IMG/VR virus record: IMGVR_UViG_3300018984_000007
Span: 1-52,941 of that record
Length of the DNA stretch: 52,941 bases
Origin: a virus
Strand: one strand, 5' to 3'
Shown here: positions 1 through 52,941 of the stretch, one piece after another
How positions within the stretch are numbered: position 1 is the first letter of the stretch
Layout of the letters: every line of letters begins with the position of its first letter
Program-made: the position numbers and the translations under genes
The notes under the pieces: generated by a model
What the model saw: only the letters and a program-made list of their open reading frames with translations
What the model was told of the DNA's origin: nothing
Database searches by the model: none

Positions 1-4
1 TTCG

Positions 5-130
5 GTGGTGGCGGTTTCCCCGGTTCGGTGGTGGTCCCGGACCATCGCGGCTTACCTCATCACGCTAACTTACAAGCGTGGCAAGGACGTTCCCGAGGAC
101 GAGCCAGCTCGGCTGCGGTACGACGAAGTG
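5..130. repeat. Left copy of 126-bp terminal direct repeat
   Basis: Bases 5-130 are identical to 52816-52941, so the contig ends overlap by 126 bp. Bases 1-4 do not match the corresponding bases 52812-52815. The same reading frame continues through both copies, so this is most simply the overlap of a circular assembly (a circularly permuted or end-joined phage genome) and not a biological duplication. A true short terminal repeat cannot be excluded from sequence alone. Confidence 0.9.
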
Positions 131-331
131 ATGAAGATGCTGGAAGGGATCAGCAAGGGGGACATTTCCTTGCCGTTCCCCGCATCGCCGGACTTGCCGA
201 CCAACGTCTCAGGTGATGTGTTCATCTTCAACATGTACGAGGGGAACCTCTTCGCTCCGGCCGACTTCCGACTGGGCCACAGTTACCCGATCGATGGTTG
301 GCCCCGTTGGGGGTTTGATTATGGCGGGTGA
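5..331 (+). CDS. Head-tail connector, Gp36/DUF1320-like (C-terminal part; gene begins at 52627)
   Basis: This is the downstream part of a gene that starts at GTG 52627 and crosses the contig junction. Joining 52627-52941 to 131-331 gives about 171 residues in one frame. The N-terminal half (start VYSSVDDVRNAL, then an acidic helix with IQDAIAEADGIISVHI and a YEIPL segment) is typical of DUF1320/Gp36-like head-tail connectors, which form a ring below the portal. Its position just after the capsid genes and before an HK97 gp10-like gene supports this. The GTG at 5 is an internal valine codon, not a start. The window's first copy of the GGTGGCGGT word lies in this gene. Confidence 0.75.
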   Translation: MVAVSPVRWWSRTIAAYLITLTYKRGKDVPEDEPARLRYDEVMKMLEGISKGDISLPFPASPDLPTNVSGDVFIFNMYEGNLFAPADFRLGHSYPIDGWPRWGFDYGG

Positions 332-761
332 CTTCCATGCTCGGACTCAGCGGCTGATGGACAACCCTGGTGGCGGCAAGCTCATCTTCAAGATCTCGTT
401 CGACCAGGTCTACGCGCGTTACCAGCACGAGCGTCGGGACCTTTACCACCCGAGGGGTGGCGGTCCTGGATACCTCCGCAATGCGCTTAACGCGAATGCT
501 GCTCGTACGTTGCAGGCTCTTGCAGATGCAACTCTTCGTGGCAACCAGTCGATCGCGATGATCCGGGCGGCTCAGCGAACTGCGCAAGTAGCGGAGTCGG
601 GTGCGCCGGTAGAGACAGGTGAGCTTAAGAAGGATGCGGAGATCAAGGTTTACGACCGGGGCGCGCTGATTTTCCACCGTCCGTCGAAGGCTCCCGGCCG
701 CGAACCCAACAGCAGGCGTCGGACCGGCCGTCCGTCGCGGGCAAAGCGGACACCACGATGA
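321..761 (+). CDS. HK97 gp10-like head-tail/tail completion protein
   Basis: A 146-residue protein starting MAGDFHARTQ. The frame is open further upstream, but ATG 321 overlaps the previous stop by 11 bases and gives the expected length. The middle holds a long helix followed by the segment ESGAPVETGELKKDAEIKVY, matching the AP-x-(D/E)TG-x-L(R/K) signature of the HK97 gp10 family of minor head-tail completion proteins. The C-terminus is Arg-rich and partly disordered. It lies between the DUF1320-like connector and a tail-terminator-like gene, the usual order in siphophages. A copy of the genome-wide word (454-467) encodes its GGGP stretch. Confidence 0.7.
   Translation: MAGDFHARTQRLMDNPGGGKLIFKISFDQVYARYQHERRDLYHPRGGGPGYLRNALNANAARTLQALADATLRGNQSIAMIRAAQRTAQVAESGAPVETGELKKDAEIKVYDRGALIFHRPSKAPGREPNSRRRTGRPSRAKRTPR
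454..467 (+). repeat. Dispersed motif GGGGTGGCGGTCCT
   Basis: Strong copy of the genome-wide word, inside the gp10-like gene, read as GGG-P codons. All 32 distinct + strand cores (GGTGGCGGT) start at 7 (same site as 52818), 456, 1058, 4851, 4887, 9361, 11478, 17836, 18021, 19649, 20617, 21653, 23558, 25028, 27085, 28351, 30102, 30807, 32737, 33626, 34073, 35670, 36354, 37435, 40281, 43696, 43866, 44561, 47382, 48429, 49020 and 50381. Minus strand cores (ACCGCCACC) start at 1455, 6274, 7189, 9166, 14942, 16157, 18875, 21444, 41015, 43392, 43580, 48489 and 52798. Confidence 0.85.
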
Positions 762-1153
762 TCCTGATGAAGGACCTCATCCAGGAACTACGTGACTACC
801 TCGAAAACCCCGTTCTGGAGATCGTGCCTGGGCCGGATGACCCCGATACTTCCGAACGGTTCATTAAGTTGACCCGCACTGGTGGTGTGGGACTCGACCT
901 GGACGATCTGTTCGACCGTGTCGATATCGCGGTCGAGGTTGCCGGGGCACAAGGCGATTACGACGACGCGGAATCGCTGGCGTTCGAAGTCGACAGGTTC
1001 TTCCTGCGGCATGAAATGGGCAGAATGAGCGGCGCTCGGCTGTTGTCTTTTACCAGGGGTGGCGGTCCTTCGGCACTTCGGGTGGACGACGCTCAACGTC
1101 ACCATTTTGTGTGCAGTTACACTGCACATGTACAATCGGCACTAACGGCCTAG
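758..1153 (+). CDS. Tail terminator-like minor protein
   Basis: A 131-residue protein whose ATG overlaps the preceding stop (ATGA type), indicating translational coupling; a second in-frame ATG three codons later could also serve. The sequence has an N-terminal helix (MKDLIQELRDYLE), a beta-rich core and a conserved-looking FDRVDIAVEVAG strand, the pattern of siphophage tail terminator or minor capsid proteins that cap the tail tube at the neck. The call rests on gene order (gp10-like gene before, major tail protein after) and fold impression; no diagnostic motif is visible. A dispersed motif copy (1056-1070) lies in its C-terminal part. Confidence 0.55.
   Translation: MILMKDLIQELRDYLENPVLEIVPGPDDPDTSERFIKLTRTGGVGLDLDDLFDRVDIAVEVAGAQGDYDDAESLAFEVDRFFLRHEMGRMSGARLLSFTRGGGPSALRVDDAQRHHFVCSYTAHVQSALTA
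1056..1070 (+). repeat. Dispersed motif GGGGTGGCGGTCCTT
   Basis: Near-ideal copy within the tail-terminator-like gene, translated as GGGPS. Confidence 0.85.
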
Positions 1154-1161
1154 GAGGACCT

Positions 1162-1386
1162 GTGGCAAACGCAACACAGCCGACACCCAGCGATAAGGTT
1201 GTCGTTAAGGCTCAGACCGGTTATTCGATCGACGCCATGGGCGCCGAGGGTCTGGAGGACGTTCCCGTCGTCGACGACCGCACTGGCGTCGAGATGACCC
1301 GTGAGCAGGCCGAGAAGCTTCGGTCCCTGGCTCGTCAGCAGGACGTGTCGATCACCGTCACGGCCAAGAAGGAGGATGACCAGTGA
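1162..1386 (+). CDS. Small protein upstream of the major tail gene, unknown function
   Basis: A 74-residue protein. The frame is open from 1111, but GTG 1162 follows a strong AGGAGGA site at 1152-1158 and is chosen as start. The protein is acidic to neutral with a short strand-rich N-terminus and a helix (MTREQAEKLRSLARQQ) followed by a beta strand ending in a Lys/Asp tail. Its stop overlaps the start of the major tail protein, so the two are co-translated. Small proteins at this position are common in actinophages, but I recognise no family. Confidence 0.7.
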   Translation: MANATQPTPSDKVVVKAQTGYSIDAMGAEGLEDVPVVDDRTGVEMTREQAEKLRSLARQQDVSITVTAKKEDDQ

Positions 1387-1961
1387 CCACCGGTGTTCTC
1401 TATGACGCCAACAATGTTGCCGTTGGTAACGCCACGTGCTGGTACAAGCCGTGGACCGCCACCCCCTCTGTTCCGGTCGCTGACGCCACTGCTGTCTTCA
1501 CTACCACTGCGTGGGAGACTGCATCTTGGGTCAACATGGGTGGTACTGACGAGGGCTTCAAGGTCAACGTCGAGACGAGCCTGACCGAGCTGATGATCGA
1601 AGAGCAGTCCACCCCGGTGGCGCAGTCGGTCGAGTCACGAGGCATCACGATCGAGGCGGCTCTGGCCGAAGACACGATCGAGAACATCAAGCTCGCCTGG
1701 AACGGTGGTACCATTGCGGTTGGCGCTGGCCCGCCTGCCAAGAAGACCATCACCCTCACCGACACGATCAACTACTGGACGATCGTGTTGGAGATGCGCA
1801 ACTGGATGGGGTTCGCCCGGCGAATTTACATCCCGAAGACCACCATCAACGCGTCCGGTACGACCGCATTCCGACGTGCGGCCGACAAGCGACTGTACCC
1901 TCTGCGGATCACGTCGATCTGTGCACCTAGCCAGATCCAGATCGTCGAGTTCTCCGCCTGA
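1383..1961 (+). CDS. Major tail (tube) protein
   Basis: A 192-residue protein starting at GTG 1383, overlapping the previous stop. It is beta-rich with alternating polar and hydrophobic strands, a central GFKVNVETSLTELMIEEQ segment, the EAALAEDTIENIKLAW helix that is common in siphophage tube proteins, and a late RAADKRLYPLRI stretch. Length and position (after the neck genes, directly before the chaperone pair and tape measure) match the major tail subunit, which polymerises around the tape measure protein to form the tail tube. No C-terminal Ig-like extension is present. Confidence 0.8.
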   Translation: MTTGVLYDANNVAVGNATCWYKPWTATPSVPVADATAVFTTTAWETASWVNMGGTDEGFKVNVETSLTELMIEEQSTPVAQSVESRGITIEAALAEDTIENIKLAWNGGTIAVGAGPPAKKTITLTDTINYWTIVLEMRNWMGFARRIYIPKTTINASGTTAFRRAADKRLYPLRITSICAPSQIQIVEFSA

Positions 1962-2002
1962 CCTAGTTTCACCCACTCACCCGGCATAGTGAGGTCCTTT
2001 TC

Positions 2003-2377
2003 ATGGCACAGTTCAATGCAGCCAAGGCTGTCGACCCGATCAATATCAATCTCAAGCCGTACGTCGACCTGGAAACGACGATTCCTGAACCGTCGACCAA
2101 AGCGATGACGGAGTTTCAGAACGTGCTCGTGTCCATGGCCAAGGAACTGAACATCAAGCCCGGCCAGCAGATGGACCTGGCAGCCATGGCAGAGATGCCC
2201 GAGGACGCGGCCAACGTCATCGCGGACAAGATGCAGGCAGCAATCATCGGATTGTGCGGTGGCGCTATCACCGACGCACACCTGGACGCGCTTCCCTTCC
2301 GCGTCAAGATCGCGTTCATCACGTGGTTGACGGGTGAGATCAGCCCGGAAGCCTCGACCCCCGGTACGAACAGGTAA
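2003..2377 (+). CDS. Tail assembly chaperone, short form (gpG-like)
   Basis: A 124-residue, mainly helical protein starting at ATG 2003 after GAGGTCC. It lies between the major tail protein and the tape measure gene, where siphophages encode the chaperone that binds the tape measure during tail assembly. The downstream reading frame (2362-2631) is offset by -1 and stays open back through a CCCCC run at 2358-2362, the arrangement expected for a programmed -1 frameshift producing a longer gpGT-like form. The short form ends at TAA 2375-2377. Confidence 0.7.
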   Translation: MAQFNAAKAVDPININLKPYVDLETTIPEPSTKAMTEFQNVLVSMAKELNIKPGQQMDLAAMAEMPEDAANVIADKMQAAIIGLCGGAITDAHLDALPFRVKIAFITWLTGEISPEASTPGTNR

Positions 2378-2631
2378 CCGGGGGCGAAGACAACCGACTG
2401 CGTTGGTACTTGGCGAGGCGGTACTTTCAACTCAATCCGGCTGAGTGGGACGCGCTACCTTGGTGGGAAGCTCGACTCCTAATCGAGGGGTTGGAGCAAG
2501 AAGGTATCCTCGGGGACCCCGATAACCCTGAGCGTAGCCCGACCACCCAAAATCAGCCCTTAAAGGGCATAGATCTCACTAGTGCGGACCTGAACTCCGT
2601 CGGGGGTTTTCAAGTTCGCCGTGCCGGGTGA
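2362..2631 (+). CDS. Tail assembly chaperone extension in the -1 frame (gpT-like)
   Basis: An open segment of 89 residues in the -1 frame relative to the upstream chaperone. If ribosomes slip on ACC CCC (2357-2362), the fused product is about 209 residues. The segment contains YFQLNPAEWDALPWWEARLL, a pattern often seen in T-domain extensions of tail chaperones. TTG 2410 could act as an independent start but has no convincing ribosome site. The slippery site is not a textbook heptamer, so the exact slip position is inferred. Confidence 0.6.
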   Translation, partial: RYEQVTGGEDNRLRWYLARRYFQLNPAEWDALPWWEARLLIEGLEQEGILGDPDNPERSPTTQNQPLKGIDLTSADLNSVGGFQVRRAG

Positions 2632-2645
2632 GATGAAGAAGGGGA

Positions 2646-5036
2646 GTGGTTCAGATCGGAACGTTCGACGCCGGAAAAATTGAGGCGGTTCTGACTCTGG
2701 ACCGCTCCCCCTTCAAGAGGGAACTGGCGGCAGCCCGCGCCGAGGTTGCAACGTTTGAAAAGAAGAAGCTAAACAAGACGCTGCACCTTGATGCCGACGT
2801 CGCTGCCGCGTTGGGTGAACTCGAAGCTGTCGACGAGGCTGTCGACAAGATCCCCGAAAAGAAGACCACCAAGATCAACATCGAGACGGGTAACGGCGTC
2901 TCGCGGACCCAAGCTCTCATCACGGCGGTCCTGGCCGGGCTCCCCCTGATTCCTGCCGTTGCGGCTCCAGCTGCTGCGGGCATCATGGGGTTGAGCGCAT
3001 CGCTTACGGCGGCGGCCGGTGGAGCCGTGATCCTGACGGCCGGACTCGTCGGCGCGGTGCAGCGATTCAATGAGGTGAAGGAAGCTGGGGGTCGGATGAC
3101 CCCTGAAATGCTTAAGTTCGGCGCGGCGATCAGTGTCCTCGGCACCCAGTGGGATCGGTTTATCGCCGTAACCCAAAATATGTCGTTCACTGTGATGACG
3201 ACCGGCATCAAGATCCTGTCGGATCTGCTGCCCCGTCTGGTCCCCGTCTTCACAGCTTTTGCCAACGTGGCCAACGGCGCGTTGAAGGCAGTCGGTGGTT
3301 GGTTCAACGGACCTGAGGGCCAGGCCATGTTGACCTGGTTCCAGACCTTCGGAGCCATGCAGTTCGGCGTGATCCTGGGTATTCTGGGCGACATGGGTCG
3401 CATCTTCATCAACCTAATGATGGCATTCTCTCCGTTCGCCACCACCATGATGAACGGGTTGCGGAGCCTGACGACCGGTTGGGTCGCCTGGTCTGCAGCG
3501 CTCAGCTCCAACACCGGGTTCCAGGAGTTCATGGCTTACGTTCAGCAGATCGGCCCGCAGGTCCTGGCGACCATGGGGTCGTTGGTCAACGCGATCGGCG
3601 CGATCCTGCGAGCGCTGGCTCCGCTCGCGCCGGTCCTGCTGTCCGTCATCAAGGGGTTCGCGGACTTCATCTCCGGGATGAACCCGGCCGTGCTGACCGG
3701 CATCATCGTGGCGGTCGGCAGCTTGGTCGCCGTCTGGACCGCGTACGAGGCGGTTGCCTCGATCGTGCGGGCCGGGATGATCCTGTGGACTGCGTTGATG
3801 GGAGCCTGGCGCGCGGTCACTATGCTGGCGACGGCGGCTCAGTGGCTGTTGAACGCGGCGTTGCTGGCGAACCCGATCGGCCTCGTAATCATCGCAATCG
3901 TCGCGTTGGTCGCGGCGCTGGTCATCGCTTACCAGAACAGCGAGACGTTTCGTAATATCGTCAATGCGGCGTGGGCTGCGATCAAAACCGCCATTGCCGC
4001 GACAATAAACTGGATCGTCAATACCGCTGTTCCCTGGGTGATGAATGCCGCGACTCAGATCGCAGCGTTCTTCACCCGGATGAAGGATCGGGTCGTCTCG
4101 GACTGGAACGCGCTATACGCTCGCGTCTCCGCGATCGTGAACACCATTCGAGCGGTGATCACGGCGGTAGTTGCGGCGATCGTGGCCCGCGTGGTTAGCG
4201 ACTTCAACACGATCCGCAACTTCGTCACCACGGCGGTAAACGCGGTGCGGGCGGTCATGACGGCTCAGTTCAATGCGGCGCGGACCGCCGTCACGACAGC
4301 TGTCAACGCGGTCAGGACGGCGGTCACCGCAGCGTTCAACGCGGTCAGGTCCGTGGTGTCGGCGGTCACCTCCGCCGTCTCAGCCGACGTTAGCTCCCGA
4401 TTCAACGCGGTTCGATCGGTCGTGACCTCCGTCGCGAACGCGGTCCGGGCCGTGGTTACGTCGCAGTTCCAGGCGGCTCGCGCCGCAGCGGTTGCCGCGT
4501 TTGCGGCGATGTACGCAGCGGTTGTGGGCCGGATGAACGCGATGCGCTCGACGATCGCAGGCGTGGCCAGCTCGATCCGGGGGATCTTCGCCGGAGCCGG
4601 TGGTTGGCTGGTCGGCGCAGGGCGGGCGATCATCGACGGTCTGATCTCCGGTGTCCGGTCCGGCATCGGCGCATTGCAAGGAATGCTCAGCTCCGTCACC
4701 AACATGATCCCGGACTGGAAGGGGCCGCGTGAGCGTGACGCGATCCTGCTCCGTCCGGCCGGTCGACTAATCATGAAGGGTCTCATCGGCGGAATCAAGG
4801 ACCAGATTAACCCGTTGAAGAGCACCCTCGCCGGAATTACCGACATGGTGGGTGGCGGTTCTTACGGGTTGGCCGGTGCGACAGGGGGTGGCGGTTCTTT
4901 GGCCCTGCGCGGTACAATGGCTCCAGCGCCTATGGCCGTCACGTTCAACAACTATTACCCGGTTGCTGAGCGCTCTTCCGAAAGGGCCACCCGTCAGATG
5001 ACCGAAATGGCAGTGTTGGGGGTGTTCAGCAGGTAA
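2646..5036 (+). CDS. Tape measure protein
   Basis: A 796-residue protein and the longest helical gene of the tail module; it sets tail length and fills the tube lumen. It starts at GTG 2646 after a purine-rich stretch (GAAGAAGGGGA). The N-terminus (about 1-80) is charged and coiled; residues about 90-460 contain many hydrophobic segments rich in Ala, Ile and Val. Residues about 515-640 are an irregular tandem repeat of units such as FNAVRSVV and VNAVRTAVT with spacing near 11 and 22 residues. The end contains a Gly-rich stretch holding two dispersed motif copies. At about 1.5 angstrom per residue this predicts a tail near 120 nm. Confidence 0.9.
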   Translation: MVQIGTFDAGKIEAVLTLDRSPFKRELAAARAEVATFEKKKLNKTLHLDADVAAALGELEAVDEAVDKIPEKKTTKINIETGNGVSRTQALITAVLAGLPLIPAVAAPAAAGIMGLSASLTAAAGGAVILTAGLVGAVQRFNEVKEAGGRMTPEMLKFGAAISVLGTQWDRFIAVTQNMSFTVMTTGIKILSDLLPRLVPVFTAFANVANGALKAVGGWFNGPEGQAMLTWFQTFGAMQFGVILGILGDMGRIFINLMMAFSPFATTMMNGLRSLTTGWVAWSAALSSNTGFQEFMAYVQQIGPQVLATMGSLVNAIGAILRALAPLAPVLLSVIKGFADFISGMNPAVLTGIIVAVGSLVAVWTAYEAVASIVRAGMILWTALMGAWRAVTMLATAAQWLLNAALLANPIGLVIIAIVALVAALVIAYQNSETFRNIVNAAWAAIKTAIAATINWIVNTAVPWVMNAATQIAAFFTRMKDRVVSDWNALYARVSAIVNTIRAVITAVVAAIVARVVSDFNTIRNFVTTAVNAVRAVMTAQFNAARTAVTTAVNAVRTAVTAAFNAVRSVVSAVTSAVSADVSSRFNAVRSVVTSVANAVRAVVTSQFQAARAAAVAAFAAMYAAVVGRMNAMRSTIAGVASSIRGIFAGAGGWLVGAGRAIIDGLISGVRSGIGALQGMLSSVTNMIPDWKGPRERDAILLRPAGRLIMKGLIGGIKDQINPLKSTLAGITDMVGGGSYGLAGATGGGGSLALRGTMAPAPMAVTFNNYYPVAERSSERATRQMTEMAVLGVFSR
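4850..4863 (+). repeat. Dispersed motif GGGTGGCGGTTCTT
   Basis: Copy in the tape measure gene, read as VGGGSY. A second copy follows 34 bases later. Confidence 0.8.
4884..4900 (+). repeat. Dispersed motif GGGGGTGGCGGTTCTTT
   Basis: Second of two closely spaced copies in the tape measure gene, read as GGGGSL. Confidence 0.8.
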
Positions 5037-5905
5037 TGGCCACTACATCCACTCACGCTGTCACGGTTGAAGGTGTCCGGTTGGACACCTTGGCCTACAA
5101 CATCGAGACAAAGACTGGCTGGGACCTGGGTCAGACGGCTCGTGGTTCGAACAGTGAAGTACCAGGCAAGGATGGGGAGTTGTGGACCCCAAACAAGCGC
5201 GAGGCGGCTGGTCGATTCGCCCTGCAAATGTGGGTTGCCGGAACGGATGTGGACGGCGTTCCTGGGTCTGACGGATACATGACGTTCCGCCAAAACCTGG
5301 ACATGTTAAGGACAATCTTTGGCAAACGACACAAGCTGCTTACCGTTACCTTGGCGTACGGTGGAACGGTCGGGACCCGTGAGTTTCTGGGTGAAGTGGT
5401 CCAGGCTTATGACCCCACGATGCTGGGGTCAGGACGTGCCGGGCGGTTCACTGTTCTATTCAACGTTCCGGACGTTTACTGGCGCGATACTGCTGATCAA
5501 AACTACGACCTCACCAACGCAACCGTAGGCCAGAAGACGTTGACCGCTTTTGCGGGAGCGACTGCGAATATGAGGGACTTAATCGTTGTCTTCGACGGAC
5601 CCTGGACCAACCCAAGCATCGTCGACGACGCCACAGGTCACACTTTATCGTATAGTGGTACCATCGGTTCCGGGACCCAATGGAACGTGGACACCACAGC
5701 TCATACCAGTAGGACCGGATCAAGCATTGCCTTCACGGCCAATGGCACGCAGGCGATGCTGGCAACGTCTCGTTCTGGCGCTCACGCGCCAGGGCTCTTC
5801 GGACTGACACCAAACGGATCTACCGCCCCCACCGTGACCATCGGCGGATCCGGTACCAGCACCGGATCACGGGTTCGGATCAGGGGACGGAGGAAGTACC
5901 GTTGA
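5036..5905 (+). CDS. Distal tail protein (Dit-like minor tail protein)
   Basis: A 289-residue protein starting ATG 5036, overlapping the tape measure stop by one base. The N-terminal 150 residues show a Dit-type fold pattern: a short strand (VTVEGVRLDTLAYNIETKTGWD), a conserved-looking GKDGELWTP segment, and a later GRFTVLFNVPDVYWRD stretch typical of siphophage distal tail proteins. The C-terminal half is strand-rich and Gly/Ser/Thr-rich, like a galectin-type domain. Dit proteins form the hexameric hub at the tail tip joining the tube to the receptor-binding complex. Position directly after the tape measure gene supports the call. Confidence 0.75.
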   Translation: MATTSTHAVTVEGVRLDTLAYNIETKTGWDLGQTARGSNSEVPGKDGELWTPNKREAAGRFALQMWVAGTDVDGVPGSDGYMTFRQNLDMLRTIFGKRHKLLTVTLAYGGTVGTREFLGEVVQAYDPTMLGSGRAGRFTVLFNVPDVYWRDTADQNYDLTNATVGQKTLTAFAGATANMRDLIVVFDGPWTNPSIVDDATGHTLSYSGTIGSGTQWNVDTTAHTSRTGSSIAFTANGTQAMLATSRSGAHAPGLFGLTPNGSTAPTVTIGGSGTSTGSRVRIRGRRKYR

Positions 5906-8900
5906 GTCTCAGCTTTCGCATTCTTAACCTGGATACCGCAGCCTACATCGGTGACGTAATCGATTTCACCAGCGTCAAGGCATCATTCGAGTACTCCGGC
6001 GTCGGCGCGCTCAACATCGAGCAGCCGCTGACCGGCCGGTTCGCCAACTTGCTCACCACCGACGTTGAGGTGGTCGCGTACTGGAACAATACTGAAATCC
6101 GCAATGGACGTTGGGTGGTTCGCGGCAAGCAGGGTGAGACCGTTGATGACAGTGGCGGTCGGGTGGGTCTGGGAGGGTTGAGCTGGGCTGACGTTCTGCG
6201 CAAGGTGGTCGTCTACGCCGACACCACCTTCACAGCTCAGACTCCCGGCGCGATCATCCGAACCTTGCTGCAGACCGCCACCACCCGTGGGGCATTCGGT
6301 GCGGCGAACACGACCACTTCTACGTTTTCGAACACCCTGGATTCCAAAGGTGTTGCGTGGGCTAACAGCCTCACGATCACCTACCAGGCTGGCGCAACTT
6401 ACCGTCAGATTCTAGAGTCGCTGGCTGACCGTGGTCTGATTGACTTCGAGTTCGCCGGTCGCGACTTGATGATGTACAACGGCACCACGATGGGGACTAC
6501 CAAGGACGTGGTCCTGGCGGCCGGACGGCACGTCAAGGAGACCCCGTTCAAGGAGTCGACCGAGAATAAGGTTAACTACGTCCTGGTTGAGGGTGACAAT
6601 GGGCTGCTGACTGAGCGGTTCGTGTCAGGTCCCCGACGCGAGGAGTCGTTCCAGTCGCAGTCCGGCATCAAGGATGCGGGTACGCTCGCGGTTCTTGGGG
6701 ACTCGTACCTCACATCAGCCTCGATCACGAAATCACAACGCACCACCAAGATTGCGTCAGCCTCGTTGGTTCAGCCGTTCCAGGATTTTAACGTCGGGGA
6801 CTCGATCATCTACGACGATGGTTCAGGTCCGCAGACGATGCGAGTGCGTCAGATCACGGTCGAGATCGACAACGACGGCCGGATGGAAACGTCGCTAATC
6901 TTGAACGACCGTATCCTTGAAGATGAAATTGTTCGAGCGAAGACTCTGACGGCGCTCGCCGGAGGTGTTACGTCGGGAACAGTCGGCGCTCCCGAGACTG
7001 ACGTGGTCACGGACACCACGATCCCCAAAGCTCCGGCATCCGCAACCGCTTCCAGTTCGGCCTACGTCGACCAGACTAACGGTCGATCCTACGCGCAGGC
7101 GACCGTTACCTGGCCTGCGGTTACGCAAAACACCGACAATACGGCTATCGATGATCTTCACGCATACGAGGTCAAGTACCGAACCGACACCGCCACCCCC
7201 GCAACGACCCCAACCTCGTTGGCCCCGGCCACCCGATACGACACCCTTACGGCGCGGTTCGACCGACGCGGCAAGACCTACGGTTGGACGACCGGTATCA
7301 TGCATGGGTCGTGCCGGGCCGGAGGTCGGGACTGGTTTGACTTCGCAGACACCCGGATCGGCACTGCCAACGCACTCGGTGTGTTCACCACCACGGCCCA
7401 TTTGGTCCGCAACTCGATGGTACTGTTGGATCCAACCAACAACGCGTCATGGGATGCTCGCTGGGGCAAGGCCAATATGCTCACGGCGAATGATGCCAGC
7501 TTGGAAGCCGCGATCGGCACGTGGCGCGCGGACTCAAACTGCTCCGTCAGCCGGATCACGAGCACGGCCAAGCACGGGACGGCATCACTACAGGTCACCG
7601 TGACGGCTGCGGGGGACGCCGTAGCCACCACCGGTCTTGGGAGCGCCAGCGGCTGGTACGCAGTCACGGCGGCCACTCAGTACACGGTCCACGCTTACGC
7701 CCGTGAGACTTCCGGCACGGCCAAGAACTACACCGTTGGAATTCGCTGGTGGAATGCCTCCGGCACTCTGATCTCCACCACTGAATCCTCGTCCATGGCC
7801 GGTACGCAGTCGGGTTCCGGCGCGCACCGCCGACTCGCAGCAACGTTTACTTCTCCGGCGCTGGCAGTTCGCGCTGCGATCGTGGTTCGGGTTGTCGCTG
7901 GAACCTTGTCGCAGACACACTCGATCGACTGCGCTGGACTTTACCTGGGCGACAACATGATGTCATCTTGGTCGCTTCCCGGCACCGGATCGCATGTTGC
8001 GCTGATCACCCCCGAAGAAGTCAACCTCGCCACGTCAAATTATCTGCGGGCCGAGACGATGTGGACCTCGGGCGGCAAGGTCTATGCGATGTATTCGCTG
8101 TGGCCCGCCGCGACCTCCATCTATATCGCCCGATGGGACGCGACGACATTTGCGTTCGAGTGGTTCGCAGCGTTCCGCACGAGTGAGACCGTGGTCTGGG
8201 GTCGGACCTCGTGGGAGAACGCGACCTACTCGTACATCTACGGTTCAACAACGGCAGCTCCCACCTCCATGTTCCTTATGCGGGTTCCTGTCGGTAACCC
8301 GCTGGGAACGCAGGAGTTCTGGACCGGTGCTGCGTGGTCGGTCACCCGTGCGTCGGCTGCTGCGGTCTCCTCACTGAACAAAGGTCTGTCCAGTCTGACG
8401 CAGATCGGTGCGTCCTACTGGGGCATCACGATTTCGGCGAATAACCAGATTCGGCTCTACACATCGGCCGCGCTGGAATCGGGTTGGTCCGAGGTCGGCC
8501 TTGTGGCGTACATGTCGGAGGTCAACGGCACGACTGTAGTCGCGTCGGACGCCAAAATCCACCGACAGTTCGACAGTGCCGACGGTATCGTCATGTCGTA
8601 CTCGGCAGACGGCACGATCAATGGTCTGCAGAAGACCCGATACATGGTACCAAAGTTCCTGCGCGGACCCAAGGGATCGGTAACCGCACCCACTCCAATC
8701 ACTCCCTCATCGGCCACGATCACCATCGAAGCCGGAACTCTGGTCGCGTACGTTTCCGGCCTGCAGGTAAACGGTAACTTCGTCGCGTCCGTCCGAGCGG
8801 TGGACAACTCTGGCAACGCGTCCGGGTGGACCGACTCGAACGTTATTCGGTTGGCGGATGACACCACCCCGCCTCCGGCCCCGTCGATGCCACAGGTCGC

Positions 8901-11400
8901 CTCCCAGTTCCAGGGTATCCGAGTCGAGTGGGACGGCACCGACCTCAACGGTAACACGATGCCAGCCGACTGGTTCGCGACTGAGGTCCACGTCTCGGAA
9001 GACAACGACTTCCAGCCGTCAATGTACACTCGCGTGGACACGTTCTACTCGCCGTCCGGCGCGGTCAGCTCCGTTCAGGGTCTGGACTTCAACACGACCT
9101 ACTACGTCAAGCTCGTAGCGTATGACGTAAAGTTGAACTCCTCAGACGCCTCAACCCAAACTTCAACCGCCACCATCCAGTTGAGCGATCCTGACCTGCC
9201 GAATAAGCTGATCACGGCGGCGAAGATCGCGGACGGCACCATCACCACGACGCAAATCAACGTCGCGGCGTTCGGTGAGAACATGGTCCCGAACGGCGGG
9301 TTCGAGGACCTGGACTCTAATGGGTTCCCCGCGCACTGGCAAGCCGGTTACACCCAGGGTGGTGGCGGTCCTTCGCAGCTGTCGTCTGACACGGCGAGCA
9401 TTGCTGGTAACCGGGCGATGAAGTCGATTGTTACCGCGACAGACGCAGTAGAGATCGTCCAGACTGACATTCTGTCTTTGGTGCCGGGCGACATTTACTA
9501 CGTTTCGGCGTGGGTGCGCACGTCGGCCACGCTATCGTCGGCCAATCTACTGGTCCGGTTCTGGTCGGCGGAGACGGAGGCGAAGGTCGGCGCCATCTTC
9601 GACTCGCAGTCGGTCATCACCAACATCGGCACCACGACGGCTGGAACCACGGCGGTTAAGGTTGAGGGTCAGGTCGTCGTCCCGGCGTTGCACAAGTACG
9701 GGCGGGTGGCGATTTACCCGCAGATCACCGGAACGGGTTACACCGCGTGGGTCGACGAGGTGCAGGTCCGGCGAGTTGTCGGAACCGCGAACATCGCCAA
9801 CGCGTCGATTAATAACGCTAAAATCGCGTCGCTCGCGGTCGACAACGCACAGATCGCCAACGTTTCGGCGGGTAAGATCACGGTCGGTACCCTCAACGCG
9901 GATATCACGGTTTCGGCCCGAATCAAGACGGCAGATACCGGCAACCGCGTGGAGATGAGCAACTCCGGCATTTACGGGTTCAAGGACTCCGGCGCAAATC
10001 ACAGCTTCAAGCTGCAGACCGATGGGACGTTCTGGGCTTCCGGCACGATCGCCAGCTCGATTATCACCGGTTCAACTGCTTATTTCCCGGATTCCAACGC
10101 TTCCGCACCGGGTTACACGCAGATCTCTGGTGACGGTTTCTACCTCTATAACGCAGGAACGACGAACTTGTTGTCAAATCCTGCGGCTGAGACTTCGGCC
10201 GGTTACGTGGCGTCGTCAGGTGTCACGGTGCAAACCAAGGGTGCGATCGTCCCGGACATTTCGCAGAACCTTGACGCGGTAGCGATGTACGGTAAGACGG
10301 CGCTCAAGATCTACAACACGGGCGGCACCGGTTACGTCGATGTTCCGATCGCAGTCACCCTGTCGGCCAACACGCAGTACTCATACTCGTTCCACGTCGC
10401 CGTGTCTACCGTTCTCGATATCAGTCCTGGAACCTCAGCCGTGGGTTACGCCCGATTCCAGGATATGGGCATCGTTGAGAAGTTCCAGGGCGGCGGGTCC
10501 CGGATGCTCACAACTGGCGTCGACACTAAGATCGTTCTCGACGGCGCGTACATGGGCAAGTACACGTCAGCTAACTCGACAATGCCGAACAACTCCAGCC
10601 ACAACCAGATCGGCGTCCCGGACTGGGTCCACCGTTGGGGCAAAACCTTCACAACCCCCGGTGATGTGTCTGGCACCTCGACCTATTGGCTGCGGTTGCC
10701 AGTCGCACGTACTGTGTTCGACGGTAACGAAGGCACGTTGGCCCTGGTCTACGACGGCATGCAGGTTGAACAGAAGTCGTTTATTACCCGCTACTGCGAC
10801 GGCGACCAGACCGGCTGCTCCTGGAACGGAACGGCACACGCGTCCACTTCAACTCGGCCGGACGGACTGGGCACCATCTGGTTCCCCTCATACGGTGAGC
10901 CGATCATCAAGGGTCGGATCCGGGCACCTGACATCGTGGTCACCAACTCGTTCAAGCAGGGCTCTGGCGCAGCTGCTGGAACCAATTACATCGAGTACAC
11001 CCGTTCATCGACACTGTCAGTACCGAACGCGACCTGGACGCTTTTTACACCGGATACCGTTATCACAACCCGAACCGTAGCGGACGACGGAACGATCGTG
11101 TCAGGCGCGAACCACGTGTCGCAAGTCAACGGTCTATACGCATTGATGACTCAAGTCGTGTTTACATCGTCGGCTGGTCCGTTCCGTGCCGCAAGGTGGC
11201 TCACTCAGGGCAGTTCGCTGATCTGCCTTGGGACCACCGACCCAGGGTTCAACATGGCTCAAGTATCCGGGTTCGTAACTTTACCTGGCGCTGGTTATTT
11301 TGTCGTTACCCACATTTACCAGGGATCTGGCGGCGCACTCACCACCTTCGCACACGCCAACGCCAACCCGGCGAAGACCGTGTTCGCGCTGCTCAAGTAG
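5902..11400 (+). CDS. Large tail-tip/receptor-binding protein
   Basis: An 1832-residue protein starting TTG 5902 and overlapping the Dit stop. Residues about 1-360 resemble the Tal/Gp37-like hub that closes the tail tube. Two fibronectin type III-like modules follow (about 375-460 and 985-1095; each opens with a DTT(I/P)P-type linker). Residues about 460-960 are mixed-strand domains with adhesive character. A carbohydrate-binding-like module begins near 1125 (MVPNGGFEDLDSNGFPAHWQ). From about 1295 a stalk of short repeats (IANASINNAKIASLAVDNAQIA) leads into fibre-like C-terminal domains. It probably combines baseplate hub and host-binding fibre in one chain. One dispersed motif copy lies at 9358-9374. 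Confidence 0.8.
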   Translation: MSLSFRILNLDTAAYIGDVIDFTSVKASFEYSGVGALNIEQPLTGRFANLLTTDVEVVAYWNNTEIRNGRWVVRGKQGETVDDSGGRVGLGGLSWADVLRKVVVYADTTFTAQTPGAIIRTLLQTATTRGAFGAANTTTSTFSNTLDSKGVAWANSLTITYQAGATYRQILESLADRGLIDFEFAGRDLMMYNGTTMGTTKDVVLAAGRHVKETPFKESTENKVNYVLVEGDNGLLTERFVSGPRREESFQSQSGIKDAGTLAVLGDSYLTSASITKSQRTTKIASASLVQPFQDFNVGDSIIYDDGSGPQTMRVRQITVEIDNDGRMETSLILNDRILEDEIVRAKTLTALAGGVTSGTVGAPETDVVTDTTIPKAPASATASSSAYVDQTNGRSYAQATVTWPAVTQNTDNTAIDDLHAYEVKYRTDTATPATTPTSLAPATRYDTLTARFDRRGKTYGWTTGIMHGSCRAGGRDWFDFADTRIGTANALGVFTTTAHLVRNSMVLLDPTNNASWDARWGKANMLTANDASLEAAIGTWRADSNCSVSRITSTAKHGTASLQVTVTAAGDAVATTGLGSASGWYAVTAATQYTVHAYARETSGTAKNYTVGIRWWNASGTLISTTESSSMAGTQSGSGAHRRLAATFTSPALAVRAAIVVRVVAGTLSQTHSIDCAGLYLGDNMMSSWSLPGTGSHVALITPEEVNLATSNYLRAETMWTSGGKVYAMYSLWPAATSIYIARWDATTFAFEWFAAFRTSETVVWGRTSWENATYSYIYGSTTAAPTSMFLMRVPVGNPLGTQEFWTGAAWSVTRASAAAVSSLNKGLSSLTQIGASYWGITISANNQIRLYTSAALESGWSEVGLVAYMSEVNGTTVVASDAKIHRQFDSADGIVMSYSADGTINGLQKTRYMVPKFLRGPKGSVTAPTPITPSSATITIEAGTLVAYVSGLQVNGNFVASVRAVDNSGNASGWTDSNVIRLADDTTPPPAPSMPQVASQFQGIRVEWDGTDLNGNTMPADWFATEVHVSEDNDFQPSMYTRVDTFYSPSGAVSSVQGLDFNTTYYVKLVAYDVKLNSSDASTQTSTATIQLSDPDLPNKLITAAKIADGTITTTQINVAAFGENMVPNGGFEDLDSNGFPAHWQAGYTQGGGGPSQLSSDTASIAGNRAMKSIVTATDAVEIVQTDILSLVPGDIYYVSAWVRTSATLSSANLLVRFWSAETEAKVGAIFDSQSVITNIGTTTAGTTAVKVEGQVVVPALHKYGRVAIYPQITGTGYTAWVDEVQVRRVVGTANIANASINNAKIASLAVDNAQIANVSAGKITVGTLNADITVSARIKTADTGNRVEMSNSGIYGFKDSGANHSFKLQTDGTFWASGTIASSIITGSTAYFPDSNASAPGYTQISGDGFYLYNAGTTNLLSNPAAETSAGYVASSGVTVQTKGAIVPDISQNLDAVAMYGKTALKIYNTGGTGYVDVPIAVTLSANTQYSYSFHVAVSTVLDISPGTSAVGYARFQDMGIVEKFQGGGSRMLTTGVDTKIVLDGAYMGKYTSANSTMPNNSSHNQIGVPDWVHRWGKTFTTPGDVSGTSTYWLRLPVARTVFDGNEGTLALVYDGMQVEQKSFITRYCDGDQTGCSWNGTAHASTSTRPDGLGTIWFPSYGEPIIKGRIRAPDIVVTNSFKQGSGAAAGTNYIEYTRSSTLSVPNATWTLFTPDTVITTRTVADDGTIVSGANHVSQVNGLYALMTQVVFTSSAGPFRAARWLTQGSSLICLGTTDPGFNMAQVSGFVTLPGAGYFVVTHIYQGSGGALTTFAHANANPAKTVFALLK
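9358..9374 (+). repeat. Dispersed motif GGGTGGTGGCGGTCCTT
   Basis: Copy within the large tail protein, read as GGGGPS. Confidence 0.75.
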
Positions 11401-11408
11401 GAGACGAC

Positions 11409-11912
11409 ATGCCGATCGAGAAGGCGAATAAGCACCCCGACAGGTGGGCTCGCTTCGAATGGAAGCAGCCGGGGGGTGGTGGCGGTCCGCGAGGTTTGGA
11501 CGACGAGCCCGCAGCGCTCAACCTTGGAAAACCGCCACGGTGCAGGGCGAGCGGCCAGTTCGAGCGGTACTTCCCGACCGATCCGAGGGTTGCTGTTGGG
11601 GCGTGTGCTCACACACAGATTCTCGACATAGACTTCCCAGCGGGAATCGTTAGGTGTTTGGATTGTGGCTACGCACTCCAGGTGAAGCGGGACTGGTTGC
11701 CTGTTCTCCCGCATGATATATTGTCGGATGCGCAGCTGTTAACGGCCCGAATCGTTTTCAACGACGTGCATTTCGACAAGACATATAAGTTCACGGCTCA
11801 GCACGACGACGACCCCGAGAAGGAACTGCAAGTCCGACGCGACCTCGCGGCACGAGGAATCGAGAGGATCACCCCCGACAATGTCCGTAAACTCACCGGA
11901 ACAACAGACTGA
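11409..11912 (+). CDS. Unknown protein with a Cys/His cluster, after the tail fibre gene
   Basis: A 167-residue protein. ATG 11409 follows AGGAG at 11399-11403; the longer open frame upstream is overlap with the tail gene. The N-terminus is Gly-rich (GGGGGPRG, containing a dispersed motif core at 11478). Residues about 75-95 hold C-x-H and C-x2-C pairs (CAHT ... RCLDCGY), which could bind zinc. The C-terminal third is helical and charged, ending near the coiled-coil gene that overlaps it. Probably a virion-accessory or chaperone gene by position; I do not recognise a family. Confidence 0.65.
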   Translation: MPIEKANKHPDRWARFEWKQPGGGGGPRGLDDEPAALNLGKPPRCRASGQFERYFPTDPRVAVGACAHTQILDIDFPAGIVRCLDCGYALQVKRDWLPVLPHDILSDAQLLTARIVFNDVHFDKTYKFTAQHDDDPEKELQVRRDLAARGIERITPDNVRKLTGTTD

Positions 11913-12123
11913 ACTGGATGCGCAGACTGTAATCGAGGTCTTGCGCGATAAACTCCAGGCTTCCGAATGGCGTAATGTCGTCCTGGAGACACAACTACGT
12001 GAACTGGGTACTCGACTCCAGGCAACCGCCAGTGATAAAATGGAGATAAGGCGGTTGCAGCTTCGAGTCGAAGAACTCGAACTCGGCGCTGCTGCCGAAC
12101 CGATCACAACCCAGGAGCCGTGA
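11881..12123 (+). CDS. Small coiled-coil protein upstream of endolysin
   Basis: An 80-residue protein starting ATG 11881 and overlapping the previous gene by 32 bases. Most of the sequence (residues 10-65) is a heptad-patterned amphipathic helix with many Leu, Glu and Arg, ending in a short acidic/Pro tail. Its stop overlaps the endolysin start, so both are translated together. Small coiled-coil proteins often separate tail fibre and lysis genes in actinophages; a role in tail assembly or lysis is possible. Confidence 0.65.
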   Translation: MSVNSPEQQTELDAQTVIEVLRDKLQASEWRNVVLETQLRELGTRLQATASDKMEIRRLQLRVEELELGAAAEPITTQEP

Positions 12124-12938
12124 TGCAGCAGATCATGCCGGGTGCGCAGTGGCGCCCCCTCAGTGACATCAACACCGAACCTCTCATCAAGCCGCGTCTC
12201 TTGATCACTCACACGATGGTGGGTGGTCTTCTCGGAACTGAGCGTTGGTTCAAGGCGGGCAACGGCACAGGATATGGCGGACCGGAGTCTACGTTCGGGG
12301 TTGGAGGCCGATACGACGGCATCAACGACGGCGTGATCTTCCAGTGGCAGCTGCTCAACCGACAGGCTGACGCGCAGACCGGTGGCAACGCGTGGGCCAC
12401 CTCGATCGAGATGAGCGACGGCACACACCCGACCGAACCGTTTTCGACGAAGCAGCTCGAAGCCCTGGTCGACATTCACGTCTGGTGGTGCAAGCAGACC
12501 GGTCACACCCCCAGCGTCGCCACTGCTTACAATGGGTCTGGTTTCGGTTACCACCGGCAGTTTTCGCAGTGGAACCCGAGCGGGAAGTCCTGCCCTGGCA
12601 ACGCGCGAATTCTCCAGCTCAAGACCTACGTTTGGCCCGAAGCCAAACGTCGCATCACAGGATCGGTTCCTCCGGCGCCGGGTCCGGTGTTCCCCAAGTT
12701 CCCGCTTCCGGCTGGTGAGTATTACGGTCCGGAAGGTAAGTACCCGAGTGCGGGACTGGCGCAGTGGCAGCGTCAGATGAAGTTCCGTGGTTGGACGATC
12801 AGCATCGACGGGTTCTACGGCTCCCAGACCCGGACCGTAGCCCTCGCGTTCCAACAGCAGAAGGGACTGGCCCGCGATGGGCTCATTGGGAGAACGACTT
12901 GGGACGCGGCCTGGCGCACCACCATCACCAGTGCGTAG
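12123..12938 (+). CDS. Endolysin: N-acetylmuramoyl-L-alanine amidase with peptidoglycan-binding domain
   Basis: About 271 residues. ATG 12123 lies five bases after AGGAG (12113-12117); GTG 12120 in the same frame is an alternative. Residues about 25-175 form an Amidase_2 zinc hydrolase: one His in LLITHTMVGG, a second region near the HPTEPFSTKQ segment, and the late GYHRQF...GKSCPG pattern supplying the His and Cys ligands. After a Pro-rich linker, residues about 205-268 are a PG_binding_1 domain (LAQWQRQMKFRGW ... DGFYGSQTRTVALAFQQQKGL). It cleaves the stem peptide from glycan strands at lysis. No signal peptide is present, so a holin should release it. Confidence 0.93.
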   Translation: MQQIMPGAQWRPLSDINTEPLIKPRLLITHTMVGGLLGTERWFKAGNGTGYGGPESTFGVGGRYDGINDGVIFQWQLLNRQADAQTGGNAWATSIEMSDGTHPTEPFSTKQLEALVDIHVWWCKQTGHTPSVATAYNGSGFGYHRQFSQWNPSGKSCPGNARILQLKTYVWPEAKRRITGSVPPAPGPVFPKFPLPAGEYYGPEGKYPSAGLAQWQRQMKFRGWTISIDGFYGSQTRTVALAFQQQKGLARDGLIGRTTWDAAWRTTITSA

Positions 12939-12985
12939 TGTTCCACGCTCCCCCCGAACCACCATACCCGAGGGGGTAGCTGTCC

Positions 12986-13189
12986 GTGGCCCGCAAACGA
13001 CGCATCCGCTTGCGGATTACCCGCGACCTGGTAACTTTCTCTACCGGTTTGGCTGGTATCGTTCACGAGACGTTCCTAGCCTCAGCCGATCGGCCTTACC
13101 TCCTAGTTTTGTTCGGGACTATGATTGGGCTCCCCGCTTTCGCGCGAATGGGAGACAAGAAGGCCGACGAGGAAGTGAAGCAGCCGTGA
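12986..13189 (+). CDS. Small membrane protein of the lysis cassette
   Basis: A 67-residue protein starting GTG 12986. A basic N-terminus (ARKRRIRLRITRD) precedes one or two hydrophobic segments (about 17-30 and 38-52), followed by a charged tail (GDKKADEEVKQP). The positive-inside pattern and position right after the endolysin suggest a holin or holin partner. It is translationally coupled to the next 29-residue gene through an ATGA overlap. Which of the cassette's membrane proteins is the true holin cannot be decided by sequence. Confidence 0.65.
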   Translation: MARKRRIRLRITRDLVTFSTGLAGIVHETFLASADRPYLLVLFGTMIGLPAFARMGDKKADEEVKQP

Positions 13190-13278
13190 TGCGGCTCATA
13201 CGAGCATACACGGCAGCCGAACTTTACGTCCTGACGGGTTCCCTGACTACGTTCCTTGTTTGGTGGGCAGATAAATGA
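13189..13278 (+). CDS. 29-residue membrane microprotein in lysis cassette
   Basis: ATG 13189 to TGA 13278 encodes a 29-residue peptide with a basic start (MRLIRAYTAAE) and one hydrophobic helix (LYVLTGSLTTFLVWWAD). It overlaps the stop of the upstream gene and the start of the downstream gene, both as ATGA junctions, which argues that it is really translated. It may be a lysis accessory peptide. GTG 13186 is a possible start one codon earlier. Confidence 0.6.
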   Translation: MRLIRAYTAAELYVLTGSLTTFLVWWADK

Positions 13279-13667
13279 AGAATGTGGTTCACTTCGTCAG
13301 GGACCGTGGTTTCGTTCTCGGGATATTCGGCTTGATCGGATTGATTGCTCTAATCATCGCGATCCAGCAGAACACCAACACCAACGCACAGCTTCTGGAA
13401 ATTGCCAGGGGCAACCGGGCAATCAACCTCCAAAACGCTCAGATCCTGAAAGAGGTTCAGAGCTGCACTGACCCAAAGGGTGCATGTGCCCAACGGGGTC
13501 GCCAGCAATCCGGTCAGGCGGTTGAAACCATTAACCGCATCTCAGTGTACGCGGCGTTCTGCGCGAACCGGCAAATGCCGCCGGTTACGGTCAAGGACGT
13601 CGAGAGTTGCGTCAAGGAGCAGCTCGAAAAGAATCCCTCGACCCCCGGACAGGAGCAATCCCCGTGA
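13275..13667 (+). CDS. Single-pass membrane protein with extramembrane domain, lysis cassette
   Basis: A 130-residue protein. Residues about 12-30 (FVLGIFGLIGLIALIIAI) form one transmembrane helix; the remainder is a polar, Asn/Gln-rich helical domain with four Cys (in SCTDPKGACAQ, AAFCANR and ESCVKEQ) that could form two disulfides outside the cell. The shape recalls lysis accessory proteins that act in the cell wall. It is coupled at both ends (ATGA at 13275; the holin gene starts inside its stop). Confidence 0.65.
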   Translation: MKNVVHFVRDRGFVLGIFGLIGLIALIIAIQQNTNTNAQLLEIARGNRAINLQNAQILKEVQSCTDPKGACAQRGRQQSGQAVETINRISVYAAFCANRQMPPVTVKDVESCVKEQLEKNPSTPGQEQSP

Positions 13668-13954
13668 GCACCTACGGCAACGACGGCGCGGTTCGTCGCC
13701 CCGACTTCACCACCAAGACGTTCTGGGTCAACACCATGGAGCGTGTCGTCCGGACCGGTGTCCAGGCTGCGCTGGCGCTGGGCATCACCGACGCAACCAC
13801 CGCGCTTTCCCTGGACCTGAACCAGGGTGCAATCGCGGTCGGCCTGGCGATGCTGGGTGCGCTCCTGACCGCGCTCGCTGGTAAGGCGGTCGGGGACAGC
13901 GACAGCCCGTCGTTCGTCCTCGCCGCACCCCCGAAGGCAAGCGACACCGTCTGA
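13664..13954 (+). CDS. Holin
   Basis: A 96-residue protein. GTG 13664 follows AGGAG and overlaps the previous stop; the frame is open further upstream but that part is overlap. After a polar N-terminus the chain has two hydrophobic segments (about 24-45, RVVRTGVQAALALGITDA; and about 48-70, GAIAVGLAMLGALLTALAGKAVGD), the two-helix layout of common actinophage holins. It should form membrane lesions that release the amidase. It ends the lysis operon: a promoter and a strong hairpin follow. Confidence 0.8.
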   Translation: MSTYGNDGAVRRPDFTTKTFWVNTMERVVRTGVQAALALGITDATTALSLDLNQGAIAVGLAMLGALLTALAGKAVGDSDSPSFVLAAPPKASDTV

Positions 13955-13967
13955 TCCAGAACCGCTA

Positions 13968-13996
13968 TTGCGCTACCAAGTGGGCCATGATAGTAT
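13968..13996 (+). promoter_or_regulatory. Promoter TTGCGC-N17-TAGTAT
   Basis: The -35 is TTGCGC at 13968-13973 and the -10 TAGTAT at 13991-13996, spacing 17. It matches the TTGTGY/TAGGAT family found elsewhere in the window and lies between the holin and the helicase gene, so it probably starts the rightward DNA-metabolism transcript at about 14003. The 272-base gap also holds a UUCG hairpin. Confidence 0.65.
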
Positions 13997-14050
13997 GGTC
14001 CTATGCAGTGGGTCGTCGGTCCACGCATGGTGAGCCTTGGCGGGAGCACC

Positions 14051-14084
14051 GGGCCGGGACCTCTCTTCGGAGGGGTTCCGGCCC
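14051..14084 (+). terminator. Strong UUCG-capped hairpin (terminator or leader structure)
   Basis: A 34-base inverted repeat with arms starting GGGCCGGGACC and ending GGTTCCGGCCC closes on a c(ttcg)g tetraloop; all 15 pairs form if two G-U pairs are allowed. No T-run follows at once. It lies about 48 bases after the predicted start of the 13991 promoter and before the helicase ribosome site, so it may end readthrough from the lysis genes or structure the helicase leader. Confidence 0.75.
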
Positions 14085-14226
14085 ACCTGTATTTAAACAG
14101 CCGTCAGCCCCATCCCGTCAAGGCCGTGGAAACCGAGGAATGGGGCCGAGGCGCGGCCCCCAGGATGGACCGCGCCGCCAGTTTACGCTACACGTTAAAG
14201 CACTGTCAACCCAGGAGACTCCCGCC

Positions 14227-15627
14227 ATGCTGCCCTTGATGCAACATCAGAAAGACGACGTGGATTGGATCTGGAGGTGCGGTCGCGGCTTGCTTGGAAA
14301 CGAGCCCGGGTTGGGCAAAAGCCGCTCCGCTATCGAGGCCACCAAGGGGATGGAAACGCTTGTAATTGCGCCTTCAATGGTGTTGGTCGGGGGAACCTGG
14401 AAAGACGAGATCGCAAAGTGGGCCGAAGACCCGGATAAGTACACGACAGTTGCGTATACATCGTTGAACGCGCGAGTGAAGACGGGCGGCAAGGACGGCA
14501 AGAACCTGTCCGCCACCAAGCCCACCGGCAAGGTTCGACCCGGACTTGAAGGTCCGTGGGAAGCAATTATCGTCGACGAGTCGCACTACATGAAGGGGCG
14601 CGAAACGAGCTGGACCGCTGTGATCCAACGACTGGCAGCTAAATCTGACCTGGTTTTGTCGATGACCGGCACCCCCGTGCCGAACTGGTCAAGTGAGCTA
14701 TTTACTACACTTCAGTTAATTAATCCAGAAGAGGCTACACCCGGCAAAAAGTACGGTTCGTTCTGGCGCTGGGCCGACGAATGGTTTGAGTCGTCGATCT
14801 CTCCCTATGGTGAAAACGTCAAGGTGATCGACGGAATGAGAGGTTGCACGCCAAAGTGTAAGGCTCGCGCCGCAACCGATCCGTGCGAACATTACCAGCA
14901 CTTTACTTCAGTTAACCTTGGCGTCAACTACCGGCGCGTGTACCGCCACCATGTGTTGGACCTGCCTGAGAAGACTGAAACCAAGGTCTTCACGCCAATG
15001 GAACCATACACCCGCAAGCTATACAACCAGCTCAAGACCAACTTCGCTGCCTCGCATGAAGGAACCGACCTACTGGTGTGGAACCAGGGTGCACTGAATG
15101 TGATGTTGGACAAGTGCACGGTGTCCTCATGGTTCATGGCCAAGAACGGCAAGCCACGTGGCGGTAAACTGGAGCAGCTAAGGCTCGATCTATCTGGACG
15201 GTCACGGGCGACGCTCGTGCTGGCGCACCATAGAGACGTGGTCGAGGCATGCTCCGCTGTCGCGGAGAGTGTCGGGCTGCGTTCCGCGTACGTGCATGGG
15301 GGCACCAGCACCCAGCACAAGGCTCTGGCGATTAAAGCGTTCAAAGAGGGACGGCTCGACGTATTGTGTGGGTCGCTTGACTCCGTGGCCGAGGGAATGA
15401 CCCTAACGGTCGCGGACATGGCGATCTTCGTCGAGTCAAGCTGGAAGCGGTATCGCAACGAACAGGCACTTTACCGCATCTGGCGTCTCGGGCAGGAGTG
15501 GCCGGTCACGATCCGCCACTACATCACGCCGAATTCGGTGGACGAGAAGAAGCGAGCGATCGTCGCGTTAAAGGAGATGGACGCGATCAAGACCATGACG
15601 GCGGCCGAATACACCGCTCTCCTGTAG
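14227..15627 (+). CDS. SNF2-like superfamily 2 DNA helicase/ATPase
   Basis: A 466-residue protein. The frame is open from 13987, but ATG 14227 follows CCAGGAGACTCC and excludes the promoter and hairpin. Residues 23-33 hold Walker A (LLGNEPGLGKS); residues 115-120 hold the DESH Walker B motif (IIVDESH). Motif III-like SMTGTPVPNW follows. The C-terminal RecA-like lobe shows YVHGGTSTQHKALAIKAF and motif VI YRIWRLGQ, typical of SNF2-type translocases. A Cys-rich insert (CTPKCKARAATDPCEH) could bind zinc. It probably remodels or unwinds DNA in replication or recombination. First gene of the early rightward block. Confidence 0.88.
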   Translation: MLPLMQHQKDDVDWIWRCGRGLLGNEPGLGKSRSAIEATKGMETLVIAPSMVLVGGTWKDEIAKWAEDPDKYTTVAYTSLNARVKTGGKDGKNLSATKPTGKVRPGLEGPWEAIIVDESHYMKGRETSWTAVIQRLAAKSDLVLSMTGTPVPNWSSELFTTLQLINPEEATPGKKYGSFWRWADEWFESSISPYGENVKVIDGMRGCTPKCKARAATDPCEHYQHFTSVNLGVNYRRVYRHHVLDLPEKTETKVFTPMEPYTRKLYNQLKTNFAASHEGTDLLVWNQGALNVMLDKCTVSSWFMAKNGKPRGGKLEQLRLDLSGRSRATLVLAHHRDVVEACSAVAESVGLRSAYVHGGTSTQHKALAIKAFKEGRLDVLCGSLDSVAEGMTLTVADMAIFVESSWKRYRNEQALYRIWRLGQEWPVTIRHYITPNSVDEKKRAIVALKEMDAIKTMTAAEYTALL

Positions 15628-15630
15628 GAC

Positions 15631-15659
15631 TTGTGTCATAGAGCCGCCCATGGTAGGAT
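15631..15659 (+). promoter_or_regulatory. Promoter TTGTGT-N17-TAGGAT, leaderless
   Basis: The -35 is TTGTGT 15631-15636, the -10 TAGGAT 15654-15659, spacing 17. The next gene's ATG is at 15666, where transcription should start, so its message is probably leaderless; no ribosome site lies before that ATG. Confidence 0.75.
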
Positions 15660-15665
15660 AGTCCT

Positions 15666-15941
15666 ATGACACCAGATACGCGGGTGTTCCCCGCCACTCA
15701 CCAGACCGCGCATTACCTGGAGGCATCGTCTAGGCAGTTCACCCGGATGTACCTCACGGAGGCAGACGGGGTGAAGTTTGATCCGGCGCTGCAGATCAGC
15801 GAGGTTCGGCCCCAAGACCCGGACAGCGGCAACGGAATCGAGCTGCTCGTCGTGTCCCCCAGCAACTGGATCATGGGCATTGGTATCCCGGAGCTGGGTT
15901 TGGGCCAGAAGCCGATCAACATAACGGTGAAGTTCCTGTGA
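15666..15941 (+). CDS. Small early protein, unknown function (leaderless start)
   Basis: A 91-residue protein starting MTPDTRVFPATHQ. ATG 15666 lies six bases after the -10 box of the preceding promoter. The sequence has a helical first half and a beta-rich second half (IELLVVSPSNWIMGIGIPEL). No motif or family recognised. Its stop overlaps the GTG of the next small gene, so the two form a two-gene unit. Confidence 0.7.
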   Translation: MTPDTRVFPATHQTAHYLEASSRQFTRMYLTEADGVKFDPALQISEVRPQDPDSGNGIELLVVSPSNWIMGIGIPELGLGQKPINITVKFL

Positions 15942-16090
15942 GGACCGTCCAGATCGAGATAACCTTCGCAAATGAAATCAACTACGACACCGTGGAAGCA
16001 CTGCTGGACGGACTGGACACGCTGGAAGGGGTCAAGCTCGTTACCGGACGACTCATCCACGATGCGGTCATTCGCGCTACCGGCGAGTGA
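15938..16090 (+). CDS. 50-residue protein, unknown function
   Basis: GTG 15938 overlaps the previous stop (GTGA). The product (VRTVQIEITFANEIN...) has a beta-alpha-beta look, with a first strand VQIEITF, a helix YDTVEALLDGLDTL, a strand VKLVTGRLI and a final helix. Codon use is GC3-rich like neighbouring genes. No family recognised. The next promoter begins two bases after its stop. Confidence 0.65.
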   Translation: MRTVQIEITFANEINYDTVEALLDGLDTLEGVKLVTGRLIHDAVIRATGE

Positions 16091-16091
16091 C

Positions 16092-16120
16092 TTGTGCCAC
16101 ACCCGGCGCATATGATAGTG
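16092..16120 (+). promoter_or_regulatory. Promoter TTGTGC-N17-TAGTGT
   Basis: The -35 is TTGTGC 16092-16097, the -10 TAGTGT 16115-16120, spacing 17. A start near 16127 would give a 27-base leader with AGGAG before ATG 16154. Confidence 0.6.
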
Positions 16121-16153
16121 TAGGTCCCTCGAAACCCAGGAGAAGCACCCGCC

Positions 16154-16840
16154 ATGACCGCCACCCGCACAAAGGTCGGAATCCTTATCTGTGGGTTCTG
16201 CTCAACCAGGAACTGCGAGCATTGCCCAAGGGCCATTCGCCACGAGTCAGGCAAGATCTGGCGTTGCGAGTGCACCCGGCCCTACTGCGGTGGTCAGGTC
16301 ATGCGTTGCCTCGACTGCAAGAACGAAACTGACGGCGAGATTGCTGTTGACTGGCGCTGCATCGACCAGGAAGCGTGCGAACTTGCGGTCAAGAAGCGAC
16401 TGGACGCCAACCCGACGATCCAGATGATCCGTGAATTGGAGATCAGAGTGAGCGAGAACACCGCGACCGAGGCCAAGGTCAAGCGCGAGAAGGCTCCCAA
16501 GGAGCCGACCAACTGCATCCACTGCGGCGAGCCGACCAAGGGTGGCAAGTTCCTTCCCGGCCACGACGCGCGGATGGTGGCGGAGCTGATCCGCAAGGCC
16601 GTCGACGACAAGAGCCTGACCCAGGCGCAGGCTCGCGCGCAGCTCACCGACGGCGGTGCCTCCGAGACGCTGGTCGCCAAGTTCGACAAGGCGTACGAGC
16701 GGAACATGGAGCAGGCCACGAAGAAGGCCGAGCAGGCCGCCGCCAAGGCTGCCGCTCCGGCCGAGGCCGAGGCCACCCCGAAGGCCGCCAAGTCCGGCAA
16801 GCCCGGTCCGAAGGCCGTCGCGGAGCTGGTCAACCCGTAA
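16154..16840 (+). CDS. Cys-rich protein with a GHDAR-type zinc domain (paralogue 1)
   Basis: A 228-residue protein. Residues 13-70 carry many Cys in pairs (CGFC, CEHC, CECTRPYC, CLDC), a likely zinc-ribbon pair. After a charged linker, residues about 118-145 hold NCIHCGEPTKGGKFLPGHDA followed by RM, the shared core of three proteins in this window (the others end at 35832 and 38505 on the minus strand). A helix and a Lys/Ala-rich, probably DNA-contacting tail follow. It has its own promoter and an intrinsic terminator, so it is a single-gene unit. Function unknown; a nucleic-acid-binding regulator is a reasonable guess. Confidence 0.7.
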   Translation: MTATRTKVGILICGFCSTRNCEHCPRAIRHESGKIWRCECTRPYCGGQVMRCLDCKNETDGEIAVDWRCIDQEACELAVKKRLDANPTIQMIRELEIRVSENTATEAKVKREKAPKEPTNCIHCGEPTKGGKFLPGHDARMVAELIRKAVDDKSLTQAQARAQLTDGGASETLVAKFDKAYERNMEQATKKAEQAAAKAAAPAEAEATPKAAKSGKPGPKAVAELVNP

Positions 16841-16849
16841 CACCCCCCC

Positions 16850-16898
16850 ATCACCCCGAGGACACGGAAAGCACCCTGCGGTGTCGGGGGTGATTTTT
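16850..16898 (+). terminator. Intrinsic terminator after the GHDAR gene
   Basis: Arms ATCACCCC...GACAC and GTGTC...GGGGTGAT pair across a 15-base loop with a small internal bulge and run directly into TTTTT. It closes the transcript of the preceding gene. Confidence 0.8.
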
Positions 16899-16975
16899 CA
16901 CCTTGCAATGTCGGGGGTGGTTCCTTGGGGGAGGCGGCGGTTCTGGCGAGAGCGCAGTCACAACCGTCGCCGCAA

Positions 16976-17013
16976 ATGAGGTCGGTAGCCCAGAGATGGG
17001 CTGCCGACCTCAT
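16976..17013 (+). terminator. Near-perfect 17-bp hairpin upstream of 17042
   Basis: ATGAGGTCGG-T-AGCCCA pairs with TGGGCT-G-CCGACCTCAT across a GAGA loop, with a single T-G pair. It lies 29 bases before the next start codon, with AAGGAG in between. It could terminate, or stabilise the 5' end of the next message. The rest of the 200-base gap holds a variant of the dispersed word (GGCGGCGGTTCTGG near 16935) and nothing else I recognise. Confidence 0.65.
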
Positions 17014-17041
17014 CTGTTCCCGAACTATTTAAGGAGAGAAG

Positions 17042-17488
17042 ATGGACCTCCCGGAATATAATGCAGATCTACACAACCAAAAGTGCTTCTACTTCGGCAT
17101 CCCGGTGTTTGAACACCCGGACATCGACCCCGGCGACGCGCTGGTGGTGCGGGTCCCGATCCCCGAGTACGACAACGCGATCCGATTTAAGATCCTGGTC
17201 CGCTCGATCCGCGAGTTCGAGAATCAGATCTGGATTGACCGCGCCGTCCGCGAGGCAGTCGAGTCGAACATGGGAGACGTGCTTAAGTGGCTCAACGGCG
17301 GCAAGCGGCCAAGGTACCGGCTGACCAACTCGACCTCTTCGCGGATCTCGAAGCAGCTGTCGTCCTCCGAGGCGGCGGTCCTGGCGAGCAAGAGCTTTGC
17401 CAGTGCTATGATACAAGCGTCCGAGGCGGTGGCTGGACTTTCGACCAAGTTTCGCGCTATTGGGTCCATGGTGACCCAGCATGCCTGA
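17042..17488 (+). CDS. Early protein, unknown function, overlapped by another frame
   Basis: A 148-residue protein starting ATG 17042 after AAGGAG. Residues 1-85 are well patterned (CFYFGIPVFEHPDIDPGDAL, then VRVPIPEYDNAIRFKILVRS), with strands and helices. The last third is Ser-rich and less ordered, and over that stretch a second frame (17287-17526) has protein-like character. Third-position GC remains high to the end, so the full length is kept. No family recognised. Confidence 0.65.
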   Translation: MDLPEYNADLHNQKCFYFGIPVFEHPDIDPGDALVVRVPIPEYDNAIRFKILVRSIREFENQIWIDRAVREAVESNMGDVLKWLNGGKRPRYRLTNSTSSRISKQLSSSEAAVLASKSFASAMIQASEAVAGLSTKFRAIGSMVTQHA

Positions 17489-17526
17489 AACCTCGTCATC
17501 TGATAAGGCAAAGTATATCCGGTTGA
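17287..17526 (+). CDS. Possible overlapping gene with a sliding-clamp-binding motif QLDLF
   Basis: GTG 17287 follows a stop in its frame and has GGGAGA about 10 bases upstream. The 79-residue product begins AQRRQAAKVPADQLDLFADL; QLDLF is the consensus pentapeptide by which bacterial proteins bind the DNA polymerase sliding clamp. The C-terminal half (GWTFDQVSRYWVHGDPACL) also looks like real protein. It overlaps the 17042 gene by 202 bases in another frame. Either this is a true overlapping gene or the motif is chance; codon bias is weaker than in neighbours. Confidence 0.35.
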   Translation: MAQRRQAAKVPADQLDLFADLEAAVVLRGGGPGEQELCQCYDTSVRGGGWTFDQVSRYWVHGDPACLKPRHLIRQSISG

Positions 17527-17666
17527 CGCAAGGATCAAGCATCCTGTGTCAGAAGTGCAAAGTCGATCTGGTGATGAAGGTCTGCCAGGTCTGTACTGCG
17601 AGAACCTGTCCTAAGTGCTGGTGTCCCTGCGCAGTTGTGGCTCTTGACCACGATCTGCTGGAATAG
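17481..17666 (+). CDS. Small zinc-ribbon protein
   Basis: A 61-residue protein from ATG 17481, overlapping the previous gene by 8 bases. Cys spacing is C-x2-C (CQKC), C-x2-C (CQVC), then CPKCWCPC, eight or more Cys within 30 residues, enough for two zinc sites. The tail is acidic. Small zinc proteins at this place may mediate contacts among replication proteins, but no specific family is recognised. The RuvC-like gene follows 3 bases later. Confidence 0.65.
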   Translation: MPETSSSDKAKYIRLTQGSSILCQKCKVDLVMKVCQVCTARTCPKCWCPCAVVALDHDLLE

Positions 17667-17669
17667 GGT

Positions 17670-18287
17670 ATGACGGCACTCATATCCGTCGACCCTGGCG
17701 ACGTTCACGTAGGCGTTGCCTTCTTCGACGAAGACCCCAACTCCCCTCACGGTTGGGTCTGCACCGGCACCCAGGAGATGACGCCGGACGAGTTCGCTGA
17801 TTCGCTCGCTGACACCTTCCTCGACCAGGATGAGGGGTGGCGGTTCTTGATCTACGAGAAGTTCCGCCTCTACGCGGATAAAGCGAAGCAGCAGACCGGC
17901 TCCGAATTCCCCACCGCGAAGCTGATCGGGGTCATCGAGTGGCTGGGCCGCAAGCACAATGAACACGCCGAACAGCACCGGCTGGCGGAGCGGCTGGGCA
18001 AGCTCACCACCTGTGAGGTGGGTGGCGGTTTTTGTTCGGCCGACCGCGCCGAGGGCAAGCGGATCGTGAACGAAGTTCGCCTGGTGAAGCAGCCTGCCGA
18101 TATCAAGAAGCCAACCATCGGCATCCTGCGACACCTGAACATCAAGTCGGTCGCTAAAGCAGAGGGCGACAAGCTCGGCCACCGGGTGGATGCCGAACTT
18201 CACGGGTGGCACTTCCTATTACGCACGCTCGCAAAGGAGCAGCAGTGCGAAACCCCTACGCTTTCATCTGCCTCATCTCAATCCTGA
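17670..18287 (+). CDS. RuvC-like Holliday junction resolvase
   Basis: A 205-residue RNase H-fold nuclease. The acidic residues are in the expected order: Asp8 in ISVDPGDVHVGVAFFD, Glu63 in FLIYEKFRLY, and His171/Asp174 in KLGHRVDAELH. It should cut branched DNA intermediates before packaging or in recombination. It starts ATG 17670 just after the zinc-ribbon gene. It contains two dispersed motif copies (17834-17848 read as GWRF; 18018-18032 read as VGGGF), in two different reading frames of the same gene. Confidence 0.8.
   Translation: MTALISVDPGDVHVGVAFFDEDPNSPHGWVCTGTQEMTPDEFADSLADTFLDQDEGWRFLIYEKFRLYADKAKQQTGSEFPTAKLIGVIEWLGRKHNEHAEQHRLAERLGKLTTCEVGGGFCSADRAEGKRIVNEVRLVKQPADIKKPTIGILRHLNIKSVAKAEGDKLGHRVDAELHGWHFLLRTLAKEQQCETPTLSSASSQS
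17834..17848 (+). repeat. Dispersed motif GGGGTGGCGGTTCTT
   Basis: Ideal copy in the RuvC-like gene, here in the frame read G-W-R-F, not as a glycine run. Confidence 0.85.
18018..18032 (+). repeat. Dispersed motif GGTGGGTGGCGGTTT
   Basis: Second copy in the RuvC-like gene, 184 bases after the first and in a different codon phase. Confidence 0.7.
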
Positions 18288-18574
18288 TCATCCTGGCAAC
18301 GTACGCATACTACACCGACCCAGGTGATAAACTCGGACCGGAGGACGATCGTGCCACGCGGGACGGACTGCAAGGTACACGTGCACCACTCGATGGTCCC
18401 CTTGGAAATGCATCACATCATTCCCAAGGCGTACGGTGGGACGAATATCCCGGAGAACCTAGTGCGGATATGCGCGAATGGGCACGGGGACGTACACTTC
18501 TACCTTTCCCTCCTGTTCAAGTTTCAAGGGTTCGTTCCCTGGGATCAGGAAAAGATGTTCGGGACGAAGGTTAG
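18245..18574 (+). CDS. Possible small membrane protein overlapping the HNH gene
   Basis: GTG 18245 follows AAGGAG with good spacing. The N-terminus (RNPYAFICLISILIILATYAYY) is a clear transmembrane segment. The frame has no stop until 18574 and so overlaps the HNH endonuclease over its last 224 bases. The transmembrane part before 18351 is likely real; the polar remainder may be constrained by the HNH frame or be the weaker partner. Confidence 0.45.
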   Translation: MRNPYAFICLISILIILATYAYYTDPGDKLGPEDDRATRDGLQGTRAPLDGPLGNASHHSQGVRWDEYPGEPSADMREWARGRTLLPFPPVQVSRVRSLGSGKDVRDEG

Positions 18575-18692
18575 GTCCCTTGCACAGCGTGGATTTGTTG
18601 GGTTGAAAGCCCTGTATCATACCGATCCCGCCAAGCTGGAAGCGATCCGGCTCGTTTCCATCCGCAAGCTCGAAGAGGACCCCCTTGACTAA
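18351..18692 (+). CDS. HNH endonuclease
   Basis: A 113-residue protein. GTG 18351 is chosen because GGAGG lies six bases upstream; GTG 18324 is an alternative. The core reads VHHSMVPLEMHHIIPKAYGG, then NLVRICANGHGDVH, the His-His / Asn / His signature of the beta-beta-alpha metal nuclease fold. Free-standing HNH enzymes are often near terminases, but here it sits among recombination nucleases, so a role in DNA processing or as a homing-type nuclease is possible. The stop overlaps the TTG of the next gene. Confidence 0.8.
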   Translation: MPRGTDCKVHVHHSMVPLEMHHIIPKAYGGTNIPENLVRICANGHGDVHFYLSLLFKFQGFVPWDQEKMFGTKVRSLAQRGFVGLKALYHTDPAKLEAIRLVSIRKLEEDPLD

Positions 18693-19626
18693 CCCCGACC
18701 CAATTATTGTCAGCTACTCAGAACTATCTACCTTCCGGCAATGCCCCCTCAAACACTGGTTGGCGTACGACCTACGATACACCAAACCACCGGCCCCAAC
18801 CGGCGCACTATCCAAGGGAACGCTCTGGCATGCGGTAATGGAGGACCACTACAAGTTGATCCAAGCGGAGCAGAACCGCCACCCCCGCAATCGGATCCCC
18901 CCTACGCGCGAGAAGTCGTTGCTCGAAGAGATTTGGAAGTCCATCTCGTGGCGACTGTTCGACGACAACGGCAAGCAGACCGAGGTCCAGGAGCTGATCG
19001 AGTGGATGTACATTGGTTACGTGAAGCAGTACGGCGCGGACCTTGGCTGGCGCATCGACGGGATCGAGCGCTACGTCGAGCATCCCTTGCTCGACACGCA
19101 GGGCAGGCGTTCACACTACATGCTCAAAGCGAAGATCGACCTCATCATCTTTTCCTGGGAAACGATGTCCTTGTGGGTGGTGGACCACAAGTCGGGAGCG
19201 AATCCGCCGACGCAGATGGACCTGGAGATCGACGATCAGTTTGGGTTGTACCAATGGCTCCTGCGCCAGGTTGGCAAACCAGTTACCGGTTCGCTACACT
19301 CATACGCGCGAACGACCCGGAACAAGGGAGACTTTCCGGACGCGGAAGCGAAGTACAAGCCGCAGACCCTGGAGGGCCGGTTCAAGCGGACGTTCCTGAA
19401 CCGGACTCAGACGGAGCTGACGAACATCGCGCAGGACGCGTGGGGAGTTGCAAGAGCCGCGTACCCGCCCGCATCCTCGCCACGCCCGAAGTATTCCGCA
19501 CCCGACCCCCGTTCCTGCGGATGGATGTGTGACTTCAAAGAGCCTCACCTACTGATGCGCAAAGGATACAACATCCACGAGGTTCTAGCCGATTACGGGT
19601 TCCGAGTAGACAAGACTCGTCACTGA
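18685..19626 (+). CDS. RecB/Cas4-family PD-(D/E)XK nuclease
   Basis: A 313-residue protein from TTG 18685, overlapping the HNH stop. It opens with VSYSELSTFRQCPLKHWL, the N-terminal signature of RecB/Cas4-type exonucleases. His49 (GTLWHAVMED) and the core Asp152 ... Asp167-His-Lys169 (KAKIDLI ... WVVDHKSG) give the PD-(D/E)XK site. Cys20 plus Cys278 and Cys282 (RSCGWMCDF) suggest an iron-sulfur cluster, although only three Cys are visible where four are usual. A minus-oriented copy of the dispersed motif lies at 18873-18886. It probably makes single-stranded ends for the Sak4-like ATPase downstream. Confidence 0.82.
   Translation: MTNPDPIIVSYSELSTFRQCPLKHWLAYDLRYTKPPAPTGALSKGTLWHAVMEDHYKLIQAEQNRHPRNRIPPTREKSLLEEIWKSISWRLFDDNGKQTEVQELIEWMYIGYVKQYGADLGWRIDGIERYVEHPLLDTQGRRSHYMLKAKIDLIIFSWETMSLWVVDHKSGANPPTQMDLEIDDQFGLYQWLLRQVGKPVTGSLHSYARTTRNKGDFPDAEAKYKPQTLEGRFKRTFLNRTQTELTNIAQDAWGVARAAYPPASSPRPKYSAPDPRSCGWMCDFKEPHLLMRKGYNIHEVLADYGFRVDKTRH
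18873..18886 (-). repeat. Dispersed motif on minus strand (AGAACCGCCACCCC)
   Basis: Reads GGGGTGGCGGTTCT on the minus strand, inside a + strand gene; one of the clearest copies in the opposite orientation. Confidence 0.7.
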
Positions 19627-19880
19627 TGGTGGAGTTAGACATGGGGTGGGTGGCGGTCCTTCTTTGGGCTATTCTCGTAATTTGCATCATCACTTGTGTT
19701 GCGGTGGTGTGGATGATCGCAGTCGTGTTACGCGAGGGTTACATGCGGCGAACATATTGCGGACCGATTGAACGGCGGCACACCCTCAACCGTAAACAGC
19801 AACGTGAAGTTATCGGCAAGTTCGTAGGGGAACTTTCACTGGTAAACACCCCGGACGATCTTAGGCGTTTGCGGGAGTAA
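19626..19880 (+). CDS. Small single-pass membrane protein
   Basis: An 84-residue protein from ATG 19626 (ATG 19641 is an alternative), coupled to the nuclease stop. Residues about 7-35 are a long hydrophobic helix (GWVAVLLWAILVICIITCVA), followed by a basic cytoplasmic helix (REGYMRRTYCGPIERRHTLN) and a charged end. The membrane helix itself begins over a dispersed motif copy (19645-19661). No family recognised. Confidence 0.6.
   Translation: MVELDMGWVAVLLWAILVICIITCVAVVWMIAVVLREGYMRRTYCGPIERRHTLNRKQQREVIGKFVGELSLVNTPDDLRRLRE
19645..19661 (+). repeat. Dispersed motif GGTGGGTGGCGGTCCTT
   Basis: Copy in the membrane protein gene, read in the V-A-V frame (GWVAVLL). Confidence 0.8.
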
Positions 19881-19916
19881 TTGTTTTTTCTTAACAGCGC
19901 ATGTTACCGTGGCAAG

Positions 19917-20603
19917 GTGGCTAACAAACGAGTCATCCGAATCCAGGGTATCGAACTTCTGTGCGCTGTGACCCTGCTTGTCTGCTTTGCCGCAGGCATA
20001 GCGTTCGCATTCCCAGGAGGATCAGAGTGGAACCGCAGTCAGAACCCGTCGACGATGAGCCGATCGTTTACCGGGCCGAACATCCTTGGATCTTCGGAGT
20101 CGTCGGCCGAGGAACCACCCTTCTCGCCGGTGACCCCTTCGCCTTCAACGTCGACACCCGTGAGATCGTCCGGGTCCACCTCCCCCGAGGCGGGCACAGT
20201 GGCGGCGACCATCGACCCGTGGACCCCCGAACCACAGACGACGTTGCAGTTCGCCCGGCAGCTCCCCCCGTACCCCCCGACCGCCACGGCCCCCCGGTCG
20301 AATGCTACCAGGAGTACGTTACCGACGGATGGGGAAACCTCATCTACACGAGTCCCGTCTACAACGTCAGCCACACGCACGTCGACTCCTTCGGCAACGT
20401 CACAGCCCACGTCTACCCGCGTCGAGACGGCACCGACCTCCCACCCGTCAACGTCGAACCCGAGCAACCCGTCTACCACAAGCCCGAGCGCATCCCCAAC
20501 GGATGGTCCATCGTCCACCCCGACTACGACTAAGTCGCGTGGGAAGTCCTGCGATCACAAAGGTAAGGGTCGGCCGCCTCACTGCCCTGATCCGACGCCG
20601 TGA
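19917..20603 (+). CDS. Possible exported Ser/Thr/Pro-rich protein, overlapping the next gene
   Basis: GTG 19917 opens a frame with a signal- or membrane-like N-terminus (VIRIQGIELLCAVTLLVCFA) and then about 180 Ser/Thr/Pro-rich residues ending in KSRGKSCDHKGKGRPPHCPD. Most of it overlaps the 20027 gene in another frame. A Ser/Thr/Pro-rich composition is what the shadow of a GC3-rich gene would produce, so only the hydrophobic beginning is persuasive. The gene could be a real overlapping pair or an artefact. Confidence 0.3.
   Translation: MANKRVIRIQGIELLCAVTLLVCFAAGIAFAFPGGSEWNRSQNPSTMSRSFTGPNILGSSESSAEEPPFSPVTPSPSTSTPVRSSGSTSPEAGTVAATIDPWTPEPQTTLQFARQLPPYPPTATAPRSNATRSTLPTDGETSSTRVPSTTSATRTSTPSATSQPTSTRVETAPTSHPSTSNPSNPSTTSPSASPTDGPSSTPTTTKSRGKSCDHKGKGRPPHCPDPTP
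20027..20533 (+). CDS. Unknown protein with strong codon bias
   Basis: A 168-residue protein. GTG 20027 follows AGGAGGA with ideal spacing; the open frame upstream is excluded. Third positions are dominated by C and G throughout, so this is the real frame in the region. The sequence is soluble, rich in Pro, Val and Asp, with EPIVYRAEHPWIFGVVGRG near the start and a strand-rich second half containing DGWGNLIYTSPVYNVSHTHV. No family recognised. Confidence 0.7.
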   Translation: MEPQSEPVDDEPIVYRAEHPWIFGVVGRGTTLLAGDPFAFNVDTREIVRVHLPRGGHSGGDHRPVDPRTTDDVAVRPAAPPVPPDRHGPPVECYQEYVTDGWGNLIYTSPVYNVSHTHVDSFGNVTAHVYPRRDGTDLPPVNVEPEQPVYHKPERIPNGWSIVHPDYD

Positions 20604-20629
20604 TCTCACACATGGGGGTGGCGGTGGGA

Positions 20630-20659
20630 TTGTGTCCTGCACGCTAGGTGTGGTAGGAT
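20630..20659 (+). promoter_or_regulatory. Promoter TTGTGT-N18-TAGGAT
   Basis: The -35 is TTGTGT 20630-20635 and the -10 TAGGAT 20654-20659, spacing 18. A dispersed motif copy (20617-20625) lies just upstream of the -35. Transcription would start near 20666, at the base of a hairpin. Confidence 0.75.
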
Positions 20660-20668
20660 AGGAGTCTA

Positions 20669-20699
20669 GGGCCGGGAGGTGTCGCGTCCCTCCCGGTCC
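20669..20699 (+). other. 5'-terminal hairpin of the 20732 transcript
   Basis: GGGCCGGGAGG pairs with CCTCCCGGTCC across a 9-base loop (11 pairs, one G-U). It begins about three bases after the predicted transcription start, so it may act as a 5' stabiliser of the message and not as a terminator. Confidence 0.6.
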
Positions 20700-20731
20700 A
20701 TTCTATTCCCGCCAACACACCAGGAGTGCAA

Positions 20732-21262
20732 GTGGACATTTTCGACGTTCTGAAAGCGGACGGAGTCGCATCCGAATCCGACCTGCGGATTGCGCTCACC
20801 GACTACTTCGGCTCACGTTTCTACAGCGACCCAGACATGTATCAGGTCCTATGGGGTTACCGCGACGGTAACATGAGCCAGATCATTACCGGCATCAACC
20901 GTCTCGCGAACAAGGCGAACAAGCGGCTGGACCTCAAGGCTAATCCCCGTTTCGAACTCGCCCGACTCAAGCTCCAGATCAAGAACCTGCAGAAGGACCT
21001 GGAGAGGTTGGAGTCCATCCCGACCGAGCCGGAGAGCGACGACGACGGAATGCCGGTCGTGTCGTTTACCAAGATGTTCGGCCGGTCCGAGGGTACCGCT
21101 TACCACTTCGCAGCGATCAAGGCCAACGGGTTCTGGCACGTCACCGGTAACAAGGAGGGCGGACGCCGGATGAGCTGGGCCGAACTCGTCGCGTTCGTTC
21201 GTAGCCAGGAAAACGAGGACCCCGAGATCTGGTACATGAGCGGTTCCGAGCGCGTGTCGTAG
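20732..21262 (+). CDS. Unknown early protein with coiled-coil centre
   Basis: A 176-residue protein. GTG 20732 sits five bases after AGGAG; the earlier GTG 20726 overlaps that site. Residues 1-55 include a helical DYFGSRFYSDPDMYQVLWGYRDG segment; residues 70-95 form a coiled coil (ARLKLQIKNLQKDLERLES); residues about 105-165 are a mixed domain with FTKMFGRSEGTAYHFAAIK and WHVTGNKEGGRRMSW. It has its own promoter. The gene lies immediately before the Sak4-like ATPase, so a recombination or replication accessory role is possible. Confidence 0.65.
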   Translation: MDIFDVLKADGVASESDLRIALTDYFGSRFYSDPDMYQVLWGYRDGNMSQIITGINRLANKANKRLDLKANPRFELARLKLQIKNLQKDLERLESIPTEPESDDDGMPVVSFTKMFGRSEGTAYHFAAIKANGFWHVTGNKEGGRRMSWAELVAFVRSQENEDPEIWYMSGSERVS

Positions 21263-21266
21263 GGAC

Positions 21267-21296
21267 TTGTGCAGGAGGACCTGCGCATGAGAAGAT
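21267..21296 (+). promoter_or_regulatory. Probable promoter TTGTGC-N18-GAAGAT
   Basis: The -35 TTGTGC (21267-21272) matches the family exactly; the -10 GAAGAT (21291-21296) matches TAGGAT at four of six positions. As in the 20630 promoter, the predicted start (about 21303) lies at the base of a strong hairpin. Confidence 0.5.
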
Positions 21297-21303
21297 AGGG
21301 TCT

Positions 21304-21350
21304 CCGGCTGGCAGCAGGGTTTCCTCCCCCGTAACCTTGCTGCCAGCCGG
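21304..21350 (+). other. 18-bp hairpin in the leader of the Sak4-like gene
   Basis: CCGGCTGGCAGCA(GGGTT) pairs with (AACCT)TGCTGCCAGCCGG: 18 pairs with one G-U and an 11-base C-rich loop. It begins at the predicted transcription start and ends 46 bases before ATG 21396. No T-run follows, so it is better read as a leader structure than a terminator. Confidence 0.65.
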
Positions 21351-21395
21351 TTCTATGGCCGACCCGGCGGAACCGGGCATGACAGAGGAGACGGA

Positions 21396-22334
21396 ATGCC
21401 AAGAGCAACACCAGCAACTCCCGCCAGCTCCCCCGGAATCCGAACCGCCACCCGCCCCGGAGCACTTCCCGAAGGCGACGCGTGGTTCCAGCCGTTGGAA
21501 GAGCAGGAGAACTTCATTCGGGTTCTCTATTACGGCAAGGAGGGTTCCGGCAAGACGACACACGCGTGTCGCGCAGCCAACATGAATCAGGGCCGAGTTC
21601 TCGTCATCCGTGCCGAGGCTGGGCTTAAAACCATGGCGTTGCGGACACAGGGGGTGGCGGTCGAGAATCTCGTCGCCTACCCGGCCAAGAGCGGTGAGCG
21701 GATCACGCGAGCTGGTCTGGACGCCGTTTACCGGCGCGTGGCCTCCGACCTGGAGAAGGACCCCAACTCCTGGTATGCCGTGATCTGGGACAGCGTGACC
21801 GAGATTGTGACCTCAGTCGTGGATGAGGTTCAAGCTAGTCGCGTCAAGAAGCTGATCGAGAAGGGGCGCGAGCCGGACCCGTTCTTCACTGACCGTGAGG
21901 ATTACGGGACCATGACCAAGATGGTTCGTGACCTGTTGCGCAAGTACCACGCTCTGGACTGTCACCTGATCGTGACGGCGCTGGAGCGGCGCGACGTGGA
22001 CGAGGACACGAAGAAGCCGATGTATGGACCGGCCGTCACGCCTGCGCTGATGACCGACCTGCTTGGCTACGTGGACATGGTACTCGCATGCAAGGCACCG
22101 GACGAGATCGGTCCGGCCCGCGCATACACCCGCAAGGTGGCGAAGTTCCGAGCCAAGGACCGGTACGGTGTTCTCCCCCCGCGCATGGCGGAACCGACGT
22201 TCGACCGGATTTACGCGTACCTCGACGACGAACTGCACGAGGACACGGACCCCGTACAGAAAACCCTCAGCGCGAAGGCCGCAACGGCTGACGACGTGAA
22301 GGCAGACCTCGACGACACCCAGGAGAAGGAGTAA
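21396..22334 (+). CDS. Sak4-like RecA-fold ATPase (phage recombinase)
   Basis: A 312-residue protein from ATG 21396 after GGAGACGGA. Walker A is GKEGSGKT at residues 47-54; Walker B is AVIWDS at about 127-132. The small single-domain RecA-like core, with AEAGLKTMALRTQGV after the first strand and an Arg-rich C-terminal half (LERRDVDEDTKKPMYGPAVT), matches phage Sak4/AAA_24 proteins, which help anneal or exchange single strands. The DUF669-like gene directly downstream is its usual partner. The extreme N-terminus is Pro/Ala-rich and disordered; the C-terminus is acidic. Confidence 0.82.
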   Translation: MPRATPATPASSPGIRTATRPGALPEGDAWFQPLEEQENFIRVLYYGKEGSGKTTHACRAANMNQGRVLVIRAEAGLKTMALRTQGVAVENLVAYPAKSGERITRAGLDAVYRRVASDLEKDPNSWYAVIWDSVTEIVTSVVDEVQASRVKKLIEKGREPDPFFTDREDYGTMTKMVRDLLRKYHALDCHLIVTALERRDVDEDTKKPMYGPAVTPALMTDLLGYVDMVLACKAPDEIGPARAYTRKVAKFRAKDRYGVLPPRMAEPTFDRIYAYLDDELHEDTDPVQKTLSAKAATADDVKADLDDTQEKE

Positions 22335-22339
22335 CCGCA

Positions 22340-22885
22340 ATGCCGAAGCTCACGAGCAAGCTGGTCAAGGCTGCAGCCGAAGCCAAGGAGGTCAATACCT
22401 CTTTCGAGGCGTGGCCTGCCGGGAAGTACATCGCCACGCTGGCGAAGGTCGACACCCGCGAGAGCAAGGCCGGGAATGAGTACTGGGTCGCGGAGTTCTC
22501 GAACTTCGAGGACCTGGACGGCAAGAAGTACCCTGGCCGCCAGTGGCTGAACATCAACCTGCCGATCGCGGAGATGCCCGCCGACTGGCTGCCCAAGAAG
22601 ATGAGGGACGCTGGCGAGACGGTCGAGTCGGTCGACCAGGAGGCGCGGACCGAGTCGTGGGAGAACTACCAGGGCATGACCGTGGGCCGGATCAAGGAGT
22701 TCTTCGAGGCGTTCGGCTTCACGATCGACTCCGACACCGACGAGCTGATCGGTGAGCAGTGCATCGTGAAGATCGGTCAGGAGACCTCGAACTACGGTCA
22801 GCGCAAGGGCGAGCGCGTCAACACCGTTGCTGGACTGGCCCCGCTGGAGAGCGCCGGAGTGGTCAAGGAAGACACGGATTTCTGA
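22340..22885 (+). CDS. DUF669-like single-strand DNA-binding partner
   Basis: A 181-residue protein starting ATG 22340, five bases after the Sak4-like stop. It has the DUF669 pattern: an early AWPAGKYIATLAKVDTRESK strand pair, GNEYWVAEFSNFEDLDGKKY, a WLNINLPI strand, and a late VKIGQETSNYGQRKGERVN strand with an acidic C-terminus. Proteins of this type accompany Sak4 ATPases and are thought to act as single-strand DNA-binding proteins. An acidic tail (KEDTDF) like that of bacterial SSB ends the chain. Confidence 0.65.
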   Translation: MPKLTSKLVKAAAEAKEVNTSFEAWPAGKYIATLAKVDTRESKAGNEYWVAEFSNFEDLDGKKYPGRQWLNINLPIAEMPADWLPKKMRDAGETVESVDQEARTESWENYQGMTVGRIKEFFEAFGFTIDSDTDELIGEQCIVKIGQETSNYGQRKGERVNTVAGLAPLESAGVVKEDTDF

Positions 22886-22902
22886 GTTCCACAGCTCACT
22901 CG

Positions 22903-22938
22903 GGGAGGGGTCGGCCCGTAAATGGGTCGGCCCCTCCC
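22903..22938 (+). terminator. Hairpin between the DUF669-like gene and primase
   Basis: GGGAGGGGTCGGCCC pairs with GGGTCGGCCCCTCCC across a GTAAAT loop: 15 pairs, two of them G-U. It lies in an 81-base gap and probably partially terminates the upstream transcript, or shapes the leader of the primase gene. Confidence 0.7.
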
Positions 22939-22966
22939 TGTCGCACCAACCCAATAGGAGCGCCAG

Positions 22967-25555
22967 ATGGTCCGAGTTTCCGGCCGCAATGACCTTTCGC
23001 CCCTCGAATACATTGAACTGTACGACTCCCATGGGTTAAACGTCTTCCCCGCCAAGTACCGGGACAAGCCGCCGATCGTCAAATGGCAGCAGCACCAGGC
23101 ATCCGGGGTCACGCGCAAGACAATGGAAAACTGGTTCAGCGGATCAAACAAACTGAACTTTTGGATCATGACAGGCAACGCCAGTAAGCTGATCGTGATC
23201 GACGCCGACTCGCCAGAAGGTGACGCATGGTGGCGATCTCGGCTTGGCGACAGCCTACTCGACAACACCGCGATCGTTCAGAGCCGCAAGGGCAAACATT
23301 ACTACTTTCGCATACCGGCCGACTGGGACAAGACAGTCCCCTCGTGGTCAGTTCACCCTGGTCCTGGCGACGAATTCCTAGAATCATTTGACTTCTCGGC
23401 CGAGGGCCGAGGTGTAATCGCTCCCCCCTCAGTTCATGAATCCGGCTTCCACTATGAGTGGCTTCGACCGCTGGAACACCTGACCGAAGCACCCATAGAG
23501 CTGCTGGACGGCCGGTTCCGGGACGAGGCTCCTGGCGCACGGGAGAACGCCACGGGTGGTGGCGGTACCGACTGGCGCGGAGAGCCGCGTAGCCTCCTGG
23601 CGCGGCTGCTGGCGAGCCCGCCTGCCGAGGGTGGCCGGAACGACTGGATGGCCCGCGTTGCGGGTCACTATGCCAAGATGCATCACGACCAGCACGATCT
23701 GTACGTTGCTCAATGTGAAGCGCAGAACCACCGGCTCGGACCGCCACTATCCCAAGAGGAACTGACCAAGACGCTCGACTCGATCTGGAAGTCGGAGCAT
23801 GAGAACAACCCGCAACGCGCGTTATCGGAGAAGACCGGCTGGTTGAAGGGCAACGGCAAGTCGCTGTTCACCCAAGTCCAAGAGAAGCACGGCGAGTCGG
23901 TTGACTATGGTATCGCGCCGTGGGCAAACTTCGATATCACCGCCACTGGTGTGACAAGGGGAATCGACCAGGCACAGACCTATTTGGTCGTGCTGCGCAC
24001 CGAGGATGGTGACCTGGAACTGCAGTTGCCTGGTGCGTTGCTGGGCGACGACCGCGCGTTGAAGAAGTGGTTGGCTAGCTTCGGCGCGATCGTTACTCAG
24101 CCTGGCAACACGTTCCCTCGTGACGGTTGGACCCCCGGCACGCGACTTCAACACTACATCAAAGCACAGAAGCCACCGGCCGTTCACCTGTCCGAGGCGC
24201 TAGGCTGGGACCCCGAGGCGCTGGACGGCGAGGGTGCGTTCGTCACGCACGACGGCATCATCTTGGCCGAGGGGTCGATTCCGAGCGAGAAGTGCGGAAT
24301 CCGGGCCGCCAGCATCCTGCTGACTAGCGGGGTCGCACCTCACCAGTACGGGTTCCAGGGCAGCGAGCACGACGCGATGATGGTGTTGGACGAGGTATTG
24401 TCGTTCCACGATCCGGTCGTCACGTCCGTGTTCGGTGCATGGTGGGCCGCCTGCTGGTTGAAGCCTCAACTACACGCGCTCGCGTCGATGTTCCCCTTCA
24501 TGGGAATCCAGGCTCCGTCCGAATCCGGCAAGACGAGCGGGTTCTTCGGCATGATGATCCAGCTCAATGGCAACACGAGTGGGGAGCAGGTCCCAACGTA
24601 CGCCGCGTTGCGCAACATGGTGGCCGGTCACAGCAACGGCATGGTGTGGGTCGACGACATGGACGACCCGAACAAGATGATGGAGCTGCTGCGTGCTGCG
24701 ACCGGCAACGGCATCATCACTAAGATGGGTGAGGACCGGACTACCACGTCGAAGCAGAAGATGCGGGCACCTGTGGTCCTGTCCGGTGAGCACCTGGGGT
24801 TGGCGTCGCAGAAAGCGCTGGCCGACCGGTCGGTGGCGATCAGTGTCGGTTCTCCCACCAGTCGAATGTCACGTCACGACCCGGCCCGCATCCAGTGGCT
24901 GGATATCGTCGACCTCAAGAAGCAGTACCCCAAGGGTCTGTCGGTGCTGGCCGGTTGGTACGCCATGAAATCGCTGCAGGTCGAGGCCGAGGTGTGCGAC
25001 GTTTACGTCCAGGCTCGCAAGCGTGGGGGTGGCGGTCGCGTGGCGGACAAGGCGGCGATCTTGCTGGCCGGTGCCTGCCTGCTGGACCACCTGTGTGGTC
25101 ACGAGGACCCGTGGGGCCAGCAGGGTGAGCACGCGATGCGGGTATCCGACTGGTTGGACGGGACGGCCAAGCATGTCCTCGCGGCAGACAACGCTCTTAC
25201 GATGGAAGTCGCGCCTTGGGCATTGCGTGCGCACAACTTCCCGTCTAAGCCGGAGTTTGACGAGCACAAGGGCTACAATACACCGGTCTTTGTTGAGGGT
25301 GACCCGGAAGAGCTGGGCGGGTTTAAGGTCTGGATCAGTGCGGCTGATTTGGCCGACGCGTGGAAGCGGCACAACCCCCGAGCCGAACTCCGCACAGCGT
25401 CGAAAGACGCGCTGAACGAGCAGCTCAACGTCATCTCGCCGGGCAACAAGTACCGCAAGCAGAAGCGAATCACCAACACCAACCGGCCGTATTACAAGTA
25501 CATCGAGGGTGAGTACGCGCTGGCCGTGTTTAATCGCGCGCAGGGTACCTCTTGA
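22967..25555 (+). CDS. Bifunctional primase-polymerase with helicase ATPase domain
   Basis: An 862-residue protein from ATG 22967 after AGGAG. Residues about 10-190 are a prim-pol (archaeo-eukaryotic primase) domain: GLNVFPAKYRDKPPIVKW, catalytic LIVIDAD (Asp79, Asp81), then the YYFRIPA strand. A linker of Gly and charged residues leads to a P-loop domain with Walker A ESGKTSG near residue 517 and Walker B MVWVDDMDD near 560. It should prime and unwind DNA at the phage origin, which probably lies immediately downstream (25556-26035). Two dispersed motif copies (23558 and 25028) encode Gly runs. Confidence 0.87.
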   Translation: MVRVSGRNDLSPLEYIELYDSHGLNVFPAKYRDKPPIVKWQQHQASGVTRKTMENWFSGSNKLNFWIMTGNASKLIVIDADSPEGDAWWRSRLGDSLLDNTAIVQSRKGKHYYFRIPADWDKTVPSWSVHPGPGDEFLESFDFSAEGRGVIAPPSVHESGFHYEWLRPLEHLTEAPIELLDGRFRDEAPGARENATGGGGTDWRGEPRSLLARLLASPPAEGGRNDWMARVAGHYAKMHHDQHDLYVAQCEAQNHRLGPPLSQEELTKTLDSIWKSEHENNPQRALSEKTGWLKGNGKSLFTQVQEKHGESVDYGIAPWANFDITATGVTRGIDQAQTYLVVLRTEDGDLELQLPGALLGDDRALKKWLASFGAIVTQPGNTFPRDGWTPGTRLQHYIKAQKPPAVHLSEALGWDPEALDGEGAFVTHDGIILAEGSIPSEKCGIRAASILLTSGVAPHQYGFQGSEHDAMMVLDEVLSFHDPVVTSVFGAWWAACWLKPQLHALASMFPFMGIQAPSESGKTSGFFGMMIQLNGNTSGEQVPTYAALRNMVAGHSNGMVWVDDMDDPNKMMELLRAATGNGIITKMGEDRTTTSKQKMRAPVVLSGEHLGLASQKALADRSVAISVGSPTSRMSRHDPARIQWLDIVDLKKQYPKGLSVLAGWYAMKSLQVEAEVCDVYVQARKRGGGGRVADKAAILLAGACLLDHLCGHEDPWGQQGEHAMRVSDWLDGTAKHVLAADNALTMEVAPWALRAHNFPSKPEFDEHKGYNTPVFVEGDPEELGGFKVWISAADLADAWKRHNPRAELRTASKDALNEQLNVISPGNKYRKQKRITNTNRPYYKYIEGEYALAVFNRAQGTS

Positions 25556-25674
25556 CCTAATGTAACAGTTACACAACCCCACTCGCAGCCGTACTTACGC
25601 AGGCATCACCGTGCGCAAGCGCAGCGTAAGCGCACGGGTTCCAGAGTAAGACGGAAAGGTCACGGTGACGCTGG

Positions 25675-25713
25675 GTGTATATAGTCCTGTCTATGAGATA
25701 GGGCTGTATACAC
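25675..25713 (+). terminator. 39-base stem-loop after the primase gene
   Basis: GTGTATA at 25675 pairs with TATACAC ending 25713; all 18 internal positions pair if three G-U pairs are allowed, leaving an ATG loop. TTCTTTT follows, so it can serve as an intrinsic terminator; that every mismatch is a G-U pair suggests selection at the RNA level. Confidence 0.65.
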
Positions 25714-25837
25714 TTCTTTTAGTACATACCGTCTCTCTCTTGAGACCGTTTCCCCTAAGTACTCCCCCCGCGAATGACCTCTAGAATAAGCGCGATAAGT
25801 AGCCGTAAGTATGCCTACATTTGTTCTGGTTTCGTAC

Positions 25838-25864
25838 GTCTTATCCGTCTTATCCGTCTTATTC
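25838..25864. repeat. Three tandem 9-bp iterons GTCTTATCC
   Basis: Units at 25838-25846, 25847-25855 and 25856-25864 (last one GTCTTATTC). Inverted copies GGATAAGAC and GGATAAGCG follow at 25967-25984. See origin candidate. Confidence 0.8.
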
Positions 25865-26011
25865 TCCGGAGACGCCACACCTGCGCACGATCCGGCTGTG
25901 GTGTAGGTCCAGGGGGTGTACAAGGGAAGTTTTCGGCCCCGTACCCGTGGCGCGTAGTGCGCCGCAGGATAAGACGGATAAGCGCAGGCGTCACCGTGAC
26001 CGTGCGCAGGA

Positions 26012-26041
26012 TTGTGCGCTAGTCAACGTACATGGTAGGAT
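26012..26041 (+). promoter_or_regulatory. Promoter TTGTGC-N18-TAGGAT
   Basis: The -35 is TTGTGC 26012-26017 and the -10 TAGGAT 26036-26041, spacing 18, at the right edge of the origin candidate. It should drive the polymerase-PurZ operon from about 26048. Confidence 0.75.
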
Positions 26042-26078
26042 GGTACCAGCAGCACCACCCCCGATGGAGAGAGGAACC

Positions 26079-26318
26079 ATGACCGACACAACGACCGACG
26101 TTCGAATCGAGTCGAACGACCAGCGCCGAGCCGTGCGGCTCCGTCGCGAGATCAACAAGCAGCACCAGTGGAGGGTGAAGACCTGGGCCACCGCGCAGCG
26201 TTACATCGCGGAGCGGCAGACGGAGCTGCGTGAGCTGGGCTTCGACGAGGAAGAGTTGTTCGAGCCTGACTTCTCGACCGAGGCGAACGTGGAGCTGTAC
26301 ATCAACTCGCCGTCCTGA
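26079..26318 (+). CDS. Small helical early protein, first gene of the polymerase operon
   Basis: A 79-residue protein. The frame is open from 25821 through the origin region, but ATG 26079 follows GAGAGAGGAACC and the promoter. It is highly charged and helical (RRAVRLRREINKQHQWRVKT; then TELRELGFDEEELFEPD). A DNA-binding or scaffold role near the origin is possible; no family recognised. Confidence 0.65.
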   Translation: MTDTTTDVRIESNDQRRAVRLRREINKQHQWRVKTWATAQRYIAERQTELRELGFDEEELFEPDFSTEANVELYINSPS

Positions 26319-26355
26319 CCACCGGCCCCCAGGATAGACCCTTCAAGGAGTGAAT

Positions 26356-28383
26356 GTGGCCGATCCAATCAAGCCGTCCGACCTGCTGGTGCTGATGCGA
26401 AATAACATGACGATTGGCCCCATGGCAGTGGACACCGAAACGAGTGGCCTGTTCGAGGACGACGGCGCGCGAATCTCAACCGTGTCACTCGCATTCAAAG
26501 TTCCGGACAAGATGTTTCCGATTTTGTATAACTGGGCCGGAGACGACCGCATTACGCTTCGTGTTGAAGATATAGCGCAGGGTCATACTGCAATGATCGC
26601 ATCGATCGCGTGGCCGGTGGATCAAGGTCGGGACGGCAAGCCTGAGGCGCACGGCGCAACACCGCTTTGGCCTGAGGCTGAGAATCTGCCCGACGACGAA
26701 TGGGACATCCTACTTCGCATCTTGAACCAGCACAGCTTGATCATGCACAATAGCAAGTTCGACTGCCACAAGTTCCGGGTTGGACTGCGGACACGGCCGG
26801 ACACCGGGATCGACCTGATGGACCGCGTGGCGTGGGACACGCAGAACGTGAACGACCTGTTGTGGGGTTGGGAGAAGACCGGTCTCAAGTCGACCGCTGC
26901 CCGGCTTTGGGGCAAGGAATGGGAAGACGAGAGCGCCAAGGTTTCGGCCTACCTCAAGAAGGCCAAGCTCCCGGCCGGTCGATGGGACCTCGTGCCGTGG
27001 GACGTGATCGGTCCGTACGCCGACACCGATGCGCGCTTGACGCTGATGTTATACCTGCGTCAGCAGCATGAAATCCACCACATGGGTGGCGGTTCTTGGC
27101 TTGGCGATCACCTGGACGTGATCTCAACTGCGCACCGTCGGCTTGACGTTACTCGCATGCTATACCGGATGGAGAACAAGGGCATCCCGTACGACCAGAT
27201 CAAGTCGAAGTTGACCGGGTTCGAGTGCGAAGAGCGAGCGAAGAAGATCGCACGCAAGCTGCCGTTCAGCCCGCCGACCGTCAACAAGGCCAAGCACTAC
27301 TGGTTCGGTGAAGAGGCAAAGGGTGGTCGCGGCATGATCCCCTACTCGACGACCGAAGGTGGCCAGCCACAGCTCACGGCCGAGATCGTGGCGAGGATGG
27401 TCGAAGACGGAGTCGAGCACGCCAGGACCTGGGCCGAATATGTCAAGGTCACGGACGCCGCGTCGATGTGGTATCACGGTTACGCCGACAAGGTTGGCGT
27501 GGACGGCCGACTGCGCACCAGCTTCCGGCAGAACGGAACCCGCAGCTCCCGGTTCTCGGTCGAGCGGGTCAACCTGCAGGCGATTCCGGCGAACTACAAG
27601 CTCGGCGGTTACGCCAGCCTTGAAGGACTGCCGACACCACGCGACCTGATCGCGTCGGCCGTGCCCGAGGGCTGGGCAATCTGGGAACTGGACCTAATGC
27701 AGGCTGAGCTGCGGGTCGCGGCGCTCATGGCGAAGTGTCAGCCAATGTTGGACATGATGGAGCGCGGACAGGACCTGCACGACTACACCACCCAAGCGCT
27801 GTTCAACATGGACAAGAGCCATCCCGAGTGGGACCGATACCGGCAGGTTGGCAAGCGGGCAAATTTCTCGCTATGCTTCGGCAGTGGCGCACGCACCTTC
27901 GACAACATGATTTCGAAGGAAGCGGGTATGCAGCTTGGTGAGCGTGAATGTCGACGCATCGTAACCGAGTGGAATGGACTGTACCCCGAGTTCCACGATG
28001 CGATCCAGCGGCACATGGACACGGTGGTCCGGCGTCAGCTCAAGTTCCAGAACGGTTGGGTTTCGTACAAGAATGGTGAGCGGCGCTGGTTCCAGCAATA
28101 TGAGGATGCGCACAAAGCTTTTAATCAACGTGTGCAGGGGAACCTGGCGCAGTACGGTATCGACTGGCTGCTGTTCACTGACCACTACCTGCGGCAGATG
28201 AAGGAACTGGAAGAGGCGAACGCTGGCCTCATCCTCGCGATCCACGACTCGCAGGTTCTGCTCCTGCCGGACAGCCCGCTAGGACAACGAATCGCAGAGC
28301 GGTGCGCCGGTTTCGCCAACGACCTTTGGCAACAGTGGTTCCCAGGGGTGGGTGGCGGTTCTAGCCCGAAGCGGTGGGGTTAA
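26356..28383 (+). CDS. Family A DNA polymerase with 3'-5' exonuclease, DpoZ-like
   Basis: A 675-residue protein. GTG 26356 lies five bases after AAGGAG; GTG 26350 overlaps that site. Exonuclease motifs: Asp26-Thr-Glu28 (VDTETSG), Asn132/Asp136 (NSKFD), Tyr221/Asp225 (YADTD). There is no 5'-3' nuclease domain. Polymerase motif A is ELDLMQAELR (Asp446); motif B is RQVGKRANFSLCFG, keeping Lys500 and Phe504 but with Phe508 where Pol I has Tyr; motif C is IHDSQ (Asp631) with Ser632 where Pol I has Glu. Adjacent to PurZ, it is a candidate DpoZ, the polymerase that favours 2-aminoadenine. Two dispersed motif copies lie within it. Confidence 0.85.
   Translation: MADPIKPSDLLVLMRNNMTIGPMAVDTETSGLFEDDGARISTVSLAFKVPDKMFPILYNWAGDDRITLRVEDIAQGHTAMIASIAWPVDQGRDGKPEAHGATPLWPEAENLPDDEWDILLRILNQHSLIMHNSKFDCHKFRVGLRTRPDTGIDLMDRVAWDTQNVNDLLWGWEKTGLKSTAARLWGKEWEDESAKVSAYLKKAKLPAGRWDLVPWDVIGPYADTDARLTLMLYLRQQHEIHHMGGGSWLGDHLDVISTAHRRLDVTRMLYRMENKGIPYDQIKSKLTGFECEERAKKIARKLPFSPPTVNKAKHYWFGEEAKGGRGMIPYSTTEGGQPQLTAEIVARMVEDGVEHARTWAEYVKVTDAASMWYHGYADKVGVDGRLRTSFRQNGTRSSRFSVERVNLQAIPANYKLGGYASLEGLPTPRDLIASAVPEGWAIWELDLMQAELRVAALMAKCQPMLDMMERGQDLHDYTTQALFNMDKSHPEWDRYRQVGKRANFSLCFGSGARTFDNMISKEAGMQLGERECRRIVTEWNGLYPEFHDAIQRHMDTVVRRQLKFQNGWVSYKNGERRWFQQYEDAHKAFNQRVQGNLAQYGIDWLLFTDHYLRQMKELEEANAGLILAIHDSQVLLLPDSPLGQRIAERCAGFANDLWQQWFPGVGGGSSPKRWG
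27084..27097 (+). repeat. Dispersed motif GGGTGGCGGTTCTT
   Basis: Copy in the polymerase gene between exonuclease and polymerase domains, read as MGGGSW. Confidence 0.8.
28345..28361 (+). repeat. Dispersed motif GGGGTGGGTGGCGGTTC
   Basis: Copy at the extreme C-terminus of the polymerase, read as GVGGGSS, just before the stop. Confidence 0.75.
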
Positions 28384-28472
28384 TGCCTACACTACATAAG
28401 CGCAAGCGTCGGCGCAAGAACAGTTCGGCCGCCACGGCTCGGATCAAGCGCAAGAAGAAGGGCAACCGGTAA
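28383..28472 (+). CDS. 29-residue highly basic peptide
   Basis: ATG 28383 overlaps the polymerase stop (TAATG) and ends at TAA 28472, which overlaps the next ATG. The product is MPTLHKRKRRRKNSSAATAR followed by IKRKKKGNR: more than half of the residues are Lys or Arg. It could bind DNA or RNA non-specifically. Coupling on both sides supports real translation. Confidence 0.6.
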   Translation: MPTLHKRKRRRKNSSAATARIKRKKKGNR

Positions 28473-28588
28473 TGGAGTGGTCGCATTTCGGAACCGTAAT
28501 GGCGCAGGTCGTGATCGCGTCGATGACCGGCGCGATCATCTTCATCATGCTGACCTCGGCATGGGACTCGTGGAGGAAGCCCAAGTGA
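28472..28588 (+). CDS. 38-residue membrane microprotein
   Basis: ATG 28472 follows the basic peptide's stop; TGA at 28586-28588 overlaps the next GTG. The sequence MEWSHFGTVMAQVVIASMTG continues into a hydrophobic helix (AIIFIMLTSAW) and a basic tail, so it is a single-pass membrane peptide. No family recognised. Confidence 0.6.
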   Translation: MEWSHFGTVMAQVVIASMTGAIIFIMLTSAWDSWRKPK

Positions 28589-28704
28589 ACGACCTCGCGC
28601 GTAACTTCGGGATCGGTGCTCTCATCGGGTTTACGATCTTCGCTACTGTCTTGATCCTCGCAGTCATCGGGTACAACATCTACGAGAGGAATCACCGCAG
28701 GTGA
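28585..28704 (+). CDS. 39-residue membrane microprotein
   Basis: GTG 28585 overlaps the previous stop. Residues about 8-30 (FGIGALIGFTIFATVLILAV) are one transmembrane helix, followed by a basic end (YERNHRR). Its stop overlaps the PurZ start GTG 28701. Together with the previous gene it makes a pair of membrane microproteins lodged between polymerase and PurZ. Confidence 0.6.
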   Translation: MNDLARNFGIGALIGFTIFATVLILAVIGYNIYERNHRR

Positions 28705-29765
28705 AGCTGGACGTGATCGTCGGTGGACAATACGGGTCGGAAGCTAAGGGTCACGTTACCCAGCGCGTGATTGAGCGTGCGCTAACGCTGAACCCGGACG
28801 AGCAGGTGGTCAACATTCGTGTGGCGGGACCGAACGCCGGTCACACTGGGCACAACATCTACGGCAAGGCCATGGCGTTCAGGACTCTGCCGATCGGTGC
28901 GCTGATTCCTGGTGTGGAATGCGTGGTGGCGGCCGGGTCTGAAATCCAGCCGCAGGTTTTGCTCAATGAGATCGACGCAGCCAAGTCGATCGGGTTCGAC
29001 GCCAGCTACCTGATGGTGGACCGTGAGGCGACCGTCATCGAAGACCGGCATCACGAGCGTGAGACTAACGCAGGTCTGGTCCACAAGCTGGGGTCGACCG
29101 GCAAAGGAGTCGGCGCGGCACGAGCCGACCGACTGATGCGGCAGGCAAAGCGCGTAATCGATGACGGCGTATTCATCGACGAGTTGGAAGCACGTGGCGT
29201 TCGAATCACGAACACGGCATACGACTTAGCGTTGCGTAGCGACGACGGCCGGATTGTGATCGAGGGTACGCAGGGGTTCGGGCTGGGACTTCACGCCGGG
29301 CTGTACCCGCACTGTACGTCATCCGATTGTCGGGCAATCGACTTCATGAGCATGGCTGGCGTCATGCCGTGGCAGTTCGACTACACCAGTCTTAAGGTGT
29401 GGGTCACGTGTCGGGTGTTCCCGATTCGAGTCGCTGGTAATAGCGGACCGATGACGAATGAAACGAGTTGGGACGCGTTGGGTCTGCCGACCGAGTACAC
29501 GACTGTGACGAAGAAGCCAAGGCGCGTAGGATATTGGGATCAGGCGTTAGTGCGAGCTGCGGTGTTGGCGAATGGTGGTGCGCCGACTGTGGCGCTCGCG
29601 ATCACCATGCTGGACCAGTTGTTTCCTAACACGAAGGGGATCAAGGAAACGCACAAGCTGATCACTGAAACGGACGCCATGGCATGGCTGACCAAGGTGC
29701 AGGACGAGTCGTACGCCAGGATCGAACTCGTCACTACCGGACCCAATACAGGAGTGTTCCTCTGA
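28701..29765 (+). CDS. purZ: PurZ: adenylosuccinate synthetase-like enzyme of the 2-aminoadenine pathway
   Basis: A 354-residue protein, shorter than bacterial PurA (about 430). The N-terminal loop is VGGQYGSEAKGHV: residue 13, the catalytic Asp of PurA (GDEGKG), is Ser, the hallmark of phage PurZ, which condenses dGMP with aspartate in the path to 2-aminoadenine. Other PurA signatures are kept: RVAGPNAGHTGH, LGSTGKGVGAARADR, IEGTQGFGLGLHAGLYPH and TKKPRRVGYWD. Host PurB and kinases would finish dZTP. The gene starts GTG 28701, coupled to the membrane microproteins and just behind the polymerase, the order seen in Z-genome phages. I see no obvious datZ (HD-type dATPase). Confidence 0.85.
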   Translation: MKLDVIVGGQYGSEAKGHVTQRVIERALTLNPDEQVVNIRVAGPNAGHTGHNIYGKAMAFRTLPIGALIPGVECVVAAGSEIQPQVLLNEIDAAKSIGFDASYLMVDREATVIEDRHHERETNAGLVHKLGSTGKGVGAARADRLMRQAKRVIDDGVFIDELEARGVRITNTAYDLALRSDDGRIVIEGTQGFGLGLHAGLYPHCTSSDCRAIDFMSMAGVMPWQFDYTSLKVWVTCRVFPIRVAGNSGPMTNETSWDALGLPTEYTTVTKKPRRVGYWDQALVRAAVLANGGAPTVALAITMLDQLFPNTKGIKETHKLITETDAMAWLTKVQDESYARIELVTTGPNTGVFL

Positions 29766-30463
29766 TGTGTGGATGTAAGGCTCACGGCGACAACGACGAG
29801 TTCTGCCGGTGCGGTTGCCCCGAGCACAACAATCGGGTCAAAGTGGACGGTAACAACATGGTTCACATCACCGACGCACGATACCAGGTGATGAAGCAGG
29901 CGGAGGAGACGCTGCAGAACCCGGACCTGATCACCATCAGCAGGGTCGAATACGATGCGTTCCGCGCCGCGTACCAGCGGGCCGAAGGTGTGATTGCCCC
30001 GCCGAAAGAGACACAGACGGTCTCGTTCGATGTAAAGCTGGAGCCGGGTGCAATGGAGGCGCTCGGGTTCACCGTTCGGGACGAGGGTGCCCCTGGTGCG
30101 GGTGGCGGTCGTGCCGCCGAGATCAAAGACCGGGTGCGTGAAATCACTCACTGGTGGACCTCGCACGCGGTGAACGTGATCGAGCGGACCGCACCGAAGG
30201 CCGCGCAATACGGCGCTGCTGACCTCGATTTGATGGGTCAGGCGATGGAGTCGCAGTACGCCGAGGCGATCAAATGGATGACGCCGGAAGAGCGTAAGAC
30301 GTTTGGTCGATACGCGGCGTGCGCGTTCTACGCGTTGGGCAAGGTCGCTCGTATCCAGGGTGCGCTCGAACGTGGTGAGCTGCCGCACTCGGACTCGGAG
30401 TTCGACTTGGAGGTCTATGCAGTGATGATGACCTGCATTCGTCAGACGGGTCGCTGGGTCTAG
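29765..30463 (+). CDS. Zinc-ribbon plus helical domain protein next to PurZ, possibly nucleotide hydrolase
   Basis: A 232-residue protein. ATG 29765 overlaps the PurZ stop (TGATG), so the two are co-translated. Residues 2-24 form a Cys/His cluster (MCGCKAHGDNDEFCRCGCPE). Residues about 120-230 form a helical bundle with KAAQYGAADLDLMGQAMESQ, GRYAACAFYALGKVARIQGA and a final DLEVYAVMMTCIRQTGRW. That last pattern recalls helical proteins often found near nucleotide metabolism genes in actinophages and, loosely, MazG-type all-alpha pyrophosphohydrolases. Given its position it could supply the dGTP/dATP hydrolysis that Z synthesis needs, but this is inference. Confidence 0.55.
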   Translation: MCGCKAHGDNDEFCRCGCPEHNNRVKVDGNNMVHITDARYQVMKQAEETLQNPDLITISRVEYDAFRAAYQRAEGVIAPPKETQTVSFDVKLEPGAMEALGFTVRDEGAPGAGGGRAAEIKDRVREITHWWTSHAVNVIERTAPKAAQYGAADLDLMGQAMESQYAEAIKWMTPEERKTFGRYAACAFYALGKVARIQGALERGELPHSDSEFDLEVYAVMMTCIRQTGRWV

Positions 30464-30466
30464 GAT

Positions 30467-30490
30467 TCAACCTGCCAGCCGGTAGGTTGA
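30467..30490 (+). terminator. Hairpin before the exported-protein cassette
   Basis: TCAACCTGCC pairs with GGTAGGTTGA across an AGCC loop: 10 pairs, one G-U. It lies between the PurZ operon and the first secreted-protein gene. No T-run follows. Confidence 0.6.
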
Positions 30491-30512
30491 TGTTCCAACG
30501 GAAAGGAACCGC

Positions 30513-31028
30513 GTGAAGAAGATCGCAACAGTGGTTACGGGTCTGATGCTGACCCTGGCCGGTGTGGTGGGGATCTCATCTCCCGCGTCGGCTGTCGCGC
30601 CAGGTTACTGCCCGGCTGGGCCGGGGCAGAATTGCTTCCGCAATTTTGCCAACTGTACAACGACTGACTCGTCGGCTGGCGCGATGAGCGTGGTTGTCTA
30701 CCACGTGCGGAGTTCGGGTGGCTTGTCTACCCGAGTTTACTTCCTCCGCGCAATCTCCGCGTCGGATGGTTATCACAAGGTCCTCGACTTCTCGAAGACC
30801 TCTGGTGGTGGCGGTACGACGTATTGGACCATCACTGCTCCGTTCGGGGACACACACCTGAACGGGACCACCCACCCGGAGGAAAGCTACGGGAACAGTG
30901 GTCTGGCTTGGGCATCGATCTCACAGAACCCTGTGGTCAAGACTCGGTACCAGGCAACCGCCTTCTATGGCGGGAACGTCACGCACTGCAATGTCCCGCT
31001 CGACTTCTCTACCTCCTACATCGGCTGA
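30513..31028 (+). CDS. Secreted protein, paralogue A
   Basis: A 171-residue protein from GTG 30513 after GGAAAGGAACC. The N-terminus (VKKIATVVTGLMLTLAGVVG, then ISSPASA) is a classical Sec signal peptide with A-x-A cleavage. The mature part contains CPAGPGQNCFRNFANCTTTDSS, a VVVYHVRSSGGLSTRVYFLR strand pair, SGGGGTTYW and a C-terminal Cys near HCNVPL. It is the first of three tandem, clearly related exported proteins (next at 31039 and 31587). Exported phage proteins may alter the host surface, for example to exclude other phages; no known family is recognised. Confidence 0.8.
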   Translation: MKKIATVVTGLMLTLAGVVGISSPASAVAPGYCPAGPGQNCFRNFANCTTTDSSAGAMSVVVYHVRSSGGLSTRVYFLRAISASDGYHKVLDFSKTSGGGGTTYWTITAPFGDTHLNGTTHPEESYGNSGLAWASISQNPVVKTRYQATAFYGGNVTHCNVPLDFSTSYIG

Positions 31029-31038
31029 GAGGAACCAC

Positions 31039-31575
31039 GTGAAGACCAAGATCTTCGCGCTGTTCGCGGCACTGGCGTTCGCGCTGGGTGTCACGAGCAT
31101 CGCTCCCGCCAACGCAGCTCCGCGCGCATCCGCGCCGGTTCTGTCCAATCACACCAGCACGCTGTGCCACAGCGGTTGGGTCTGCTACCGCAACTGGAAC
31201 AACTGCAACACGGCCGACTCCAGCACCGGCCAGGTCGGTGTCGAGGTCATCTCTCGCGCGTCCACCTCCGGTGCGTCGGCTCAGGTTCTGCAGGTGCGGT
31301 ACAGCTCCACGTCCAGCCAAAACTTCCGTGTCGACTGGTCGAAGTACGCGACCGGTGGAGGCGGAACGACCTACTGGTTCACCAGCTCGCCTGTCGGCGA
31401 CGCGTGGGTCGGTTTTGGCTACCCGGACAAGATCTACCAGCCGGTCGACTCGGCGTGGGGAACCTACTCGCAGAACGCCAGCGTGTGGAACTACCTGTCG
31501 CCGCGCAGTGATGAGTCGGATGTCAAGACCTCCTGCACCGTGCTCCTTACCAAGGCCAACTCCTACAGCGGATGA
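31039..31575 (+). CDS. Secreted protein, paralogue B
   Basis: A 178-residue protein. GTG 31039 follows GAGAGGAACC; the open frame upstream lies over paralogue A. The signal peptide is VKTKIFALFAALAFALGVTS followed by IAPANA-A. The mature part matches its neighbours: CHSGWVCYRNWNNCNTADSS, a SGASAQVLQVRY segment, TGGGGTTYWF, a WGTYSQN stretch and CTVLLTKAN near the end. Four Cys in conserved places suggest two disulfides. Confidence 0.8.
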   Translation: MKTKIFALFAALAFALGVTSIAPANAAPRASAPVLSNHTSTLCHSGWVCYRNWNNCNTADSSTGQVGVEVISRASTSGASAQVLQVRYSSTSSQNFRVDWSKYATGGGGTTYWFTSSPVGDAWVGFGYPDKIYQPVDSAWGTYSQNASVWNYLSPRSDESDVKTSCTVLLTKANSYSG

Positions 31576-31586
31576 AGGGCAATCAC

Positions 31587-32129
31587 ATGAAGAAGATCTT
31601 TGCGCTGTTCGCGTCGCTGGCGTTCGCAGCCAGCCTCGCGGCAGCTGCTCCTGCCAACGCAGCTCCGGCTGCGCCAGCTCCGGCCGTCATGGTGCCGGTC
31701 CTGACTGTCACCCCCGACGACTGTGGCAGCGGTAACGTCTGCTACAAGAACTGGCAGAACTGCCCCGCACAGGACGGTGCTGGCAGCGTCGCGGCCACCG
31801 TGTACCACCGCACCTCGATCTCCGGCTCGTCTGCTCAGGTGATCGGCATCCAGTGGAACAACGCCACCACGCGTTGGATGAAGCTCGGTGCCTGGTACAA
31901 GCAGTCCGGTGGTGGAGGCACGACCTACTGGTTCCGTGACGAGTTCAACGTCCCCACGTCGTACCACATGAACGGCGGGACCAACATCAGGTGGTGGGAG
32001 AACAACCTTCCCTGGGCTTCGTATTCGGTGAACCCGAAGGTGACCTCGGTGTTCGAGCCGCAGGCTGTTTACCCGCAGACGGACTGCGTCGTGAACCTGA
32101 CCAAGGCGAACCGCGTCTACAGCTGGTGA
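31587..32129 (+). CDS. Secreted protein, paralogue C
   Basis: A 180-residue protein. ATG 31587 (MKKIFALF) gives a clean signal peptide ending APANAA; ATG 31572 in the same frame is an alternative. The mature part repeats the family pattern: DDCGSGNVCYKNWQNC, SGSSAQVIGIQW, QSGGGGTTYWF, PWASYSVNPKV and CVVNLTKAN. It is more similar to paralogue B than to A. It is closed by a strong hairpin at 32141-32169. Confidence 0.8.
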   Translation: MKKIFALFASLAFAASLAAAAPANAAPAAPAPAVMVPVLTVTPDDCGSGNVCYKNWQNCPAQDGAGSVAATVYHRTSISGSSAQVIGIQWNNATTRWMKLGAWYKQSGGGGTTYWFRDEFNVPTSYHMNGGTNIRWWENNLPWASYSVNPKVTSVFEPQAVYPQTDCVVNLTKANRVYSW

Positions 32130-32140
32130 TCTAAACCATC

Positions 32141-32169
32141 GGGGACCCCGGCATCCGGCCGGGGTCCCC
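32141..32169 (+). terminator. Hairpin terminator after the exported-protein cassette
   Basis: GGGGACCCCGG pairs perfectly with CCGGGGTCCCC over a 7-base loop (11 pairs). A C-rich stretch follows, not a T-run. Confidence 0.7.
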
Positions 32170-32196
32170 ACCCCCACCTCCCCCTTTGGAGCGAAC

Positions 32197-32877
32197 ATGG
32201 TGGTCATGAACTTGGGCCGGTTGAAGCAGCACGACGAGCGGTCGCGGCAGTTCGCGTTCAGTTCGCGTGCAGCTGAGTCGATCCAGATCAAGGACAAGGG
32301 TTGGACCCACTACGGCGCGGTGTCCGATCAGGGGGTAACCAGCGCGTGCGTCGGATTCACCGGCCTGGACTGGCGCAACACGCGACCGGCGAAGCAGCCG
32401 AAGAAGGTGTACTACGAGAACACGGCGTTCGACGACTACCGTGGCGCGACGCTGCACGACGCGTGGCCCGGCGAGTGGCCGGACGTGGACAATGGAAGCA
32501 GCGGGCTGGGTCTGTGTAAATACTTCAAGTCGATCGGCGTAATCGACCGGTACGAGTGGGCGTTCGGGTTCGAGTCGTTCCTGCACATGATGATGCGGGG
32601 TCCGGTGTCGGTCGGCATCGAGTGGACCGAGGGCATGTTCTACCCCGACAAGTACGGGCAGATAAGCCCGACCGGCCGGACTGTCGGCGGACATCAGCTG
32701 CTAGCCACCAGTGTGGACGTGAACAAGCAGTATGGGGGTGGCGGTCGTGTCTGGCTGCTCAACCACTGGTCCAAGCGGTGGGGTGTCAACGGCCGAGCGT
32801 GGATGACGTTTACTGACTTCGACAACCGGCTGCGCGCCGACGGCGACGCAGTCCTGATGATTAAGGACCCGGCATGA
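32197..32877 (+). CDS. Papain-like (C1-type) cysteine protease
   Basis: A 226-residue protein from ATG 32197 after GGAGCGAAC. All papain-fold landmarks are in order: Gln45 and Cys51 in VSDQGVTSACVGF, His166 in VGGHQLLAT, and Asn189 in LLNHWSKRWGVNGRAWM, which parallels the NSWG-x-W-G-x-x-G signature. There is no signal peptide or pro-region, so it should act in the cytoplasm, or in exported form by an unusual route. It follows the three secreted paralogues and precedes nucleotide-metabolism genes. The target is unknown: host proteins, or a phage protein. A dispersed motif core (32737-32745) encodes its GGGG run before the Asn motif. Confidence 0.78.
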   Translation: MVVMNLGRLKQHDERSRQFAFSSRAAESIQIKDKGWTHYGAVSDQGVTSACVGFTGLDWRNTRPAKQPKKVYYENTAFDDYRGATLHDAWPGEWPDVDNGSSGLGLCKYFKSIGVIDRYEWAFGFESFLHMMMRGPVSVGIEWTEGMFYPDKYGQISPTGRTVGGHQLLATSVDVNKQYGGGGRVWLLNHWSKRWGVNGRAWMTFTDFDNRLRADGDAVLMIKDPA

Positions 32878-33173
32878 TGCAGCAGCACGAGGTTGAGGCG
32901 AAGAAGGAAACGCCGGTCATGGGTCCGACCCTGTCGGTGGCGCAGGCGTGGTTGAAGGCGAATGGGTGGACTCAGGTTCGCGTCGACCGATGGACGAAGC
33001 TGCAGGCTCGGACCGGTGAAGAGATGTTCGTCGAGTTGGGCTACGTCTATGGCGCGGTCTGGTTCAAGGGTAAGGTTGCTCGGATCGGTTTCATCCACAA
33101 CGCCGAGACGCGCGACCCCAACGACATCGAACCGTTGAAGCTGCTGGTTCAGGTACTGGACGAGTCGCGTTGA
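32874..33173 (+). CDS. Small protein, unknown function
   Basis: A 99-residue protein; ATG 32874 (or 32877) overlaps the protease stop, so they are co-translated. A helix (SVAQAWLKANGWTQVRVDRW) is followed by strands (MFVELGYVYGAVWFKGKVARI) and a helix ending LKLLVQVLDESR. No family recognised. The next gene starts inside its stop codon. Confidence 0.65.
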   Translation: MMQQHEVEAKKETPVMGPTLSVAQAWLKANGWTQVRVDRWTKLQARTGEEMFVELGYVYGAVWFKGKVARIGFIHNAETRDPNDIEPLKLLVQVLDESR

Positions 33174-33271
33174 ACCAGCAGGACGCGGTCTGCCCGCGTT
33201 GTGAGAAGCACGTTGTGAAGGAGACCCTGATGGATCACCTCGCCAAGCACTGGGCGGAGGACAAAGAGTGA
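33170..33271 (+). CDS. 33-residue zinc-finger microprotein
   Basis: TTG 33170 overlaps the previous stop. The product MNQQDAVCPRCEKHVVKETL ends MDHLAKHWAEDKE: Cys-x2-Cys-x11-His-x3-His, a complete C2H2 zinc finger that makes up nearly the whole peptide. Its stop overlaps the next start. It may be a DNA- or protein-binding modulator. Confidence 0.6.
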   Translation: MNQQDAVCPRCEKHVVKETLMDHLAKHWAEDKE

Positions 33272-33399
33272 ACTTGCTTCTGAACTGCCGGTCTTGCCGC
33301 ACTAACTTCGACAGCATTCAAGGTGCTGACGATCACGAGATGACCAACGACGAAACTTGTTTCCTGGCTCAGTACACGATCGTTAGGGATGCTGAATGA
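33268..33399 (+). CDS. 43-residue Cys-containing microprotein
   Basis: GTG 33268 overlaps the zinc-finger stop; the TGA at 33397-33399 overlaps the next ATG. The product (VNLLLNCRSCRTNFDSIQGA, then a C in DETCFLAQY) has a C-x2-C pair. Coupled on both sides; no family recognised. Confidence 0.55.
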   Translation: MNLLLNCRSCRTNFDSIQGADDHEMTNDETCFLAQYTIVRDAE

Positions 33400-34364
33400 C
33401 ACCCCCTCGCATGGTCTATATGGCCTACCCAATAGACCTGATCGCGGGCCGTGACGATGTCCGGCCGCTGTTCGAGACGATCGAGAACCTCAAGCCTGCG
33501 CTGATGGACGCTGGGGTCGATATAATCTTCGATCCCGGTGATGCATTCATGGTCAACGCGGCGGCCAGGGTCGGGCACGAGCTGCGGTCGATCAACCAGG
33601 CCGCGCTGGATGCGGCCGATGCGATGGTGGCGGTCCTGCCCTCCGGCCTGCCGTCCATCGGGGTCCCGATGGAAATCGACCACGCGGTCAAGCAGGGCAA
33701 GACGGTCGCGGTGATGACCGACACCAAGGCATGGATGCTGGGGTTCGGTGATTACCCCAACGTGAAGACCTTCCCGATCGAAGAGGCGGGCTGGGTCCAG
33801 ATGATCCTGTGGATGGTAGCTTCACATCTGCGGGTCGAAGAGTCGAAGCAGATCCAGGTCGAGGCACTGCCGTTCCAACGCGCGTACAAGGCGGAATGCG
33901 GCAAGTACGGTGTGCACGACGCACACGATTACGGCGAGCACATGGCCGATCGTTGCGACGGCGTGCCGGATTGCACCCCGCGACGCGTTCACCATAACGA
34001 CGCGGGCTGGGACCTGATCGTGGCTGAAACGACATTGATCCGGCCTGGCCAGCAGGTTGATATCCCAATGGGGGTGGCGGTTGCACTGCCCGAGTGGTCA
34101 TTCGGTCGAATCACCGGCCGGTCGTCGACACTGCGGAAGCTCAACGTCCTCGTCAATGAGGGCATTATTGATGCCGGATACCGGGGACCACTTTACGCGC
34201 TGTGTCGCAACATGGGCACCGAGAACGTGCGAATCGACGCCGGATCCAGGGTCGCACAGCTCATCATCCACGAAAACCACGCGCCGGAAGTTGAGCCGGT
34301 CGCGGTACTCGATCTGCCGGAATCAACACGAGGGGACCGTGGTTTTGGTAGTACGGGAACGTGA
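33396..34364 (+). CDS. Fusion of deoxyribosyltransferase-like domain and dUTPase
   Basis: A 322-residue protein. Residues 1-145 resemble nucleoside 2-deoxyribosyltransferases (VYMAYPIDL start, DAADAMVAVL strand, probable catalytic Glu93 in GVPMEIDHA). Residues about 165-195 are Cys/His-rich and may bind zinc. Residues 196-322 hold all five dUTPase motifs: NDAGWDL (202-206), GRSS (241-244), GIIDAGYRG (256-264), GSRVAQL (283-289) and RGDRGFGST (312-320). The dUTPase part should convert dUTP to dUMP; the first domain may exchange bases on deoxynucleosides, useful if the phage changes its purine pool. Two dispersed motif cores (33626, 34073) are read here in the V-A-V frame. Confidence 0.8.
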   Translation: MTPPRMVYMAYPIDLIAGRDDVRPLFETIENLKPALMDAGVDIIFDPGDAFMVNAAARVGHELRSINQAALDAADAMVAVLPSGLPSIGVPMEIDHAVKQGKTVAVMTDTKAWMLGFGDYPNVKTFPIEEAGWVQMILWMVASHLRVEESKQIQVEALPFQRAYKAECGKYGVHDAHDYGEHMADRCDGVPDCTPRRVHHNDAGWDLIVAETTLIRPGQQVDIPMGVAVALPEWSFGRITGRSSTLRKLNVLVNEGIIDAGYRGPLYALCRNMGTENVRIDAGSRVAQLIIHENHAPEVEPVAVLDLPESTRGDRGFGSTGT

Positions 34365-34470
34365 AGAGCTTGACACGGTAGACCTCAGCCCGCTAGGGTG
34401 GCTGGCTGTGATCACGGGTGCGCTCACACCCCTGATCGTGCTCGGAGTCGTCATCCTGATGTACTCCTGA
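34339..34470 (+). CDS. 43-residue membrane microprotein
   Basis: GTG 34339 follows GAGGGG with 4-base spacing and overlaps the dUTPase end. After a charged start (VVREREELDTVDL) come about 23 hydrophobic residues (PLGWLAVITGALTPLIVLGV, then VILMYS). Last gene of the rightward early block. Confidence 0.55.
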   Translation: MVLVVREREELDTVDLSPLGWLAVITGALTPLIVLGVVILMYS

Positions 34471-34527
34471 GCACGCCGTTCCGGTTGATAAGGTGCGGGG
34501 AATGCTCCTGGTCCCGGAACACAGAAA

Positions 34528-34560
34528 CGCCCGGCAGTCCCGAGGGGGGACTGCCGGGCG
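34528..34560. terminator. Bidirectional terminator between convergent blocks
   Basis: CGCCCGGCAGTCCC pairs perfectly with GGGACTGCCGGGCG around GAGGG. It lies between the last rightward early gene (ends 34470) and the last leftward gene (ends 34569), so it should stop transcription from both sides. Confidence 0.8.
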
Positions 34561-34568
34561 GATCTGTA

Positions 34569-34952
34569 TCAGGAGACGGGCTGGAGAGCCGTCCCGTGAG
34601 CTGGCGTGGGCGGGGTGGCAGGTACGGCGGTAGTGACAGGGCCGTCGTCACGGCGGGGCCGGTAGCGGCTGCCTCCGGTGACCAGGCTGCCCAGTTTGGG
34701 GCGGGCGGACTCGGTCTGCTCGAACACCAGGACGGCGACCTTGGACTGCTCTTCCGCGATCACGTCCAGCAGGTCCACGATCGAGACGTTCTGGTCCTCC
34801 TGGTTGGCGCGGACATGGACCTTGTCGTCGATTCCCTCGATTGCGCCGTGCTCCGCGACCCGAGCCCGATCCATCATATTCATCAAGATCGGGTAGTGCA
34901 GGCTCCAGATTGCCTCGCGCTGCTGGTCGATCGGTGTCAGGGTCTCACTCAT
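34569..34952 (-). CDS. Leftward small protein, unknown function
   Basis: A 127-residue protein starting ATG 34952. The first 85 residues are helical and acidic (MSETLTPIDQQREAIWSLHY; SIVDLLDVIAEEQSKVAVLV); the last 40 are Pro/Thr/Arg-rich and disordered. It overlaps the upstream 47-residue gene by 8 bases. Last gene of the leftward operon, before the bidirectional terminator. No family recognised. Confidence 0.65.
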   Translation of the reverse strand: MSETLTPIDQQREAIWSLHYPILMNMMDRARVAEHGAIEGIDDKVHVRANQEDQNVSIVDLLDVIAEEQSKVAVLVFEQTESARPKLGSLVTGGSRYRPRRDDGPVTTAVPATPPTPAHGTALQPVS

Positions 34953-35088
34953 CGGTGGTGTCCTCGTCCTTCTTGACGTAGAGCTTTGGCGGGGTCACAT
35001 TCTCTTCGTTCGTCTCGGCCAGCATGAGTTGCCTGGCCCAACGACGCTCTTCCTCGATTCGGTCGAGGTGGATCTTGAACGGGTCCAC
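34945..35088 (-). CDS. 47-residue protein, unknown function
   Basis: GTG 35088 follows CCAGGAGGCGCAAA on the minus strand. The product VDPFKIHLDRIEEERRWARQ continues through a helix and ends in an acidic tail (VKKDEDTTDE). It looks like a short amphipathic helix with a charged end. Coupled to the next gene by overlap. Confidence 0.6.
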   Translation of the reverse strand: MDPFKIHLDRIEEERRWARQLMLAETNEENVTPPKLYVKKDEDTTDE

Positions 35089-35113
35089 TTTGCGCCTCCT
35101 GGGGGCGGGTTAG

Positions 35114-35308
35114 TTACAGCGGGCTGATTTCGATCATGACGAGCTTGCCGTTCTTGGTCTTGCCCTCCCACATGAACATGAAGTCCATCTCGTCGAAGTG
35201 GTCGGAAGCCAGAGCCAAGATGCCAAACTCTTCGTTCATCATGGCCAGGACGTGCATTGCCATGCCAGGGTCGACCAAACCCCAGTCCAGATAGACCATG
35301 ACCCGCAT
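35114..35308 (-). CDS. 64-residue protein, unknown function
   Basis: ATG 35308 lies four bases after the lipoprotein stop. The product (MRVMVYLDWGLVDPGMAMHV ...) is Met-rich with alternating strands and helices and ends KLVMIEISPL. No family recognised. Confidence 0.6.
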   Translation of the reverse strand: MRVMVYLDWGLVDPGMAMHVLAMMNEEFGILALASDHFDEMDFMFMWEGKTKNGKLVMIEISPL

Positions 35309-35312
35309 GGCG

Positions 35313-35801
35313 TCAGTTCTCGATCACGGACGTGACGGACGCGGTGACCTTGGTACTGGCCTTCGGCGTGGTCCCCGACCCGCTCATGAACGGCTTCTCG
35401 AAAGTGAGCCCATTCGAGACGAGCGTGTCTGAGTACGGGTCCGTCAGCCCGTTCATGATGTAGGTGATCTCCCAGCTTTCGCCGTCCTCGGGCTTGAGGT
35501 TCTCCGGCCCCACGTAGTTCAGGGTTGGCTCCCAATTGACGTTGCACCCGTACCCGCTGAAGCAGTGCTTCTTCGTGACCCGGATCGAGACGGTCCAGTC
35601 CTTGGTGCCGAGTGGGCGCTCGATCGCCTTGGGCGTTTCTGCCTTGGGGGCGGTGAGCTTCTTGGGCGGGGTGGCGGTCCCTGAGGTTGCCACTGGAGCG
35701 GTGGCGCGGCCAACGTTCTTGGCCTCGGGTGCGGCGCAACCGACCAGAGCCAAGGCGGCAACTGCGGCGGGACCCCAATAGCGGAAGTGTGTGTAGCTCA
35801 T
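35313..35801 (-). CDS. Predicted lipoprotein
   Basis: A 162-residue protein starting ATG 35801. The N-terminus has a short polar part, a hydrophobic core (GPAAVAALALVGC) and a lipobox (LVGC) with Cys22 as lipidation site. A disordered Thr/Pro/Lys linker (about 25-60) leads to a folded domain with Cys in HCFSGYGCNVNW and a strand-rich SWEITYIMNGLTDPYSDTL segment. It resembles secreted lipoproteins of Streptomyces in shape and may come from a host. Lipoproteins in phages often block superinfection. A dispersed motif copy (35670-35678) lies antisense in its linker. Confidence 0.7.
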   Translation of the reverse strand: MSYTHFRYWGPAAVAALALVGCAAPEAKNVGRATAPVATSGTATPPKKLTAPKAETPKAIERPLGTKDWTVSIRVTKKHCFSGYGCNVNWEPTLNYVGPENLKPEDGESWEITYIMNGLTDPYSDTLVSNGLTFEKPFMSGSGTTPKASTKVTASVTSVIEN

Positions 35802-35831
35802 TGCGTCGGTCTCTCTTCTCGTGAGGTGAAA

Positions 35832-36686
35832 TCAGGCGGGCTGGGTGGTGTACGGCTTGAACGTGCTGTTGTTCGTGACCGGGATCTTGTATTCCAGGTC
35901 CTTGAGGTTGTCGGCCGCGTTGCTGGCTTCCGAGCCAGGCTTCACCTCGCTGCGGGTGACCACGTTGTCGACCTGCTTGGCGTGGTAGGTCCAGCGGCCG
36001 ATCTTCACCGTGCCGTAGACCGGCGTGGGCGCAGGGGTCGCAGGCTCGTCGGTCTTGAGCTTGCTGGCCTTCTCCACCAGGCGACCGGCGTGGGCGTAAG
36101 CCTTGTCGCGCAGCTTCTGCGAGGGCAACTCGTTCAGAGCGTCACGGACCTCGTCCTCGGTGCCGACCCAGCCGCCGTTCGCGATCACCGTCTGTGCAAT
36201 CTCCCTGGCCACCTGGCCAGCGTGCCTCGCGTCGTGACCCGGAGCGTACTCCCGTGAGGACAGAGCCTCGCAGCCGCACAAGCACGGCTTAGTGGCAGCA
36301 GCCGGATTGCGGGGGGCACGTGGTGACTTGGGGGCAGAGGTTCCCTTGGTGGGGGTGGCGGTCCTGGGTGCGGGCATCCGCGCGTCGAGCCAGGTGGTGA
36401 ACTTGGCGGTGACGGCTGCCTCGTCCTCCATCTTGACCAGGTCCTCGTGCAGACCCCAAACCGTGTCGCCGTCCGGGGAGGTGACCTCTTCAGCCCACCC
36501 GTGGTTGACCAGGATGCCGACCAGCTCGCGAGCGTACCGGCTGTTGATGTTCACCTTGCTGGCGACATCGGTGATGTCCACGAAGTGCTGGTCGTGGATC
36601 AAGGCGAAGGTCTTGGCCAGCTCGTCGCGAACGTGGCTCTCGATCTCGGCCTTCTTGGGAGCAGGGGTGGCGTTCTGGAGGGACAT
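35832..36686 (-). CDS. Winged-helix-like protein with a GHDAR domain (paralogue 2)
   Basis: A 284-residue protein from ATG 36686 after CCCAGGAGTCCC. Residues about 12-80 look like a winged helix (ITDVASKVNINSRYARELVG, then a wing with SPDGDTVWGL). A Pro/Ala-rich linker leads to PCLCGCEALSSREYAPGHDA (about 132-151) followed by RHAGQVAREIAQ, then ALNELPSQKLRDKAYAHAGR. A C-terminal strand-rich domain follows (KIGRWTYHAKQVDNVVT). The combination suggests a DNA-binding regulator. A dispersed motif copy (36351-36366) lies antisense in the linker. First gene of its operon; a TTGTGT/TACGAT promoter lies just upstream. Confidence 0.65.
   Translation of the reverse strand: MSLQNATPAPKKAEIESHVRDELAKTFALIHDQHFVDITDVASKVNINSRYARELVGILVNHGWAEEVTSPDGDTVWGLHEDLVKMEDEAAVTAKFTTWLDARMPAPRTATPTKGTSAPKSPRAPRNPAAATKPCLCGCEALSSREYAPGHDARHAGQVAREIAQTVIANGGWVGTEDEVRDALNELPSQKLRDKAYAHAGRLVEKASKLKTDEPATPAPTPVYGTVKIGRWTYHAKQVDNVVTRSEVKPGSEASNAADNLKDLEYKIPVTNNSTFKPYTTQPA
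36351..36366 (+). repeat. Dispersed motif GGGGGTGGCGGTCCTG in a leftward gene
   Basis: The word keeps its + orientation although the gene here runs leftward (it encodes TATPT in the antisense direction). Evidence that orientation follows the genome, not the gene. Confidence 0.8.
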
Positions 36687-36727
36687 TTGGGACTCCTGGG
36701 GTGAGAAGTGGCGGGGTGACTAGAACC

Positions 36728-36756
36728 ATCGTACCACATCCCGTCCCAGGACACAA
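36728..36756 (-). promoter_or_regulatory. Leftward promoter TTGTGT-N17-TACGAT
   Basis: Read on the minus strand: -35 at 36756-36751, -10 at 36733-36728, spacing 17. Start near 36721, 35 bases before ATG 36686. Confidence 0.75.
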
Positions 36757-36799
36757 GGGGTGCTTTGGTGTGCGCTGGGACGGAAAGAAGTGCGGTGGG

Positions 36800-37012
36800 T
36801 CAGGGAGAAGGGAAGAGGTGCGGGTAACCCCAAGGTTCCTGGGTTACGACCAAGACCGCACCGTTTCCGCCAATACGACGGAAATCCGGTGAACGCTTCA
36901 TGTCGTACGGACCGATCGCGTCTTCGGGGATCCGCCACTCTTCGGTCGTGTAGTACTTACCGGTGTCCTTGAACAGGATCACCTCAGCGCGGGGACCGGG
37001 GGGAAGTTGCAT
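36800..37012 (-). CDS. 70-residue protein, unknown function
   Basis: ATG 37012 lies one base after the upstream stop, so the two are coupled; the longer frame above 37012 is overlap. The product MQLPPGPRAEVILFKDTGKY is followed by a strand-rich, Trp/Tyr-containing sequence (TTEEWRIPEDAIGPYDMK; GGNGAVLVVTQEPWGYPH). No family recognised. Confidence 0.6.
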   Translation of the reverse strand: MQLPPGPRAEVILFKDTGKYYTTEEWRIPEDAIGPYDMKRSPDFRRIGGNGAVLVVTQEPWGYPHLFPSP

Positions 37013-37013
37013 G

Positions 37014-37415
37014 TCAGCTTGCGTAACCGACGGCGCGCAGAGGGAACTCGATCGTGACCAGGACCACGTCGGACGGGGAGAACTCCGCGTAGAACTCGCC
37101 TCCACCGACCTCCTGAGCCTCCATGAACAGGGACTCCGGGAAGTTGACCGAGAACCACCCCGGGATCGGACGACCGCCCCGATCCTTGAGGGGGCGGACC
37201 TCCGTGGCCGGGTCCACGATCACCTCGTGGTCGAGCTGGTTGATCGCACGGGCGACCAGGACCTCGTGGCCAACCGGCCAGGTCCGGCCGACGTGGCCGG
37301 AGTGCCGGGTGTTCGGGTTGGCGGCGTCACGGGCTTCGACCCAGACGACACGGACCGGGACGGCCGGGCAGAAGGAACGGGGAGCTGTGATTCGGGGAAG
37401 CGGCTTGGTTTCCAT
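37014..37415 (-). CDS. Leftward protein, unknown function
   Basis: A 133-residue protein from ATG 37415 after AGGAGAACC. It is beta-rich (VPVRVVWVEARDAANPNTRH; GHEVLVARAINQLDHEVIVD; a final ADVVLVTIEF-like strand with PLRAVGYAS). Soluble and probably monomeric or oligomeric beta structure. A good dispersed motif copy lies in the gap just upstream (37432-37448). Confidence 0.65.
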   Translation of the reverse strand: METKPLPRITAPRSFCPAVPVRVVWVEARDAANPNTRHSGHVGRTWPVGHEVLVARAINQLDHEVIVDPATEVRPLKDRGGRPIPGWFSVNFPESLFMEAQEVGGGEFYAEFSPSDVVLVTIEFPLRAVGYAS

Positions 37416-37431
37416 GGCGGGTTCTCCTTAT

Positions 37432-37448
37432 GGGGGTGGCGGTTCTTC
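37432..37448 (+). repeat. Intergenic dispersed motif GGGGGTGGCGGTTCTTC
   Basis: Near-ideal copy between two leftward genes, outside any coding sequence, keeping + orientation. It rules out a purely protein-level explanation. Confidence 0.85.
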
Positions 37449-37462
37449 GGTTTGGGGGGAGA

Positions 37463-37711
37463 CTAGAGTCGATTCCAAGCGGGGAGGATCAGAGAGACCA
37501 CGTCGCCGTCGGGGAAATCAACTGTGATAGTGAATTCGTCGTCGGGGAACCGGATGATGTGCTGGCCGATCAGGACCGGGAGCTGGGAGTTGTAGTTCAG
37601 GAGCCGCTCGAACGCGGTGCGGAATGCGTCCTTGTCGACGAGGGCTCGGATCAGCTCACCATTGTAGATGATTTTGGCCTGCGGTTTGGTGGGGGCGGTG
37701 ACGTCGGTCAT
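37463..37711 (-). CDS. 82-residue protein, unknown function
   Basis: ATG 37711. The product has an N-terminal disordered stretch, a helix (ELIRALVDKDAFRTAFERLL) and strands (FTITVDFPDGDVVSLILP). It belongs to the same size class as the next upstream gene (82 residues) but I see no clear homology. Unknown function. Confidence 0.65.
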   Translation of the reverse strand: MTDVTAPTKPQAKIIYNGELIRALVDKDAFRTAFERLLNYNSQLPVLIGQHIIRFPDDEFTITVDFPDGDVVSLILPAWNRL

Positions 37712-37726
37712 GGTGGGCGCTCGCTT

Positions 37727-37975
37727 TCAGTAGTCGAGGATGACGGAGATCGGGCCGACCCGGCTCTCCTGGGGGACGATCAGGGAGAACATCCAGTTCT
37801 CGCCCCAGACGGTGATCTCCAGCTCTTGCTCGCCGTAAGCCGAGGTGATTCGCATGTCCTCGATCGAGAGGGGTTCCGTGAACTTTCTGCCGTCAACCGC
37901 GACCAGCTTTTTGCCGACGAACTCGGAGAAGTCGGAATCTGCGATTAGGGCGCGGACCGTGTGGCGGGTTTCCAT
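37727..37975 (-). CDS. 82-residue protein, unknown function
   Basis: ATG 37975 after AAAGGAGCCTGCA. It contains a helix (ADSDFSEFVGKKLVAVDG) and strands (QELEITVWGENWMFSLIVPQ). First gene after the leftward promoter at 38042-38070. Confidence 0.65.
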   Translation of the reverse strand: METRHTVRALIADSDFSEFVGKKLVAVDGRKFTEPLSIEDMRITSAYGEQELEITVWGENWMFSLIVPQESRVGPISVILDY

Positions 37976-38041
37976 TGCAGGCTCCTTTGGCGGGGTCGAG
38001 CGGGGGGCGGGGGCGGGGGGCGTCTCTTTCTTTCTACCCCT

Positions 38042-38070
38042 ATCCTATCAGGTAGGGGGAGGGGATGCAA
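38042..38070 (-). promoter_or_regulatory. Leftward promoter TTGCAT-N17-TAGGAT
   Basis: Read on the minus strand: -35 at 38070-38065, -10 at 38047-38042, spacing 17. It should drive genes 37975 to 36800 with a leader of about 60 bases. Confidence 0.7.
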
Positions 38071-38092
38071 GGGGTGCGGGATGTGATGCGGA

Positions 38093-38296
38093 TCACACCA
38101 GGAGCAAGCGACTTGCTAAACGGGAAACCGCAGCGGGGAGGGGTTCTGGGTTAACTCCGCAGACGCCACCCGGACAGTCGGAGCAGGGGAGGGTCGGGAA
38201 GCCCGCGTCCCAAGCGCTAGGGTCGTGGTGGGGGCGCGGATGACCGCAGTCGGGGCACGGGAGGGGAGGCAGCTTGCGGGGTTCGGCGTGTCTCAC
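38093..38296 (-). CDS. Small zinc-binding protein
   Basis: GTG 38296 follows AAGGAG with ideal spacing; the longer upstream frame is not used. The 67-residue product has CPDCGHPRPHHD and CSDCPGGVCG, giving two C-x2-C pairs plus His, a likely zinc ribbon, followed by an amphipathic helix (LPAAVSRLASRLLL). Unknown role. Confidence 0.6.
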   Translation of the reverse strand: MRHAEPRKLPPLPCPDCGHPRPHHDPSAWDAGFPTLPCSDCPGGVCGVNPEPLPAAVSRLASRLLLV

Positions 38297-38467
38297 GGTG
38301 GGCGCTCCTTCGGCGGGGGGGATCACGGTAAATCTGCAAAGGCTTGACCTTGGAAAGCTACTACCGGGGCCGCCAAAAGGGAAAAGACCCGGTTCGGAAA
38401 CGTTGACGGCTGGTTTCGAGATTCGCGTGGGGAGGGTCACCGTGAATCTTCGGTGGGGGGCCGATCT
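38297..38467. other. Short non-coding gap with a paired 14-base repeat
   Basis: Between two leftward genes. It holds two related sequences, ATCACGGTAAATCT (38322-38335) and GTCACCGTGAATCT (38436-38449), which could be operator half-sites. No gene or promoter is convincing here. Confidence 0.4.
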
Positions 38468-38497
38468 CACCGGGGACCCTTCTCAGGGTCCCCGGTG
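38468..38497 (-). terminator. Perfect 13-bp hairpin after the leftward GHDAR gene
   Basis: CACCGGGGACCCT pairs perfectly with AGGGTCCCCGGTG around a TCTC loop, just beyond the stop of the 38505-38861 gene. Likely the end of that single-gene transcript. Confidence 0.8.
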
Positions 38498-38504
38498 GGG
38501 AGCG

Positions 38505-38861
38505 TTAGACCTGGGCGTCTGCGAGAACCTTGGCGGCTGCGGCCTTGCCAGCCTCGCGGGCTGCGACCTTCGCGGCCTTCTCGGTTGCCTTGCGCTGCGC
38601 CGTCTCGTTGACGCCGAGCGCCTTCTCGCGGAGCTTGTCGGTCGGGAGCGTGGCCAGCAGAGCCTTGATCTCGTCCGAGCTGGTGGTTGCGGCGAGTGCG
38701 CGTCCGACCTGACCGGCGTGGCGTGCATCGTGTCCGCTGACGTAAAACGCGTCCTGCCGGACGGTTGCCTGTCCGCAGTTGCACTTGCAAGGGGTGGGGG
38801 TGGCGCTCGCGGTGGGCGCCTCGGTGGTGGCGACCTTCTTGGCGGCGGTCTTCGTGGTCAT
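38505..38861 (-). CDS. GHDAR-domain protein (paralogue 3)
   Basis: A 118-residue protein. ATG 38861 (MTTKTAAKKVATTEAPTASA) lies behind CCAAGGAGCACAAA; the open frame to 39038 crosses the promoter and is discarded. Residues about 22-50 hold CKCNCGQATVRQDAFYVSGH then DARHAGQVGRAL, matching paralogue 2 closely; LLATLPTDKLREKALG matches its LNELPSQKLRDKAYA. The C-terminus is an Ala/Lys/Glu helix. It is the minimal member of the family, with its own promoter and terminator beside the control region, so it may be a regulator of the late genes. Confidence 0.65.
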   Translation of the reverse strand: MTTKTAAKKVATTEAPTASATPTPCKCNCGQATVRQDAFYVSGHDARHAGQVGRALAATTSSDEIKALLATLPTDKLREKALGVNETAQRKATEKAAKVAAREAGKAAAAKVLADAQV

Positions 38862-38917
38862 TTTGTGCTCCTTGGCGGGTTTCGGGGGGAGGCTTCCCTC
38901 CCCTTCCTTGTAATACA

Positions 38918-38947
38918 AGTATACCATCTCCGGGGGGTATGGCGCAA
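38918..38947 (-). promoter_or_regulatory. Leftward promoter TTGCGC-N18-TATACT
   Basis: Read on the minus strand: -35 at 38947-38942, -10 at 38923-38918, spacing 18, start near 38911. Divergent from the 38995 promoter. Confidence 0.7.
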
Positions 38948-38970
38948 GTCCCGAGGGGTCGATGCCATGT

Positions 38971-38985
38971 GATGTGTGCCACATC
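38971..38985. promoter_or_regulatory. Palindrome GATGTG-TGC-CACATC
   Basis: Perfect 6-bp arms between the two divergent promoters. A looser form (GATGTG ... CCACAT) occurs near 39165-39184. Possible operator. Confidence 0.5.
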
Positions 38986-38994
38986 GTAGCATAC

Positions 38995-39023
38995 TTGTGC
39001 GTATGCGAGCGCTGTGCTAGATA
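38995..39023 (+). promoter_or_regulatory. Rightward promoter TTGTGC-N17-TAGATA
   Basis: -35 at 38995-39000, -10 at 39018-39023, spacing 17; the start at about 39030 lies inside the first twin palindrome, so that site can repress it. Probably feeds the packaging and head genes, or a short RNA, since the first gene begins 300 bases later. Confidence 0.65.
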
Positions 39024-39025
39024 CA

Positions 39026-39042
39026 ATTGAACGTTCAACTAT
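39026..39042. promoter_or_regulatory. Twin operator, left copy
   Basis: ATTGAACGTTCAACTAT, containing the 12-bp perfect palindrome TTGAACGTTCAA (39027-39038), overlapping the predicted start of the rightward promoter. Confidence 0.7.
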
Positions 39043-39062
39043 GGCTGCAAGTTGCGCTCGCA

Positions 39063-39079
39063 ATAGTTGAACGTTCAAT
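39063..39079. promoter_or_regulatory. Twin operator, right copy (inverted)
   Basis: Exact reverse complement of 39026-39042; palindrome at 39067-39078. Palindrome centres are 40 bp apart, close to four helical turns, so two dimers would bind the same DNA face. Confidence 0.7.
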
Positions 39080-39082
39080 AAT

Positions 39083-39323
39083 GTCTGCACATACGAGTAT
39101 GGTATGGCTATACATATAGGCTGCCTAGATAGGTTTTCACCAAAGCGCACGCAATAACAGCGCGTGATGTGAGCAACGCCACATATACCCCTACCTCTCC
39201 ACGGTTCCATGAAAACGTTTTCCTAAGGCACGGTCTCGAACTCGATCCCCCCTCCCCCTTCCCTGAGTAAAGTCTCCCCCCACATACTCCCCCACTTCTC
39301 GCCTTTCCCATCCAACCGTTGCC
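39083..39323. other. AT-richer non-coding stretch before the terminase genes
   Basis: About 240 bases without a convincing gene. It contains CTATACATATAG-like sequence (39107-39119), a loose GATGTG/CACAT pair, and a pyrimidine-rich tract of C-runs (39240-39310). A -10-like TACGAT (39328-39333) lies just before GTG 39339. Possible packaging start or long leader; I see nothing more definite. Confidence 0.4.
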
Positions 39324-39338
39324 GTGTTACGATGGGTC

Positions 39339-40187
39339 GTGCCCCCGCCTCCGCGTGCCAAAACCCACAACTGGCCTCCATTTGGTTATCAACGTTACCG
39401 CGCGAAGATCCTTCGTCCTCCGCCTTATGATCCTTTGATCCACCAGCACCGTCCCGAGTATTACCCCAAACCGGACTTCGGCCCTGAGGATGACCCGATC
39501 TGCGGCGCGCGAGACACGAAGCAGGGCGACGCCGATGGAGTCCGCGACAGCCAACGACCTCCAAACCAGCTTTGCCTACGTCCAGCTGGCAACGGAACAA
39601 ATCATCCGGGTTTCGGCCCTTGCTCGAAGCACGGCGGCAACACTGGCGCTGTCAGGAAGGGTGCAGCTTTGGACGCTGGCAGACATTTCATCGAGCGCAT
39701 GAAGGCGGAGATTACGATGTTTGGCGGCGACCCTGCTACTGTCACGATCACGCCGCAGGAGGCGCTGATGGAAGAGGTCCGCCGCTCTGTCGCCATGGTG
39801 CGGTATCTGCAATCGCAGATCTCAACGTGGAATCCTGCGGTTGGCGACATGGGCGCGCTCCCTACCCTGACCGATGAGACCTCTCTTGGCAGCGCCGCCC
39901 CAACGGACGCGGCGGAGTGGCTCCGGCTTTACCGCGAGGAACGCGCACATATGGTCCGCGTCTCAAAGATGGCAATCGACGCAGGTGTCAGCATGTTGAT
40001 GGTCCGCCTGGCCCAGGAGCAGGGGATGTTGGTCGCCTCTGCGGTCAAGCGCATCCTCGACAGCCTCCAGCTCTCGCCCGATCAGGCCGCTCTCGTTCCA
40101 AGCGTTGTCCCCAAGATCTTGGGCGAGATCTCACAACAAAGCTTCCCGGTCAACAGTCCGGTTCTTGAGGGCGTGGTCCTGCGGTGA
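39339..40187 (+). CDS. Terminase small subunit-like protein
   Basis: About 282 residues from GTG 39339; GTG 39324 in the same frame is an alternative. GTG 39339 sits six bases after TACGAT, so the message may be leaderless. The first 110 residues are Pro-rich with a Cys/His cluster (CGARDTKQGD; LCLRPAGNGTNHPGFGPCSK) that may bind zinc. The rest is helical (ALMEEVRRSVAMVRYLQSQI; REERAHMVRVSKMAIDAG), the pattern of actinophage small terminases that recognise packaging DNA. It lies directly before the large subunit and overlaps it by 4 bases. Confidence 0.7.
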   Translation: MPPPPRAKTHNWPPFGYQRYRAKILRPPPYDPLIHQHRPEYYPKPDFGPEDDPICGARDTKQGDADGVRDSQRPPNQLCLRPAGNGTNHPGFGPCSKHGGNTGAVRKGAALDAGRHFIERMKAEITMFGGDPATVTITPQEALMEEVRRSVAMVRYLQSQISTWNPAVGDMGALPTLTDETSLGSAAPTDAAEWLRLYREERAHMVRVSKMAIDAGVSMLMVRLAQEQGMLVASAVKRILDSLQLSPDQAALVPSVVPKILGEISQQSFPVNSPVLEGVVLR

Positions 40188-42028
40188 CAACCCGAGGACC
40201 CTTGATTCCAAGCGTCCAGGGTTACGACACCCCAGGTGACCGGCATCCCCGCGCGCACGGCCTGCCTCCATTCGATGGGGGGTGGCGGTCCGGGGGTCCG
40301 GGGGTCGAGGAACCTGTTGACCCCTTCGCATTCGCGGCAACTATGTTCGCCCCGAAAAAGACTTATCAGGATGATCCGCATGGTTGGGTCACTGCCGCCC
40401 TCGGGGAGCACATGTGGTCCAAGCAGCGCGAGATCCTGTTGAGTGTCCGGGACGAACGTTACACAGCGGTCCAGTCCTGCCATGACGCCGGTAAGTCGTT
40501 CGTCGCGGCGCGGACGGCGGCCTGGTGGATCGCGAGTCACCCGCCTGGTGAGGCGTTCGTCGTCTCGACCGCTCCTACATCGGCTCAGGTCAGTGCCATT
40601 CTTTGGAGGGAGATCGGCAAAGCCCACCGTAAAGGTGGTCTCATCGGTTCGATTACCACAGCGGGTTACCCGCAGTGGAAGTTGGGAAGTGAGATCGTTG
40701 GCTACGGACGTAAACCGGCTGATCACTCCGATGCCGCGTTCCAAGGTATTCACGCCAGGCACGTCCTGGTCATCATGGACGAGGCTGGTGGTATTAACAA
40801 GACGCTCTTCGATGCAGTCGACTCCCTCGCTACTAACGAGTATGCTCGCGTCCTTGCCATTGGTAACCCCGACGACCCCACGTCGGAGTTCGCGCAGGTC
40901 TGCAAGCCGGATTCGGGATGGAATACGATCCGAATTGACGGACTCCGCACCCCAAACTTCACGCGGGAAGCGGTCGAAGGACTCGTCTGTCGACAGTGTC
41001 GCAAGATCGGAAGAACCGCCACCCTCCTCAGCGACCTCTTCGAAGCGGAAGGGCTCGCGTACTCCCAAGAAGAAATCCCCGAAGACGTAAAGCCGATGCT
41101 CTTGAGCCCATTGTGGGTTGAAGAGCGACTGCACCGTTGGGTCGGCCGAACCACCCACTCGAACGATATCGCCCAGCAGGCGGCCGGTTCGTCGCTGTTC
41201 GTCAGCAAGGTGCGGGGCTTATTCCCTAGTACGTCAACTGAGGGTATTATCCCGTTGGGTTGGGTCGAGTCGGCCATGGCGAGGTACCGGCAGTGGGTTG
41301 ACGACGGCAAGCCCGGCCTTGCGGGCAAGACCAGCTTTGGGGTCGACGTGGCACGTGGTGGGGAAGACGAATCTTGCATCGCCGGTCGCACCGGTCACAT
41401 CCTACACTTCATCTCGAAGTACCCCTCGGCGGACACCATGGACACCGTTAGTTTCGTTGAAGCGAAGTTGCGGCCCTACACCGCCACGGAGGATGCCACC
41501 GCTATCGTCGACACCATCGGCGTTGGAGCCGGTGTCTACGATCGACTGCGCGAGATGAACTACCCGGTCATGCCGTTCACCGCGTCTGGCAAGGCGGCTG
41601 GTCTGTCTGACCGCAGCGGCGAGTTCACTTTCACTAACCTGCGCGCTGCTGCCTGGTGGAACATGCGCGAAATGCTGGACCCGTCGCGCGGTTCAAAGGT
41701 CATGCTTCTGGACGACGAGATTCTCAAGGCGGATTTGACTTCGCCACGATGGTTCAATCGACCCGGAGGCAAGATCCAGGTCGAGTTGAAGGACGAGATC
41801 CGCAAGCGGTTGGGTCGTTCAACGGACGCCGGAGACGCTGTGGTCATGGCGTTTTTTAGCGAGCTAGGCGCTATGGATGGGCAGGGCGACCCTTCTGCTG
41901 TACAATGGTACGGACCGGACGAGCAGGAACTGATGACAGTACATCGTTGGGTCGATGACCACGATGGATGGGACGTTAACCCGGACGTCAATCTCGGATG
42001 GGATGGACTTAAATGGCGAGGGCAGTAG
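40184..42028 (+). CDS. Terminase large subunit
   Basis: A 614-residue protein from GTG 40184, overlapping the small subunit stop. ATPase: Walker A-like CHDAGKS (about residues 100-106) and Walker B VLVIMDEAG (about 193-201), with a coupling motif in VLAIGNPDDPTSEF. Nuclease: first Asp in SFGVDVARGGEDES, a later acidic pair around TAIVDTIGVGAG, and DAGDAVVMAFF near the C-terminus. It cuts and pumps genome DNA into the prohead. Minus- and plus-oriented dispersed motif copies (41013-41026 and 40281-40289) lie in it. Confidence 0.9.
   Translation: MTTRGPLIPSVQGYDTPGDRHPRAHGLPPFDGGWRSGGPGVEEPVDPFAFAATMFAPKKTYQDDPHGWVTAALGEHMWSKQREILLSVRDERYTAVQSCHDAGKSFVAARTAAWWIASHPPGEAFVVSTAPTSAQVSAILWREIGKAHRKGGLIGSITTAGYPQWKLGSEIVGYGRKPADHSDAAFQGIHARHVLVIMDEAGGINKTLFDAVDSLATNEYARVLAIGNPDDPTSEFAQVCKPDSGWNTIRIDGLRTPNFTREAVEGLVCRQCRKIGRTATLLSDLFEAEGLAYSQEEIPEDVKPMLLSPLWVEERLHRWVGRTTHSNDIAQQAAGSSLFVSKVRGLFPSTSTEGIIPLGWVESAMARYRQWVDDGKPGLAGKTSFGVDVARGGEDESCIAGRTGHILHFISKYPSADTMDTVSFVEAKLRPYTATEDATAIVDTIGVGAGVYDRLREMNYPVMPFTASGKAAGLSDRSGEFTFTNLRAAAWWNMREMLDPSRGSKVMLLDDEILKADLTSPRWFNRPGGKIQVELKDEIRKRLGRSTDAGDAVVMAFFSELGAMDGQGDPSAVQWYGPDEQELMTVHRWVDDHDGWDVNPDVNLGWDGLKWRGQ
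41013..41026 (-). repeat. Dispersed motif on minus strand (GAACCGCCACCCTC)
   Basis: Reads GAGGGTGGCGGTTC on the minus strand, inside the large terminase gene. Confidence 0.65.
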
Positions 42029-43458
42029 CGGGTGTCCCAGGCGTTGTAGATATCACGCACCTTCTCGACAGGGAAGATGGTTCCGCGTTCGACCACGACA
42101 CCATGTTGTTCAACGCGTACAACGAGGGTGCCGTCTTCAACTACGACCGAGGTTCGATCTCGGAGTTGAATGCAATGTTCGAGCGGGACGGCAAGGCGGA
42201 GACGCTGCGTCAAGTCCTGACCCTCCCGATCCGACAGGCTCCTTGGACGATCCGCAAGGGTCCGGCCGAGTCGAGCGCTGTCGAGCTGGTTGAGCGGGTT
42301 CTGTCGAACCCGGCCAACAACGGTGGAATGTCGACCCCGATGGGTCTGATCATCGCGCAAATGTGTCAGGCGATCGTTTATCGTAAGACTTACTTCGAGA
42401 AGGTCTTCACCGAGCGCGACGGTAAGATCATCTACGACAAGTTGGCCTGGCGTCCTCCGCAGACCTGCGCGATTGTCCGTGACCCAAAGAACGCGGCGTT
42501 TAAGGGGTTCAAGCAGCAGCCGATCCGGCTGGAGGACACCGAAGAGATCGAGATCCCTCCTCAGCGGGCTTTCGTTTACATTCATGGAACTGACAGGAAC
42601 CCGCTCGAAGGCAAGTCCGACATGGACATCACCTACTGGGCGTACATCACCAAGCAGAAGATCCGGTTCCTGTGGTACCAGTTCCTGGAGGGCCAGTCGC
42701 TCCCCAAGACGATCGTCCGAGCCCGCACCGAAACCGACGCGAATCGCGCCGCACAGAAGATCATTCAGCTCAAGCAGGGTGGCGTGGTCGGGATGACCGA
42801 CGCGATCACCACAGATGTTCTGGAGAGCAGCGGCAAGGGTGCTGACCAGTTCAAGGCGGCACTCCAGTGGCTCGACGCTGAGGCTTCTGGTTCCGTCCTG
42901 GCCGGGTTCACCGACCTCGGGGCAGCTGCGGTCGGCGGTACCGGGTCGTTCGCGTTGTCGAAGGACCAGACGGACTTCTTCCTGATGTCGCGTCAGGCGG
43001 TTGCGCGGGACATGGCGGACGCTCTCAATCAGTTCGTGATCCCCGACCTGGTTCACTACAACTTCGGGCCGGATGCTCGCAGCCCCGAGATCGAAATCGG
43101 ACCCATCACGCAGGACGACGCGAGTCTCGCGATCGGCCTTCTGCAGGCCGTTTCGGTCACGGAGTCGCCCGTCTTGCCTCGCGAATTCTATTCGGAACTG
43201 ATCGAGAGGGTCGCGGGGTTCCTGGAACTGAACACGGCTAAGGTCCGGGAGGGTCTGGCCAGGGCTGAGGCTCAGGGTCGGGCAGCTCTGCCGGATGCGC
43301 CGGGGGTCGGGGCCATGGCTGGGGTTGTCGGAGGTGCGGCGAGCGCGATCACCAGGCAGCGTGAGCAGCGCGAACCCCGGAATGACGCAGGACCGCCACC
43401 CCGCATTGGTGCTCGGATGCCTCGTATCATGATCGGGTCGGGTGGTCCGCGTGCCTGA
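42013..43458 (+). CDS. Portal protein (DUF935/Mu gp29-like)
   Basis: A 481-residue protein from ATG 42013, overlapping the terminase end by 16 bases. It contains the features of portal proteins of the Mu gp29/DUF935 type: an N-terminal domain with LRQVLTLPIRQAPWTIRKGP, the IHGTDRNPLEGKSDMDITYW segment, then WYQFLEGQSLPKTIVRAR and a helical crown/stem with AVARDMADALNQFVIPDLVH. The C-terminal 70 residues are Gly/Ala/Arg-rich. It forms the dodecameric ring through which DNA enters. A minus-oriented dispersed motif copy lies near the end (43390-43403). Confidence 0.85.
   Translation: MARAVAGVPGVVDITHLLDREDGSAFDHDTMLFNAYNEGAVFNYDRGSISELNAMFERDGKAETLRQVLTLPIRQAPWTIRKGPAESSAVELVERVLSNPANNGGMSTPMGLIIAQMCQAIVYRKTYFEKVFTERDGKIIYDKLAWRPPQTCAIVRDPKNAAFKGFKQQPIRLEDTEEIEIPPQRAFVYIHGTDRNPLEGKSDMDITYWAYITKQKIRFLWYQFLEGQSLPKTIVRARTETDANRAAQKIIQLKQGGVVGMTDAITTDVLESSGKGADQFKAALQWLDAEASGSVLAGFTDLGAAAVGGTGSFALSKDQTDFFLMSRQAVARDMADALNQFVIPDLVHYNFGPDARSPEIEIGPITQDDASLAIGLLQAVSVTESPVLPREFYSELIERVAGFLELNTAKVREGLARAEAQGRAALPDAPGVGAMAGVVGGAASAITRQREQREPRNDAGPPPRIGARMPRIMIGSGGPRA
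43390..43403 (-). repeat. Dispersed motif on minus strand (AGGACCGCCACCCC)
   Basis: Reads GGGGTGGCGGTCCT on the minus strand, at the portal C-terminus. Confidence 0.7.
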
Positions 43459-43768
43459 GACCCTGTTCATGCAGCCCGAGGTCCTCAAACTGGATATGAT
43501 GGTCACCCGAGGAGGTGGGTGGAGCCTCGCGTTGCTCGTCACAGATAACGCGGGGATCGGGCTGGACCTCACGGGAAAGACCGCCACCATCACGTTGGAC
43601 GGGACGGTGAGCTGGAATGCTTCGGTCGTCGGTTCCACGTTCGTTTGGGATATCCCGAAGACCTCGGTGGACGCTCTTACGATTGACAAGGTGGGGGTGG
43701 CGGTTCTTACCGTGGCTGACGGAGCTAACGTTACGGTTTGGGCCAAGGGTAAGGTCACGGTCCAGTAG
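43442..43768 (+). CDS. Small beta-rich structural protein
   Basis: A 108-residue protein; GTG 43442 or GTG 43451, both overlapping the portal stop. Strands alternate with short turns (LDMMVTRGGGWSLALLVTDN; KTATITLDGTVSW; KVGVAVLTVADGANVTVWAK), an Ig-like or baseplate-type fold. First of five genes between portal and protease that look like fibres or decorations. A dispersed motif copy (43693-43707) encodes VGVAVL. Confidence 0.6.
   Translation: MVRVPETLFMQPEVLKLDMMVTRGGGWSLALLVTDNAGIGLDLTGKTATITLDGTVSWNASVVGSTFVWDIPKTSVDALTIDKVGVAVLTVADGANVTVWAKGKVTVQ
43693..43707 (+). repeat. Dispersed motif GGGGGTGGCGGTTCT
   Basis: Near-ideal copy in the small beta-rich gene, read in the V-A-V frame. Confidence 0.8.
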
Positions 43769-44100
43769 TGGCGACGCTGAATCTGACACCTGGAGCCACC
43801 GTGAGGGTGGTTCAGCCGACTGTAGGCCTGGTGTCGGTTGTTCGAGGCTCGCGCTCCATCGGGGTGGTGGCGGTTCCTGCTGGCGCGTCGGCGGGTCTGA
43901 CCGGTTACGAACACGTGCAGTCGGTCCCGGCGTCGACTTGGATCATTAGTCTCCCGGCTCAGTTTCCCGCCAGACGACCCGCAGTGTCTTTGTACGTGAA
44001 CGACGAGATGGTAGAATCCGACATAGTTTGGTCGCCTGGGATCAAAACTGTGACTGTGACGTTCCCGTCGCCAATCGCTGGCGTCGCTGTAATCACGTAA
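43768..44100 (+). CDS. Small structural protein, unknown family
   Basis: A 110-residue protein from GTG 43768, overlapping the previous stop by one base. It is beta-rich with Val/Ser/Thr (GLVSVVRGSRSIGVVAVPAG; STWIISLPAQFPARRPAVSL; MVESDIVWSPGIKTVTVTFP). Such sequences occur in collagen-like or fibre-linked phage proteins. A dispersed motif copy is at 43866-43874. Confidence 0.6.
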   Translation: MATLNLTPGATVRVVQPTVGLVSVVRGSRSIGVVAVPAGASAGLTGYEHVQSVPASTWIISLPAQFPARRPAVSLYVNDEMVESDIVWSPGIKTVTVTFPSPIAGVAVIT

Positions 44101-44110
44101 GGGAGCCCCG

Positions 44111-45001
44111 GTGGCCAAGAAGTTCCTCAATGGCATCGATCTCAACAACCAGCGGATCGTTCTGGTAGCTTCTCCGTCCACGGGGACGGACGCGACCAAC
44201 AAGGACTACGTTGACAACTTGATCCAGGGTCTGTCTTGGAAGCAGGCGGTCCGTGTTGCCACCACGGCCAACGGGACTCTGGCTTCTGCGTTTGCCAATG
44301 GATCCGTCATCGACGGCGTTACCCTGGTCACTGGCAACCGAATCCTGATTAAGGATCAGACTACCCAGACCGAGAACGGCATCTACACGGTCAATGCGTC
44401 GGGTGCTCCGACTCGCGCAACGGACGCCGACACGGCGGCTGAGCTGGTCAACGCCACTGTTTACGTCTCCGAGGGTACCGTCAACGCCGATAAGGCGTTC
44501 ACGCAGACCGCGAATGCGCCGATCACGGTCGGCTCGACCAACCTCGCATTCGCCCAGCAGGGTGGCGGTACTGCCTACTCGGCTGGTAACGGTCTGCAGC
44601 TGTCCTCAACCACGTTCTCGGTTCAGGCCAACGGCTCGTCGATCGACGTTTCCGGCTCCGGTGTGCGGATCGCGGACGCTGCGGCTGGTGCCGGTATCAC
44701 CTCGACCTCCGGCGTGCTGGCAGTCGGTGCTGGTACAGGCATCACGGTCAACGCTGATGATGTGGCGATCAACACCTCAGTTGTCGTCCGTAAGTATGCG
44801 GTAGCAATTGGTGATGGTTCGGCCACTTCGATTGCGGTGACGCACTCGCTGGGTACTCAGGACATTACTTGGTCCGTTCGTGACGCAACTTCGCACGCGT
44901 TCGTCGAGACGGACGGAGTCGCCACCTCGACCACGGTCCTCACGCTCACCTTTGCGACGGCGCCGACCAGCGGTCAGTACCGCGTGGTGGTTCACGCCTA
45001 A
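44111..45001 (+). CDS. Fibre-like protein
   Basis: A 296-residue protein from GTG 44111 after GGGAGCCCC. The beginning (MAKKFLNGIDLNNQRIVLVA ... ATNKDYVDNLIQGL) is the signature of phage tail-fibre/tail-repeat proteins. Then come strand-rich repeats with NGIYTVNASGAPTRATDADT, a Gly/Ser/Thr-rich shaft, and a C-terminal segment (ITWSVRDATSHAFVETDGVA) that may form a trimeric tip. Its site between portal and capsid protease is unusual for a fibre. Confidence 0.7.
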   Translation: MAKKFLNGIDLNNQRIVLVASPSTGTDATNKDYVDNLIQGLSWKQAVRVATTANGTLASAFANGSVIDGVTLVTGNRILIKDQTTQTENGIYTVNASGAPTRATDADTAAELVNATVYVSEGTVNADKAFTQTANAPITVGSTNLAFAQQGGGTAYSAGNGLQLSSTTFSVQANGSSIDVSGSGVRIADAAAGAGITSTSGVLAVGAGTGITVNADDVAINTSVVVRKYAVAIGDGSATSIAVTHSLGTQDITWSVRDATSHAFVETDGVATSTTVLTLTFATAPTSGQYRVVVHA

Positions 45002-45477
45002 TGCCTCGGTTCCTGACGGCGATCAGGCACCTGGTTTCAACGGCGGACCCGTCGACTCCCACGCCGTCAGCAGGAGACGAGTATTTCAACTCAACCACTG
45101 GTGCCAAGAAGATTCACAACGGTACGGCTTGGGTTTGGTCTAGCGTATTCATTCAACCGTTCACGATTCAAGGTGCGCTGACAGTTGGTATCACCGGTCG
45201 CAAGCAGCGACTGTACAACCGGTCTGGTTCACCTTGGACAATCGTGGGTGCGGATCTGTACATTGCCACTGCTCCGACGGGGTCGGGGGTCACGGTTCAG
45301 GTGAACAAGAATGGTGCGTCATTGTTCACGTTGTCGGTAGCTGCGGCTGGTAACGCGGCTAACTCGGCACCCAACGCCGTTGTCGCTAATGGTGACTACC
45401 TTGATTTGGATGTTACGGCGATCGGTTCTACTGTTGCGGGGTCAGACCTGTCCTTCACGTTATCCATCATAAGTTGA
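45001..45477 (+). CDS. Structural protein, fibre-associated
   Basis: A 158-residue protein from ATG 45001, overlapping the previous stop by one base. The beginning (PSTPTPSAGDEYFNSTTGAK, KIHNGTAWVWSS) is a typical segment that attaches fibres; the rest is a beta sandwich-like domain (GSGVTVQVNKNGASLFTLSV; GDYLDLDVTAIGSTVAGSDL). Possibly the second part of a fibre or head decoration. Confidence 0.6.
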   Translation: MPRFLTAIRHLVSTADPSTPTPSAGDEYFNSTTGAKKIHNGTAWVWSSVFIQPFTIQGALTVGITGRKQRLYNRSGSPWTIVGADLYIATAPTGSGVTVQVNKNGASLFTLSVAAAGNAANSAPNAVVANGDYLDLDVTAIGSTVAGSDLSFTLSIIS

Positions 45478-45489
45478 GACGAGGAATCC

Positions 45490-45924
45490 ATGGCACGCTT
45501 TGCTGCCTCCGGTAAGACCCTGGCTACCGCCGCCAACAGCAATATCTTGTCGATTCGGTCGACCGCCACTCAGCGTGCGCGTGTTCTCGAACTGCACTTG
45601 TTCGCGGAGACAGCTGTTGCATGGGTCAACCCAGCCTTGTTCTTGACCACTGTGGTGGACACCGCTGGGACGGCTGTCGCCGGGCAGAGGGAGGATTCCG
45701 GGTCAGGTGCCCCGACGTGTGTTGTGTCGACGATTCCGACCGGTGGTACGCTCGCTGCCGTGGCCCATCGACGAGCAACGATTCCTGGGTCAGTCGGCCA
45801 GGGTATCATCTGGATTTGGCCGGACAGCGACCCGCTGCGAGTTCCACTGTCGTTGTCGATGCTGCTTCGTAATGATGGTGTCGTTGGACCTGCGATCACG
45901 TGGACGATCGTCTGGGACGAGTAA
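45490..45924 (+). CDS. Structural protein, unknown family
   Basis: A 144-residue protein from ATG 45490 after GAGACGAGGAATCC. It has beta-strand character (RARVLELHLFAETAVAWVNP; GQGIIWIWPDSDPLRVPLSL; GPAITWTIVWDE). No family recognised; position argues for a virion protein. Confidence 0.6.
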   Translation: MARFAASGKTLATAANSNILSIRSTATQRARVLELHLFAETAVAWVNPALFLTTVVDTAGTAVAGQREDSGSGAPTCVVSTIPTGGTLAAVAHRRATIPGSVGQGIIWIWPDSDPLRVPLSLSMLLRNDGVVGPAITWTIVWDE

Positions 45925-45927
45925 TCC

Positions 45928-47976
45928 GTGGCGCGGACAACCAAACTCATCACAGCGGCTACCGGTACCGGTGTCGTTGGGGGCACGCGTCCGCCGTCGC
46001 TGTTTCGCACCCAAAAGTACCGCCCCGATGGTAATGAATCGAAAACCACCATCGTTGGTAAGCCGACGATTCCTCATTTCTTTGAGGATTACGAAGCCGG
46101 TAATATCAGCCGGTGGACGGTGGTCGCCGGTACCCCGCTGGTCACTTCAGCGGCAGCGTACGGTGGATCTGGATTCGGTGTTCGACTTTCACCTGGTAGT
46201 GGTGTTGGCGCGGGGTTCGGTACGTCCACGAACAAGTGGCCGCAAACTCACACCTGGGCAATCGTACGCACCCGATTCCGATTCAACACACTTCCATCTG
46301 GCACTTCGGGCGACATTTTCACGCTGCAGAGCATCACGCAGACCAATAACACTGACTTGTTTTACGACAATGTCACCGGTCAACTTAAGGCAGACATTGC
46401 AGCTGCCGACACTCTGCTGATTCCCGGTACGGTCACAACCGGCACTTGGTACACGGCCGAAGCTCGAATATTCGTTGGTGCAACCACTCACACTGCTGAG
46501 TTTCGCATCAATGGAACTACTGCCGGTACTATTAGCTCAGCGGGTAATACCAGTACATTCATTCGTTCGTTGACTCTTGGTGCGACCTCCACTAACAAGA
46601 CGTTCCAGATCGACTATGACGACACATACGTTTACGTTGCGTCGGCGCAGCCGGATTGGATCGATGACTGGACTGTTGCTGGAAACCCTGCGGTTGACAC
46701 GCTTACCGACGACTTCACCACTAAGGATCTTACGAAGTGGACGTGGGACGCAGCGGCCAGCGTATCCGGTGGTAACGCGGTAATCCCCTGTACCGGCGCT
46801 TACTCGACGATCTATTCGAACACGAATTATTCTCTAACCGGTTCATCCATCATGTTGAAATGGGCCGGGCTTCCCACTAAGGTGGGTGACGGAACTCAAG
46901 AGGCTCTGTTCATCGCGTACTCGGGTGGAGTAGTCCAAACCAGCAACTACTGGTCGATTTTCTGGACAGCCGGTGGTGCGGGAACACAGGCGATTTGCCT
47001 TCGCGAGATGGAGGCCGGATCCGCTGCCAGTGACGTTTATGTCAACTGGGACGCGACCGCCATGGCTTATTGGCGGATCCGCGAAAGTGGCGGAATAATA
47101 TATTGGGAAACCAGTCCTGATGCGACGACGTGGACAATTCGTCGCCAGAAGGCTCCTGCCGCTGGCATGGATGCGACGACCGTCAAGATCGGTTTGCAGA
47201 CGGGTTACTGGGGAACCGGTGGTGCGTCTGGTAATTTTCTAATCGATAGCATTAATGTTGCGCCGATAGTGCCGACGGGCCAAGTTGCATTTGGCTCATC
47301 GTCCTCGGCAGGGGACATGGTATCGGGGGTTACCAGTAGAACAGTGAACGTCCCGACTGGGGCCGCTATTGGCGATGTGATGGTGGCGGTTCTGGGGCGA
47401 TGGGGATCGGGCAACCCAGCGGTGACGGCTCCGGCCGGGTGGTCACAGAAGGTAGAATACGCTCAAGGCGGAAACTTCGCAGGATCAACCAACAAGACGA
47501 TGATCCTGTGGAAGCGACTGACCGCCGCTGACACTGGCACCTACACATTCTCCTGGACCGGAGGGTTGTGGGCACATCTTCACGTGGTTCGTTTCACTGG
47601 GGTTCTTGCATCAGGTGATCCGATCGGAACGTTACATACCAGCGCTGACACCGGAAGTTCCGGCGCGACTACTTACCCGTCCACCACATTGAATCCAGGG
47701 TTTGTCGGCGCGGGTATGCTTTGGCATGGTTACAACGATGCTGGTGGAACATCCACCCCGCCAACCGGTTACACGACCACTCAGGGAGGCGGGGCAACTT
47801 CAAATGCCATTACCGCCTACAGGTTCCCGACTGGCACTGGGCCACATGTCGCGTCTGGCGGTACTGCTCCAAACACGATACTTCAATCTGTACTAGTCGC
47901 GCTTCAGCCCGCCCCGCCTGGTGGCGGCACAACTACTAACCGGTTCATCGGATGGGGATGGGGAGTGGCAGTGTAA
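45928..47976 (+). CDS. Multidomain carbohydrate-binding-like structural protein
   Basis: A 682-residue protein from GTG 45928. Three domains are apparent: about 50-235 is a concanavalin/LamG-like sandwich (HFFEDYEAGNISRWTVVAGT, then FRFNTLPSGTSGDIFTLQSI and a final DDTYVYVASAQP); about 255-440 is a second one (DDFTTKDLTKWTWDAAASVS; a late GLQTGYWGTGGASGNFLIDS); about 450-665 is a third sandwich with MVAVLGRWGSGNPAVTAPAG and FSWTGGLWAHLHVVRF. Such modules bind glycans, so it may decorate the head or a fibre to grip the host. A dispersed motif core is at 47382-47390. Confidence 0.7.
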   Translation: MARTTKLITAATGTGVVGGTRPPSLFRTQKYRPDGNESKTTIVGKPTIPHFFEDYEAGNISRWTVVAGTPLVTSAAAYGGSGFGVRLSPGSGVGAGFGTSTNKWPQTHTWAIVRTRFRFNTLPSGTSGDIFTLQSITQTNNTDLFYDNVTGQLKADIAAADTLLIPGTVTTGTWYTAEARIFVGATTHTAEFRINGTTAGTISSAGNTSTFIRSLTLGATSTNKTFQIDYDDTYVYVASAQPDWIDDWTVAGNPAVDTLTDDFTTKDLTKWTWDAAASVSGGNAVIPCTGAYSTIYSNTNYSLTGSSIMLKWAGLPTKVGDGTQEALFIAYSGGVVQTSNYWSIFWTAGGAGTQAICLREMEAGSAASDVYVNWDATAMAYWRIRESGGIIYWETSPDATTWTIRRQKAPAAGMDATTVKIGLQTGYWGTGGASGNFLIDSINVAPIVPTGQVAFGSSSSAGDMVSGVTSRTVNVPTGAAIGDVMVAVLGRWGSGNPAVTAPAGWSQKVEYAQGGNFAGSTNKTMILWKRLTAADTGTYTFSWTGGLWAHLHVVRFTGVLASGDPIGTLHTSADTGSSGATTYPSTTLNPGFVGAGMLWHGYNDAGGTSTPPTGYTTTQGGGATSNAITAYRFPTGTGPHVASGGTAPNTILQSVLVALQPAPPGGGTTTNRFIGWGWGVAV

Positions 47977-49214
47977 TGGGAGTCTTGGAGCGCAAGCCAG
48001 GAGGGCCGGACAACTGGGTCGAACAGACCGGTGGTCTGCCCAAGTACATCGAGCGAATCGCCAAGCACCTGCACTATGAGCGTGGGATGTCGATCTCCCA
48101 CGCGATCGCAACCGCCGTCAACACGGTGAAGCGCTGGGCGCGTAAGGGCGGAGTCGTCAAGTATGGTGACCGTAACAATATGAAGGTCACGGTAAAGACC
48201 CAAGCTCAGGCCGCTGCTGCATTGGCGCAATGGGAGGCCAACAAGGCCAAGGCACGCGTCTTGCCAGGCACGCCGGGGGGTGGTAAGATGCGGCGTAGGC
48301 GGGCAGTCAATCTTTCGGAGGACATGGTGACGTTGGAGGCTCTTGCAGCCAGGGCCAACGCCATTGCTGACCCCGAAGCGCGAGGCCGGGCTCGAATGAA
48401 GGTCCTGGAACTTGCAGCCGGTGGTGGGGGTGGCGGTTCTGCCGCGCCTGCCACATTTAAGGGCAAGGCCGGAGCCGTGAAGGGCAAGACCGCCACCCCC
48501 GGTAAGAGCAAGGAACCGCAGGCTCGCGGCCAGAAGAAGGTCGTTGGAAAGCGGAAGCCGCCTTATCAGTGGAAGCACGGTTTCGTCCCAGTGACTGAGA
48601 AGGCGCTGGACTCGAAGGCTAAGGGTTCGCCCGTTGCCAAGGAGACGATCACCAAGAAGTACGGCCCCGTCAAGAAGGTCGGCAACGCGACCCAGACTCC
48701 CTCTGGTCCACGTGAAACAGCGGATAAGATCGTTGGTGGCCGGGCTCAGGGTCAGACCGCTAAGACTGGTGGAACCGTTTCCGGCCGTAAGGGCATCGTT
48801 GCCCTTAGGTTGCGTGAAGGAAAGAACAGTGGCCGTACCTTCGGTGAAGGTGTTCGCGCAGTCCAGGGTGACCCCAACCGTGACGTAGCCACCCGTGCAT
48901 CAACTGCCAAGCGCACCTGGGACAGCATCCCCGACAACCGTCGAGTGGTCCGCAACGGCAAGCGATACGTCATCGCCAACGTTGCAGGTCGCCAGCAGCT
49001 TACTCCTTGGGTTGGGGTGGGTGGCGGTCCTTCGAAGCCGACCAGCAACAAGCGGATCGTGTCGATCCGAACCGCGCAGGCTGAGTCGATGACCGAGGGT
49101 CAGATCCGTAAGGTTCTCAAGCCCAAGGGCGGAGCAACCGGTCAGGCTCGCGCCCCGTTGAACAAGGCGCTGGGTGCTAAGATCAAGCGTCGGAAGATTG
49201 CGAGAGTAGCATGA
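47976..49214 (+). CDS. Head morphogenesis-region protein with basic tail
   Basis: A 412-residue protein. ATG 47976 overlaps the previous stop (TAATG); 24 bases of upstream open frame are ignored. Residues 1-60 (NWVEQTGGLPKYIERIAKHL, HYERGMSISHAIATAVNTVK) form a small helical domain often found beside portal and protease genes in actinophages. The remainder is Lys/Arg/Gly-rich and mostly disordered, with a GGGGGG stretch made by a dispersed motif copy (48426-48440); two more copies (48488-48501 minus, 49016-49033) occur here. Possibly DNA- or scaffold-binding within the head. Confidence 0.65.
   Translation: MGVLERKPGGPDNWVEQTGGLPKYIERIAKHLHYERGMSISHAIATAVNTVKRWARKGGVVKYGDRNNMKVTVKTQAQAAAALAQWEANKAKARVLPGTPGGGKMRRRRAVNLSEDMVTLEALAARANAIADPEARGRARMKVLELAAGGGGGGSAAPATFKGKAGAVKGKTATPGKSKEPQARGQKKVVGKRKPPYQWKHGFVPVTEKALDSKAKGSPVAKETITKKYGPVKKVGNATQTPSGPRETADKIVGGRAQGQTAKTGGTVSGRKGIVALRLREGKNSGRTFGEGVRAVQGDPNRDVATRASTAKRTWDSIPDNRRVVRNGKRYVIANVAGRQQLTPWVGVGGGPSKPTSNKRIVSIRTAQAESMTEGQIRKVLKPKGGATGQARAPLNKALGAKIKRRKIARVA
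48426..48440 (+). repeat. Dispersed motif GGGGGTGGCGGTTCT
   Basis: Near-ideal copy, read as GGGGS; one of three copies within 600 bases. Confidence 0.8.
48488..48501 (-). repeat. Dispersed motif on minus strand (GACCGCCACCCCCG)
   Basis: Reads CGGGGGTGGCGGTC on the minus strand, 50 bases after a + copy, giving a divergent pair. Confidence 0.7.
49016..49033 (+). repeat. Dispersed motif GGTGGGTGGCGGTCCTTC
   Basis: Near-ideal copy, read as GVGGGPS. Confidence 0.8.
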
Positions 49215-50554
49215 GCAAGGTTACTCTCTCCCCTGTTGATCTGTCGATCGCGGAAAAGACCGGTCGCCGGACCTTCCGCAAGCAGATTCTCAAGAAGGGG
49301 ACCATCAACTACCAGGGCACGCGGGTCGACTTCGACGACGACTTCCTGAGCGACTGTGTTGAGGCGTTCAAGAACGGCGCGTACGATCAGGTTCCCTTTG
49401 TACTCGCGACTCCGGACAATGCGCATAACATGGACCCGGAGCGCTATCGCGGCGAGATCGTCGACATGGAACTCACTGACGACGGTATCGACGCGATCAT
49501 CGAAACTACCAAGTCCGGCGCTAAGGCGATCGAGGACAACCCCAAGTTGGGGGTGTCGGCTCGCATCGTCCAGGGTCTGGCCAAGGTGGACGGTCGTAGT
49601 TTCCCTCGGGCGATCCAACACGTGCTCGCCACGATGGACCCGAGGCTGACGGGCATGCAGCCCTGGCAGCCGGTCGACCTGGCAATGTATTCTGGTGATG
49701 ACGAAGTGCTCGACCTCACCGCAGCTACCGTGAAGAAGGGAAACTCAGTGGCCACCAAGCCCAAGGCACGCAGCGGCGGGGTCGTTTCGTTCGACCTGTC
49801 CTCGCTGACCGACGAGCAGTTCAACATTCTGCTGTCGACTGCCGTCATGGACCCCGAGACGGACACCGATGACGGGACCGAAGAGCGTACTGTCACCGTC
49901 AAGACCAAGCGTTCCCCCAAGAGGGTCGTCGGCAAGCGCGTCGTCCAGGAGGCTGCGGCCGAAGAGGACGAGGACCTCGACGAGGTCGTCGACGAGGACG
50001 ACGACGACGTGGAGTACGTCGACGAGGAGGGTAACGCCGTCGACGCCGAGGGCAACCTCCTGGAGGACGACGAGGACGCCGAGCTGGAGGACGAGGACGA
50101 GGACGACGAGGACGAGGTCGTCGAGGCTCCGGCCGCTCGCGTCAAGGCCAAGCCTCGCAAGGCGGTTCCCGGCCAGCGTCGCAAGGTGGAGCTTTCCGAG
50201 CCGGTTCGCCCGGCGAAGAAGATGAGCAAGGCGCGTCGGCTGGAGCTGATGCTCTCCGAGCGCGTTTGGGAGAGCGAGAAGTCCAAGTACATCGGCGCTG
50301 GGGTTCCTCCGTTCCTCGTGGACCTGGCCGAGCCGGTCCTCAAGTCGCCGGACTCGCAGCTCCTGGACCTGTCCGAGGTGGGTGGCGGTTCTGTCGACGC
50401 TCGCACCACGATCCGCAAGATGCTGGACGGCGTCAAGGGAATGGTCGACCTGCGACCGGAGATCGGTCACCAGGTCGACCTGAGCACCATCGAGAAGGAC
50501 AGCCCTACCGACCGGGCACTCCAGGCCTGGAACGAGACCTACGGCACGCCCTGA
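49211..50554 (+). CDS. Capsid maturation protease fused to scaffold
   Basis: A 447-residue protein from ATG 49211, overlapping the previous stop by 4 bases. Residues 1-160 look like a Mu gpI-type prohead protease (RRTFRKQILKKGTINYQGTR; VPFVLATPDNAHNMDPERYR; LGVSARIVQGLAKVDGRSFP). Residues about 210-330 are a scaffold-like region dominated by Asp/Glu (long DEDD runs). The C-terminal 100 residues are helical (MSKARRLELMLSERVWESEK) with a capsid-binding look. Protease-scaffold fusions self-cleave during head assembly. A dispersed motif copy (50378-50392) lies near the C-terminus. Confidence 0.75.
   Translation: MSKVTLSPVDLSIAEKTGRRTFRKQILKKGTINYQGTRVDFDDDFLSDCVEAFKNGAYDQVPFVLATPDNAHNMDPERYRGEIVDMELTDDGIDAIIETTKSGAKAIEDNPKLGVSARIVQGLAKVDGRSFPRAIQHVLATMDPRLTGMQPWQPVDLAMYSGDDEVLDLTAATVKKGNSVATKPKARSGGVVSFDLSSLTDEQFNILLSTAVMDPETDTDDGTEERTVTVKTKRSPKRVVGKRVVQEAAAEEDEDLDEVVDEDDDDVEYVDEEGNAVDAEGNLLEDDEDAELEDEDEDDEDEVVEAPAARVKAKPRKAVPGQRRKVELSEPVRPAKKMSKARRLELMLSERVWESEKSKYIGAGVPPFLVDLAEPVLKSPDSQLLDLSEVGGGSVDARTTIRKMLDGVKGMVDLRPEIGHQVDLSTIEKDSPTDRALQAWNETYGTP
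50378..50392 (+). repeat. Dispersed motif GGTGGGTGGCGGTTC
   Basis: Copy in the protease/scaffold gene, read as VGGGSV. Confidence 0.75.
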
Positions 50555-50590
50555 CCGGCTGGCCCTGACAAAGAATAAGGAGAACCCAAC

Positions 50591-51031
50591 ATGTCGGGTG
50601 TTAACCCGCGTTACGTTCAGGGTCCGGTTACCTACCAGGTCGTCGAGACGGTCGTCGGTGGGCAGCTGGTCGAGGCTCGTACGGGCGGTAAGGTTGGCGT
50701 CGCTGCCGCCGGTTCCGTTCGGTGCCTCGGCGTCGCGACCAAGGACGCCACCCCCACCGTGGCAGGCACGGGTACCGATGTGTTCGGTAACCCGACCTTC
50801 GCCCTCCAGATGGTCACCGACCAGGTCGCTGTCGGCGGTTCCGACGCGATTTACCCGGTGACTTACTCCGCGAACGCCACCTTCGGTGATCGTCTCGTCT
50901 GCACGGCCAATGGAACGGTCGCCCCTGCTGGCGCCGCTCCTGATGCCCGTACCGTGGTCGGCGTGTGCGCCGAGCCCAATGGTGTCGTCATCGCCACCAA
51001 CGTCATCGGCCTCGCGAAGATCCTGGTCTGA
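50591..51031 (+). CDS. Capsid decoration (cement) protein
   Basis: A 146-residue protein from ATG 50591 after AAGGAGAACCC. It is beta-rich and small, with VVETVVGGQLVEARTGGKVG and ATFGDRLVCTANGTVAPAGA; DUF2190/decoration-protein-like. Position between scaffold/protease and major capsid gene is that of siphophage head decoration proteins, which bind and stabilise the expanded shell. Confidence 0.75.
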   Translation: MSGVNPRYVQGPVTYQVVETVVGGQLVEARTGGKVGVAAAGSVRCLGVATKDATPTVAGTGTDVFGNPTFALQMVTDQVAVGGSDAIYPVTYSANATFGDRLVCTANGTVAPAGAAPDARTVVGVCAEPNGVVIATNVIGLAKILV

Positions 51032-51069
51032 CGACCCCTCGCGACTGATTTACTAGAGAGGAAAAGCGA

Positions 51070-51987
51070 GTGCCCACCAAGGTCGTTAGTGCACAGGACG
51101 GTCTCCGTCTCACTGTCAACGCCATGACCAAGGACCCGACGCTCATCCCGGCGCGTCTGATCCAGAACCTGGAGAAGGAGTTCATCACTGACGCTCTTCT
51201 CCGGACGCTGCCTGCCACCAAGTCCGGGGTTTATGTCTACGACGAGTCCACCCCGATGTTCGCGGACGGCTCCGCCGCGATCGTCGAGGAGTTCGGTGAG
51301 ATCCCGGTCATCACCGGCCGTCAGGGTGACCGCAAGGCGGCTTACACCGTCAAGCGCGCTCTCGCGATGATGGTCTCTCAGGAGATGATCAACCGCAACG
51401 ACGTGGACCGAGTGAACACCCAGATCCGCCAGATCCGCAACACGATGGTGCGCACCTGGGAGACTTCTTTCCTCCAGGCTCTGTTCACCCTCACCACCAA
51501 CACGCAGGCCGCCGTTGGTGCCTGGTCCGGTGGTACCTCGAAGATCCGCAACGACCTGGCCCTGGCCTCGAAGAAGATCGCGGACTCCGCGCCGACTTCG
51601 GACCCGGACAACTACTTCGGTTTCCAGGCCGACACGCTGGTCATCGGGCACACCTCGCGTACCGACCTGATGACGAACGCGGACTTCAACGCCGCGTTCA
51701 GTTCGCAGGGTCCGCTGGCCGCGAAGAACACCGGCTACACTGGTGAGCTTCCGGGTCAGTTCTTCGGCCTGAACATCATGGTCTCCCGTGAGCTGGACCG
51801 TCTTTACCCCGGTAAGGCGATCCTGCTCCAGCGCAAGGTCGTCGGCGGTATCGGTGACGAGCGTCCGCTGCGGGCGACCGAGCTTTACCCGGACCGTCCG
51901 CGTGAGACGTTCCGGTCCGACCTCGTTCGTCAGTCGGCGGTCGTCATCGACCAGCCCGGCGCGGCGTGCCTCATCACGGGAGTCTGA
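51070..51987 (+). CDS. Major capsid protein (HK97 fold)
   Basis: A 305-residue protein from GTG 51070 after GAGAGGAAAAGC. The N-terminus is short and helical with no long delta domain, agreeing with a separate scaffold. Features fit the HK97 fold: an E-loop-like part (YVYDESTPMFADGSAAIVEE), a spine helix (DRVNTQIRQIRNTMVRTWET), P-domain and A-domain strands (FGFQADTLVIGHTSRTDLMT; GQFFGLNIMVSRELDRLYPG) and a C-terminal strand (QSAVVIDQPGAACLITGV). Strong codon bias toward C/G-ending codons supports high expression. Confidence 0.88.
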   Translation: MPTKVVSAQDGLRLTVNAMTKDPTLIPARLIQNLEKEFITDALLRTLPATKSGVYVYDESTPMFADGSAAIVEEFGEIPVITGRQGDRKAAYTVKRALAMMVSQEMINRNDVDRVNTQIRQIRNTMVRTWETSFLQALFTLTTNTQAAVGAWSGGTSKIRNDLALASKKIADSAPTSDPDNYFGFQADTLVIGHTSRTDLMTNADFNAAFSSQGPLAAKNTGYTGELPGQFFGLNIMVSRELDRLYPGKAILLQRKVVGGIGDERPLRATELYPDRPRETFRSDLVRQSAVVIDQPGAACLITGV

Positions 51988-51989
51988 GC

Positions 51990-52592
51990 ATGGCAGAGTA
52001 CGTGGTTCTGGCTGACGGGTGGCGTCGGCCGACCAAGATGGCAGACAACGCCACTCGTGACCTTCTGGAGTGGGAGGACTACTCCAAGGGTGATGTCGTC
52101 GAGCTGGACGAAGAGAAGGACAAGGCGGAGATCACCCGCCTGACCCCGGCTTTCCGTCCGGCGATCATGCTCAAGTCGGAGTACGAGAAGGTCGACCCCG
52201 AGTACCAGCGTCAGGTCATGGCTGTGACCGCCGCTCGTGCGGCCACCCTGGGTGGCGCGGGTTCCGCTCTTCCCGGCGACAACCAGCGCGAGTTCCCCGA
52301 GGGTCAGCGTGTGGACGCTCCGGGTTCCGCCGTCGGCTCTGGGGGTACGGACCCCGAGCCGCAGGGTCTCACGGGTGAGGCTGCAGGGGACAAGTATGAC
52401 GACGCCGAGGCGTACTCGTACCCCGAGCTGCAGGCCGAGGCTCGCAGTCGCGGGATCAGCGCGGGTGGCTCGCGGGGTGACCTGGCGGCTCGTCTCCGCG
52501 AATTCGACCGGCTCAACCAGTCCGAGCTGACTCGCCGTGCGGCGGGCGAGGACCTGGACGACGACAACAAGGACGTTGCGCTCAACAACTGA
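51990..52592 (+). CDS. Head-tail or head accessory protein with SAP-like motif
   Basis: A 200-residue protein. ATG 51990 lies two bases after the capsid stop; the longer frame is overlap. Residues 1-60 are folded (AEYVVLADGWRRPTKMADNA; GDVVELDEEKDKAEITRLTP); the middle is disordered and Gly/Pro-rich; residues about 138-175 (YSYPELQAEARSRGISAGGS, RGDLAARLREFD) are a SAP/HeH-type helix-extended-helix that may bind DNA or the capsid interior. It ends in an acidic tail. It lies between capsid and connector. Confidence 0.65.
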   Translation: MAEYVVLADGWRRPTKMADNATRDLLEWEDYSKGDVVELDEEKDKAEITRLTPAFRPAIMLKSEYEKVDPEYQRQVMAVTAARAATLGGAGSALPGDNQREFPEGQRVDAPGSAVGSGGTDPEPQGLTGEAAGDKYDDAEAYSYPELQAEARSRGISAGGSRGDLAARLREFDRLNQSELTRRAAGEDLDDDNKDVALNN

Positions 52593-52626
52593 GTGCACGC
52601 CAACTACGACCCTCCAGGAGGCTAAC

Positions 52627-52941
52627 GTGTACTCGTCGGTAGACGATGTTCGTAACGCGTTGGCCCCTGGAGGGTCGGCGTCTGACACCGGAACCGCTGC
52701 GGCGGTCGAGGACAACCAAATCCAAGACGCCATTGCCGAGGCGGACGGCATCATCTCGGTGCATATCGCGTCGCGGTACGAGATTCCGCTGGACATGACC
52801 GCCACCCCACCTGGTGTGGTGGCGGTTTCCCCGGTTCGGTGGTGGTCCCGGACCATCGCGGCTTACCTCATCACGCTAACTTACAAGCGTGGCAAGGACG
52901 TTCCCGAGGACGAGCCAGCTCGGCTGCGGTACGACGAAGTG
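52627..52941 (+). CDS. Head-tail connector, Gp36/DUF1320-like (N-terminal part; continues at 131-331)
   Basis: GTG 52627 follows CCAGGAGGCTAAC. This is the start of the connector gene whose C-terminal part opens the window; 105 codons lie here, and bases 131-331 add 67 codons including the stop. The end 52816-52941 repeats bases 5-130. See the entry at 5-331 for the function. The product reads through a near-perfect DNA palindrome at 52798-52826 (MTATPPGVVAV). Confidence 0.75.
   Translation, partial: MYSSVDDVRNALAPGGSASDTGTAAAVEDNQIQDAIAEADGIISVHIASRYEIPLDMTATPPGVVAVSPVRWWSRTIAAYLITLTYKRGKDVPEDEPARLRYDEV
52798..52826. repeat. 29-base palindrome formed by facing dispersed motifs
   Basis: A minus motif core (ACCGCCACC, 52798-52806) faces a plus core (GGTGGCGGT, 52818-52826); 13 of 14 base pairs match around T52812. 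The contig break (52816 equals position 5) falls inside it. Confidence 0.75.
52816..52941. repeat. Right copy of 126-bp terminal direct repeat
   Basis: Identical to 5-130; shows that the two ends of the window are contiguous in the genome. Confidence 0.9.

What the first reader, a model, noticed from the sequence alone, without database searches (positions are those of the whole stretch)
26356..29765. Likely 2-aminoadenine (Z) genome: PurZ plus DpoZ-like polymerase
PurZ here has Ser at the position of the PurA catalytic Asp (GSEAKG instead of GDEGKG), is shortened to 354 residues, and lies just after a family A polymerase with exonuclease but no 5'-3' nuclease domain. Phage PurZ and DpoZ pairs are known to make and use dZTP so that Z replaces A in the genome. 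Z in this phage is inferred. I see no clear HD-type DatZ or standard MazZ, so either a different enzyme fills that role or replacement is partial.
Basis: partly seen in the sequence, partly recalled or inferred. Interest (0 to 1): 0.75.

Follow-up and report, generated by a model that had tools for sequence, protein, structure and literature searches.

The report
Phage with Z-DNA (2-aminoadenine) gene set
This uncultured phage, probably of an actinobacterium, carries the complete known gene set of the PurZ0 type for building its DNA with 2-aminoadenine (Z) in place of adenine, so it is a new and rather diverged member of a known kind, and it points to one uncharacterised gene that always travels with that set.

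Summary
The window carries a PurZ-type synthetase (28701-29765+, Ser where PurA has its catalytic Asp) 3' of a family A polymerase with an exonuclease and no 5'-3' nuclease (26350-28383+). Trees place both inside the phage PurZ0 and DpoZ-1 clades, so a Z genome is very likely. At 33396-34364+ lies a DmtZ-DutZ fusion, the PurZ0-type substitute for DatZ/MazZ characterised in Arthrobacter phage Wayne (PMC12884076), with every tested catalytic residue conserved. DatZ, MazG, DUF550 and DUF5664 are absent from a contig whose ends overlap by 126 bp, so partial replacement need not be invoked. One thing looks new: the gene overlapping the purZ stop (29765-30463+). In 80 of 80 related virus loci the place 3' of purZ0 holds either this gene (66) or DUF5664 (14), never both. 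AlphaFold gives a confident four-helix fold without a PDB match. I propose that it is a nucleotide-pool enzyme replacing DUF5664; that step is inference. Z itself was not measured. Verdict: new member of a known kind, with one testable gap.

The parts
26350..28383 (+). DpoZ-1-type (Wayne-like) family A DNA polymerase with 3'-5' exonuclease, 677 aa; Phe510 at the steric-gate position of helix O
   Evidence: DNA_pol_A 7e-26; 48% identity over 99% to polymerases of PurZ0 Arthrobacter phages; in a clade with PurZ0-phage polymerases (nine rows 99/100; all ten 100/100)
28477..28704 (+). 75-aa ORF between dpoZ and purZ, predicted by eye to have one membrane helix; function unknown
   Evidence: only; not tested
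28701..29765 (+). PurZ0-type 2-amino-adenylosuccinate synthetase, 354 aa, Ser13 in place of the PurA catalytic Asp
29765..30463 (+). Gene D, 232 aa: its ATG overlaps the purZ stop (TGATG); conserved C-terminal domain at 30110-30460; candidate nucleotide-pool enzyme
33396..34364 (+). DmtZ-DutZ fusion, 322 aa: N-terminal NDT-like dAMP hydrolase/transferase (DmtZ), C-terminal dUTPase-fold dATP/dGTP diphosphatase (DutZ)
   Evidence: dUTPase 5.5e-22, Nuc_deoxyrib_tr 0.0015; residues equivalent to Ghobes DmtZ Y6, D12, P57, N77, E103 conserved as Y8, D14, P47, N67, E93
22967..25555 (+). Prim-Pol/PriCT primase upstream of dpoZ, part of the replication block that is in the same order in PurZ0 Arthrobacter phages
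   Evidence: order compared with Pterodactyl and Wayne

Best explanation
The window is an essentially complete phage genome that encodes the PurZ0-type Z pathway and most likely replaces A by 2-aminoadenine (Z) throughout its DNA. PurZ0 condenses dGMP with aspartate to dSMP; host PurB and host kinases carry it through dZMP to dZTP (no phage PurB was found). The DutZ half of the fusion hydrolyses dATP and dGTP to monophosphates, which starves A incorporation and feeds dGMP to PurZ0. The DmtZ half destroys dAMP or moves its deoxyribose-phosphate onto free Z base to give dZMP. DpoZ-1 then uses dZTP in preference to dATP. Gene D, which overlaps the purZ stop codon, is probably a further pool enzyme in the place that DUF5664 takes in Arthrobacter phages. 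Shown here: presence, clade membership, conserved catalytic residues, gene linkage. Taken from published work on relatives: the enzyme activities. Inferred: Z in this phage, and the role of gene D.
For: PurZ: phrog_1211 at 2e-86; best PDB match PurZ0 7VF6; inside the phage PurZ0 clade, SH-aLRT 99, apart from PurA, chromosomal Ser-type homologues and PurZ of phiVC8, S-2L and SH-Ab. Polymerase: clade with PurZ0-phage polymerases, 99/100 and 100/100, apart from nine polymerases of phages picked as unlikely Z phages and from E. coli; Phe510, the one change shared by both DpoZ clades (PMC8599892). DmtZ-DutZ fusion of the Wayne type with all five tested DmtZ residues kept (PMC12884076). Same gene order in Pterodactyl, Wayne, Parvaparticeps and L094. 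No DatZ, MazG, DUF550 or DUF5664 in a contig with a 126-bp end overlap.
Against: No sequence computation can show Z in the virion. PurZ and polymerase are only about 50% identical to any relative, so substrate preference was not tested. Some polymerases of other PurZ0 phages carry Tyr, not Phe, at the steric gate, so that residue is a weak marker. The tree places the window PurZ next to Wayne only with modest support.
Confidence: 0.9

Rival explanations
1. The phage makes dZTP but replaces A only partly, because it lacks a dATP-specific DatZ.
For: No HD-type DatZ in the window.
Against: The DmtZ-DutZ fusion supplies dATP and dAMP removal; per PMC12884076 all 98 PurZ0 genomes examined there have dutZ. 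The polymerase is of the dZTP-selective Wayne-like type (PMC8599892).
Confidence: 0.06
2. The PurA-like gene is an ordinary or chromosomal-type adenylosuccinate synthetase that has lost or changed activity and has nothing to do with Z.
For: Ser-type PurA-like proteins exist on bacterial and archaeal chromosomes outside any phage module.
Against: The window protein lies in the phage PurZ0 clade and not with the chromosomal clade, and has DpoZ, gene D and DmtZ-DutZ as neighbours, whereas the chromosomal clade mostly has RNase_H_2/DUF429 and DCD-like neighbours.
Confidence: 0.02
3. Gene D is a structural or regulatory partner of PurZ0 (for instance a subunit) and not a pool enzyme. (This concerns gene D only, not the Z-genome reading.)
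For: It overlaps the purZ stop codon; the four-helix model has no enzyme match in the PDB; no clear family hit.
Against: It takes exactly the place of DUF5664, a dATP/dGTP diphosphohydrolase, in a mutually exclusive way; invariant K, R and D residues look like an active site; weak profile and fold links to DUF6378-type phage domains.
Confidence: 0.4

Closest known systems
PurZ0/DpoZ-1/DmtZ-DutZ system of Arthrobacter phage Wayne (Korravirus; PMC12884076)
   Same: Same order primase, dpoZ, purZ0, pool gene, dmtZ-dutZ fusion; same fusion architecture; same clades for PurZ and polymerase
   Different: About 47% (PurZ), 48% (polymerase) and 34-39% (fusion) identity to phages of this group; gene D in place of DUF5664; no HNH gene between polymerase and purZ; three tandem secreted paralogues and a papain-like peptidase between gene D and dmtZ-dutZ
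PurZ0 system of Gordonia phages Ghobes and Archimedes
   Same: PurZ0 followed directly by a gene D homologue, then DmtZ and DutZ
   Different: dmtZ and dutZ are separate genes there; those phages encode their own PurB, which was not found in the window
PurZ/DatZ/MazZ Z-clusters of phiVC8, S-2L and SH-Ab 15497
   Same: Ser at the Asp13 position of PurA; same overall pathway idea
   Different: Different PurZ clade, DpoZ-2 or PrimPol polymerase, DatZ plus MazZ or DUF550; none of these pool enzymes is found here
IMG/VR contig 3300049259_000054 (L094)
   Same: Same four-gene order; gene D domain 62-66% identical
   Different: In the trees its PurZ and polymerase do not pair with those of the window; uncultured

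Membership tests
PurZ0 (phage 2-amino-adenylosuccinate synthetase) | Ser replaces PurA Asp13 | tested here: met
   IVGGQYGSEAKG against VLGTQWGDEGKG in E. coli PurA
PurZ0 (phage 2-amino-adenylosuccinate synthetase) | Falls in the phage PurZ0 clade, not PurA, PurZ or the chromosomal Ser-type clade | tested here: met
   Tree of 57 rows, clade SH-aLRT 99 (quick search without bootstrap)
PurZ0 (phage 2-amino-adenylosuccinate synthetase) | Uses dGMP and aspartate to make dSMP | not testable with these tools
   Needs an enzyme assay
DpoZ-1 (Wayne-like Z-selective polymerase) | Family A polymerase with 3'-5' exonuclease and no 5'-3' nuclease | tested here: met
DpoZ-1 (Wayne-like Z-selective polymerase) | Clade of PurZ0-phage polymerases | tested here: met
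   99/100 for nine rows and 100/100 for all ten; window with Wayne, Parvaparticeps and Goodman at 88/89
DpoZ-1 (Wayne-like Z-selective polymerase) | Phe in place of the steric-gate Tyr of helix O | tested here: met
   Phe510 (CFGSG) in the alignment, position
DpoZ-1 (Wayne-like Z-selective polymerase) | Prefers dZTP to dATP | not testable with these tools
   Needs a polymerase assay
DmtZ-DutZ fusion | NDT-like domain with Tyr, Asn, Glu triad plus Asp12 and Pro57 equivalents, followed by a dUTPase domain | tested here: met
   Y8, N67, E93, D14, P47 in the alignment; Pfam hits
DmtZ-DutZ fusion | Hydrolyses dATP, dGTP and dAMP; transfers deoxyribose 5-phosphate to Z | not testable with these tools
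   Known for Wayne and Ghobes (PMC12884076)
DatZ/MazZ Z-cluster (PurZ type) | HD-type DatZ (PF12917) and MazG or DUF550 (PF03819, PF04447) present | tested here: not met
   Six-frame profile searches, no match at E up to 1
DUF5664-1 (PF18909) | dGTP_diPhyd_N domain 3' of purZ0 | tested here: not met
   No match in the window; gene D has no PF18909 hit whereas Wayne gp51 scores 3.5e-32; hhalign of gene D with DUF5664 probability 0.1-0.2
DUF6378-like or MazG-like nucleotide hydrolase (gene D) | Profile or fold similarity to a known member | tested here: inconclusive
   hhalign 84% with the L110 family; 1.4% with Salmonella phage 9NA gp29, taken to be its DUF6378 protein from its length of 268 aa; Foldseek BFVD DUF6378 E 0.14; nothing in the PDB

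The most novel reading that the evidence does not exclude
Gene D (29765-30463) is a so far uncharacterised, obligate component of the PurZ0 Z-DNA pathway: a four-helix enzyme that displaces, or is displaced by, the unrelated DUF5664 diphosphohydrolase and acts on dNTPs or on pathway intermediates.
Probability: 0.45. Interest if true: 0.6.

Novelty: new member of a known kind. Interest (0 to 1): 0.45.

Why it matters
It adds a diverged PurZ0 lineage with a natural DmtZ-DutZ fusion. It shows that the apparent lack of DatZ/MazZ is explained by a different, known enzyme set. The wider comparison shows that the PurZ0 module has a constant extra place next to purZ0, filled by one of two unrelated genes. 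One of these (DUF5664) is a known dATP/dGTP diphosphohydrolase; the other, present in 66 of 80 loci, has no known function and can be assayed at once. If gene D is a pool enzyme, the published PurZ0 pathway is incomplete outside Arthrobacter phages.

Tried and rejected
Looked for DatZ, MazG, DUF550, DUF5664 and PurB by six-frame profile search: none. Tried to file gene D under Pfam, PHROGs and PDB families: no convincing hit. Rejected homology of gene D with DUF5664 (hhalign probability 0.1-0.2); the link to DUF6378 and the L110 family stays weak. The first viral scan with the single PurZ sequence found no relative because its patterns were too specific; an alignment query worked. Considered that Ser at Asp13 alone proves a Z genome and rejected it because of the chromosomal Ser-type clade. 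Considered the Phe steric gate as a decisive marker and rejected it because 15 of 34 motif matches in PurZ0-locus polymerases have Tyr (at least two of those matches look spurious and two loci were counted twice). PADLOC gave nothing for the four module proteins of the window that were tested.

Full report
Setting. The window is a whole virus record of 52,941 bases, 60.7% G+C. Bases 5-130 are identical to the last 126 bases, so the two contig ends overlap and the genome is probably complete or nearly so, although IMG/VR classes it as linear. This matters because it makes statements of absence stronger. The host is not known; an actinobacterium is a guess from the hosts of the nearest relatives and the G+C content.

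Observation. The PurZ ORF (28701-29765+, 354 aa) and the polymerase ORF (26350-28383+, 677 aa) are present as described. Pfam gives adenylosuccinate synthetase (2e-37) and DNA_pol_A (7e-26) with a weak exonuclease hit. PHROGs gives the 2-aminooxy adenylosuccinate synthetase family (2e-86). The three exonuclease motifs are intact and no 5'-3' nuclease domain is seen. The short length of PurZ is ordinary for the phage group.

PurZ membership. tblastn finds 216 phage records, best about 47% identity over the full length; those listed are annotated as PurA-like or 2-aminooxy adenylosuccinate synthetase. The best solved structure is 7VF6, which PMC12884076 names as PurZ0 of Gordonia phage Archimedes. 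In a tree of 57 proteins the window falls inside the phage PurZ0 clade (SH-aLRT 99), away from E. coli and Pyrococcus PurA, from the phiVC8/S-2L/SH-Ab PurZ clade, and from a large chromosomal clade.

Polymerase membership. The polymerase is 48% identical over 99% of its length to those of PurZ0 Arthrobacter phages. In a tree with nine polymerases of phages picked as unlikely Z phages (their genomes were not searched for PurZ) and with the Klenow part of E. coli Pol I, all PurZ0-phage polymerases form one branch (100/100); the window lies within the nine-row core (99/100) and next to Wayne, Parvaparticeps, Goodman and Olihed (88/89). It has Phe510 at the helix O steric gate, the only characteristic change shared by both DpoZ clades according to PMC8599892. 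Tyr is found in Hiyaa and several uncultured PurZ0 loci, so this residue is supporting evidence only.

The missing enzyme. The role is filled by the ORF at 33396-34364+. Pfam sees a nucleoside deoxyribosyltransferase-like N-terminus (0.0015) and a dUTPase C-terminus (5.5e-22). PMC12884076 characterised exactly this fusion from Arthrobacter phage Wayne. DutZ hydrolyses dATP and dGTP (and dUTP). DmtZ hydrolyses dAMP to adenine and also transfers its deoxyribose-phosphate to Z base, giving dZMP. The residues tested there by mutation in Ghobes DmtZ (Y6, D12, P57, N77, E103) are all kept in the window as Y8, D14, P47, N67 and E93. That paper found dutZ in all 98 PurZ0 genomes it examined. So the window carries the full PurZ0-type set.

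Gene D. The ORF at 29765-30463+ starts in the purZ stop codon (TGATG). Its C-terminal 105-112 residues match a hypothetical protein in 30 phage records (18 Microbacterium, 6 Gordonia, 5 Streptomyces, 1 Micrococcus). The counts for the first three genera equal those of the PurZ search, and in the loci inspected the gene lies directly 3' of purZ0. Arthrobacter phages have DUF5664 there. I scored 80 IMG/VR PurZ0 loci with profiles: 66 have gene D, 14 have DUF5664, none has both and none lacks both. The 80 loci form 35 single-link clusters at 90% PurZ identity, 30 with gene D and 5 with DUF5664; at 60% identity all DUF5664 loci are one cluster, so the replacement by DUF5664 may be a single event. 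The gene D profile was built partly from phages of the same set, so its E-values are not independent; the BLAST matches are (L094, 66%; Archimedes, 2e-8). With 43 homologues AlphaFold2 gives a four-helix domain (mean pLDDT 91.8, pTM 0.78) with no PDB match below E of 2. A first model matched, after its own relatives, two DUF6378 phage proteins at E 0.14 and 0.37, and hhalign gives 84% with a phage domain family found through L110, in whose record no PurA/PurZ was found, but nothing with DUF5664. Invariant residues include K38, Y42, K86, R89, D103, D107 and R119 (numbering of the 125-residue domain). I take it as a probable nucleotide-pool enzyme that does the work of DUF5664; this is inference. 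I found no mention of it in the main text of PMC12884076 that I read (parts 1-5 of 7); its supplement could not be read.

Mechanism, shown and inferred. Shown: gene content, clades, residues, order. Established for relatives: PurZ makes dSMP from dGMP and aspartate; host enzymes finish dZTP; DutZ and DmtZ reshape the pool; Wayne-like DpoZ prefers dZTP (PMC12884076, PMC8599892). Inferred: these activities in this phage, near-complete Z for A replacement, and the job of gene D. Whether PurZ0 here uses ATP or GTP was not tested.

Verdict. A confirmed observation with a mostly right interpretation, corrected on the missing enzyme. As a system it is a new member of a known kind. The constant extra gene beside purZ0 is the part a specialist may not expect.

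Noticed in passing
L120-L198 (for example L133:3880-8816, L177:4367-8801): Bacterial and archaeal chromosomes carry a separate clade of Ser-type PurA-like proteins (GSEGKG) in a conserved operon: RNase_H_2 protein (with DUF429 in L133), PurA-like, dCTP-deaminase-like protein with a likely membrane part, and sometimes a deoxynucleoside or adenylate kinase. 60 of 79 loci have both flanking genes, 54 in that order and strand. Function unknown; it could be a nucleotide-based defence or a modification pathway.
   Followed up: partly
window 30513-32129: Three tandem genes for secreted proteins of about 170-185 aa (34-39% identical to each other, signal peptides by eye, CYxNWxNC-like and GGGGTTYW motifs) lie between gene D and dmtZ-dutZ. 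No Pfam hit for the first.
   Followed up: partly
window 5-130 and 52816-52941: A 126-bp identical direct repeat at the two ends (offset by four bases at the start), so the contig is probably a complete or circularly permuted genome although IMG/VR classes it as linear.
   Followed up: yes
L004:1715-4105 and several IMG/VR loci (L024, L030, L032, L042, L076, L083, L084, L086, L087, L090, L093): Polymerases of Hiyaa-type and other PurZ0 loci keep Tyr at the steric gate, so not all PurZ0 phages have the Phe mark of DpoZ.
   Followed up: partly
window 32197-32877: Papain-like peptidase (phrog_16701, 8e-48) inside the Z-gene region; Hiyaa also has an annotated peptidase (gp64) near its purZ.
   Followed up: no
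L119: A contig binned as Verrucomicrobia carries the phage module purZ0, gene D, dmtZ, dutZ: probably a phage or prophage contig binned with that genome.
   Followed up: no

What the first reader, a model, noticed from the sequence alone, without database searches (positions are those of the whole stretch)
30513..32129. Three tandem exported paralogues of unknown family
Genes at 30513, 31039 and 31587 all have Sec signal peptides, then conserved Cys (a C-x4/5-C..NWxNC-like region and a late C-x-V), an S-x-SAQV strand and an SGGGGTTYW(F) stretch. Phages rarely encode three exported paralogues. They may coat or modify the host surface, block other phages, or aid spread in mycelium. The gene array looks like recent duplications with rapid divergence.
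Basis: partly seen in the sequence, partly recalled or inferred. Interest (0 to 1): 0.62.

Follow-up and report, generated by a model that had tools for sequence, protein, structure and literature searches.

The report
Three secreted sister proteins of phage
A virus of soil-type bacteria carries three neighbouring, fast-diverging genes for small secreted disulfide-bonded proteins that match nothing in the databases searched; they probably act on the outside of the host cell, perhaps to keep rival viruses out, but that has not been tested.

Summary
Three tandem genes (30513-31028, 31039-31575, 31587-32129) encode homologous proteins (pairwise E 1e-19 to 2e-20), each with a Sec/signal-peptidase-I signal, no lipobox, no visible wall or membrane anchor, and exactly four aligned cysteines. 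The phage is a near-complete, circularly permuted ~52.8 kb actinophage with PurZ (Z-DNA synthesis) genes and no detectable integrase. The trio, a papain-like protease gene and a 99-aa ORF lie between conserved PurZ-operon genes: PurZ-to-dUTPase is 3631 bp here, but 289-1299 bp in the 23 of 27 relatives where it could be measured. The trio is the only tandem of signal-peptide ORFs in 2.36 Mb of related loci. No relative was found in phages, plasmids, IMG/VR, bacterial genomes, Pfam, PHROGs, NCBIfam or PDB. "Recent duplication" is only partly right: gene 1 is saturated, and genes 2/3 are moderately old but changing fast (dN/dS 0.92 in the mature part, against 0.07-0.34 for PurZ orthologue pairs at comparable pS). 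The low-confidence model is an all-beta sandwich. Best reading: secreted surface-acting accessory proteins, most likely for superinfection exclusion or surface masking (0.4). Function is inferred, not shown.

The parts
30513..31028 (+). exported paralogue 1 (171 aa; signal peptide ~1-27, mature ~15 kDa, 4 Cys)
31039..31575 (+). exported paralogue 2 (178 aa; signal peptide ~1-26, mature ~16 kDa, 4 Cys)
31587..32129 (+). exported paralogue 3 (180 aa; signal peptide ~1-25, mature ~17 kDa, 4 Cys)
30467..30490 (+). 10-bp hairpin (one G-U pair) just upstream of paralogue 1; possible terminator or 5' UTR structure
   Evidence: (z -2.4 for 30455-30512); stems of this size also arise by chance in shuffles
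32141..32169 (+). 12-bp GC-rich hairpin, 11 G-C pairs, just after paralogue 3; probable transcription end of the trio (no T run, so not a classical intrinsic terminator)
   Evidence: (z -3.6 for 32120-32196)
32197..32877 (+). papain-like (C1) cysteine protease; Gln45, Cys51, His166 and Asn189 are invariant in 9 aligned phage relatives; same cargo block as the trio, link in function unknown
32874..33173 (+). 99-aa ORF overlapping the protease stop; no match
28701..29765 (+). PurZ (2-aminoadenylosuccinate synthetase), left conserved neighbour
29684..30463 (+). conserved gene between PurZ and dUTPase in relatives (tblastn matches in 11 loci; true start probably later)
33396..34364 (+). NDT-like/dUTPase fusion (322 aa), right conserved neighbour
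   Evidence: compare the DmtZ-DutZ fusion of phage Wayne in PMC12884076 (passages read)

Best explanation
The trio is an accessory cargo block in a virulent-looking actinophage that probably replaces adenine by 2-aminoadenine. The phage makes three small disulfide-stabilised, mostly beta, aromatic-rich and charge-poor proteins, presumably during replication. They leave the living host through Sec, are freed by signal peptidase I (no lipobox), and stay in the wall or diffuse. Most likely they bind the outside of the host cell or an incoming phage's tail tip and so block further adsorption or DNA entry (superinfection exclusion or receptor masking). Three diverged copies would cover different surface types or rivals. 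Shown: genes, homology, signal-peptide features, conserved cysteines, insertion site, fast amino-acid change, absence of detectable relatives. Inferred: export, disulfides, fold, timing, and every step of function.
For: Signal peptides and uniqueness as a tandem. Four aligned Cys. Cargo position between conserved genes. Mature parts of genes 2/3 have dN/dS 0.92 (bootstrap 0.65-1.35), against 0.42 (0.16-1.0) in the signal peptide and 0.07-0.34 in the 50 of 55 PurZ orthologue pairs with pS 0.30-0.51, same estimator. Composition is like that of cell-wall-contacting proteins: aromatic 12.5-12.9% and charged 10.4-12.5%, against medians of 8.1% and 23.6% in 29 other genes of the window. All-beta model, pLDDT 67.6, pTM 0.68. 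Not in the structural or lysis blocks. Precedent: phage-encoded exported exclusion proteins are known in Gram-positive hosts: Ltp (PMC3952083, abstract) and the candidate gp41 of C. acnes phages (PMC11480721, passages).
Against: No sequence or fold match to any known exclusion protein. Known Ltp-type proteins are membrane-anchored lipoproteins, while a freely secreted protein could leave the infected cell. A virulent phage gains less from exclusion than a prophage, and no integrase was found. The models are of low confidence: the second gave pLDDT 56. A fast rate fits toxins as well as exclusion proteins.
Confidence: 0.4

Rival explanations
1. Secreted toxins or bacteriocin-like proteins: the infected cell releases them to harm competing bacteria or grazers, with copies diverging to meet new targets.
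For: Signal peptide more conserved than the mature part, and a high dN/dS; small, Cys-bonded, secreted, three diverged copies.
Against: No toxin family match; no immunity-like gene recognised next door; little charge, unlike many membrane-active peptides (recalled).
Confidence: 0.2
2. Lectin-like or cell-wall-binding proteins that change the host surface or matrix during infection (adhesion, hyphal spread, access for the endolysin), rather than excluding phages.
For: Aromatic-rich, charge-poor beta proteins; the phage's own endolysin and large tail-region proteins have similar composition.
Against: No carbohydrate-binding module match in Pfam; not placed in the lysis cassette.
Confidence: 0.17
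3. Partners or inhibitors of the neighbouring papain-like protease, for example chagasin-like (I42) inhibitors that guard the envelope or medium.
For: Adjacent gene; Ig-like beta model; a Gly-rich loop GGGGTT recalls the GxGG loop of chagasin (recalled, not a test).
Against: The NPTTG and RPW loops (recalled as I42 hallmarks) are absent from the sequences; no Pfam match; the protease has no signal peptide; a strong hairpin separates them; relatives of the protease were found in 110 loci, none of which holds a relative of the trio.
Confidence: 0.06
4. Host-derived genes carried by chance, or lysis accessories, with no role outside the phage's own release.
For: The related protease sits in lysis cassettes of Gordonia phages.
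Against: Three copies with conserved Cys and motifs imply selection; no host relative found; the trio lies in the nucleotide-metabolism operon, far from the endolysin at 12120.
Confidence: 0.12

Closest known systems
Ltp-type superinfection exclusion lipoproteins (phage TP-J34; PMC3952083, abstract read)
   Same: small phage-encoded proteins exported by a Gram-positive host; accessory genes
   Different: Ltp is a lipid-anchored protein of a temperate phage; the trio has no lipobox, no sequence match, neutral to slightly basic mature parts, and sits in a phage without a detectable integrase
gp41 of Cutibacterium acnes phages (PMC11480721, passages read)
   Same: exported product of an actinobacterial phage, predominantly beta C-terminal part, proposed in exclusion
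   Different: predicted transmembrane signal and membrane location; single copy; tested only by expression and prediction; no direct sequence comparison was made here
Exported hydrolase of Streptomyces phage JackieB (L013:40787-41266, annotated 'hydrolase'; signal peptide; NlpC/P60-like is recalled)
   Same: Sec-type signal in a related actinophage
   Different: enzyme-like, single copy, unrelated sequence
Lipoprotein at window 35313-35801 (-)
   Same: exported by the same phage; shares C-x-S-G-x-x-C-x-x-N-W with paralogue 2
   Different: lipobox; hhalign probability 4%: no demonstrated homology

Membership tests
A secreted paralogous family of its own (the three genes) | significant pairwise similarity over most of the mature domain | tested here: met
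   E 2e-20, 1e-19, 2e-19; A2 profile scores all three at E below 1e-78 (built from them)
A secreted paralogous family of its own (the three genes) | Sec signal with signal peptidase I site | tested here: met
   rule-based scans; no SignalP and no experiment
Ltp-type exclusion lipoproteins | lipobox with lipid-modified Cys | tested here: not met
   first Cys at 33, 43 and 46, after AxA sites at 25-27
Ltp-type exclusion lipoproteins | acidic surface thought to bind tape-measure protein (PMC11480721 passages) | tested here: inconclusive
   mature pI 7.9-8.4; surface not computed
Ltp-type exclusion lipoproteins | blocks DNA entry of other phages | not testable with these tools
   needs an assay
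Chagasin (I42) cysteine-protease inhibitors | NPTTG and RPW loops plus GxGG (recalled) | tested here: not met
   reading of the three sequences: no NPTTG, no RPW; no Pfam I42 match up to E 1
Any solved beta-sandwich family | clear fold match | tested here: inconclusive
   best Foldseek E 0.14 (PDB) and 0.11 (BFVD); VIA Z at most 7.8, which the tool calls common; model pLDDT 67.6
PADLOC defence proteins | model match | tested here: not met
   0 families for all three at E up to 1

The most novel reading that the evidence does not exclude
A new family of freely secreted phage proteins that act at a distance: infected cells release several diverging blockers that coat their own and neighbouring cells (or hyphae), reserving them for the phage or neutralising rival virions. 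This would be extracellular superinfection exclusion by a virulent Z-DNA phage, with copies under arms-race selection.
Probability: 0.18. Interest if true: 0.75.

Novelty: new variant of a known kind. Interest (0 to 1): 0.46.

Why it matters
Phage-encoded exported proteins are known mostly as single lipoproteins or membrane proteins of prophages. A tandem set of soluble, fast-diverging secreted paralogues in a virulent-looking phage, with no relative in the collections searched, would be a clean case for asking whether lytic phages act on cells they have not yet infected. The proteins are small and predicted to be soluble, so they can be tested one by one.

Tried and rejected
Relatives: tblastn of each protein in 50,697 phage records, none at E up to 1, 1 and 10. 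Plasmids: 17 of 72,556 records, all one 63-residue Agrobacterium match at E 0.1, taken as chance. IMG/VR pattern scans: 51, 9, 34 and 6 stretches matched a pattern, 0 confirmed. Genome contigs: 106 stretches, 0 confirmed. Whole-record HMM in 50 phage or virus records: 0 of 50 at E up to 1. Bacterial genomes: 6 of 8 at E up to 1 with the full-length profile, best 0.009, a Kitasatospora secreted protein matched over profile positions 5-50, which are mainly signal peptide; 2 of 394 (E 0.0025, 0.0047), both read as out-of-frame ORFs; 1 of 394 (E 0.0036, 54 positions, frame with a stop, not followed up); 0 of 396; 0 of 35. Draws overlap, and in the large draws (68, 79, 106) only ten candidates per genome were scored. 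Positive control: the same tool with one paralogue finds the other two at E 1e-29 and 2e-18. No Pfam, PHROGs or NCBIfam match; the few weak rows (E 0.06 or worse) were taken as chance, several being signal-peptide-only.

Idea that the trio mimics the phage's own tail adhesin: no such window ORF in the profile search; next best window ORF E above 4. Idea that the lipoprotein at 35313 is a fourth paralogue: only a short motif, hhalign probability 4%. Sigma-70-like promoter scan: 0 found, 1.6 expected, uninformative for actinophages. Fold matches with Z 5 to 7.8 (adaptin ears, FN3, the MspA rim, alpha-hemolysin) were set aside as generic. Second model (paralogue 3) pLDDT 56, not searched. Literature: nine searches showed no paper on secreted tandem paralogues in an actinophage; I saw listings, one abstract and passages of two papers only, so this is not proof of absence. 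dN/dS caveats: NG86, codon bias not modelled; random pairing of codons gave pS 0.605, so synonymous sites of the 2/3 pair are about 80% of the way to saturation, and the true ratio may be nearer 0.75 (hand calculation). Of 55 PurZ pairs, 50 fell in the printed pS band; the other five are not quoted.

Full report
What is there. The window is a virus record of 52,941 bases. Its last 130 bases repeat its first 130 (127 of 130 identical, 126 in an unbroken run), so it is a circularly permuted, near-complete genome. It encodes tape measure, endolysin, terminase, portal, capsid, helicase, two polymerases, PurZ and a dUTPase. The terminase is nearest to Streptomyces griseus phages (up to 49.6%); primase-polymerase and PurZ are nearest to Arthrobacter phages (43.8% and 47.5%). 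No DNA-level match exists in the phage collection for 28000-40000. No tyrosine integrase or serine resolvase was found (the controls rang in 14 and 10 of 14), so it looks virulent.

The trio. Genes at 30513, 31039 and 31587 encode proteins of 171, 178 and 180 aa that are 35-38% identical in pairs. Each starts with a basic n-region and a hydrophobic core and ends its signal with ASA or ANA (read from the sequence). None has a Cys at the cleavage site, and none ends in an LPXTG-like or hydrophobic tail. Each has exactly four cysteines, aligned in all three together with CxN[WF]xNC, [ST]GGGGTTYW and a late CxV. A strict rule-based signal scan over 2,357,706 bases of loci found 45 ORFs and only one tandem run, the trio. 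Loci overlap and include duplicate phages, so the rate is a rough guide.

Setting. In relatives the order polA - PurZ - small gene - dUTPase is conserved. Of 27 loci with both PurZ and dUTPase, the distance could be measured in 23: 289 to 1299 bp, median 839 (one phage, HunterDalle, is counted twice as L016 and L040). In the window it is 3631 bp, and the excess is the trio, a papain-like protease gene and a 99-aa ORF. A 10-bp hairpin lies before the trio and a 12-bp GC-rich one right after it. In the whole window 14 stems of 9 or more pairs were found, against 5 to 10 in six first-order Markov shuffles, so the longer one is the more convincing. The protease belongs to a family in 54 phage records whose profile matches papain and cathepsin B chains. 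It has the Gln-Cys-His-Asn set in all nine aligned members, and in several Gordonia phages it lies in the lysis cassette. A functional link to the trio is not shown.

Evolution. Between genes 2 and 3 the signal peptide is 71% identical and the mature part 39%. The Nei-Gojobori dN/dS is 0.92 (0.65-1.35) in the mature part and 0.42 (0.16-1.0) in the signal. The same estimator on PurZ orthologues of Arthrobacter phages gave 0.07-0.34 for the 50 of 55 pairs with pS 0.30-0.51. With random codon pairing, pS saturates at 0.605, so the real ratio for genes 2/3 may be nearer 0.75. Gene 1 against the others is saturated. The duplications are therefore not recent, but the mature domains change unusually fast.

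Fold. AlphaFold2 on the three-row alignment gave an all-beta model of paralogue 2 (pLDDT 67.6, pTM 0.68) and a weaker one of paralogue 3 (56.1) with a similar run of strands in the first half. Foldseek found nothing below E 0.1 in PDB or BFVD. VIA gave Z up to 7.8 to unrelated beta sandwiches. This supports 'beta sandwich' and no family.

Relatives. None found in any collection searched; weak rows are told under Tried and rejected. The tools do find one paralogue with another, so relatives of about 35% identity in the searched whole genomes would probably have shown. The pattern-based scans are less sensitive.

Function. Predicted export from a living host, a position away from structural and lysis genes, surface-like composition and fast change of the mature part point to action outside the cell on a variable target. 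Phage-encoded exported proteins of Gram-positive hosts with a known or proposed role include superinfection exclusion proteins: Ltp (PMC3952083, abstract) and gp41 of C. acnes phages (PMC11480721, passages). I therefore rank exclusion or surface masking first (0.4), secreted toxin second (0.2), surface-binding lectin third (0.17). The trio does not belong to the Ltp family: it has no lipobox.

Verdict. A real, well-described and unusual feature; an orphan family with a plausible but untested outside-the-cell role.

Noticed in passing
35313-35801 (-): Predicted lipoprotein (LVGC lipobox) of 162 aa, a fourth exported protein of this phage; weak PHROG matches (E 0.0006) and one tblastn match in Saccharomonospora phage PIS 136 at a place with no annotated gene.
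   Followed up: partly
28701-34364: PurZ, a conserved small gene and an NDT-like/dUTPase fusion resemble the Z-DNA synthesis set of Arthrobacter phage Wayne (PMC12884076, passages); the window gene 29684-30463 may be the nucleotide hydrolase of the set, but has no Pfam match above its cut-off.
   Followed up: partly
32197-32877: Papain-like protease without a signal peptide, present in 54 phage records of mainly actinobacterial hosts and in 20 genome loci, mostly Streptomyces and other actinobacteria; role unknown.
   Followed up: partly
window ends 1-130 and 52812-52941: Terminal overlap of about 126 bp: the record is circularly permuted and close to complete.
   Followed up: yes
16976-17013, 34528-34560 and 38466-38499: Three further strong hairpins (17, 14 and 15 pairs), the second followed by a T-rich tail on the - strand.
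   Followed up: no
39027-39038 and 39067-39078: Two copies of the perfect palindrome TTGAACGTTCAA 40 bp apart, possibly an operator.
   Followed up: no
L013:40787-41266: Streptomyces phage JackieB encodes a hydrolase with a Sec-type signal peptide outside its lysis cassette.
   Followed up: no
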